Source: Gammaproteobacteria bacterium
Lineage (GTDB): Bacteria; Pseudomonadota; Gammaproteobacteria; Steroidobacterales; Woeseiaceae
DNA length: 33,930 bases
Assembly (NCBI GenBank): GCA_029863705.1
Contig: JAOTUU010000014.1
Coordinates: forward strand, 1-33,930
Direction: 5' to 3'
Shown: positions 1 through 33,930 of the stretch, piece by piece
Layout of the letters: the number at the start of each line of letters is the position of its first letter
How positions within the stretch are numbered: the stretch's first letter is position 1
Translations under genes and position numbers: made by a program
The notes under the pieces: model-generated
Databases searched by the model: none
The model's input: only the letters and a program-made list of their open reading frames with translations
What the model was told of the DNA's origin: nothing

Positions 1-1527
1 GGTGCGGCGGATCTCGTCAGCACTATTCCCCTGGAGAACGATATCTCCGTACAGGGCATGTACCTGGAAGGCGGCAAGATGTTCGCGCTAACCGGGCAGA
101 TGATCTACGGCAGTTACGGCGAGCTGTGGGCCGACATCGCAATCTGGGCACCGGAGAAGCTCGGATTCCGTGTCTACGACGTTACTGACGCCGCAAATCC
201 CGGGCTCGAGATCGAGGCCAGCATCGACGGCGTGTTCGTCGAGAGCCGGCGCATCGGCAACACGGTCTACATCGTCAGCCGCTACACACCCTGGATAGAA
301 GGCTTGCATTATTACGTGGCGACGGCCGAGCAGCAGGCCGAAAACCAGGCACTGTTGGCCAGCGCCACGCTCGACGACCTGTTACCGAATATTACGATTG
401 CCGGTGAAACCCGGCCCCTCGTTACGCCGGACAACTGCTACGTTACGACCGACGACAGCACCAGCAACTACGCCGCGATTACGAGCATCACGGCCGTGCC
501 GATCGATGACCCGACGAACTTCACGACTGCGTGTTACAACGAGGCTGCCTACGGCGTTTATGTCTCCGAGAATGCGCTGTATTTCACGGAGCTTCGGCCT
601 GATTCGGCCGTGCAGCGAGACATTACGCGCATTCACAAGTTCGCCCTGGCGGGCACGAGCATTGATTACCGGGGTTCCTCGGATGTCGAAGGCACCGTCT
701 GGCGCGGCGGGCAGGCGGACTTCCGTATGAATGAATACGACGGGGATCTGCGGCTGATCGCCTCGCAGTTCGACTGGGGCAATGAGGACTTCGTGGACCA
801 CCAGCTGTACATCCTACGGGAATCGAGCACGCGGCCCGATCTCGAGGTCGTGTCGACGCTGCCGAATGACAACCGTCCCGAAGAAATCGGCAAACCGAAC
901 GAGGCGCTGTTCGGCGTTCGCTTCCTCGGTGACACGGCTTATGCCGTGACGTTTGAGCGGATCGATCCGCTGTATGCCATCGATCTCTCCAACCCGGCCG
1001 ATCCGTTCATCGCGGGCGAACTCGAGGTGACGGGCTTTTCCGACTTCCTGCATCCGGTCACCGACGACCTGTTGCTTGGTCTTGGCAGCGGTGCGAATGG
1101 CGGCGTCAAGCTGGAGCTGTTCGATGTCTCGGACATCGCGCAGCCGCTGTCGCGAGGCAGCGCAACGATCGGCGGCCCGGGATCCTACAGCGAGGCCAGG
1201 TATGACCGCCATGCGTTCACGTACCAGGCGGACGCCAATGGCCTCGATCGCTTCGCGATCCCGGCGAGCGTGTTCGCGACGGACGGCAGCTACCGGTTTC
1301 TGGGTTCGGCTTTGTACCTCTTCGAGATCCTCGACAAAAACATGCCGGCGCTCGCGGCGCTGAACAGCGCCGGTTCGATCGAGCCGCCGTCAATCGGCCC
1401 GAACGAGCGTGATTGGGTGGAACGGAGCCGGTCATTCATTCACGACGACACCGTTTATTACATTCGTGACGAGGATGTCTGGGCGGCGTTCTGGCACACA
1501 CCGTCTATCGTAAACGGGCCGTACTAG
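1..1527 (+). CDS. Secreted beta-propeller domain protein (5' end outside window)
   Basis: The reading frame is open from base 1, so the protein starts upstream; about 508 residues are visible. Repeated blade-like units of the form 'hydrophobic-YDVTDxANP' and 'AIDLSNPADP', each followed by short beta-strand segments such as GNTVYIVSR and GDTAYAVTF, match the C-terminal beta-propeller family of secreted proteins distantly related to WD40 (Pfam Beta_propel). These units lie at roughly residues 50-100, 280-340 and 350-400 of the visible part. No catalytic motif is seen. The family is usually exported and anchored in the envelope, but the signal peptide would lie outside the window. It is separated from the next gene by a repeat-rich gap of about 300 bases and so is probably the last gene of its own transcript. 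Ligand and role are unknown. Confidence 0.85.
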   Translation, partial: GAADLVSTIPLENDISVQGMYLEGGKMFALTGQMIYGSYGELWADIAIWAPEKLGFRVYDVTDAANPGLEIEASIDGVFVESRRIGNTVYIVSRYTPWIEGLHYYVATAEQQAENQALLASATLDDLLPNITIAGETRPLVTPDNCYVTTDDSTSNYAAITSITAVPIDDPTNFTTACYNEAAYGVYVSENALYFTELRPDSAVQRDITRIHKFALAGTSIDYRGSSDVEGTVWRGGQADFRMNEYDGDLRLIASQFDWGNEDFVDHQLYILRESSTRPDLEVVSTLPNDNRPEEIGKPNEALFGVRFLGDTAYAVTFERIDPLYAIDLSNPADPFIAGELEVTGFSDFLHPVTDDLLLGLGSGANGGVKLELFDVSDIAQPLSRGSATIGGPGSYSEARYDRHAFTYQADANGLDRFAIPASVFATDGSYRFLGSALYLFEILDKNMPALAALNSAGSIEPPSIGPNERDWVERSRSFIHDDTVYYIRDEDVWAAFWHTPSIVNGPY

Positions 1528-1539
1528 GGGCTACCAATT

Positions 1540-1644
1540 GGGGACCGTCCCTTCGGGACTGTCCCCTTTATCCTGATCCTCTTCGCGAATTGATCCGCCC
1601 CTGACTAGCATGAACATTGGGGACTGTCCCTTCGGGACTGTCCC
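1540..1644. repeat. REP-like double hairpin pair (left copies)
   Basis: Two near-identical hairpins lie at 1540-1566 and 1619-1644. Each is built from the 11-base palindrome GGGAC-N-GTCCC written twice around a TTC loop, which folds into a long stem with one central mismatch. The 52-base spacer between them contains CGCCCCTG-A-C and ends GAACATT just before the second hairpin. The same spacer and hairpin recur at 24780-24885 in the same orientation. This is the architecture of intergenic REP/BIME-type elements mobilised by RAYT transposases, although no RAYT gene is present here. The first copy sits 13 bases after the beta-propeller stop and is followed by CTTTA, so it may also end that transcript. 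In the 304-base gap 1528-1831 I see only these repeats and, after 1645, no convincing promoter or gene. Confidence 0.85.
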
Positions 1645-1831
1645 GATTTTCCAATGAACTCGAAAATGCGGTGCGCCCCACTAATCATTTACGATACGAA
1701 CTCGCCGTCTGCTGTATTCTTAAGACAACAGAATCGCTGCCTTGGCATTACGCAGGGTTAGCCTGGGTCGTGCAATCTGTTCGCCGAAAATACACGGCGC
1801 GCTCATGCAGCTCAAAGCAGGAGAAAAAGTG

Positions 1832-1948
1832 ATGAGTAAAGGAAAAAACAGCAAAAAAGAGACGAAGAAAGAGCCGGCCATGACGGCAAAAGAGAAGAAA
1901 GCCGCCAAGAAAGCGAAGAAGAACGAAAGGAAACGCATCGGCGAATGA
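1832..1948 (+). CDS. Small lysine-rich basic protein, 38 aa
   Basis: A 38-residue frame opens at an ATG eight bases after a good ribosome binding site (AGGAG at 1819-1823) and ends just before a factor-independent terminator at 1952. About 17 of the 38 residues are lysine and many of the rest are Glu or Ala, giving a strongly basic, probably helical or disordered peptide with runs such as KEKKAAKKAKK. No hydrophobic segment is present, so it should be cytosolic. The clean RBS, short gap to the terminator and isolated position argue for a real gene. A longer in-frame start at 1742 lacks an RBS and is not preferred. Function is unknown; nucleic-acid or ribosome binding would fit the charge but is only a guess. 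Confidence 0.6.
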   Translation: MSKGKNSKKETKKEPAMTAKEKKAAKKAKKNERKRIGE

Positions 1949-1951
1949 TTC

Positions 1952-1974
1952 GACCCGACCTATGCGGGTCTTTT
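1952..1974 (+). terminator. Rho-independent terminator after the lysine-rich gene
   Basis: GACCCG (1952-1957) pairs with CGGGTC (1965-1970) across a 7-base loop and is followed directly by TTTT. It begins three bases after the stop of the small lysine-rich gene. Confidence 0.7.
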
Positions 1975-2074
1975 CGCCCTCGAGGAGGCACGCTGTGAAA
2001 CGAAGTCTCTCATCCATCGGTTTACGCTCATTCCAAGGCAACCAGGCTCTCCTAAGCATAGGAAATTCTGTCGC

Positions 2075-2749
2075 TTAGCCGAGTGGCACCCGGGAGTTCG
2101 ACATCGCGGAATTATCGACGGCGCGAGGCTTCCGGCGCGCCCATAAGCCAACAAACGCGCTGCCCGAATCGGTCAGGCGGTAATTGTCAAAGCCCTCTGT
2201 CGAGCCGATTACGGTCGTCATCATCGCATTGCTGCACAGCTTGTCGAGGCTGCGCTGAATCTGCGCGGGTCGCAGTGAGAACTGCTCTGCCAGTTCCGGT
2301 GCCGACAGCGCAAAGCCGGGCCCCTTGACGACCGCTGTTTTCAGAATCGCAAGATCGAGCTTGTCGAATTCGACGGTTGGCGCTGCCACATCCTGAGCCG
2401 CTTTGCGCCATGGCAAGCGTTGCCGCAGCCTGCAGATAATGCGGGTCTTGGCATTGCCGGCTTCGAGAATAATGCGAAACGCAATTGTGCGCGCGGCTGC
2501 CGTAACGATGCGCGCGACGTCGCGGCAGGCGCGGACGAAAATCGTCGCCAGTACGATCACCAGGTACCAGTAGATCAGTGACAATACGACCACCGCCGTC
2601 GTGTGATTGGCCGGCGTGCTCATATACGCCGCGAAGTCGGGCGCCAGGTTTCCCAGTTGCAGCAATGCGTACTCGCCGGGCCAGGCAAAGGCGTTGTAAA
2701 GCGCATTGCCGGTGTCCCGCAACAACTTCAGAAAGTCATCGAATCCCAT
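2075..2749 (-). CDS. Membrane protein with C-terminal winged-helix-like domain
   Basis: This is a 224-residue protein. One strongly hydrophobic segment around residues 49-75 (TTAVVVLSLIYWYLVIVLA) should span the inner membrane. It is followed by a basic stretch rich in Arg (residues 75-120) and a soluble tail (about 125-205) whose pattern (DLAILKTAV, then LSAPELAEQF, then SLRPAQIQRSLDKL, ending FDNYRLTDSG) reads as a MarR/ArsR-like winged helix-turn-helix. A membrane-tethered DNA-binding or protein-binding role is therefore plausible but unproven. It is transcribed away from the TPR/Exb operon across a 164-base shared upstream region that carries a CRP-type site, so it could be a divergent local regulator. 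I do not recognise a named family. Confidence 0.7.
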   Translation of the reverse strand: MGFDDFLKLLRDTGNALYNAFAWPGEYALLQLGNLAPDFAAYMSTPANHTTAVVVLSLIYWYLVIVLATIFVRACRDVARIVTAAARTIAFRIILEAGNAKTRIICRLRQRLPWRKAAQDVAAPTVEFDKLDLAILKTAVVKGPGFALSAPELAEQFSLRPAQIQRSLDKLCSNAMMTTVIGSTEGFDNYRLTDSGSAFVGLWARRKPRAVDNSAMSNSRVPLG

Positions 2750-2787
2750 GATTGCCGAGAACTATGTCTGTGTCGTGCCCTTGGGGC

Positions 2788-2803
2788 TGTGACGCCGATC
2801 ACA
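2788..2803. promoter_or_regulatory. CRP/Clp-type binding site in the divergent intergenic region
   Basis: TGTGA-N6-TCACA is present with both half-sites perfect, and the palindrome extends one base each way (C to G). It lies between the reverse-strand membrane protein (start 2749) and the forward TPR/Exb operon (start 2914), so it could act on either or both. The consensus is that of CRP-family regulators, including the c-di-GMP-responsive Clp of xanthomonads. Which family member this organism uses cannot be seen. Confidence 0.65.
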
Positions 2804-2865
2804 GATTACCGCGGGCATTTCGCCAACACTGTTCGTTGCCTGCAACAGTACGGTCAGGCCGTGCG

Positions 2866-2894
2866 TTGTCGGCTGTTACATAGGGAATATGTAA
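2866..2894 (+). promoter_or_regulatory. Putative promoter with overlapping operator-like palindrome
   Basis: TTGTCG (2866-2871), a 16-base gap and TATGTA (2888-2893) resemble a sigma70 promoter for the operon starting at 2914. A perfect 7-base inverted repeat, TTACATA (2876-2882) and TATGTAA (2888-2894), separated by 5 bases, covers the -10 element as a repressor operator would. A start near 2900 would leave only a very short leader that still keeps the AGGA ribosome site (2902-2905), so a promoter further upstream remains possible. Confidence 0.35.
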
Positions 2895-2913
2895 ACTGAA
2901 AAGGAATTTCGAC

Positions 2914-3444
2914 ATGTCGAGACCCATCCGCAAGATACTACTCGCCTTACTGATTTGCGCTCCGTTGGCTTCGGCGAGCGCACAGGAATTGTCCGGAGAC
3001 AATACCCGCAGCCTTGATGGCCAGGTCCAGGAGATCAAATCTGACGTGCTCAGTATCGCGTCGGAGCTCAGTAATCTGGAAGAGCGCTTGCTGTTCCCGT
3101 CAAATACGCAAATCTCTCTGTTCGTGTCGGTCGCCGATAACGAAGATTTTCGACTCGATGCATTGCAGGTCGAAATAGACGGTCAGCTTGCGACGCATCA
3201 CATTTACAGCTTTCAGGAACTTGAGGCGCTGCAAAAAGGCGGCGTCCAGCGCGTTTACACGGGCAACATCGTCACCGGCGAACACCAGCTGCGCATCACG
3301 GTGATGGGTAAGCTCGACAATGGCAATGACTTCAATACCTCCGACAGTTTCGTCTTCGCCAAGGGCGTCAAGCCGAAGGCGCTCGGAGTCACGCTGGCCC
3401 GCCTCGGCTCCGGCGCCAGCGGGATCCAGGTCGGAGACTGGTAA
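2914..3444 (+). CDS. Secreted protein of unknown function, first gene of the TPR/Exb operon
   Basis: This 176-residue protein has a classical signal peptide (basic RPIRK, hydrophobic core to about residue 23, cleavage near ASA-QE). A predicted coiled-coil stretch follows at about residues 33-60 (heptad-like LDGQVQEIKSDVLSIASEL). The remainder looks like a beta-rich domain in which paired segments (ISLFVSVADNEDF, LQVEIDGQLATHHIY, GEHQLRITVMGKLD) suggest a small immunoglobulin-like or PEGA-like fold. AGGA at 2902-2905 with 8-base spacing supports the start. It ends three bases before the first TPR gene, so the two are co-transcribed and probably act together in the periplasm. I do not recognise the family. 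Any automatic label as a transcriptional regulator would not fit an exported protein without a DNA-binding motif. Confidence 0.8.
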   Translation: MSRPIRKILLALLICAPLASASAQELSGDNTRSLDGQVQEIKSDVLSIASELSNLEERLLFPSNTQISLFVSVADNEDFRLDALQVEIDGQLATHHIYSFQELEALQKGGVQRVYTGNIVTGEHQLRITVMGKLDNGNDFNTSDSFVFAKGVKPKALGVTLARLGSGASGIQVGDW

Positions 3445-3447
3445 ACC

Positions 3448-5328
3448 ATGCGCCACGCGTCGTTTTCTGCGGCCGGATTGCTGTTATCGGCCTGCTTGAC
3501 CAGCACCGTCGCTACGGGTGAGGGACTGCAGGACCTGTACTTCGGCGAGGCGCTGTATCACGCGCATCAGGGGCAGTTTTTCGAAGCGCTGGAACGACTC
3601 GATACCGAACTGAAACAGCACGACGAAGTCGATGAGCCGGAGCGCGACACGCTCTACTACCATATCGACGATGCAGAGTTTTCGCTCGGTGATTTCGAAC
3701 TGCGCTACCGCATGCATCATCGTGCCGGTCGCGCCATCACGGCGGTACTCGAAGGTGCGGTCGACGAGTTGGTACGCAATGATGCAGCTTACCGATTGGC
3801 GCGCATTCACTTTCAAAAGGGCCAGATGGCTGATGCAACGCGGGCGTTGCAGCGCATCGAAGGCAGGGTGCCCGAGTCGATTCGCGATGACATAGAGTTC
3901 CTGCGCGCAAACATCCACCTGGCGGACGGGCGGCCCGCAGCCGCTGTCGAGGTGCTCACAGAACTCCAGGGTTCACAGGGCTTTGGCGCTTATGCTGCCT
4001 ATAATCTGGGCATCGCCTACCTGCAGGACGGGCAACGCCAGGCCGCGCTCGAGCAGCTTGACCGGGCCGGGCAGATCGGTAGTGACGATCCGGCTGTACT
4101 GGCCATCCGTGACAAATCCAATCTCGTTCTCGGCACGATACTGCTGGAGGACGGGGAATACGACAGGGCTATCCCGTACCTGGACCGGGTACGTCTCGAC
4201 GGGCCGTATTCCAACCAGGCTCTGCTGAGCGCCGGCTGGGCAAACCTGTCTACCGACAAGGTCGACCGAGCCGTTGTGCCGTGGAAAATTCTCGCTGCTC
4301 GTGAGGTAACCGACAGGGCGACACAGGAGGCGATGCTCGCGCTGCCATATGCCTACGGCAAGCTCAACGTCCACGGTCGCGCGGCGATTTCCTATGGCCA
4401 CGCCCTGGATTCGTTTGGCACGGAAATCGACAAGCTCAACGAGTCAATAGAAAGTATTCGCGAAGGCAAATTCCTCGAAGCGCTGATCCGCGAGGAAATT
4501 CGCAAGAACAAAGACTGGGTTATCCGGCTGCGTTCTCTGCCCGAAGCACCCGAGACTTACTACCTGATGGAGCTGCTGGCCTCGCACGACTTCCAGACGG
4601 GCCTGCAGAACTACCTCGACCTGGCTGACCTGCGCAAGAAGCTGCAGACCTGGCAGACGAATTTCGATTCATTCGATGAGATGGCGGATATTCGCCGCGA
4701 TCACTACGAACCACTGCTGCCGGACATTGATAGCGAGTTTCGCGAACTTGACTCGAGAATGCGTTTGCGCATCGAGCAACACAAGATGCTGGTACTGCGC
4801 CGCGACGACCTTTTAACGACCCCTCGACCGGAGTTCCTGGCAACGCGCGCAGAGCAACAGTTGTTGCGACGGCTCGAACACCTCGAGACACAACTGCAGG
4901 GCAGGGAGTCGCCTTCCGCCGGGGCGGCGATGCAGCGCCTGAAGAGGCTCAAGGGTCTGCTGACCTGGACGCTGGAAACCGAATACCACGAACGCCTGAC
5001 GGAGTTCGACCAGAATATACGCAGCCTCGACGAAGCCATGGCCGTAGTCAGGCAGGAATATGACGAGTATGTCCGTTCCCGGCAGGCGGCGTCGCACAGT
5101 TACGTCGGCTACCAGAAACCGATTAAACGCATGCGCGCCCAGGTTCGCGAGGCGGAAGGCAGGATCGAGCTGCTGATGACCCGCCAGGGACATTTGCTTG
5201 AGGTTACTGCAATCGAAGAATTGATTGCGCGGCGCAGCCATCTCGAGAATTACGGTGACAAGGCGCGCTTCGCGCTGGCGGACAGCTATGATCGCGCGAC
5301 GCAGGCACAGGCGAGGATGGACGAATGA
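3448..5328 (+). CDS. Exported TPR/coiled-coil protein, 626 aa
   Basis: An N-terminal export signal is followed by tandem TPR-like helical repeats to about residue 330, for example FGEALYHAHQGQFFEALERL, AYRLARIHFQKGQMADATRAL, AYNLGIAYLQDGQRQAALEQL and GTILLEDGEYDRAIPYLDRV. From about residue 400 the protein is long, charged and coiled-coil-like (LRRLEHLETQLQ, RLKRLKGLL, YDEYVRSRQ). The signal contains L13-S14-A15-C16, an acceptable lipobox, but also a possible signal-peptidase I site near TVATG, so lipoprotein or soluble periplasmic location is undecided. The start is 3 bases after the previous stop. The end overlaps the next TPR gene by 4 bases (ATGA), implying translational coupling. It is probably a periplasmic scaffold of the proton-driven complex encoded downstream; this is inferred from context. 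Confidence 0.85.
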   Translation: MRHASFSAAGLLLSACLTSTVATGEGLQDLYFGEALYHAHQGQFFEALERLDTELKQHDEVDEPERDTLYYHIDDAEFSLGDFELRYRMHHRAGRAITAVLEGAVDELVRNDAAYRLARIHFQKGQMADATRALQRIEGRVPESIRDDIEFLRANIHLADGRPAAAVEVLTELQGSQGFGAYAAYNLGIAYLQDGQRQAALEQLDRAGQIGSDDPAVLAIRDKSNLVLGTILLEDGEYDRAIPYLDRVRLDGPYSNQALLSAGWANLSTDKVDRAVVPWKILAAREVTDRATQEAMLALPYAYGKLNVHGRAAISYGHALDSFGTEIDKLNESIESIREGKFLEALIREEIRKNKDWVIRLRSLPEAPETYYLMELLASHDFQTGLQNYLDLADLRKKLQTWQTNFDSFDEMADIRRDHYEPLLPDIDSEFRELDSRMRLRIEQHKMLVLRRDDLLTTPRPEFLATRAEQQLLRRLEHLETQLQGRESPSAGAAMQRLKRLKGLLTWTLETEYHERLTEFDQNIRSLDEAMAVVRQEYDEYVRSRQAASHSYVGYQKPIKRMRAQVREAEGRIELLMTRQGHLLEVTAIEELIARRSHLENYGDKARFALADSYDRATQAQARMDE

Positions 5329-8300
5329 CCGGCCTGCGCCACCAGCCCCTGTTTGCGATTGCCTGTCTGCTGGTCGCGTCCTGCGGGACGACACCAACCA
5401 GTAACCAGAGCACCCTCGCACAGCTGCAGCTTGTCGAGGCCGATGTTGAGGAAATTTACCTCGATGACAGCCTCGAACGCGCAGCGCAGAGTTATCGCCG
5501 CTATCTCGAGGAGACCTCCGAGAGCGCGCGCACACCGGAAGCGATGCGGCGCCTGGCTGACCTGCAGCTAGAGCAGGCCTACGGTGTCATTGGCACAGGC
5601 GAGATAAAGGAAATGGCCGCGCCCGAAACGGCTGCGCCAGCGGTAACGACCGCGACCGATAAACAATCCGCAGCCCCGCAGCAGGATGCCGAATCCGAGC
5701 AGGAATTCGAACAGCGCGCAACACAGCGCGAGGAATTGCTGGCCGCAACGACCGACTTCGAGGTGCAACTACCGGGCGCAGACACTGCGACCGTGCCAGC
5801 CGGCCCGCTCGAGGCCATCAAGACCTACAAGCAGATTCTCGAGCAGTATCCGAATTACGAACGCAACGACAAGGTGCTGTACCAAATGTCGCGTGCGTAC
5901 GACGAGATCGGCCAGCCGGACCAGGCGATGGAAGTTATTGACAGGCTGGTCGCAGAGTATCCGTACTCGAAATACACCGACGAAGTACATTTCCGTCGCG
6001 GTGAATATTACTTTGTGCGCAAGAAATACTTTGATGCCGAATCTGCCTACGCCGCGATTACCCGTATCGGTACGACGTCGTCATACTACGAATTGGCGTT
6101 ATACAAGCTGGGCTGGACCTTGTACAAGCAGCAGATGTACGAGGAAGCATTGCACAATTACATGGCAATGCTCGATTACCGCATGTCGATCGGTTACGAC
6201 TTTGACGTCGACTATGATGCGAACGACGAACACCGTGTGGCCGATACGTTTCGTGTGATCAGCCTGAGCTTTTCCAACCTCGGCGGGCCCGAACTCGTGG
6301 ACGAATATTTCGCGATGAACGGGCAACGAAGCTACGCTGACAAGATCTACGGCAACCTCGGCGAGTTTTACTTTGGCAAGCTGCGCTACGAAGATGCAGC
6401 CTCCGTCTACCGGTCATTCACGGACCTGTATCCGTTTCACAAGGAGTCGCCGCACTTCGGCATGCGCATCGTGGAAATCTATGCCGAAGCCGGTTTCCCG
6501 CAACTTGTTGTTGAGGCCAAAAAGGCGTTTGCGACCAACTATGCGCTGGATGCCGACTACTGGAATTATATCGACGTCGAGAGCTCCGCGGAGGTCGTCG
6601 GCTTTCTCAAGACCAACCTGACCGACCTCGCCGGGCACTATCATGCCCTGTACCAGGACGTGAATCTGGTCGAGGAGCAGCCGGATAATTTTGGCCAGGC
6701 GCAGCACTGGTATCGGCAGTTTTTGGGGTCATTCGCCGCCGACGCGGAAGTAGCACAGGTCAACTATCGTCTCGCAGACCTGCTGCTCGAACACGAGGAT
6801 TTTGCCCAGGCAGCGCTCGAGTACGAACGTACAGCTTACGAATATGATAGCCACGATCAGTCAGCGGCGGCCGGCTATGCCGCAGTCTATGCTCATCGGG
6901 AGGACCTCGATGCGGCCACGGGCGCACGCCGTCTGCAGGTCAAGCAGGCAACGGTTACAAGTTCGCTGCGATTTGCTGACACGTTCCAGGATCATGACGA
7001 GGCGGCTGTTGTGCTTGGAGCTGCTGCCGACGACCTGTACGAATTGCAGGACTTCGGGCTAGCCATAGCATCCGCGCATAAGCTCATCGAGCGCTATCCT
7101 GGTGCCGATACCGCATTGCTGCGATCGGCCTGGGCCGTAATTGCAAATTCGTCGATTGACCTCGCCGAATACGAGGACGCCGAGTACGGCTACAGCAATG
7201 TCCTCGCGATGACGCCGGAGGATGATGAAACGCGATCGGCGATCATCGACAGCCTCGCCGCGGCAATATACAAACAAGGCGAGCAGGCAAACCTGCTGGA
7301 AGATTACCGGGCCGCAGCGAATCACTTCTTGCGTATCAAGCTGGCAGCGCCGACTTCTGACATCCGCAGCGCGGCCGAGTACGACGCGGCTGCAGCATTG
7401 ATGCGGCTTGAAGACTGGACCGCTGCGTCAGGCGTGCTGGAGGACTTTCGAATCGGCAATCCCGAGCACGAATTGCAGGCCGAGGCGACCAAACAACTGG
7501 CTCACATCTATCGCGAGGACGGACAGGTCGAACGATCTGCCGCCGAGCACGAACGTATCGCTGCAGAAGCAAGCGATGTGGAGCTGAGTCGCGAGGCACT
7601 GTTGACAGCAGGCGAACTGTACGACGAAGTCAGTGTCGTCGCCGATGCGGTTCGCGTGTACCGGCAGTACGTGGCCGAGTATCCGTTACCGCTCGACATT
7701 GCGATGGAAACGCGTATGCGACTGGCGGACATATTCAAGGCGGAACTCGATTACACGCAATACTACGAGCAACTGCATGACATCATTGCGGCAGACCAGG
7801 ATGCCGGCGCCGAGCGCACTGACCGCAGCAGGTACCTGGCCGCCAAAGCGGCGCTCGTGCTCGCGGAGCAGGTTTACGAGCGGTTCGCGGAGCTCAGGCT
7901 TACGCAGCCGTTCGAACAAAGTCTGGCGGAAAAGCAGCTTCGTATGGACCTGGCGATGGCGGATTTCGAAAACCTCGTCGCGTATGAAGTTGCGGACGTC
8001 ACCGCGGCCGCTACCTTTTACATTGCTGAGATCTACCTCGAATTCAGCAGTGCATTAATGCAGTCTGAACGGCCCGCCGGCCTGAGCGAAAGAGAGAAGA
8101 TCGAGTACGAACTGGTCATCGAGGAAGAGGCCTATCCGTTCGAGGAGCGCGCAATCAGCGTTCACGAGGAAAACTTCGAGTTACTTGCGGGCGGTATCTA
8201 CAACCCGTGGGTGCAGAAGAGTCTCGATCAACTGGCGGTAATGATGCCGGGACGTTATGCCAAGAATGAAATCAATGGCGGTTACCTGGGCTCGATTGAC

Positions 8301-8423
8301 ATGTATGCCTATCGCATGCCGATTGCACCGCCAATCAATTTCGAAGGCGAACAGGCGGAAGCCGATCCGGCAGCAACGGTACAAGTGCTCGATGCGCCGG
8401 CCAGTAACCGGACGGAGCCCTGA
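5325..8423 (+). CDS. Large TPR-repeat outer-membrane-type lipoprotein, 1032 aa
   Basis: The N-terminus is a clear lipoprotein signal: basic start, hydrophobic core and lipobox V17-A18-S19-C20, followed by Gly-Thr-Thr, so outer-membrane sorting is likely. Repeated TPR units of the BamD/YbgF kind run through the protein, for example around residues 165-210 (AIKTYKQILEQYPNYERND then MSRAYDEIGQPDQAMEVID), 220-290, 345-370, 485-530, 580-650 and 700-800. An Ala/Gln/Glu-rich low-complexity stretch lies near residues 95-145. There is no enzymatic motif. It is much longer than BamD or YbgF and belongs to the class of very large TPR lipoproteins linked to envelope machines. ATGA overlap with the gene before and a 17-base gap to the gene after place it centrally in the operon. 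Confidence 0.88.
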   Translation: MTGLRHQPLFAIACLLVASCGTTPTSNQSTLAQLQLVEADVEEIYLDDSLERAAQSYRRYLEETSESARTPEAMRRLADLQLEQAYGVIGTGEIKEMAAPETAAPAVTTATDKQSAAPQQDAESEQEFEQRATQREELLAATTDFEVQLPGADTATVPAGPLEAIKTYKQILEQYPNYERNDKVLYQMSRAYDEIGQPDQAMEVIDRLVAEYPYSKYTDEVHFRRGEYYFVRKKYFDAESAYAAITRIGTTSSYYELALYKLGWTLYKQQMYEEALHNYMAMLDYRMSIGYDFDVDYDANDEHRVADTFRVISLSFSNLGGPELVDEYFAMNGQRSYADKIYGNLGEFYFGKLRYEDAASVYRSFTDLYPFHKESPHFGMRIVEIYAEAGFPQLVVEAKKAFATNYALDADYWNYIDVESSAEVVGFLKTNLTDLAGHYHALYQDVNLVEEQPDNFGQAQHWYRQFLGSFAADAEVAQVNYRLADLLLEHEDFAQAALEYERTAYEYDSHDQSAAAGYAAVYAHREDLDAATGARRLQVKQATVTSSLRFADTFQDHDEAAVVLGAAADDLYELQDFGLAIASAHKLIERYPGADTALLRSAWAVIANSSIDLAEYEDAEYGYSNVLAMTPEDDETRSAIIDSLAAAIYKQGEQANLLEDYRAAANHFLRIKLAAPTSDIRSAAEYDAAAALMRLEDWTAASGVLEDFRIGNPEHELQAEATKQLAHIYREDGQVERSAAEHERIAAEASDVELSREALLTAGELYDEVSVVADAVRVYRQYVAEYPLPLDIAMETRMRLADIFKAELDYTQYYEQLHDIIAADQDAGAERTDRSRYLAAKAALVLAEQVYERFAELRLTQPFEQSLAEKQLRMDLAMADFENLVAYEVADVTAAATFYIAEIYLEFSSALMQSERPAGLSEREKIEYELVIEEEAYPFEERAISVHEENFELLAGGIYNPWVQKSLDQLAVMMPGRYAKNEINGGYLGSIDMYAYRMPIAPPINFEGEQAEADPAATVQVLDAPASNRTEP

Positions 8424-8440
8424 CGGGAGCTGTGACATTT

Positions 8441-9088
8441 ATGTTTAGCACGCAAAAAATTTGTTGTACTGGGCATTGTGCTGCGTTGTGTGCAATGGTG
8501 CTGACCCTGATAGCCGGTTGCGCGACGACCACTACGGCATCGCGCAGCACCCCGGCGCGTATCGAAGTTCAGGAAGCGGTGGGTTTCACGATTATCGAGG
8601 AAGCGCGCGTCAGCAACGAGGCGCGGCTCGACTACGATGAGGCGTTGAGTTATCTCAACCAGGGCAACCTCGAGCGCGGCATCGACATTCTCAATTCGGT
8701 CGTCGCACAGTCGCCGCAACTGGCAGCACCGAGAGTTGATCTCGGTATAGCGCAGCATCTAGCCGGAGACCTCGATGCCGCGGAAAGCAGTTTGCTGCAG
8801 GCGCTGGAGACAAACCCGGGCCATCCGATTGCGCTGAACGAGCTGGGCATCCTGTATCGAAAATCCGGGCGCTTCACACAGGCGCGGCGCAGCTACGAAG
8901 CTGCGCTGGCAACGTATCCCGGTTTTCACTATGCGCGACGCAATCTGGCCGTTCTCTGCGACCTGTACCTTGCCGACCTGAACTGTGCGTTGGACAACTA
9001 TGAAGCCTATATGGCGACTGTTCCGGGCGACGACGAAGCGTCAATGTGGATAGCGGATCTGCGCTTTCGCATGGACCAGGGAGACTAG
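8441..9088 (+). CDS. TPR-repeat lipoprotein, 215 aa
   Basis: It carries a lipoprotein signal with lipobox I24-A25-G26-C27 followed by Ala-Thr-Thr-Thr. Three to four TPR units follow at residues about 65-175: LDYDEALSYLNQGNLERGID, PRVDLGIAQHLAGDLDAAES, ALNELGILYRKSGRFTQARR and FHYARRNLAVLCDLYLADLN. The ATG at 8441 is preferred over an in-frame GTG at 8432 because GGGAG (8425-8429) is correctly spaced only from the ATG. The protein resembles small PilF/NlpI-like TPR lipoproteins that act as assembly factors, but the neighbours (two other TPR proteins, then ExbB/ExbD) tie it to this operon rather than to pili. The gap to the next gene is only two bases. Confidence 0.87.
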   Translation: MFSTQKICCTGHCAALCAMVLTLIAGCATTTTASRSTPARIEVQEAVGFTIIEEARVSNEARLDYDEALSYLNQGNLERGIDILNSVVAQSPQLAAPRVDLGIAQHLAGDLDAAESSLLQALETNPGHPIALNELGILYRKSGRFTQARRSYEAALATYPGFHYARRNLAVLCDLYLADLNCALDNYEAYMATVPGDDEASMWIADLRFRMDQGD

Positions 9089-9090
9089 CC

Positions 9091-9432
9091 ATGTTGCGAG
9101 CATTTCTGATCAGCATTGTCCTGTTACTGGGTTTGCAGCCAGCGATCGCCGAAGAGCCGGCCGAGGAGTCGGCGGCAGAAGCTGAGGCTAGCGAAGCAAC
9201 ACAGGCCGCCGAAGAACAGGGCGACGGCTTCAAAACTCCCAAGACGTTGTCTGGCATGTCGATTCTCGGCAACGAGGAGGCACCCAAGTCGCTGGTCATT
9301 ATTCCCTGGAAATCCTCCGAGCTCGGTGACGACATCAGCCTGTCCGACACACTCGACGATCGTGCCCGTCCGGTCGATAAGGACGTTTTTCTGCGCGAGC
9401 TGAGCTTCTACGAAATCCGCTCCGGCGAGTGA
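9091..9432 (+). CDS. Small acidic periplasmic protein, 113 aa
   Basis: The start at 9091 lies two bases after the previous stop with GGGAG about 10 bases upstream; a longer frame from 9046 lies inside the preceding gene and is rejected. A typical signal peptide (LISIVLLLGLQPAIA, cleavage near AIA-EE) is followed by a very acidic, Ala/Glu-rich linker to about residue 47. A short conserved-looking domain follows (KTPKTLSGMSILGNEEAPKS, then IIPWKSSELGD, ending RPVDKDVFLRELSFYEI). It should be periplasmic. It sits between the TPR lipoproteins and the ExbB-type gene. No family is recognised; it may be an accessory subunit of the same complex. Confidence 0.75.
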   Translation: MLRAFLISIVLLLGLQPAIAEEPAEESAAEAEASEATQAAEEQGDGFKTPKTLSGMSILGNEEAPKSLVIIPWKSSELGDDISLSDTLDDRARPVDKDVFLRELSFYEIRSGE

Positions 9433-9453
9433 ACTCAAAATACATAGGTCTCT

Positions 9454-9524
9454 AACGTGCGCTGCGTCACGTTCATTGCTGTGAACGGCGACTATGCTTG
9501 ATGCAGCTCTGAGTACTGCTCAGA
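9454..9524. other. Two short inverted repeats in the only long gap inside the operon
   Basis: The 118-base gap between 9432 and the ExbB start holds AACGTG (9454-9459) with its exact complement CACGTT (9468-9473), and TCTGAG (9508-9513) with CTCAGA (9519-9524). Neither is followed by a T-run. They may be RNA stem-loops that adjust expression of the energising genes, or operator sites for an internal promoter. No clear -35/-10 pair was found. Confidence 0.35.
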
Positions 9525-9550
9525 ACATTTTGTTAAATGAGGATGTGGTA

Positions 9551-10207
9551 ATGGACTTCTTATATTCGATTGTAGGTTTCTTCGCATCGGGCGGCATTTT
9601 CATGTTTCCGATATTGCTCGTATTCGCCTTCGGCGTCGCGATCGCGGTCGAACGCTACGTTACGCTGGCGATAGTGACCAACAAGAACCAGGCTGTCTGG
9701 GACAAGGTACAGCCGCTGCTGGCCAACGGTGACTTCGATGAGGCTCGGAACATGACCAGCGAGGACGAATCCACGATCTCGCAGGTCCTTAACATGGGCC
9801 TGTCGCTGCAAGGCGGTGTTCGCCGCCGTGAAGACATAGAGATTGCGATGGAGGAGAGCATGATGGAAATCGTGCCGCGCCTCGAAAAACGCACGCCCTA
9901 TGTTGCGCTGGCCTCGAGCATCGCTACGCTGCTGGGACTGCTTGGCACGATCATGGGTCTGATCCAGGCATTTACCGCTGTAGCTAATGCGAATCCGGCG
10001 GAAAAAGCCGACTTGCTGTCTGCGAGTATCTCGGTCGCCATGAATACGACCGCGTTCGGCCTGATGGTTGCGATTCCCCTGCTCGTAGTGCACGCAGTGT
10101 TGACGAGCAAGACCGGCGACATCGTTGACAGTCTTGAAATGGCGACCGTCAAAGCGCTCAACGTGTTTTCGAAAAGGGCAAAACGCACGGTTGTAGCTGA
10201 GGCCTGA
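9551..10207 (+). CDS. MotA/TolQ/ExbB-type proton channel subunit
   Basis: The inner-membrane channel subunit has three hydrophobic segments, at about residues 4-34, 115-140 and 157-185. The two family-defining threonines facing the proton path are visible: Thr133 in LLGLLGTIMGLI and Thr167 in AMNTTAFGLMVAIP, equivalent to E. coli ExbB Thr148 and Thr181. The ATG at 9551 is chosen because GAGG lies 8 bases upstream (9539-9542) and the protein then begins just before its first membrane helix; an upstream ATG at 9494 would add 19 unconvincing residues. At about 218 residues it matches the family. With the two ExbD-type proteins it should form a motor that uses proton flow to move the downstream AgmX-like transducer. 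Confidence 0.93.
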   Translation: MDFLYSIVGFFASGGIFMFPILLVFAFGVAIAVERYVTLAIVTNKNQAVWDKVQPLLANGDFDEARNMTSEDESTISQVLNMGLSLQGGVRRREDIEIAMEESMMEIVPRLEKRTPYVALASSIATLLGLLGTIMGLIQAFTAVANANPAEKADLLSASISVAMNTTAFGLMVAIPLLVVHAVLTSKTGDIVDSLEMATVKALNVFSKRAKRTVVAEA

Positions 10208-10212
10208 TAACG

Positions 10213-10704
10213 ATGGCCAGACGGCACCATTACAAGCGTCGCACCAAGCCTGCGCACGAGCTGGATGTAACCACGTTCCTGAACCTGATGGTGGTACTCG
10301 TGCCATTCCTGCTGATCACGGCAGTGTTTTCGCGGCTGACGATCATCGAGCTGAACCTTCCGAGTTCCGCCGGTGGACCGGCCAGCAACGAGGACAGTTT
10401 TCGCATTGAGGTCGTCGTCAGGGAAGCGGGCATCGAAATCACTAATGGCAAGAATATTATTGCTGCGATCCCGAAAAAAGACGATGACTTCGACTTGGAG
10501 GCGCTATCGCGTTTCATGGTAGAGCTCAAACAGGAATACGCTAACCACGATGCCGCATCCGTGCTGATGGAAGCGCGTATTCCTTACGAATACCTGATTC
10601 GGGTTATGGACGTCGTCAGAAGTGTCGAGGTCGAAGCGGAAGCCGACGGTGAATTCGAACTGGTCGCGCTGTTCTCGGAAATCTCGGTAGGAGACGCACC
10701 GTGA
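10213..10704 (+). CDS. ExbD/TolR-family protein, lacking the membrane aspartate
   Basis: Basic N-terminus, one transmembrane helix at about residues 20-42, then a periplasmic domain typical of ExbD/TolR, 163 residues in all. Alignment by eye of ELDVTTFLNLMVVL with ExbD ELNVTPLIDVMLVL puts Asn24 (codon AAC at 10282-10284) where the proton-carrying Asp25 of ExbD or Asp23 of TolR stands. The periplasmic part (residues 50-163) contains a duplicated beta-alpha pattern with an acidic end. It follows the ExbB gene by 5 bases and overlaps the second ExbD gene (GTGA). It is probably a structural partner in a mixed ExbD dimer rather than a proton carrier; that role is inferred. Confidence 0.9.
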   Translation: MARRHHYKRRTKPAHELDVTTFLNLMVVLVPFLLITAVFSRLTIIELNLPSSAGGPASNEDSFRIEVVVREAGIEITNGKNIIAAIPKKDDDFDLEALSRFMVELKQEYANHDAASVLMEARIPYEYLIRVMDVVRSVEVEAEADGEFELVALFSEISVGDAP

Positions 10705-11204
10705 GAAATTCGCGCCGCATCAAGCGGATGTCACGTAATCGCGTGAAGATTACGAAGATGAATCTGACGTCGCTCATGGACGTCTTCACGATCCTCGTGT
10801 TCTTTCTGCTCGTGAATTCCGGTTCGGTAGAGTTGCTCGAAGCGCCGAAGAACATAACGTTGCCAGAGGCACGCGTAGAGTCAAAGCCGCGCGAGACCGT
10901 CGTCATATTCGTTAGTGCGGACGATGTGCTGGTGCAGGGAGTAATGGTTGCCAGGGTTGAAGACATTCTTGAAGATCGGGAGGGCACGATCGAGCCGATC
11001 AATGCGCGCCTCGCCGAACTCAAGGAAAACGTCGTTGGTCCAAGTACGCTGATGGTAGCCGGTAGCCAGGAGGTAACAATACTTGCCGACAAATCCGTAC
11101 CGTTCGTAGTGATCAGGAAGATCATGTCGACGTGCACCGACGAGGGCTTCGAAAATGTCTCCCTTGCGGTTATCCAGAAGCCATCGCAAGTCGCGGCTAA
11201 CTAA
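10701..11204 (+). CDS. ExbD/TolR-family protein with intact membrane aspartate
   Basis: This second ExbD/TolR paralogue has 167 residues. It starts at GTG with TAGGAG (10687-10692) at 8-base spacing and overlaps the previous gene by 4 bases. A highly basic cytoplasmic N-terminus (RNSRRIKRMSRNRVKITK) precedes the helix MNLTSLMDVFTILVFFLLVN, in which Asp27 (codon 10779-10781) occupies the family's proton-carrier position. The periplasmic domain from about residue 65 has the usual ExbD ending (LADKSVPFVVIRKIMSTC, then GFENVSLAVIQ). It should be the active proton-handling partner of the ExbB-type channel. Paired with the Asn-bearing paralogue upstream, it makes a one-ExbB, two-ExbD set. Confidence 0.92.
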   Translation: MRNSRRIKRMSRNRVKITKMNLTSLMDVFTILVFFLLVNSGSVELLEAPKNITLPEARVESKPRETVVIFVSADDVLVQGVMVARVEDILEDREGTIEPINARLAELKENVVGPSTLMVAGSQEVTILADKSVPFVVIRKIMSTCTDEGFENVSLAVIQKPSQVAAN

Positions 11205-11228
11205 CACCTAAAGGACCAGGGTGACACG

Positions 11229-12647
11229 GTGAGTTCGGAATACCTTGAAACAGAGCAAGCGCTGGCCGAGGCAACACTTCGTCAGCAGGTAAGGCGGTCC
11301 GAGCAAGTGCTCGATGACCTCAATCGCGAATTGCTGGTGGTTGATGCAGAACTCGACGAGTTGATGCAAACAAACCGGCAATACGATCTCCTGTCTCAGG
11401 TATGCGATTCATTGCAAGAGCTTGAAGGCCTCGGTGCTGCCCATCTTTTCTGGGGCAAACACGCCGATGCCGAACAACGTCACGACCAGCTGCAAAACGC
11501 GCAACACGAAATTGAAGGCTTCGGCAAAGAAATTGCTCGCGTCGAAGAGTGGCGGCAAGACCTTATCGAAAAAGTGGATGAGCAGAACCGGAACCTGGAT
11601 TATCTTCACTATGAACTGCTCGACGCCGTTGAACGCGAGGAAATGCGCAAGTACGCCTGGGTGATCGAGCGTGAGGCCGACGAAACCGGGCACCGCGCGC
11701 AGATTATGCCGTGGGCGAGGGGCTGCGAGGAGGATCAGCGGTTTCGCAGATCGCTCGGTAGCTCATTGGCCGCGTCGCTGGCAATTGCACTGCTGGTCAG
11801 CATGATCGCAGTGCCGATCGCACAGCGATCAACAGTAAACGAGTTGCCCGAGCGTGTGGCGAAACTGGTCCGCGAGGAGCGGCCTTTACCGCCGCCGGCC
11901 GAGCCGGTGATCGAGCCGCTCATGGCAGAGGAAGACCCGCCAGAGCCGGATCCGACAGTGGACGAGGAGCCACCGCCACAGGAATTACCGGAATCGATCG
12001 AGGAGCCGAAGCTCGCGCAGACAACGGCTCCGAGTACCAAGGAACAGGTCAAGACCAAGGGCATCCTGGCATTCCGCGACAGTTTCGCGGATCGCGCCAA
12101 CTCGCAACCGTCTGCGCGCCTCGGTTCGCAGGCGCGCGTACGCAATGCCGGCGAGGATTCAGTCGGTCGTCCCGAACGGCTCATGGTGTCGACCTCGGCG
12201 CCAGGGTCTAGTGGCGGTATTAACCTGGCCGATTACAGCCGCGACTTTGGCGGTGGCGGACCGGGTATGGGAGGCGTACAGCTGAGCAGAGTTGCCAGTT
12301 CAATTGGCGGTAACGAAGGATCGAGTCGGCCGCTGAGCGGCGGCGCGATGGCAGGTCGTACTGACGAAGAAATACAGATTGTGTTCGACCGTTACAAGGC
12401 AGCACTCTACAGGCTGTACAATCGGGAACTGCGCAAGGATCCGACGTTGCGTGGCCAGTTGGTTCTGCAGCTGACGATTCAACCGGACGGTTCGGTGTCG
12501 CTTTGTCAGCTGCACTCATCGAGCATGGACGCACCGATTCTGGCGGACCAGGTCGTGCAACGCGTACTGACTTTCGATTTCGGCGCAAAAGAAGACATCG
12601 TGGCTATGACGATTATCTACCCGATCGACTTCCTGCCAGCCGCATAA
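11229..12647 (+). CDS. TonB-like energy transducer with AgmX/PglI-type C-terminal domain
   Basis: The 472-residue protein has an unusual order. A cytoplasmic coiled-coil spans residues 1-170 (charged heptads such as QVLDDLNRELLVVDAELDEL). One membrane helix lies at about 176-199, followed by a proline/glutamate-rich periplasmic arm (about 210-270, PPPAEPVIEPLMAEEDPPEP) and a Gly/Ser-rich region. The globular C-terminus (379-472) has the pattern DRYKAALYRLYNRELRKDP, GQLVLQLTIQPDGSV, VVQRVLTFDF seen in AgmX/PglI (GltJ-type) and TonB C-terminal domains. ExbB/ExbD-driven TonB proteins normally lack a long cytoplasmic coiled-coil, so contact with cytosolic factors is possible. The start is a GTG 24 bases after the ExbD stop, with only weak CAGGG/AAGGA signals upstream. 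It is the last gene before a terminator. Confidence 0.87.
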   Translation: MSSEYLETEQALAEATLRQQVRRSEQVLDDLNRELLVVDAELDELMQTNRQYDLLSQVCDSLQELEGLGAAHLFWGKHADAEQRHDQLQNAQHEIEGFGKEIARVEEWRQDLIEKVDEQNRNLDYLHYELLDAVEREEMRKYAWVIEREADETGHRAQIMPWARGCEEDQRFRRSLGSSLAASLAIALLVSMIAVPIAQRSTVNELPERVAKLVREERPLPPPAEPVIEPLMAEEDPPEPDPTVDEEPPPQELPESIEEPKLAQTTAPSTKEQVKTKGILAFRDSFADRANSQPSARLGSQARVRNAGEDSVGRPERLMVSTSAPGSSGGINLADYSRDFGGGGPGMGGVQLSRVASSIGGNEGSSRPLSGGAMAGRTDEEIQIVFDRYKAALYRLYNRELRKDPTLRGQLVLQLTIQPDGSVSLCQLHSSSMDAPILADQVVQRVLTFDFGAKEDIVAMTIIYPIDFLPAA

Positions 12648-12668
12648 CGCGGAGCTGTTTTTCATAAG

Positions 12669-12691
12669 CCGGAGTTTTCGCCCCGGTTTTT
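12669..12691 (+). terminator. Rho-independent terminator of the TPR/Exb/AgmX operon
   Basis: CCGGAG (12669-12674) pairs with CCCCGG (12681-12686), with one A-C mismatch, across a 6-base loop and is followed by five T (12687-12691). It lies 21 bases after the AgmX-like stop and separates that operon from the riboswitch leader. Confidence 0.65.
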
Positions 12692-12716
12692 ACATAAGCC
12701 CCGATTCACGCGCGCG

Positions 12717-12748
12717 CTGCGGGCTCCCGCAGGCGCATAGCTATGCGC
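12717..12748. repeat. Adjacent perfect inverted repeats
   Basis: CTGCGGG and CCCGCAG (12717-12732, 2-base centre) directly abut the perfect 16-base palindrome GCGCATAGCTATGCGC (12733-12748). They follow the operon terminator and precede the CRP/FNR-like site. They could be a REP-like element or protein-binding site; no further copy was seen in the window. Confidence 0.5.
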
Positions 12749-12790
12749 TTTCCACAGGGTTGAATATCGCCGCCAACAGGTGCCGAACAA

Positions 12791-12806
12791 TGTGATCCAG
12801 ATCAAC
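12791..12806. promoter_or_regulatory. CRP/FNR-family-like site upstream of the riboswitch leader
   Basis: TGTGATCCAGATCAAC keeps a perfect left CRP half-site (TGTGA) and part of the right one (TCA). Read as an FNR-type site (TTGAT-N4-ATCAA) it matches at 9 of 10 positions. It lies about 57 bases before the riboswitch core, a plausible activator position for the leader promoter, which I could not place with confidence. Confidence 0.4.
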
Positions 12807-12847
12807 CTTTGATTGCCGTCGTTGCGACATAGTGCTGTTTGTATTCA

Positions 12848-12930
12848 GACAAATGGCAAAGCCACCGAAAGGTGGGGACGCAAAGTCACCGGCCTACGGC
12901 GCGCGGAGCGCTACGGCAGCGGGACCGCTC
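12848..12930 (+). promoter_or_regulatory. Cyclic-di-GMP-I (GEMM) riboswitch aptamer
   Basis: The conserved core is present in order. GGCAAA (12855-12860) comes first, then a hairpin CCACC-GAAA-GGTGG (12862-12875) with the GNRA tetraloop, then GGACGCAAAG (12876-12885). The second arm carries CCTACG and TACGG on opposite strands, close to the classic 11-nucleotide tetraloop receptor, around a GCGC stem, and AGCGGG (12918-12923) closes it. This matches the Vc2-type GEMM class. About 67 bases separate the aptamer from the ATG at 12997. I see no terminator hairpin with a T-run and no evident anti-Shine-Dalgarno pairing, so the mode of control (transcription or translation) and its direction are open. 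The 349-base gap 12648-12996 holds this element, the terminator, the inverted repeats and the CRP-like site. Confidence 0.93.
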
Positions 12931-12996
12931 GAGAATCGCCTCAATTAGGGCCTTCCGCGCTGGTGCCGCGAGACGAACACGGATTGTTAGAAGACC

Positions 12997-15900
12997 ATGG
13001 CCCAACTCGGAAACTCATCGCGAGCTTTGCGCGGCACGAGCTCGGCAAGCAACGGATCCGGACCCGTTCGCCGGGTAATAGCATTGTTGGCGGTCGCACT
13101 GCTATCAGTGGCTACGTCTCCAGCCCAGGCGCAGGCGACCAACTGTTCGAGTTTCACGAATGAGCTACTCGATGGATTCGTGGACCCCAATCCGCCGTCG
13201 AATATCAACATCGACATCGACTGCACGGTACAAAACTTTCCGGCGGGCAATGAACTCGATACAAACTTCAGCTTCTTTACGCAGCCGGGACAAAACGACG
13301 ATCGCTGGCTGATCATCTTCGACAACGTCGTGCATGTCGGGAATATGGCGTGCGATGCGGTTCACGAGCACCTGATCTGGCTCGTCAATGGTTCGTTAAC
13401 CGGGATTTCCGAGAACTGTCAGAATTTTCTGATTCCCGTTGAGAAAATCGTCAAGGATGTTCCCGCCGGCCAGACGACGGCGGCCATTGGCGTACCGTTC
13501 ACCTATACGCTGACCCTGCCGGTTCTGTTTGATTCAAATACGGGGCAGGTGCTCGACGAATTCGGTTCGGAGAACGACCTGCACAGCGTCGTCCTCATTG
13601 ACGACCTCAACGCAACGGGTGCAGACCTCAGCTACGTCGGACATTCGGCTTACTGGGAAGATACGGGTACACCGGCCGCCCACACTTTCAGCGACGTCAA
13701 CGGCGTGCTGACGTTCGACAATTTCGACATCATCAATGCCGGTCGCCAGATCATTATCGAGATCACTGTTGTCCTCGAGGACTCGCCGGTGAACGTAATC
13801 GGCAACCAGTTCGTGAACACGGCGAAATGGAGTTTCGGCCGGTTAATCGACGGTACGTTTTATCAACCGCTCCCTGGCGAGTGGGGCGTTTCGCCACCAT
13901 TGACCATCGCAGGACCAAACCTGATCGTTAACAAAACCGGTCCCGCATCGATTGGCAGAACACTCAACCTCGGCGAGTGGGGCGACTTCGGTATTGACGT
14001 GCACAACGCCGGCCAGGGTGATGCGTGGGATGTGACGCTGCTCGATCAGTTACCAGACGGCGCGACGGGCGGCATGTGCGACGAAACACCCGTCATCGTC
14101 GATGCACAGGTGTTCGCGTCCGATGGTGTAACGCCGGTACCGGGCAAGGGGCCGCTGACAGCGGGTACCGATTTTTCGGTAAATTACGACGGCGCGAGCT
14201 GTGAGTTGTCGATGACAATGCTGACACCGGCCACCACGATCGGTCCGGATGAGCACCTGGTTATCAATTACCAGACACGCCTCGATGCCGATAGTCAGGA
14301 CGGCGCGATGCTGACGAATGTCGTCGGCGCCACCGAATGGTTCAACGGCGACAACAGCAACCCGGAGCGCATCGCTTTCTTGCGCACGTTGACCAACGGC
14401 ACAACGAATATCGACGATCACGAGGACGCTCACACAACGACAGTTGAATTACGTGGTTATTTCTTCGAGAAGACAGTCGCCAACCTGACTACGGGTGTCG
14501 ATCCGACGACGACGGCGGCTCCGGGCGATGTGCTGCGTTATACGCTGCGGCTGCAGACGACGGACGGTGAACTGAGCGACTTCAGCTTCTACGATGACCT
14601 CGGCGCAATGAACGTTGTGCCGGTCTTCGTACCAGGATCGCTGACGCTTATCGCGGGCACGCTGCCACCGGGCGCCGATACCTCGAACACCGATCCGAAT
14701 GGTGGCACCGACAACGCCGGTATTCTCGACATTCGTAATCTCAGCCTGCCGCTCGCCAGCGACGTGACGATTCAGTTTGACATCACGCTGCAGGGCAATC
14801 TTCCTGATGGCACGGCGGTAATCAACCAGGCCGATCTGATCAGCGGAGTAAAGATTGCGGACAGTGACGACCCGTACGTTAACGGCCAGGCGGATCCGAA
14901 TGTGCCAGGTGACGAGGACCCGACCGAAATCATTATCGAAGGGCCGCCGCCGACGGCACTTGTCAAAGCAACATCCCAGGGAACCGCCACGATAGGTGAA
15001 GAATTCAGCTACACGATTACCGTGCCGTCGACGCCGCATACCTCACCACTGTACGACGTGCGCATACTCGATGATCTCAACGCATCGGCCGCGGACCTCG
15101 AGTTCGTCAGCGTGACAAAAATCTCCGGGCCCGGCCCGTGGACGCCGGTGAACACTGGAACGACGACGAATCTCATCATTGAAGATCCGGTCACGGGCAT
15201 CGACATCCGCGCTGGTCAGCAGGCCGTTGTCGAAGTCACGGTGCGATTACTGGATACGCCGACAAATATCGCTGGACTCACGTTCACCAATACAGGTGCC
15301 TACACCTACAACCTGCGTGACGATGACGCGACGAGCGTCAGGACAGGTGAGTCAGGCACGAGCGGGCCGATGACGATCGTCGAGCCCGATCTGACGCTCG
15401 AAAAAGACGGCCCCGTGCAGATGCGTGTTGGCCAACCCGGCACTTTCACATTGAACGTGCACAACGTCGGTACCTCGCCAGCCTACGCAACCTATCTCAC
15501 TGATTTGTTGCCAAACATTGCCACGGGCGGAATGTGCGATGCGGCGCCCGCAAATGTTACTGTACAGTTATACGCGGCTGACGGCGTAACGCCGGCTGCT
15601 CCGGCACTTGTAGCAGGAACTGATTTCGCGGTTATATTCAATGGCGATCCTGCCTGCACCTTGACTCTGCAGATGCTGACGCCGGAAGCGGCGATCGGCG
15701 TCGATCAACGCCTGATCGTCAGTTACGACGCATCGCTCGATGCGGACACGCAAACCGATACAGCGTTGACAAACATTGCTGGCGCAACCGAATGGTTCAG
15801 CCTCGACCAGTCGCCACCGAACAGCTACGCGCGCCAGTACACGCGCAACCTGACCGACGGTACTGTCGGCGTGCTCGATCACGAGGACGCCCACACCGCG

Positions 15901-18900
15901 GTCGAGTTCTCACCAGTTCTGATTTTTGAAAAGGTCGTGGCGAATGTTTCGAGCGGCGCTGACCCGGCCAGCACCGCCACTCCGGGCGATACCTTGCGTT
16001 ATAAGCTGCGCGTAGAGAACGCCAGTGACACAGCGGTAACAAACTTCAGCATCGTTGACGAACTCGACAGTCTCAATGCAATTCCTGGATTCCAGGCGGG
16101 CTCGTTAAATGTCGATGTTTACCCGGCGACCGCGGACATTAGTAATGTCGATGCAAACGGCGGTGCGGCAGGCACCGGGTTGCTGGATGTACGCAATCTG
16201 AGTCTCGCCGGGCTCGGCGACAGCATCGAGATCGAGTTCGTCGTTGATCTCGCACCGGTCATTGCCAACGGCAGTTTCGTCTACAACCAGTCACAACTGG
16301 TATATGCGGGCAACACCGTGGCGGTGAGCGACGACCCGAATGTAAACGGTGCCGCTGATCCGAATATCGATGGCGACGAGGACCCGACGCAGATTCAGAT
16401 CGAGTCCGCACCCGCCTTCACGGTAGAGAAAGTTTCGAGCTACATCACTGGCGATCCGAGCGTACTGCTTGCCGGCGAAACGCTGCGCTACACGATCACC
16501 GTACAGAATGTTGGTACCGACAACGCCGTGAACGTCGACATCGTGGATCAGATTCCGGCCAATACGAGCTATGTCGCCAACAGCACGACGCTGAACGGCA
16601 ATGCGGTTGCTGATCCGGCGGCAGGCGTATCGCCACTGACGGATGGCATTCTGATCAATGCGCCGCAGGACCCGACACCGGGCGCCCTCAATGCCGGCGT
16701 TGCCGATAATGTTGCGACGATTGTTTTCGATGTCGACGTGTATCCTGACGTGCCCGACGGCACCGTGATTTCGAACCAGGCCTTCGTTAGTGCTGTTGAT
16801 TACAACATCGCGGACGTGCCGTCCGATGACCCGCGTACGCCGCTGGTTGACGACCCGACCCGTGACGTCGTCGGCAATTATCCACTGCTGTTTGCACCGA
16901 AGAGCGCCGCGCTCGAGACCGACGTCAATGCAAACGGCATCGTGGACCCGGGCGACACCCTGCGCTACACGATCACGATCTACAACAATGGCAATGTACC
17001 GGCGACCGCGGTCGAGCTGAGCGACGTCGTGCCGGCGAACACCAGTTACGTCGCCGAGTCGCTGCGCCTGAATGGGCTGCAGCTGGCGCAGGCGGATAAC
17101 GGCGTGTTCCCGCTGATCGCGGGCTTGGCGGTGAGCTCCTCGGACCTGACGCCGCCATTGCCGGCTGACGGCGAAGGTACGCTGAATCCAGGGCAAGCGG
17201 CCGTCGTTGAATTCGACATGCTGGTTGATCCGGCGACGTTGCCCGGCACGCTGATCACCAACCAGGCCACGGTTTACAGTGTCGAGGTGCCGACCACGCT
17301 GACCGATGGCGACGGCAATCCGTCGACCGGACCGGAACCGACGGTTGTGGTGGTCGGTGACGTGCAGCAACTATCGATCATCAAGGAAGTTTCGGTTGTC
17401 GGTGGCGGCGCAGCTATTGCCGGCGCGACACTCGAATATGCCGTCACCGTCAGAAACATCGGCGCTGTACCCGCTTATTACGTCACTATCAATGACGACC
17501 TCAGCGTTCCAAACCCGGGTTACCTGAACTACGTCGATTTGTCGGCGACGATGAACGGACTCACTGACGGCGTCAGCGTGGCCGGTACGATTATTACTGC
17601 CGACTACTTCAACACCTACGGTCCGCTGCAAGCTGATGAGACCGTCGTGCTGCGCTTCCGCGCGATCATCGACCCGAACCTGGTCGAAGGTACTACGGTA
17701 ACTAACACGGCACAGGTCTACTGGGACGATCCGCAACGAGTGCTGGAGGCGAGCGTCTCCATTGATGTCGGCGCCATGCCCAACGCCGGCATGCTGAGCG
17801 GCAATGTCTGGCACGATGCTGATCACAGCAATACCCTGGCACTCCTCGAACGGCCGCTCGAAGGATGGACGGTACAGCTATTGCTTAACGACCAGCCCGT
17901 CCGTGCAATGGTGACCGACGCTGACGGCTACTACCTGTTCACCAACGTCACGCCGAACTATATTGCTGGCGAAACCTATTCACTGCGATTCAGTGCGCCA
18001 GGTGCTGGCAGCAACACAGCGTTGCTCGGTGAGACTGACTCGGACTTTACTGATGGCCTGCAACGCATCGATGCAATCGACGTGCAGGAAGGCAGTAATC
18101 TGCTGGCACTGAACATGCCGGTCGACCCCAACGGCGTTATTTACAACTCCGTCTCGCGGGCACCGGTTGCTGGTGCGACTGTCAGCCTTGTTGACGTGCG
18201 CAACGGACTGCCCGTGCTGAGCGACTGTCTCGACGATCCGAACCAGCAGAACCAGGTGACGATCGCCAACGGCTACTACAAGTTTGACCTGAACTTCTCT
18301 GACCTGGCCTGCCCGAGTCCAGCCAACTATTCGATTGTCGTAACGCCGCCGGATGCTAGCTACATCCCGGGCGTCTCCGAAATTATTCCACCGACCTCTG
18401 ATCAGACAACGCTGCCGTTCGATGTGCCCGCATGTCCGGGGTCGGCGAACGACGCGGTAATTGCGACAGTAAATCACTGTGAAGCACAACAGTCAGAGTT
18501 CGCGCCGCCCGCATCGGTACCGGCGCGCAGCTCGGGAACGAATTACCATACTTTCCTGCGGCTCGACGACGTCCAGCGGCCCGGCACCGCGCAGCTGTTT
18601 AATAACCACATACCGCTTGATCCACGTCTCGACGGCGCCGTCATGATTACCAAGACGACGCCGCTTTTGAACGTCAACCGTGGCCAGCTGGTGCCGTATG
18701 TCATCAGCATCAGCAATTCTTTCGGTGCCGACCTCACGGATGTGACGGTTGTCGATCGCTTCCCGGCGGGCTTCCGTTATGTCGAAGGATCTGCCCGTTT
18801 TGACGATGTGGAAACCGAACCCACGATAGCTGGTCGCGAACTGATCTGGTCGAACCTGATGCTTGCGACAGACGGCCGGCACACTATCAAACTGTTACTC

Positions 18901-19641
18901 GCCGTTGGCGCGGGTGTGACCGAGGGCGAGTTCGTCAATCGTGCGCAAGCCGTCAACTCGGTGACCGGCACGATCATGTCCGAAGAGGCCGAGGCAACCG
19001 TGCGGCTGGTGCCCGATCCGACTTTTGACTGCACCGACGTGACCGGCAAGGTATTTGACGATGCCAACCGCAATGGTTATCAGGACAACGATGAAGGCGG
19101 AGTGCCGGGAGTGCGTCTTGTAACGGCCCGCGGCCTGGCAGCGACAACCGATGCATACGGCCGCTATCACCTGACCTGCGCGATCACGCCACACGAAAGC
19201 CGTGGCAGCAACTTTGTTCTGAAACTGGACGACCGGACTTTGCCGAGCGGCTTCCGTGCCTCGACGAGGCCGGTACAGGTGCAGCGCGCCACGCGCGGTA
19301 AAGCACTGCGCATGAACTTTGGTGCCTCGATTCACCGCGTTGTCGGACTCGATATCGCCGATGCCGTGTTCGTGCCCGACTCGATCGAGATGCGCAATCA
19401 GTGGGTGCCGCGTGTCGGCCTGCTGATCGAGGAGCTGAGCAAGGGGCCGGCGGTACTGCGTCTGTCCTACGTTGCCGATGTCGAAAACGAGTCGTTGGTC
19501 GAGAACCGTCTGCAGGCGATAAAAGATCACATCCTGAGCGCCTGGGAAGAACGCAGTGGCGGTTACGAACTCGAGATCGAACCTGAAATTTTCTGGCGCC
19601 TCGGCGGACCACCATCGATACCAAAGGGAGCGGACCAATGA
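12997..19641 (+). CDS. Giant DUF11/SdrD_B-repeat envelope protein, c-di-GMP regulated
   Basis: The 2214-residue exported protein has a signal peptide with a long n-region (core about residues 27-41, cleavage near AQA). An in-frame TAG at 12988 rules out an earlier start. Domains in order: a unique N-terminus to about 148; two tandem super-repeats of about 490 residues (149-650, 651-1138) built of DUF11-type immunoglobulin-like units (signature 'GxxLRYTITVQNxG', then 'VDQIPANTSYV'); three more DUF11 units (about 1140-1590); an SdrD_B-like unit (VWHDADHSN, DADGYYLF); a carboxypeptidase-regulatory-like unit; another DUF11; and another SdrD_B-like unit with an acidic loop (DDANRNGYQDNDEGG). The last ~100 residues resemble an OmpA-like fold (AVFVPDSIEMRNQW, then LRLSYVAD, then ENRLQAIKDHI). 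No sortase motif is present. It follows the c-di-GMP-I riboswitch and overlaps the next gene by ATGA. A surface or periplasm-spanning fibre is likely. Confidence 0.88.
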   Translation: MAQLGNSSRALRGTSSASNGSGPVRRVIALLAVALLSVATSPAQAQATNCSSFTNELLDGFVDPNPPSNINIDIDCTVQNFPAGNELDTNFSFFTQPGQNDDRWLIIFDNVVHVGNMACDAVHEHLIWLVNGSLTGISENCQNFLIPVEKIVKDVPAGQTTAAIGVPFTYTLTLPVLFDSNTGQVLDEFGSENDLHSVVLIDDLNATGADLSYVGHSAYWEDTGTPAAHTFSDVNGVLTFDNFDIINAGRQIIIEITVVLEDSPVNVIGNQFVNTAKWSFGRLIDGTFYQPLPGEWGVSPPLTIAGPNLIVNKTGPASIGRTLNLGEWGDFGIDVHNAGQGDAWDVTLLDQLPDGATGGMCDETPVIVDAQVFASDGVTPVPGKGPLTAGTDFSVNYDGASCELSMTMLTPATTIGPDEHLVINYQTRLDADSQDGAMLTNVVGATEWFNGDNSNPERIAFLRTLTNGTTNIDDHEDAHTTTVELRGYFFEKTVANLTTGVDPTTTAAPGDVLRYTLRLQTTDGELSDFSFYDDLGAMNVVPVFVPGSLTLIAGTLPPGADTSNTDPNGGTDNAGILDIRNLSLPLASDVTIQFDITLQGNLPDGTAVINQADLISGVKIADSDDPYVNGQADPNVPGDEDPTEIIIEGPPPTALVKATSQGTATIGEEFSYTITVPSTPHTSPLYDVRILDDLNASAADLEFVSVTKISGPGPWTPVNTGTTTNLIIEDPVTGIDIRAGQQAVVEVTVRLLDTPTNIAGLTFTNTGAYTYNLRDDDATSVRTGESGTSGPMTIVEPDLTLEKDGPVQMRVGQPGTFTLNVHNVGTSPAYATYLTDLLPNIATGGMCDAAPANVTVQLYAADGVTPAAPALVAGTDFAVIFNGDPACTLTLQMLTPEAAIGVDQRLIVSYDASLDADTQTDTALTNIAGATEWFSLDQSPPNSYARQYTRNLTDGTVGVLDHEDAHTAVEFSPVLIFEKVVANVSSGADPASTATPGDTLRYKLRVENASDTAVTNFSIVDELDSLNAIPGFQAGSLNVDVYPATADISNVDANGGAAGTGLLDVRNLSLAGLGDSIEIEFVVDLAPVIANGSFVYNQSQLVYAGNTVAVSDDPNVNGAADPNIDGDEDPTQIQIESAPAFTVEKVSSYITGDPSVLLAGETLRYTITVQNVGTDNAVNVDIVDQIPANTSYVANSTTLNGNAVADPAAGVSPLTDGILINAPQDPTPGALNAGVADNVATIVFDVDVYPDVPDGTVISNQAFVSAVDYNIADVPSDDPRTPLVDDPTRDVVGNYPLLFAPKSAALETDVNANGIVDPGDTLRYTITIYNNGNVPATAVELSDVVPANTSYVAESLRLNGLQLAQADNGVFPLIAGLAVSSSDLTPPLPADGEGTLNPGQAAVVEFDMLVDPATLPGTLITNQATVYSVEVPTTLTDGDGNPSTGPEPTVVVVGDVQQLSIIKEVSVVGGGAAIAGATLEYAVTVRNIGAVPAYYVTINDDLSVPNPGYLNYVDLSATMNGLTDGVSVAGTIITADYFNTYGPLQADETVVLRFRAIIDPNLVEGTTVTNTAQVYWDDPQRVLEASVSIDVGAMPNAGMLSGNVWHDADHSNTLALLERPLEGWTVQLLLNDQPVRAMVTDADGYYLFTNVTPNYIAGETYSLRFSAPGAGSNTALLGETDSDFTDGLQRIDAIDVQEGSNLLALNMPVDPNGVIYNSVSRAPVAGATVSLVDVRNGLPVLSDCLDDPNQQNQVTIANGYYKFDLNFSDLACPSPANYSIVVTPPDASYIPGVSEIIPPTSDQTTLPFDVPACPGSANDAVIATVNHCEAQQSEFAPPASVPARSSGTNYHTFLRLDDVQRPGTAQLFNNHIPLDPRLDGAVMITKTTPLLNVNRGQLVPYVISISNSFGADLTDVTVVDRFPAGFRYVEGSARFDDVETEPTIAGRELIWSNLMLATDGRHTIKLLLAVGAGVTEGEFVNRAQAVNSVTGTIMSEEAEATVRLVPDPTFDCTDVTGKVFDDANRNGYQDNDEGGVPGVRLVTARGLAATTDAYGRYHLTCAITPHESRGSNFVLKLDDRTLPSGFRASTRPVQVQRATRGKALRMNFGASIHRVVGLDIADAVFVPDSIEMRNQWVPRVGLLIEELSKGPAVLRLSYVADVENESLVENRLQAIKDHILSAWEERSGGYELEIEPEIFWRLGGPPSIPKGADQ
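13441..16410 (+). repeat. Tandem ~1.5-kb coding super-repeat within the DUF11 protein
   Basis: Two copies of a three-domain block (13441-14946 and 14947-16410) are recognisable at protein level. Matching landmarks include DDLNATGADL with DDLNASAADL; MCDETPVIVDAQVFASDGVT with MCDAAPANVTVQLYAADGVT; VGATEWF with AGATEWF; DDHEDAHT with LDHEDAHT; and the acidic block ending PGDEDPTEI with DGDEDPTQI. Divergence between copies is substantial, so this is an old internal duplication, not an assembly artefact. Confidence 0.8.
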
Positions 19642-22600
19642 ACGTGGTTCGCAGAATCCGGTATTTCTTGCTGCCGTGGGTAGCCATGGTGTCGATGTCG
19701 GCTGTCGCTGCTGATGTCGAGGAATTGCCGATCGGCGAAGCGGTTGAGCGTCACCTGTCGGACGATGCGCCATTCTTGCAGTGGCTGTCAGACCCGGATC
19801 GCGATGGCGGTGAACAGGGTGATGAGATCGAAACGCGCGAAGCGCTGGTCGACGACCTTGAAACTGTCAAACTTTCCGGCCTGGTCGCGCCGATCCACTT
19901 CGAGTCCGGTGTCGCGCAAATTCCCACAGAAACAGTCGAGTCACTCGGCGCAATTCTCGAGCGCATGCGTGACCGGCTTAACGTGCGGCTGCACTTGATT
20001 GGCCACGCGGATAACCGGCCGTTGTCGCCACGGCTCGTCGAGATCTACGGTGACAATGGCGGCCTGTCCCGCGAACGTGCCGGCCAGGTTGCGGAACACT
20101 TCCAGACCTCGTTGACGTTGCCACCCGAGGCAATCTCTTATGAATGGGCTGGCGACACTGACCCGGTCGCGACAAACCTGACCGAAGAAGGTCGCGCGCT
20201 GAACCGGCGTGTCGAAGTTGAAGTCTGGTACGACGAGGTTGTGGAGCGCGTGGCACTCGAGGAATTCCTCGTGCCGCACCAGATTGAGCGCGTCAAGGTG
20301 TGTCGTATGGAAACACTTTGCAAACTTCGCTATGTCGACGGTCACAATCGCCGCGCGCGCATACAGAACCTGGTTGCGCCGCTGCGCTACGGTGCCGAGA
20401 GCATTACCGTGGACGAAGATTTTATCGGCAGGGTGAAGCAGGCTTACGATAACCTCGCCGAAAAACAAAACGTTGTCATAAGTTTTGTCGGTTATGCGGA
20501 TGACGTACCGCTGAGCGGCAGGACCGAACGCATTTATGGTGATCACGTCGGGCTGTCGAAAGCGCGAGCTCGTCGTGCAGCGCTGGCGGTGCAGGACGTC
20601 CTCAATCTGCCGACCTTTGTCATCGAAAGCGATGGCCGCGGTTCCGAACGGGCGCTTGCTTCGAACGCAACCCCGCAGGGCCGTGCCGCCAATCGTCGTG
20701 TCGAGGTTGAATTCTGGTACGACGATCCGCTGCAGGAGCTTCCCGACGAACCGCAGCTTTGTCCCGAGTCCGCTGGTGCCGTAACAGTGACCAAGGTCTA
20801 CGATCCGCCCTGGGGAAGCATTGCCAATATTGATTTTGCCAATGGCAACCCCGTTATCGCTGCTGGTTATGAGGCCGCACTCGAGCGCGCACTTGCCGAT
20901 GTTGCTGACAAAACAAATCCGCGGCTGCGCTTTGTCGGCTACACGCGCAATGAACGCCTGCCGCGACGCACCGCAGCAGTCTACGGTGATGACATTGGTT
21001 TGTCGGCATCTCGGGCGCGACGCGCGATGGAACTCGTTGCCGGTGACATGCAGCTCGAAGCGTCACAAACTGAATTCGAAGGCCGTGGCTATGTGCACTC
21101 GGACGATGTGGTCAATGCCGGCTTCATTCAGGGTGAGACGTCACACGTAGCCGTACAGGTTGTCTATGACGAGCTGGCAATTCTCGATGACTACGACGGC
21201 GTCGACATCACGCGTGTTACTCGCGAGCTCAAACCGGAGAACCCGCTCGGCCTGAACCTGATGCGCATTACGGTTGATGGAGTGCCAATCGACGATCCGC
21301 AACGCAGTTCCTCCGATATCCAGCGCTGTACCGACGTCGAGATGAAGAAAGCGGACATTCGGTTCGGCTACGACAATTTGCGCTCTGCACCGCGGCTCAG
21401 CGTTGCGGCGAGCCCGGATCGGATTGAATTGTCGCAGGCGATGAACTCGATCCCGTTCAATGCGTCGGCCGGTTTCTGGCTGTACACAGAGGCGTCGCCG
21501 GTCAATTTCCGTATGTACACGAATTACTCTCACTTCATTGAGCGTGCCGAAGTGCGGGTATTTTACAACGGCCAGTCGGCTGAGTCGGAGCCACTCGATG
21601 TTATCGAGATTGGCATGGACAGCGCCGGCGAATGGAAACCCCCGGTTGCTGCCTTTGAAGGCCCGGTCGGCGAGCTGGCGTACGTATTACGCGCTTACGG
21701 CGCCGACGGCAAATTCGACGAGACCCGGCCGCAGCCCTTGTGGGTCGTTTACGCCGATGCCAATGGTAGTGACAACGAAGAAGCACCCAGTGTAGACGAA
21801 CAGAATGCAGCGTTGCTTTCCGCGTATGGCGAAAGCGGTCTGAGCGTGCACAACATCGGGCTGTCGAGTGGCACGGTTAACGTTCGCGGCAGCGGCATTG
21901 CCGAAGAGCAGGAAGTCTGGGTGGCGGGCCGCCCGATTCCGGTTAACGAGAGTGGCAACTTCATGACCGAGGAGATCCTGCCCGAAGGCTCACACACGGT
22001 CGAAGTGGCAGTGGTAGACAAAGAAGGCAGCGGCGAGTTGTATCTGCGTGACCTCGAGTTCAAGGAACGTGACTGGTTCTACGTGGGCATGGCCGACCTG
22101 ACACTCGCCGAAGGTACGGCAAGCGGTCCGATCGACCTGCTGCAGGGAGAGAACTCCGATTACGAGTACGACTCCAACATGGACGGTCGGCTGGCGTTTT
22201 TCGTCAATGGCAAGTTTGGCAATCACTGGAAACTGACGGCCAGCGCGGATACCCGCGAGGGGTCGATAGACAACCTCTTCAGCAACTTTATGGACAAGAC
22301 GCCCGATGCGCTGTTCCGACGCATCGATGCGGATTACTACTATCCGACCTTCGGCGACGACGCGACCGTCGAAGAAATGGCACCGAGCATGGGAAAATTC
22401 TTCGTGCGCCTCGGTAAAGACGACGACTACGGCCAATGGGGTAATTTCAAGGTCGCTTACATGAACAACGAGCTGGCGCAGGTAGATCGCGGCTTGTACG
22501 GCGCGAATCTGCATTACCAGTCCGAGGCAACGACGGAATTCGGCGAGCGGCGCTATGTTATCGATGCGTTTGCTGCAGAGCCGGGCACGATTGGCAGCCG

Positions 22601-24764
22601 CGAGGAATTTCTAGGCACTGGTGGCTCGCTGTACTTCCTGCAACGCCAGGATATTCTTGCAGGCTCGGAACGTGTGCGCATTGAAACCCGCGACAAGACG
22701 TCGGGGCTGGTAATCGGCGTGCGCAACCTGACACCAGCCATGGACTACGACGTCGACTACCTGCAGGGTCGCATCCTGCTGGCCGAACCGCTGGCGTCGA
22801 GCGCCGAAGACAATATGCTCGTGCGCAGCGGCTCGGTATCCGGCGGCCATGCTTATCTGGTTGTGCGTTACGAGTACACACCCGGTTTCGACGAGATTGA
22901 TTCAATCTCGACCGGCGGCCAGGCTCATTACTGGCTTGGCAATCATGTCAAGGTGGGCGTAACTGCCAATTCGAATGAGCAGGACGATACAGACAGCAGC
23001 CTCAACGCGATTGATTTGACGCTGCGCAAGAGCGCGGATTCCTGGCTGAAGCTGCAGCAGTCGAACAGCAAAGGCCTTGTGGCGATACCGCAGTTCTCGA
23101 CCGATGGCGGGTATGAATTCACGGGTTACGATCCGGCGGCGTTCGTCGATGCAGATGCCGGCGCAACTCGCGCCGATATCAGCATTAGCCTCGATGACTT
23201 CTTCGAATTCAGCGATGCGAAACTGACCCTGTACATGCAGGAGGCCGACGCCGGTTACTCGGCGCCGGGACTGACCGCGTTGACAGATACGACGAGCGTT
23301 GGTGGCACGTTCGAGCTGCCGATCGGCGAGCGCTTTTCGCTGGGCGCGAAAGTCGATAATCGCGAACAGGACCAGGGCATCGAAATGAGCGCCAGCGAAT
23401 TCAGTCTCAGTTACAAGATCACCGAACGCTGGGACGTCAGTGCCGGATACCGCCTGGATGAACGTGTTGATACGTCGGTGATCGTGCCGCTGACACAAGA
23501 GCAGGGCGAGCGCGCCGACGCGGTATTGCAGGTAGGCTATGATTCGAAATCGACCTGGGATGTCTACGCATTCATGCAGGACACTCTGTCGACGACCGGC
23601 GATCGCCGCGAAAATGGGCGCCTCGGCGTGGGCGGTTCGTATCGCATCAATGACAAGCTTCGCCTGGAAGGCGAATTATCGGATGGTGACCTCGGCGCTG
23701 GCGGTAAGCTCGGCACGAATTACACGCACTCCGACCATACCAGCCTGTATCTGAATTATGCACTCGAGAACGAGCGCAGCATCAATGGCCTACCGAGCGG
23801 ACAGGGTAGCGAAGGCAACCTGGTCGCCGGTGTGAAATCACGCATCGCGGACAGTACCAGCGTGTTCCTCGAAGAGCGTTATCAACAAAATCAGACCATG
23901 ACCGGCCTGACGCATGGCACGGGCATCAATTTTGCGCCGTCGCAAAAATGGAACCTCGGTTTCACGACCGACATCGGCACGTTGCAGGATGTGCGCACGG
24001 GCGCGGAAACTGAGCGGCTGGCAACCGGCGTTCAGCTCGGCCTGAACCTCGGTAAACTGCAATTTTCCAGCGGCATCGAATACCGCAATGACGATGCGCA
24101 GCAGCTGGATCTGACGCAGACCGAAAGAAAAACCTGGTTGTTCCGCAGCAGTTTCAAATACCAGAGCAGTCCGTCGGCGCGGTTCGTCGGCAAGCTGAAC
24201 CATTCCGATAGCGAGAGTTCTCTGGGTACCTTCTATGATGGCGGCTTCACCGAGGCGGTTGCAGGCTACGCGTATCGGCCGGTGCACAACGACAGGCTCA
24301 ATGCGCTGGTCAAGTACACCTACTTCCATAATGTGCCAACGACCGATCAGATTACCCTGCAGAACATCGCAGCGGAGTTCATCCAGAAAAGCCACATCGC
24401 GGCGGTCGACGTGAGTTACGACATCACCCCGCATCTGAGTATCGGCGGCAAGTACGCGTATCGCCTCGGCCAGGTCAGCCTCGACCGCGAGAGCCAGGAC
24501 TTCTTCGACAACAACGCGAATCTGTATGTCATTCGCGGTGATTACCGCTTCCGTGAAAACTGGGAAGTGCTCGTCGAGGGCAGGCTGTTGTCAATGCCGG
24601 ATCTGAACGAGAGCCGCAGCGGCGCGCTTGCCGCGGTATCGCGTTATCTCGGTGATCATCTGAAGATTGGCATCGGTTACAACTTCACTGATTTTTCGGA
24701 CGACCTGACCGACCTCAGCTACGATCATCACGGTTACTTCCTGAACCTGACCGGCACGCTGTAA
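19638..24764 (+). CDS. Triple OmpA-domain protein with C-terminal outer-membrane beta-barrel
   Basis: The 1708-residue protein has a signal peptide cleaved near residue 25 (SAVAA-D). Three OmpA/MotB-like peptidoglycan-binding-type domains follow. Domain 1 (about 78-200: HFESGVAQIP, GHADNRPLS, GLSRERA, GRALNRRVEVE) and domain 2 (about 239-365: GYADDVPLS, GLSKARARR, GRAANRRVEVE) keep the family signatures. Domain 3 (about 380-512) keeps GLSASRARR but has lost the NRRV end. Residues about 570-830 look like two Ig-like or PEGA-like domains. The last ~870 residues alternate polar and hydrophobic residues in long strands and end in LNLTGTL, as in a transmembrane barrel; a segment DYDVDYLQGRILLAEPL resembles motifs of large barrels such as SprA. 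It is coupled to the upstream giant gene by ATGA overlap, so it is under the same riboswitch. Probable role: outer-membrane anchor or porter for the DUF11 protein (inference). Confidence 0.87.
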   Translation: MNVVRRIRYFLLPWVAMVSMSAVAADVEELPIGEAVERHLSDDAPFLQWLSDPDRDGGEQGDEIETREALVDDLETVKLSGLVAPIHFESGVAQIPTETVESLGAILERMRDRLNVRLHLIGHADNRPLSPRLVEIYGDNGGLSRERAGQVAEHFQTSLTLPPEAISYEWAGDTDPVATNLTEEGRALNRRVEVEVWYDEVVERVALEEFLVPHQIERVKVCRMETLCKLRYVDGHNRRARIQNLVAPLRYGAESITVDEDFIGRVKQAYDNLAEKQNVVISFVGYADDVPLSGRTERIYGDHVGLSKARARRAALAVQDVLNLPTFVIESDGRGSERALASNATPQGRAANRRVEVEFWYDDPLQELPDEPQLCPESAGAVTVTKVYDPPWGSIANIDFANGNPVIAAGYEAALERALADVADKTNPRLRFVGYTRNERLPRRTAAVYGDDIGLSASRARRAMELVAGDMQLEASQTEFEGRGYVHSDDVVNAGFIQGETSHVAVQVVYDELAILDDYDGVDITRVTRELKPENPLGLNLMRITVDGVPIDDPQRSSSDIQRCTDVEMKKADIRFGYDNLRSAPRLSVAASPDRIELSQAMNSIPFNASAGFWLYTEASPVNFRMYTNYSHFIERAEVRVFYNGQSAESEPLDVIEIGMDSAGEWKPPVAAFEGPVGELAYVLRAYGADGKFDETRPQPLWVVYADANGSDNEEAPSVDEQNAALLSAYGESGLSVHNIGLSSGTVNVRGSGIAEEQEVWVAGRPIPVNESGNFMTEEILPEGSHTVEVAVVDKEGSGELYLRDLEFKERDWFYVGMADLTLAEGTASGPIDLLQGENSDYEYDSNMDGRLAFFVNGKFGNHWKLTASADTREGSIDNLFSNFMDKTPDALFRRIDADYYYPTFGDDATVEEMAPSMGKFFVRLGKDDDYGQWGNFKVAYMNNELAQVDRGLYGANLHYQSEATTEFGERRYVIDAFAAEPGTIGSREEFLGTGGSLYFLQRQDILAGSERVRIETRDKTSGLVIGVRNLTPAMDYDVDYLQGRILLAEPLASSAEDNMLVRSGSVSGGHAYLVVRYEYTPGFDEIDSISTGGQAHYWLGNHVKVGVTANSNEQDDTDSSLNAIDLTLRKSADSWLKLQQSNSKGLVAIPQFSTDGGYEFTGYDPAAFVDADAGATRADISISLDDFFEFSDAKLTLYMQEADAGYSAPGLTALTDTTSVGGTFELPIGERFSLGAKVDNREQDQGIEMSASEFSLSYKITERWDVSAGYRLDERVDTSVIVPLTQEQGERADAVLQVGYDSKSTWDVYAFMQDTLSTTGDRRENGRLGVGGSYRINDKLRLEGELSDGDLGAGGKLGTNYTHSDHTSLYLNYALENERSINGLPSGQGSEGNLVAGVKSRIADSTSVFLEERYQQNQTMTGLTHGTGINFAPSQKWNLGFTTDIGTLQDVRTGAETERLATGVQLGLNLGKLQFSSGIEYRNDDAQQLDLTQTERKTWLFRSSFKYQSSPSARFVGKLNHSDSESSLGTFYDGGFTEAVAGYAYRPVHNDRLNALVKYTYFHNVPTTDQITLQNIAAEFIQKSHIAAVDVSYDITPHLSIGGKYAYRLGQVSLDRESQDFFDNNANLYVIRGDYRFRENWEVLVEGRLLSMPDLNESRSGALAAVSRYLGDHLKIGIGYNFTDFSDDLTDLSYDHHGYFLNLTGTL

Positions 24765-24779
24765 GCGGAAAATCTTCGA

Positions 24780-24885
24780 GCGATCGATTCCGCCCCTGGC
24801 CACCACGAATATTTTGGGGACCGTCCCTTCGGGACTGTCCCCATTTTTCTGATTTGCCTCGCAAATAGCTCTGCCCCTGGCAACC
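24780..24885. repeat. REP-like hairpin (right copy), also a likely terminator
   Basis: A hairpin at 24816-24842 is the same double palindrome (GGGAC-N-GTCCC twice around TTC) found at 1540 and 1619. It is flanked on both sides by the same spacer motif: CCGCCCCTGGC-CACCACGAA before it and CTGAT-CTCGC-AAT-GCCCCTGGC after it. It is directly followed by ATTTTT, so it could terminate the DUF11/OmpA transcript 52 bases after its stop. The rest of the 314-base gap 24765-25078 contains no gene. A promoter for the gene at 25079 must lie after 24886, but no clear -35/-10 pair stands out. Confidence 0.8.
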
Positions 24886-25078
24886 GTTGTTCCGAGAAGG
24901 GTTAGCCATTGTGTTCTGAGGGCCAAGATAAATGGTGCAGACGTCTCCTGGACTCGTCTTTATAGGTATTTATACGTACACTTGGCGTCGTCAAACACGC
25001 AAGAAAGTGCGATCCAGCGACTGAATCTGAGTCTGCTGCGTTCGGAAACTAATAATTAGAAACAAAGGGGAATCAACC

Positions 25079-25549
25079 ATGAAAAATACGAGCATCTTTA
25101 GCAAGGTGATTGTTGCCACCGCGGCATTGTTCTTGTTCGCTATGCCGGCGATAGCGCAGGACGATGATGAAGGTCCGATCACACAGGGGGACGATGCCAA
25201 GTACCTCAGAGTTAGCTACGTCAAGTACAAGCCGGGCCAGCGAGAAATGGCCATGCAAATCATTACCGAACACTTTATGCCCGCTGGAAAAAAGGCTGGC
25301 ACGAGCTCTCCCATCCTCGCGATTCATTTCCAGACCGGCAAATGGGATGCCGCGTTCATTTGGCAGATGGCTGGCGGCATGGCGGACCTCGAATGGTATC
25401 GCTCCCCGGACAACGTCAAGTGGTTTGCTGCACTGGCCGAACTAGAAGGTGGCGCGGAACAGGCTGACGCGATTTGGAAGAAGTACGCCGGTGCCATTGC
25501 AGAGAGTTACTCTGAAGTTGGCCATCACCATGTGCCGGAAGCTGACTAA
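25079..25549 (+). CDS. Secreted ABM/NIPSNAP-like alpha-beta barrel protein
   Basis: This 156-residue protein starts after a strong ribosome site (AAAGGGG, about 7 bases before the ATG). The signal peptide (basic MKNTSIFSK, core VIVATAALFLFAMPAIA, cleavage near AIA-QD) sends it to the periplasm or outside. The mature part starts with YLRVSYVKYKPGQREMAMQI and continues IITEHFMPAGKKAG, then FQTGKWDAAFIWQM and WYRSPDNVKWFAAL. This is the strand-helix pattern of dimeric alpha-beta barrel proteins (antibiotic biosynthesis monooxygenase, NIPSNAP, Dabb). These often have no obvious cofactor motif, so no reaction is assigned. It forms a single-gene transcript ended by a good terminator at 25576. Confidence 0.72.
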   Translation: MKNTSIFSKVIVATAALFLFAMPAIAQDDDEGPITQGDDAKYLRVSYVKYKPGQREMAMQIITEHFMPAGKKAGTSSPILAIHFQTGKWDAAFIWQMAGGMADLEWYRSPDNVKWFAALAELEGGAEQADAIWKKYAGAIAESYSEVGHHHVPEAD

Positions 25550-25575
25550 CAACTAACCGTTAGTGTATGACGCGA

Positions 25576-25598
25576 GGGGCAGCTAAGGCTGCCCCTTT
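25576..25598 (+). terminator. Rho-independent terminator
   Basis: GGGGCAGC (25576-25583) and GCTGCCCC (25588-25595) form a perfect 8-base-pair stem with a TAAG loop followed by TTT, 26 bases after the ABM-like gene. Confidence 0.85.
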
Positions 25599-25709
25599 GC
25601 GTTATTTACCGGCTCAAAGACGAATCTCGGTATTCCGCAATTTCGAAACCAGCGGTTCGGTGATATCTGTATCTGGCTAATACTGATACTTCACCGAGCG
25701 ACTAAAGAA

Positions 25710-26150
25710 ATGAAAGAGCGCGGCACTGGTTTCTGGATATTGCAGATTCCTGGCTGGCTGTTGGTGATTCTGCTCGTCTTGGGGCAAGGCATCGCGGCTA
25801 TCGACTACGAACTCGGTGTTCGCATGGGCACACAGGACTCTGCGGCTGCAGTCACTGAGGTGGGTGCTGCGTTCTGGTACGGACTCGCGTTTGCTGACCT
25901 CGTTATCTATATTCCGCTTCTTGCCGTTGGTCTGATAGGGCATTACATGGCGCGTGCCTGGGGACGCGTACTTCTCGCCGCCGCATTGGGCATCACGATT
26001 TACTGGCCTGTTGCTTGTCTCGCTACGGACTTCGCTGCGCGAGATGTAGCGAGCTGGAACCCTGCCAATGTAGAGGCTTTCTGGATCGTTCTGCCGCTCG
26101 TAGCGTTTTGGGGTGCGTGGGGGTTGTGGCACCTAATGTCGAAAAGGTAA
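25710..26150 (+). CDS. Four-helix integral membrane protein of unknown function
   Basis: The 146-residue protein has four hydrophobic segments at about residues 10-31 (LQIPGWLLVILLVLGQGIA), 53-79 (WYGLAFADLVIYIPLLAVGL), 85-108 (VLLAAALGITIYWPVACLA) and 121-142 (FWIVLPLVAFWGAWGLWHL). There is no recognisable catalytic or transport motif. The ribosome site is poor (a short purine run, AAAGAA). It ends six bases before the thioredoxin-fold gene and the two are probably co-transcribed; that neighbour suggests, but does not show, a redox-linked membrane role. I do not recognise the family. Confidence 0.72.
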   Translation: MKERGTGFWILQIPGWLLVILLVLGQGIAAIDYELGVRMGTQDSAAAVTEVGAAFWYGLAFADLVIYIPLLAVGLIGHYMARAWGRVLLAAALGITIYWPVACLATDFAARDVASWNPANVEAFWIVLPLVAFWGAWGLWHLMSKR

Positions 26151-26156
26151 GGAAAA

Positions 26157-26726
26157 ATGCCAGCCGTTGAATCGAAAATGCTCAAACTGGGCACCCTTGC
26201 CCCTCAGTTTTCATTGCCCGATCCCGATGGGGAGTACCACTCGCTCGCCGACAACGCGGATGCGTACCTCGTCATGTTCATCTGCAACCACTGTCCATAC
26301 GTCAAGCACGTGCGCGAGGAACTCGCGCGCATTGGCACAGAGTACGCTGCGCGGGGCGTCGCTATATACGCAATTAACAGCAACGACGTCGAACGTTATT
26401 CCGGTGACAGCCCGGAGCAGATGAAGCGTGAAGCAGAAACGTGGGGCTACACGTTTCCGTATCTCGTCGATGAGGCGCAGGACGTCGCGAAACATTATCT
26501 CGCCGCATGCACGCCGGACTTCTATGTGTTCGACGGCGAGCAGCGCCTGGTCTATCGCGGCCAGCTCGACGACAGCCGCCCGTCGAATGACAAACCGATC
26601 GACGGGCACGACTTGCGCGCCGCACTCGATGCCGTACTCACCGGCGCTGCCGTCAGCGACCACCAGGTGCCAAGCATCGGCTGCAGCATCAAGTGGAAGC
26701 CCGGTAACGAGCCGATTTATTTCTAG
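26157..26726 (+). CDS. Thioredoxin-fold (AhpC/TSA-like) redox protein
   Basis: A cytosolic protein of 189 residues without signal peptide. It has the peroxiredoxin/TlpA-like opening (GTLAPQFSLPDPDGEYHSLAD) and the motif VMFICNHCPYVKHV at about residues 39-52, whose C-N-H-C pair is the characteristic active site of a widespread thioredoxin-family group. Further fold landmarks are AINSNDVERYSGDSPEQMK (about 76-95) and the cis-Pro region TPDFYVFDGEQRLVYRGQLD (about 120-139). The C-terminus HQVPSIGCSIKWK is also typical of this group. It probably reduces disulfides or peroxides; the substrate is unknown. The stop codon is shared head-on with the reverse-strand DUF5916 gene in one CTAG. Confidence 0.9.
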   Translation: MPAVESKMLKLGTLAPQFSLPDPDGEYHSLADNADAYLVMFICNHCPYVKHVREELARIGTEYAARGVAIYAINSNDVERYSGDSPEQMKREAETWGYTFPYLVDEAQDVAKHYLAACTPDFYVFDGEQRLVYRGQLDDSRPSNDKPIDGHDLRAALDAVLTGAAVSDHQVPSIGCSIKWKPGNEPIYF

Positions 26727-28957
26727 TTGAAGACGTCGAAAATATAACTGTACTTGACGATGAATTCGCGGCCGGCCGGTAGTCCGCCAATGCCTCGCTC
26801 ATCAATCTCGTTATAGACCAGGAACAGACCGGAATTCGCAGACTGCAACCATGAGAACCGCAGGTTGGTGCCGAGGATGTCGTCGAGTTCGTTGTACTGC
26901 ACGAGCGCCTGTAGAAGGATCTTCGGAGTGAAGGAGTAGGAAAGACGCAAACGAACGAGATTGGCTTCGAACTTGCCGCCGTCTACTGGCAGATCAAATT
27001 CATTGTAATTGTAGGAAAGCTCTGAGCTAAACGTCTCCCCGATACGGTAGCGAAGCGTTGGTTCCAGTGAGACACGATCGCCGCCAAAGCGCCCGCCAAC
27101 GGTTGTGTGCAGTTCCAGACTGATAGGTGCTGCCTGGTTCGTGTGAAATACGAGGTCCACTTCCGAGTGTTCATAGGTGCCGGGCTCGATAGTCACACCG
27201 TCGATAATATCGAAAGCGTCTTTCACGCCTTCATGCGTCAGGTTAATGCCTGTGTGAACTTCATATCCATTGCGAAATTCCCAATGAATATCGTTATGCG
27301 AAAATCCGGTCTCCTGAAAACCATCGAAATCCCGATAGACCGTATAGGAGGCATGCGGTCGAATCTCGAGCAACCCCCACTTGTCGTCCGGTCGAATACG
27401 ACGCATTAGAAATGCTCTATAGCGGCGAAAATCGGAGCGCGAAAGGAAGCCGACCTCCGGGTTGAAATCCTCTCCAACCTGCCCGTACTCAAGTCGATAA
27501 GCCCACTTGGCCGAGTCGTAGATTGCCTTCGCCGTGAAAGCCTCGTCACGGCCATTTAGCCCCGGCGTTGACGTTGTCGCGGCCCAGGCGCTCAGCGACA
27601 GGTTTTCGCCAATGCCCCAGCGCCCATCGATCGCGTAGGTCTGATTCTCATCCATGCCGGGAGCAACAAGGTGCGATCCATCGCCATCACGGTTGACGAA
27701 GATCAACCCTATTGCGGAGCGGCCTGGCAGTTCGTGGTTGAGCCGGGCGACGGTGAACTTGTTGCCTGGCGCAACGCCGGCTACCGCTTCAGAGCTCATA
27801 TGAAGAAACCCGACGTTGGTGCTGTTGCCGATCTTGCCGGAGACCCTGACGCCGCCCTCGATCGGCAATTGATCGCCCTCATCGCTAATACCGATGCGAC
27901 GGCTGAAGAACATTTCCGCTGCCTCGGCATCACCGACCGCGAACTGCCCGGCATTCTCAAGAAAGAACGGTCGTTTCTCCGGAAAGAACAGGCTGAAGCG
28001 ATCGAGGTTGACCTTCCGCTCGTCAGCCTCTACCTGTGCGAAGTCTGTATTGTAGGTTGCGTCCAGTGTGAGGCTGGGTGTTATCGAGTACTTGATGTCG
28101 AAGCCAAGCTCATTATTGTTCTCGCTACCGGCCAGTTCGCCACCACGCGAGGAACTGCCGAGAACGTAGGGTGATATCTTCAGGTTCTTCTGCGCGGGCG
28201 GCGTAATTCCGGTCACGCTGCCTGCTTCAGAGACGCGATACAGGTTGTGCTGACGGGACAGTGGCGCCCAATAGCTGATCTCATTGTTGCGCCTGATGTT
28301 GCGCTGAAAATTTATGCCCCATGTTTGCGTCTCACCACGCCCGTAGCGAAGCGTGCGAAACGGAATGCGCATCTCCGCACTCCAACCAGCCCCGGATATG
28401 TCCGTTGCAACATCCCAGGTTCCATCCCAGTTCAGATTGAACCCGCCACTACCGGAGGCAAACGCACCGCCGGTGCCTTCGCGGGTTACCTGGCCGTCAT
28501 ATTCAATGCCTGCCGGGTTGGTGCCGAAGACGAAACCGTTTTGTCCGTCACGCAGGCCGTCGATAACAACCTGAAAACTATCGGTGTCGCCCAGGCCGGA
28601 GTCTCGTCGGCTGTCGGTGACGAGGATCGCATCAGGATCGTCGTCGTAAGCAATAACTCCGATGTATAACGCGTCGTCGGAGAAGCCGACATAGACTTCC
28701 GTTTTCTGCGTTGCCGGTTCGCCATCGTCCGGTTGCACCTGCCAGAAACCGCTTGTCGGGCTGAGGCCCGTCCATGCTGAGTCCCCGAGCACCCTGCCAT
28801 CGAGCACCGGGGTTGACGTCATCTCCGCGGCCTGCACGACCGGCGCGTCGGTGGGCACCTGCGCAATCGCCGCTGCTGTTGCAGCGAGACAAGCGCTGAC
28901 CAGGATTGATCGACAAGCTACTAAGCCAGGGGACATCGCTGCTTCATAACCACTCAT
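26723..28957 (-). CDS. DUF5916 outer-membrane protein with CBM9-like domain
   Basis: This is a 744-residue exported protein. The signal peptide core is about residues 14-32 (SILVSACLAATAAAIAQ). Residues about 42-225 form a carbohydrate-binding family 9-like beta-sandwich (PVLDGRVLGDSAWTGLSPTS, TEVYVGFSDDALYIGVIAYD, DSFQVVIDGLRDGQNGFVFG). From about 245 the DUF5916-type outer-membrane beta-barrel follows (FSLFFPEKRPFFLENAGQFA is diagnostic), ending YIFDVFN. Starts at 28957 or 28936 are both possible; neither has a good ribosome site. Such proteins occur next to peptidases or glycan-use genes in many marine bacteria, and their ligand is unknown. It lies 99 bases downstream of the DUF5666 gene on the same strand and may be read through from it. 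Confidence 0.9.
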   Translation of the reverse strand: MSGYEAAMSPGLVACRSILVSACLAATAAAIAQVPTDAPVVQAAEMTSTPVLDGRVLGDSAWTGLSPTSGFWQVQPDDGEPATQKTEVYVGFSDDALYIGVIAYDDDPDAILVTDSRRDSGLGDTDSFQVVIDGLRDGQNGFVFGTNPAGIEYDGQVTREGTGGAFASGSGGFNLNWDGTWDVATDISGAGWSAEMRIPFRTLRYGRGETQTWGINFQRNIRRNNEISYWAPLSRQHNLYRVSEAGSVTGITPPAQKNLKISPYVLGSSSRGGELAGSENNNELGFDIKYSITPSLTLDATYNTDFAQVEADERKVNLDRFSLFFPEKRPFFLENAGQFAVGDAEAAEMFFSRRIGISDEGDQLPIEGGVRVSGKIGNSTNVGFLHMSSEAVAGVAPGNKFTVARLNHELPGRSAIGLIFVNRDGDGSHLVAPGMDENQTYAIDGRWGIGENLSLSAWAATTSTPGLNGRDEAFTAKAIYDSAKWAYRLEYGQVGEDFNPEVGFLSRSDFRRYRAFLMRRIRPDDKWGLLEIRPHASYTVYRDFDGFQETGFSHNDIHWEFRNGYEVHTGINLTHEGVKDAFDIIDGVTIEPGTYEHSEVDLVFHTNQAAPISLELHTTVGGRFGGDRVSLEPTLRYRIGETFSSELSYNYNEFDLPVDGGKFEANLVRLRLSYSFTPKILLQALVQYNELDDILGTNLRFSWLQSANSGLFLVYNEIDERGIGGLPAGREFIVKYSYIFDVFN

Positions 28958-29056
28958 ACTGAATGACGCATGATAAACGACAAACGCAGAGAGTTTTACT
29001 AGCTAGACGTCATCCAGCGACGGACAGGTCAGCGGCAGTTCCTTCGATGTCGATTG

Positions 29057-30472
29057 CTAATTCTGTAGTTCCACCTCTGCTGCAGCAATTCCACCATTGC
29101 TTTGCGAACCATTGGCTTCCACGAGCCTGCCCATCGCCTGGCCGAAAAACTGGTTTGGCTGGAGAACGCTGCCGTCAAAATCGCGAAAGACCGTTGCGCC
29201 GTTCGTCTCGATCGACACACCCCTGATAGTGAAATTCGGATCGTTTACCGAGTCGACAAAGGCTCGAATCGCGACATCGCCGTCAAAGTCATGCCGTTCG
29301 ATACGTGTAGCAACGACACCGGAGGCGTCTTCGTAGCTGCGAGTTTCGAGGTAGTCCCCGACATTGACATTGGACAGGGCGAAAGTCTCTAAACCTGCTG
29401 CGCTCTTGTCTTCCAGTCGGGTCAGTGCATTGACGTTAATTGCTATACCGAAAATCGTTACCGAGTTGGCTGTTGTCGCGTCGACGAACCCTTCGATACG
29501 AATGAAGTTGGAAAGCTTGATCTCCACCTTGGTCGCGTTGATTCGTCCACTAGCATCGACCGTACCTTCGACCTCTACTTTTCGATTGAGAGCCAGATCG
29601 GCAGATGTTCCGTTTACAAACGTGGTGGAACCGCTGGTTGTCACGGCCACACCTTCAACGTCAAAGTCAGTCGCCGAACCGAATCTTGTGATGAATCCTT
29701 CGATTTCCATCCGGTCGCCGTTGTCCGCGTTCAGGTCATTGCCCTTGAATTCGACGCGCGTCGCCTGCAGTTCGTCTGCGCCGTTAAAGCCGCTGCCCTT
29801 CGCCTCGACCAACTGGCCGCTCTCTGGTGACCCGCCGGGAAAGTCGTCCAGCTGGGCGCCGCTAAAATTGACAACAAGATCGTTGATTTGAAAAGTCATA
29901 CCAGCCAGATTGCTGACCAGGCCGGTTACTTCGAATTCACCACCAGCCGGTTTCGCTTCGATTCTCGTGGCACTGATACTGCCATCGGCCAGGAAGAAGC
30001 CGCTGACCTCAACGATGTCGTCGACGTCAATCCCTTCCAGCGAAGCAGGGCTGATGTTGTCATCGAATGATGTATCAGCATCAACGCGCACGAGTTGCCG
30101 GAGCACAGTCAGGGTGCTCGCCGCCAGGTCGACTACTTCAACCGGACCCTCAACCGTGTCGTCGAACGTAATGCTGTCTGCGCTTGGCGATGTACCGTCA
30201 TCGTTAACGGTGCCTCGCAGAACAATCACATCACCGACCGCGAGGTCCGATTGCGAACCGGCATTGCCATCGATAGTGAACGTGGCAGAACTTGTGTTGT
30301 AGGTGACGCCATTTACGATAACGCTGCCGAAGCCGGTTATCGTTCCCTTCGACACAACGCCTACAGCGACCGGGTTTCCTCTGCCATCGATCCCGGCGAC
30401 CTGTTCATTGCCGCCGCCACCGCATGCCACGAGTAAGATGGCCGCCACCGCGCCGCTAATTAATGTCTTCAT
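29057..30472 (-). CDS. DUF5666 repeat lipoprotein
   Basis: The protein has 471 residues from the ATG at 30472, chosen because GAGGG lies 7 bases upstream and the product then starts with a compact lipoprotein signal (MKTLISGAVAAILLVAC-GGGG, lipobox L-V-A-C). An in-frame ATG at 30496 overlaps the DUF6502 stop (ATGA) and cannot be excluded. The body is a series of about five to six beta-rich units of 60-70 residues, with recurring 'GxVxxxGxxxFxxxG...VxxxT.F' and 'GxxVEVEGxxxxDGxxxAxxIE' patterns, as in DUF5666 domains. An outer-membrane-anchored beta-repeat rod is likely; ligand unknown. It is in an operon with the DUF6502 gene immediately upstream. Confidence 0.88.
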   Translation of the reverse strand: MKTLISGAVAAILLVACGGGGNEQVAGIDGRGNPVAVGVVSKGTITGFGSVIVNGVTYNTSSATFTIDGNAGSQSDLAVGDVIVLRGTVNDDGTSPSADSITFDDTVEGPVEVVDLAASTLTVLRQLVRVDADTSFDDNISPASLEGIDVDDIVEVSGFFLADGSISATRIEAKPAGGEFEVTGLVSNLAGMTFQINDLVVNFSGAQLDDFPGGSPESGQLVEAKGSGFNGADELQATRVEFKGNDLNADNGDRMEIEGFITRFGSATDFDVEGVAVTTSGSTTFVNGTSADLALNRKVEVEGTVDASGRINATKVEIKLSNFIRIEGFVDATTANSVTIFGIAINVNALTRLEDKSAAGLETFALSNVNVGDYLETRSYEDASGVVATRIERHDFDGDVAIRAFVDSVNDPNFTIRGVSIETNGATVFRDFDGSVLQPNQFFGQAMGRLVEANGSQSNGGIAAAEVELQN

Positions 30473-30492
30473 AGTCCTGCCCTCAATCTTCA

Positions 30493-31290
30493 TCATTGCT
30501 CAATCCAGTAAGTGCCGAGCCCAAGTCGAATACTCTCTTCGGCATCGTTGTCATCTGTTTCATGGTCGGATAGCCACGTGTCGACCCGTTCGAGAAATTC
30601 CTGGCCCTCTTGCTCCAGGAATTCTTGAAACTCGGGTTTTACCGATGCGGCTACACGTGTGTTGTGTGCGCGCCTTTCAAAGCGTGCGGCGTGATCATTC
30701 TGGCGGTACAGGTTGTGCGCTACCGTATTGCCGAGATCCTGCATGACGCTGCCGGAGCTCAGAACCAATTCCGGGTCCATCTGACGCGGTATGTAATAAC
30801 GCGTCTGTGCGATCAGCTGACCGCCTGGTCCATCAACCACGGCACCAACCTGTTTCAGTTCCTTGAGCATTGTCGTCGCCGGTACATCGCTCGCATACCG
30901 CCTGCAGAGCGACTCGAACGAGCCAGAGTCACCGTCCATATCAAGAGCGTTCGGCGACCCATCCGCCGCGACAAAGTCGGCATCGGTGTACCAGCCTGTC
31001 AGAACACGCGTCGCGTGATTCATGCGTTCGATCAGCTGTGTTTCCGGGGCGGCCAGGAGCTCTCGTAAACGAGCGACCTCTTTGCGCGTAAAGCCGGTAA
31101 GAATCGCCACCCGCGATGCATTGGTCCTGCGGCCACGGATACCAAACTCGTCCCCCGCGACCTCAACCAGCGTGGCCTTGCAGACCTCGCTTATCTCCTT
31201 CCAGGTAATACCCGCCAACAGCAGGATTTTCGCGATCGGGCGAAAAATCATGCGAAACGCAGTGAGGATTGTTTGCTTGTTACTGTCCAT
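30493..31290 (-). CDS. DUF6502 family protein, possible transcription regulator
   Basis: A soluble protein of about 265 residues from the ATG at 31290. The N-terminal half has two helix-turn-helix-like stretches: ITWKEISEVCKATLVEVAGD (about 27-46) and SRVAILTGFTRKEVARLREL (about 58-77). A middle part is ALDMDGDSGSFESLCRRYAS, and the C-terminus contains ARFERRAHNTRVAAS plus an acidic tail. This is the DUF6502 pattern, which pairs with DUF5666 lipoprotein genes in gammaproteobacteria as I recall it. The ATG at 31290 is favoured over 31311 because the latter lies inside the -10 region of a strong promoter. It overlaps the following DUF5666 frame. An autoregulatory role is suggested by the palindrome over its promoter. 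Confidence 0.82.
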   Translation of the reverse strand: MDSNKQTILTAFRMIFRPIAKILLLAGITWKEISEVCKATLVEVAGDEFGIRGRRTNASRVAILTGFTRKEVARLRELLAAPETQLIERMNHATRVLTGWYTDADFVAADGSPNALDMDGDSGSFESLCRRYASDVPATTMLKELKQVGAVVDGPGGQLIAQTRYYIPRQMDPELVLSSGSVMQDLGNTVAHNLYRQNDHAARFERRAHNTRVAASVKPEFQEFLEQEGQEFLERVDTWLSDHETDDNDAEESIRLGLGTYWIEQ

Positions 31291-31328
31291 ATGTGAGAGA
31301 AAATATCTCATATATAGATCTCTGTCAA
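31289..31328 (-). promoter_or_regulatory. Strong sigma70 promoter with overlapping inverted repeat
   Basis: On the reverse strand TTGACA (31323-31328), a 17-base spacer and TATTTT (31300-31305) make an almost ideal promoter. The expected start, 31291-31294, is one to four bases before the DUF6502 ATG at 31290, so the mRNA would be nearly leaderless. An inverted repeat, ATATGTGAGA (31289-31298) and TCTCATATAT (31306-31315), matches at 9 of 10 pairs and covers the -10 element and start point, as a repressor operator would. Confidence 0.7.
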
Positions 31329-31387
31329 GTCAAAATGTCACACTTGCCCTTGGTCCCGCTGACTCAGGACGCTATCTCGAACAATAG

Positions 31388-32767
31388 TTATTCGGCCATA
31401 ACCCTTTCCAGCACTTCGGGGTCGCGCCAGCGCGCACCCTTCAGGCGCAGCGCATAAACCAGGGCGATGGCGAGAACCAGAACGACAAAAGCGATCCACG
31501 ACACCTTGGGGCCGAGTTCGAACACCCGAATGATGAAAAACTGGGCGACGAGCATCGCCCAGTGCAGGGATACCGAGGCGATCATCAACCAGCGCGTGTC
31601 ACCTGCACCGCGCAGGATACCGCCGGACACGAGTATCACCGCGTCGGCCATCACGTAGCTGGACAAACCTATCATCATGAACGCAGACAGTTCCCGGATC
31701 GCAGTAAAATCACCGCTCGGCGGCGCAAAAACCTCGACGAGCGGATATCGAAATACGCTGTAGGCGGTCGCGAGCACCACGGTATAGGCCAGGGCAACGG
31801 CGAAGGCAGCGGTCATGACTTCGTTTGCACGCGCCATGTCGCGCGCGCCAACGAACCGCCCGATCAGGCTGATGACACCCACGTTCAAGCCGATCATGGG
31901 CACGAAGGAAAGAATGTCCCAGTTGAACACGATGGCGGCCGCGGCACCCTCGGCAACGCCATAGGATTGGAACATGAGCAAGAACAGGTTGAATGCTGCT
32001 ACGTTTAGAAACAGTTCCAGGCCGGATGGAAAGCCGAGCCGCCAGTAGCGCCGCAGAATCTTTACGTCGAGCGAAAACGAGCGCAGCACACTGAACTTTT
32101 CACGGTGCTCCTTGGCAAAGTAGAACGCGATGAAAAGCAGGAAGGCAAGAACCGTGGAGACGACGGTGGAGACGCCGGCACCGACGATTCCCAATGCCGG
32201 AAAACCCAGTTTTCCGAACACCATCACGTAGCAGAGCGGTACATTGATGACCAGGCCGAACAGGTCGCAGATCATGACGACATGGGTCCGGCCGATGCCG
32301 GCAAAGTATGACGAGATGCAGGTCTTGGCCACGGTGATAAGCACACCGGACATCAGGATCAGGTAGTAGGTACGCTCCAGATCGACCTGCGCCGGCTCGT
32401 GTCCCATGCCCTCGAAAATCCCGGCGACCAGAAACGTAATCAGTGTTAGAAACGGTGCGCTCATCACCGTCATGATCATGCCCTGGGTGACGACTTTCGG
32501 GCATTTCTCCGCCTCGCCCGCGCCCAGGTACTGTGCGACCAGCGCGTTTGCGTATGAGAACAGTCCAATGAAAAAACAAAACGAGAAGAACGACGCTACG
32601 CCGCCACCCAGCGCCGCCGCCATGTGCGCGGGATCGATTTGCGACATGAAGTAGCGGTCGGTAAAAATCATCACCGCGAACGTGCCCTGCGATACCACCA
32701 TGGGCAGGGCAAGCCGCAGCAGTTCGGCCATCGTTTGTTGATTGAAGTTACGGTGAAGTGACAACAT
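31388..32767 (-). CDS. MATE-family multidrug/toxin efflux transporter
   Basis: This inner-membrane secondary transporter has 459 residues from the ATG at 32767; the frame also opens with a TTG at 32803, which has no better ribosome site. About twelve hydrophobic helices are visible in two homologous halves, the usual MATE size. The first helix carries LALPMVVSQGTFAVMIFTDR and the second half WRLGFPSGLELFLNVAAFNL, both in the positions of the paired MATE signatures. It should export cationic drugs or metabolites in exchange for Na+ or H+; substrate unknown. It is transcribed divergently from the TfoX-like gene. No terminator is visible between its stop and the promoter of the DUF6502 gene. Confidence 0.93.
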   Translation of the reverse strand: MLSLHRNFNQQTMAELLRLALPMVVSQGTFAVMIFTDRYFMSQIDPAHMAAALGGGVASFFSFCFFIGLFSYANALVAQYLGAGEAEKCPKVVTQGMIMTVMSAPFLTLITFLVAGIFEGMGHEPAQVDLERTYYLILMSGVLITVAKTCISSYFAGIGRTHVVMICDLFGLVINVPLCYVMVFGKLGFPALGIVGAGVSTVVSTVLAFLLFIAFYFAKEHREKFSVLRSFSLDVKILRRYWRLGFPSGLELFLNVAAFNLFLLMFQSYGVAEGAAAAIVFNWDILSFVPMIGLNVGVISLIGRFVGARDMARANEVMTAAFAVALAYTVVLATAYSVFRYPLVEVFAPPSGDFTAIRELSAFMMIGLSSYVMADAVILVSGGILRGAGDTRWLMIASVSLHWAMLVAQFFIIRVFELGPKVSWIAFVVLVLAIALVYALRLKGARWRDPEVLERVMAE

Positions 32768-32832
32768 GGAAGCTCGCGACGCTATTCTAATCAGGAGTGG
32801 CAATTCGTAGAATAGAGTTCAGGAGGCTGTGC

Positions 32833-33162
32833 ATGGCGAACGATCCCGATTTCATCGACTACGTTTGTGACCAAATTGATGACGCATGCGATGTATCTTA
32901 CCGGCACATGTTCGGCGGCACTACGCTGTACTCAAGGGGCAAGGTCGTCGCGTTAATCTGTGACAACCAGCTGTTCGTCAAACCGACCGACGCGGGCAGA
33001 GCCTACATAGGCAATGTCACGGAGGCGCCTGCCTACGAAGGGTCGAAGAACTTCTTTCTCGTTGAAGAAGAAATCGACGACACCGAGTGGCTCACCGGCC
33101 TCATTCAGCAAACCGAGCAGGAACTCCCGCGGCCAAAGCCACGCAAGAAAAAGAAACGATAA
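32833..33162 (+). CDS. TfoX/Sxy N-terminal domain protein
   Basis: The start at 32833 follows a perfect AGGAGG (32821-32826) with 6-base spacing; a longer frame from 32797 is not preferred. The 109-residue protein is essentially a single TfoX N-terminal domain: DYVCDQIDDACDVSYRHMFG, GTTLYSRGKVVALICDNQLF, VKPTDAGRA. It ends in a basic tail (RPKPRKKKKR). Full-length TfoX/Sxy competence regulators have a second C-terminal domain that is absent here. Single-domain relatives are common and mostly uncharacterised, so a competence role should not be assumed. It is divergent from the MATE gene and convergent with the thiolase gene. Confidence 0.9.
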   Translation: MANDPDFIDYVCDQIDDACDVSYRHMFGGTTLYSRGKVVALICDNQLFVKPTDAGRAYIGNVTEAPAYEGSKNFFLVEEEIDDTEWLTGLIQQTEQELPRPKPRKKKKR

Positions 33163-33188
33163 CGCTTACCTGTTCCTGACTAAAGAAC

Positions 33189-33930
<742 letters not shown>

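Follow-up and report, generated by a model that had tools for sequence, protein, structure and literature searches.

The window analysed in this study, namely the whole stretch of 33,930 bases, carries a giant DUF11/OmpA gene pair downstream of a motor-like operon. The locus raises the question of which signal governs this pair and by what means. The reading that we favour, with a probability of about 0.6, is that the DUF11 gene and its OmpA-domain partner possess their own promoter of the class II cAMP-CRP type, followed by a c-di-GMP-I riboswitch that works as a translational OFF switch. The riboswitch would bind c-di-GMP, and the surface pair would probably be turned down at high c-di-GMP. 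The features are collected in Table 1.

Table 1. Positions of the features of the window considered in the text
Feature	Position	Strand	Remark
Second CRP-site/-10 copy	2761-2803	-	Between divergent ORF 2075-2749 and upstream operon start
Upstream operon	2914-12647	+	176-aa protein, three TPR proteins, ExbB/TolQ-like protein, two ExbD/TolR-like proteins, TonB-like protein
Terminator-like hairpin and T run after TonB-like gene	12666-12691	+	
CRP-like site TGTGATCCAGATCAAC	12791-12806	+	8/10 matches to TGTGA-N6-TCACA
-10-like hexamer CATAGT	12828-12833	+	21 nt past CRP-like site
c-di-GMP-I riboswitch aptamer	12845-12932	+	RF01051, 69.8 bits, E 6.7e-12
Aptamer strand a GTCACCGG	12885-12892	+	Complementary to a*
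Aptamer strand b GCGGGACCGCTCGA	12919-12932	+	Complementary to b*; 12919-12931 pairs 12956-12969 in unconstrained fold
Strand b*, anti-aptamer	12945-12958	+	GGGCC (12948-12952) alternatively pairs GGCCC of ATGGCCC
Strand a* (CTGGTG)	12960-12965	+	Complementary to aptamer strand a
DUF11-repeat protein, 2214 aa, regulated gene	12997-19641	+	ATG 12997, no strong Shine-Dalgarno
OmpA-domain protein, 1708 aa	19638-24764	+	Weak beta-barrel match

The Rfam cmscan of the window gave one match above the gathering threshold (35 bits), which was RF01051 (c-di-GMP-I) at full length, covering model positions 1-87 of 87. Both the GAAA tetraloop and the receptor arm were aligned. The covariance-model search thus bore out a preliminary description of this DNA, which had recognized a complete GEMM-I core with a GNRA tetraloop and a receptor-like arm before the gene pair; the distance to the 2214-residue gene, given there as 67 bases, was measured as 64 nt between the aptamer end and the ATG. 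With a second covariance model, R1, the window aptamer scored 87.3 bits, a value that is not independent because this aptamer is among the 39 sequences, from this and related genomes, used to build the model. A chance match was ruled out by the RF01051 score and by the recurrence of the aptamer at 37 of 64 loci. At the alignment columns matching G20, A47, and C92, which we take to be the numbering of the ligand-contact bases of this class, the window has the standard G, A, and C. The cGAMP-type variant presumably has A in place of G at the G20 position, and such a ligand site was rejected as the window keeps G. The c-di-GMP-I-GGC variant (RF03167) was also rejected, since the window reads CGCAAAG, with A and not G after CGC, and matched RF01051 best. 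Judged from its sequence, the element is a canonical c-di-GMP-I riboswitch. In addition, the genome encodes 29 GGDEF domains.

The aptamer before the DUF11 gene is not peculiar to this genome. The relatives were the best 80 of 202, from which 17 loci reaching a contig edge were excluded, and 64 loci had readable upstream DNA (window included). At 37 of these the aptamer lay just before the same DUF11 gene, while 27 had no intact aptamer at that place. The aptamer-bearing loci include records named Acidobacteria, Myxococcota, and Lysobacter, names that may be wrong because many relatives are metagenome bins. R1 was built partly from loci found earlier, and several of the 80 loci share those contigs; independently of it, Rfam's own models recovered 12 of these sites in front of the DUF11 gene. 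RF03167 was the top-scoring model for some relatives (L086, L087, and L098), one of which (L087) retains A at the position where the RF03167 consensus has G. A search of 369 genomes of the class with a strict DNA pattern of the type I aptamer gave no matches and was uninformative, given the strictness of the pattern and the thin sampling of genomes. No c-di-GMP riboswitch before DUF11 genes was described in the titles and abstract openings of the open-licence literature searched.

The leaders were assigned by eye to two types, type I in other phyla and type II in the window's group, with L180 excluded from type II. The start codon followed the aptamer by 59-82 nt in 39 of the 40 sequences measured. 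The starts of L115, L119, and L137 are uncertain, as the ATG after the aptamer is out of frame with the DUF11 frame further on; these sequences were retained. The start of the window gene, ATG 12997, is common to a relative by sequence. The encoded protein has DUF11, SdrD_B, and isopeptide-fimbrial domains, and its stop codon overlaps the start of the OmpA-domain gene by ATGA.

The aptamer had been placed directly after the terminator of the motor operon. The hairpin does exist: a 46-nt piece containing it folded at -11.1 kcal/mol (z -2.46), and 3 of 200 shuffles were equally good. However, about 150 nt with a promoter-like element lie between the hairpin and the aptamer, and a terminator-like element followed the upstream operon in only 7 of 38 loci. 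The terminator scan listed none in 12600-13100; in our reading, the hairpin was missed because of the loop limit of the scan. Control by an intrinsic terminator was rejected since none was listed near the aptamer. In type I loci, the aptamer lay 39-243 nt past the TonB-like match (16 of 19 within 120 nt) and none of the 19 had a terminator-like element, so the aptamer is probably inside the operon. The proposal that the output is controlled separately from the motor is therefore plausible in the window, where the two are separated by a conserved CRP-type promoter element, but probably does not extend to type I.

Class II CRP promoters have a CRP site centred near -41.5 and a -10 element. In the window, the CRP-like site is centred 41.5 nt upstream of the predicted transcription start, which would be near 12840 as estimated from the spacing. 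Because a -35 match is absent, sigma-70 scans did not pick out a good promoter before the aptamer. The layout at 12791-12833 is apparently of the class II CRP type: it shares with such promoters the position of the site, the -10 element, and the lack of a -35 match, and differs in that CRP binding and activation are here predicted from sequence alone. All 23 type II sites, on 21 contigs (L112 and L127 have two sites each), carried TGTGA-N6-TC, a gap of 21 nt (22 in L138), and then C/GATAGT, and the distance from the -10 element to the aptamer was 4-14 nt. One sequence labelled type I, L137, nevertheless has a CRP-type promoter. The strict promoter pattern occurred twice in the genome, both times within the window. 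The genome encodes CRP (equivalog, 319 bits against a cut-off of 266) and two class III cyclase domains above the cut-off, with cAMP as the putative product. CRP control of the upstream operon is not proposed in general, as a CRP-like site was found 5' of the first gene in only 3 of 16 loci, and L092 alone had the complete layout directed toward the operon.

Both strands of the aptamer main helix have complementary stretches in the leader that follows the aptamer. In the 21 type II sequences, the anti-aptamer pairs could be formed in 81.1% of cells, compared with 28-44% when the strand was slid. This paired share was reached by 1 of 500 shuffles and the covariation score by 5 of 500. The number of pairs with both sides changed, 4, was ordinary (163 of 500 shuffles reached it). 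For the start-codon helix, no covariation beyond composition was found, as at least 128 of 500 shuffles did as well on every measure. The duplex energies of single sequences were weak, beating shuffles at p 0.05 in 10 of 40 sequences for strand a and 5 of 40 for strand b. The consensus fold of type I was discarded because the alignment was too loose and 0 pairs were predicted.

When the type I leader was folded without the aptamer, the Shine-Dalgarno was unpaired at 0.21 compared with 0.35 in shuffled sequences (8 of 19 at p<=0.1). For the type II leader, the start codon was unpaired at 0.35 compared with 0.44. The modelled folds suggest that the released strand masks the Shine-Dalgarno in other phyla, and tends toward the start codon in the window's group. 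Moreover, the start region of type II leaders was more open with forced anti-aptamer pairs than with a forced aptamer in 18 of 21 sequences (mean 0.53 versus 0.37), and in the window the values were 0.61 and 0.47, respectively. When the aptamer helix was forbidden at equilibrium, the accessibility of the start region shifted by >=0.1 in only 2 of 40 sequences, which counts against the OFF switch. The forced folds bear on the opposite direction of control, in which c-di-GMP frees the start region and the pair is made as an adhesin at high c-di-GMP. Proteins that carry DUF11 and isopeptide-fimbrial domains at the cell surface would suit a sessile state, and closely similar cyclic-dinucleotide aptamers act in either direction according to PMC9262584. 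However, the strand that can mask the start region is also the strand that competes with the aptamer in both leader types, so the ligand should favour masking, and the greater accessibility in the aptamer-free forced folds also argues against an ON switch, which we regard as rather unlikely.

The leader support was weakest for the window's own sequence. Its start-codon masking was not significant (0.47 versus 0.52 shuffled, p 0.36), and the region -16..-5 with the Shine-Dalgarno, which is itself weak (-3.3 kcal/mol), was not masked, being unpaired at 0.60 compared with 0.45 in shuffles. The leader folded no better than shuffles (z -0.20). Its unconstrained fold, in which the aptamer was broken and the ATG unpaired, speaks for the OFF switch. 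The minimum-energy fold made up 1.4% of the ensemble, and the forced anti-aptamer state was 10.4 kcal/mol above the forced aptamer, with a family median of 5.2. The earlier statement that no anti-RBS helix is obvious held for the window alone, but the comparison revealed a conserved anti-aptamer strand, and a masking helix in relatives.

Two further explanations draw on the weakness of the window leader. The aptamer might mainly affect the RNA, either through the stability of the transcript or through Rho, which would terminate transcription in a long leader with little translation. None of the usual targets stands out in the window, as the scan listed no intrinsic terminator close to the aptamer and a strong Shine-Dalgarno is missing from most type II leaders, and the non-significant masking of the window's start codon fits this explanation as well. 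However, translation initiation is indicated by the distance of 59-82 nt to the start codon in 39 of 40 sequences and by the modelled masks, which lie on the Shine-Dalgarno in type I and on the start codon in type II, and action at the RNA level is considered unlikely. Alternatively, the switch might be decaying in the window's lineage, the aptamer persisting without control while the CRP-type promoter sets the gene. Several relatives (L111, L116, L123, and others) have a decayed or missing aptamer yet keep the promoter; L111 and L116 are counted in the 23 promoter sites and lie outside the 21 type II leader sequences. The folding support for the window leader is also of the weakest kind. However, the window aptamer is complete, has the standard ligand bases, and scores high, features that aptamers without function should quickly lose, which makes decay very improbable.

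For the favoured OFF switch, the following course is suggested. cAMP-CRP at 12791-12806 would recruit polymerase, as judged from the site, its spacing and conservation, and the CRP gene. Without c-di-GMP, b*-a* would capture the strands of the aptamer main helix and leave the start codon open, as the complementarity and the folds indicate. With c-di-GMP, the aptamer would hold, which is established for the family, and the released b*-a* may fold onto the start region and keep translation low. For relatives in other phyla, the mask formed by this strand would instead lie on the Shine-Dalgarno. The OmpA-domain gene could be co-controlled via its overlap with the DUF11 gene. More tentatively, two messengers could together gate the surface arm of an envelope machine of the Glt/Agl-like kind. 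cAMP-CRP would start the transcript and the riboswitch would veto translation by a double strand exchange, a single downstream strand taking the place of both strands of the aptamer main helix and, when released, masking the start codon where a strong Shine-Dalgarno has mostly been given up. The same switch would then serve the same gene in several phyla, its target having shifted between the start codon and the Shine-Dalgarno.

The operon upstream is similar to the Glt/Agl core complex. Like that core (aglRQS, gltCDEG), it combines one TolQ-like, two TolR-like, TPR, and TonB-like proteins in one operon, and the AgmX/PglI C-terminal domain of the TonB-like protein passed its cut-off (54.1 versus 40). 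It differs in that the curated scores were not reached for GltE (43.8/225), GltG (31.8/650), and GltJ (29.1/450). The Glt/Agl core is a conserved linked complex in gammaproteobacteria with unknown function outside gliders, as stated in PMC3169522, and the word DUF11 is absent from the main text of that paper. A conserved c-di-GMP switch at giant surface genes beside such a complex, kept in records named Gammaproteobacteria, Acidobacteria, and Myxococcota, would name c-di-GMP as the internal signal for output, and cAMP is probably a second governing signal in the window's lineage. These signals give concrete conditions under which the function of the complex can be sought. Furthermore, the leaders of this locus and its relatives allow the shift of a riboswitch from one target to another to be traced in front of a single gene family.

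Masking of a distant ribosome-binding site was reportedly described by Inuzuka in 2018. The c-di-GMP-I-GGC class (RF03167) is the best model for some relatives and not for the window (RF01051). Cd1 (c-di-GMP, OFF) and pilM (c-GAMP, ON) have closely similar aptamers and share strands between the bound and the alternative folds (PMC9262584); they act through terminators, whereas none was found near the window aptamer. The Vc2 riboswitch before tfoY of Vibrio cholerae, an OFF switch in which translation is prevented when c-di-GMP is bound, belongs to the same aptamer class and is a published precedent for the OFF direction (PMC7371385). The target of Vc2 is a regulator, whereas that in the window is a giant surface pair. 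Compared with Vc2, the window's group is mostly without a strong Shine-Dalgarno, so that the start codon is the predicted place of its mask, and the window aptamer comes directly after a CRP-type promoter element.

The c-di-GMP-I aptamer, which the preliminary description had placed before the DUF11/OmpA gene pair, was borne out by a covariance-model search with Rfam. It gave a significant full-length match (69.8 bits, E 6.7e-12), the sole Rfam match in the window. The identity of the aptamer is near certain, and within RF01051 it is ordinary, although its surroundings are richer than had been described. A spacer of 64 nt separated it from the ATG of the DUF11 gene, whose product had a signal-peptide-like N-terminus by eye, with the same first residues in a relative. 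The DUF11 stop codon overlapped the start of the gene for a 1708-aa OmpA-domain protein (ATGA). The own genome held 12 matches to the family, 11 of them above cut-off, and 29 GGDEF domains, and matches were present in 54 of the 60 relatives searched. Seven of the 12 own-genome matches (loci L005-L011, e.g. L011 1501-1614) had an extended arm and a length of 110-114 nt; six of these had, by eye, a hairpin loop other than GAAA, and several stood before lipoprotein-like genes. Among relatives, the aptamer of L049 (1501-1587, minus strand) carried A at the G20 position, where nearly all others had G, the change associated with cGAMP-sensing variants. Rfam assigned the aptamers of L086, L087 and L098 to c-di-GMP-I-GGC; L087 keeps A where that model has G, as read from the alignment, and by sequence so do L086 and L098.

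The conservation of place was studied on relatives of the DUF11 protein, for which its C-terminal 620 residues served as query in the form of a profile of 15 sequences. Of 202 relatives, the best 80 were fetched and scanned with a covariance model made from 39 aptamers; 17 reached a contig edge and were left out, giving 64 loci with the window included. In 37 of the 64 loci, an aptamer scoring 50 bits or more was located directly upstream of the DUF11 gene; the record names in this set include Woeseiaceae, Steroidobacteraceae, Peristeroidobacter, Povalibacter, Lysobacter, Acidobacteria and Myxococcota. Weak remnants were found in three loci (L111, 20.5 bits; L116, 28.3; L123, 14.0), and this model found no aptamer directly before the gene in 24; of these, L180 and L188 possessed aptamers farther upstream. 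The distance from aptamer to start codon was 59-82 nt in 39 of 40 measured sequences (42 in L171). The order TPR-TPR-ExbB-ExbD-ExbD-TonB-like-aptamer-DUF11-OmpA was repeated in many loci with a long enough contig, with parts not found or located elsewhere in L172, L174, L180, L183 and L189. Two aptamers with like leaders lay on one contig in L127 (5139-5227 and 17167-17255, the second followed by DUF11 sequence) and in L112 (2158-2246 and 9209-9297). Upstream of a Geotalea DUF11 gene in L180 stood two tandem aptamers (2586-2662 and 2801-2877) that scored equally and belonged to another subtype; their distances from the open frame were 389 and 604 nt, and the second was followed by a terminator-like hairpin. 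Three loci (L115, L119 and L137) had an ATG at the expected spacing from the aptamer that was out of frame with the downstream DUF11 frame, for which N-terminal replacement or an assembly frameshift are candidate causes.

Features of the window and the two leader types
Feature	Position	Size	Description
Upstream operon	2914-12647 (+)		TPR, ExbB/TolQ-like, two ExbD/TolR-like, TonB-like
CRP-like site	12791-12806		sequence pattern
-10-like hexamer CATAGT	12828-12833		sequence pattern
Transcription start (inferred)	12840
c-di-GMP-I aptamer	12845-12932 (+)
Strands b* and a*	12945-12958; 12960-12965
DUF11 gene	12997-19641	2214 aa	DUF11 repeats, SdrD_B, isopeptide-fimbrial domain
Minus-strand CRP-like site	2788-2803		perfect palindrome; CATAGT 21 nt off
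ORF that it precedes	2075-2749	224 aa	uncharacterised
Type I leader		19 sites	Steroidobacteraceae, Acidobacteria, Myxococcota, Lysobacter and others
Type II leader		21 sequences in leader tests	Woeseiaceae and kin, window included

Two kinds of leader were distinguished between aptamer and gene. Type I leaders mostly had a hairpin behind the aptamer, then a longer one with the Shine-Dalgarno sequence (e.g. GGAACGAGG) in its 3' arm; its 5' arm, typically CCUCGGUCC, was partly complementary to GGGACCG, the aptamer 3' strand. Type II leaders were mostly without a strong Shine-Dalgarno sequence: -4 kcal/mol with the anti-Shine-Dalgarno was reached in 4 of 21, compared with 19/19 type I leaders and, among the other genes in the window's cluster, 8/9. 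Type II leaders had the strand b*-a* in the stretch leading from aptamer to start codon; its complementarity extends to the two strands of the aptamer main helix.

In the type II alignment (n=21), the anti-aptamer pairs were formed in 81.1% of cells, falling to 28-44% when the partner was slid by 1-3 columns; the aptamer itself was 96.1% paired. Only 1 of 500 shuffles reached the share paired, and 5 of 500 the covariation score. Four pairs were changed on both sides, with as many in 163/500 shuffles. The compensations observed were C-G to U-A in L141 and A-U to U-G in L120 and at two sites of L127. The helix of b* with AUGGCCC was present in 76.6% of cells (32-51% when slid), with covariation no greater than in shuffles. 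When the aptamer was left out of the fold, the Shine-Dalgarno sequence was masked in type I leaders (unpaired 0.21 vs 0.35 shuffled; p at most 0.1 in 8/19) and the start codon was not, while in type II leaders the start codon was masked (0.35 vs 0.44; 8/21) and the Shine-Dalgarno region was not; because the sequences are not independent of one another by descent, pooled p-values exaggerate the significance. The start region was more open with the anti-aptamer pairs forced than with the aptamer forced in 18 of 21 type II leaders, the window included (0.61 vs 0.47). The window's own start-codon masking was not significant (p 0.36), and its forced aptamer state lay 10.4 kcal/mol below the forced anti-aptamer state. 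Its unconstrained minimum-energy fold paired 12919-12931, the aptamer 3' strand, with 12956-12969 and left the ATG free; this fold made up 1.4% of the ensemble, and shuffles were equally good (z -0.20). Forbidding the aptamer helix at equilibrium shifted start-region accessibility by at least 0.1 in just 2 of 40 sequences, and single duplex energies were ordinary in most. As a working switch, the window's own leader is no more than a candidate.

A shared DNA block was found upstream of type II aptamers. All 23 type II sites (on 21 contigs; those of L111 and L116 have decayed aptamers) possessed TGTGA-N6-TC, then, 21 nt on (22 in L138), C/GATAGT, which lay 4-14 nt ahead of the aptamer. At least 8 of 10 half-site bases were matched in 19/23, compared with 3.1% of shuffled stretches and 2/19 type I sites. 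A CRP-type promoter before the window aptamer is likely: transcription would start five bases ahead of the aptamer, and the coordinates place the CRP-like site centre 41.5 nt upstream of that start. The own genome encodes a protein scoring above the CRP cut-off (319 bits, cut-off 266) and two class III cyclase domains. A whole-genome scan with the strict pattern gave two occurrences, both inside the window (12791-12833, and 2803-2761 on the minus strand); the minus-strand copy precedes the 224-aa ORF, and in L092 the same layout is oriented towards the upstream operon. Intact aptamers were lacking in 27 related loci; 11 of these (L111 and L116 being counted here also) had a slightly looser promoter pattern near the gene, and eight of the 11 are named Woeseiaceae. 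The layout was absent from the 19 type I sites, bar L137 and a partial match in L167. At the type I sites the aptamer lay 39-243 nt behind the TonB-like match (at most 120 nt in 16/19), with a terminator-like element in 0/19, which suggests that the type I switch is located inside the operon.

In the proposed mechanism, cAMP-CRP would start the leader transcript and c-di-GMP would hold the aptamer folded, as established for the class; the downstream strand would then be free to mask the start region. The surface pair would thus be made at low c-di-GMP. This OFF direction is probable because, by topology, the masking strand is also the aptamer-competing strand in both leader types. Among the open-licence papers that our searches listed, we found no description of a c-di-GMP-I aptamer before this DUF11/OmpA pair, nor of its CRP-type promoter element or start-codon leader version.

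The upstream operon resembles the Glt/Agl core complex; in gammaproteobacteria, PMC3169522 describes this complex as conserved, with an unknown function. Its proteins missed the curated cut-offs for named Glt/Agl parts, and the operon is therefore named Glt/Agl-like only. In one relative, G046, aptamers lay at L090 397-484, 1048-1134 and 10925-11013, two of them extra ones ahead of the operon's first gene, so its motor-like genes may themselves be under c-di-GMP control. For the direction proposed here, a precedent is Vc2, upstream of tfoY in Vibrio cholerae, for which PMC7371385 reports translational repression by c-di-GMP.
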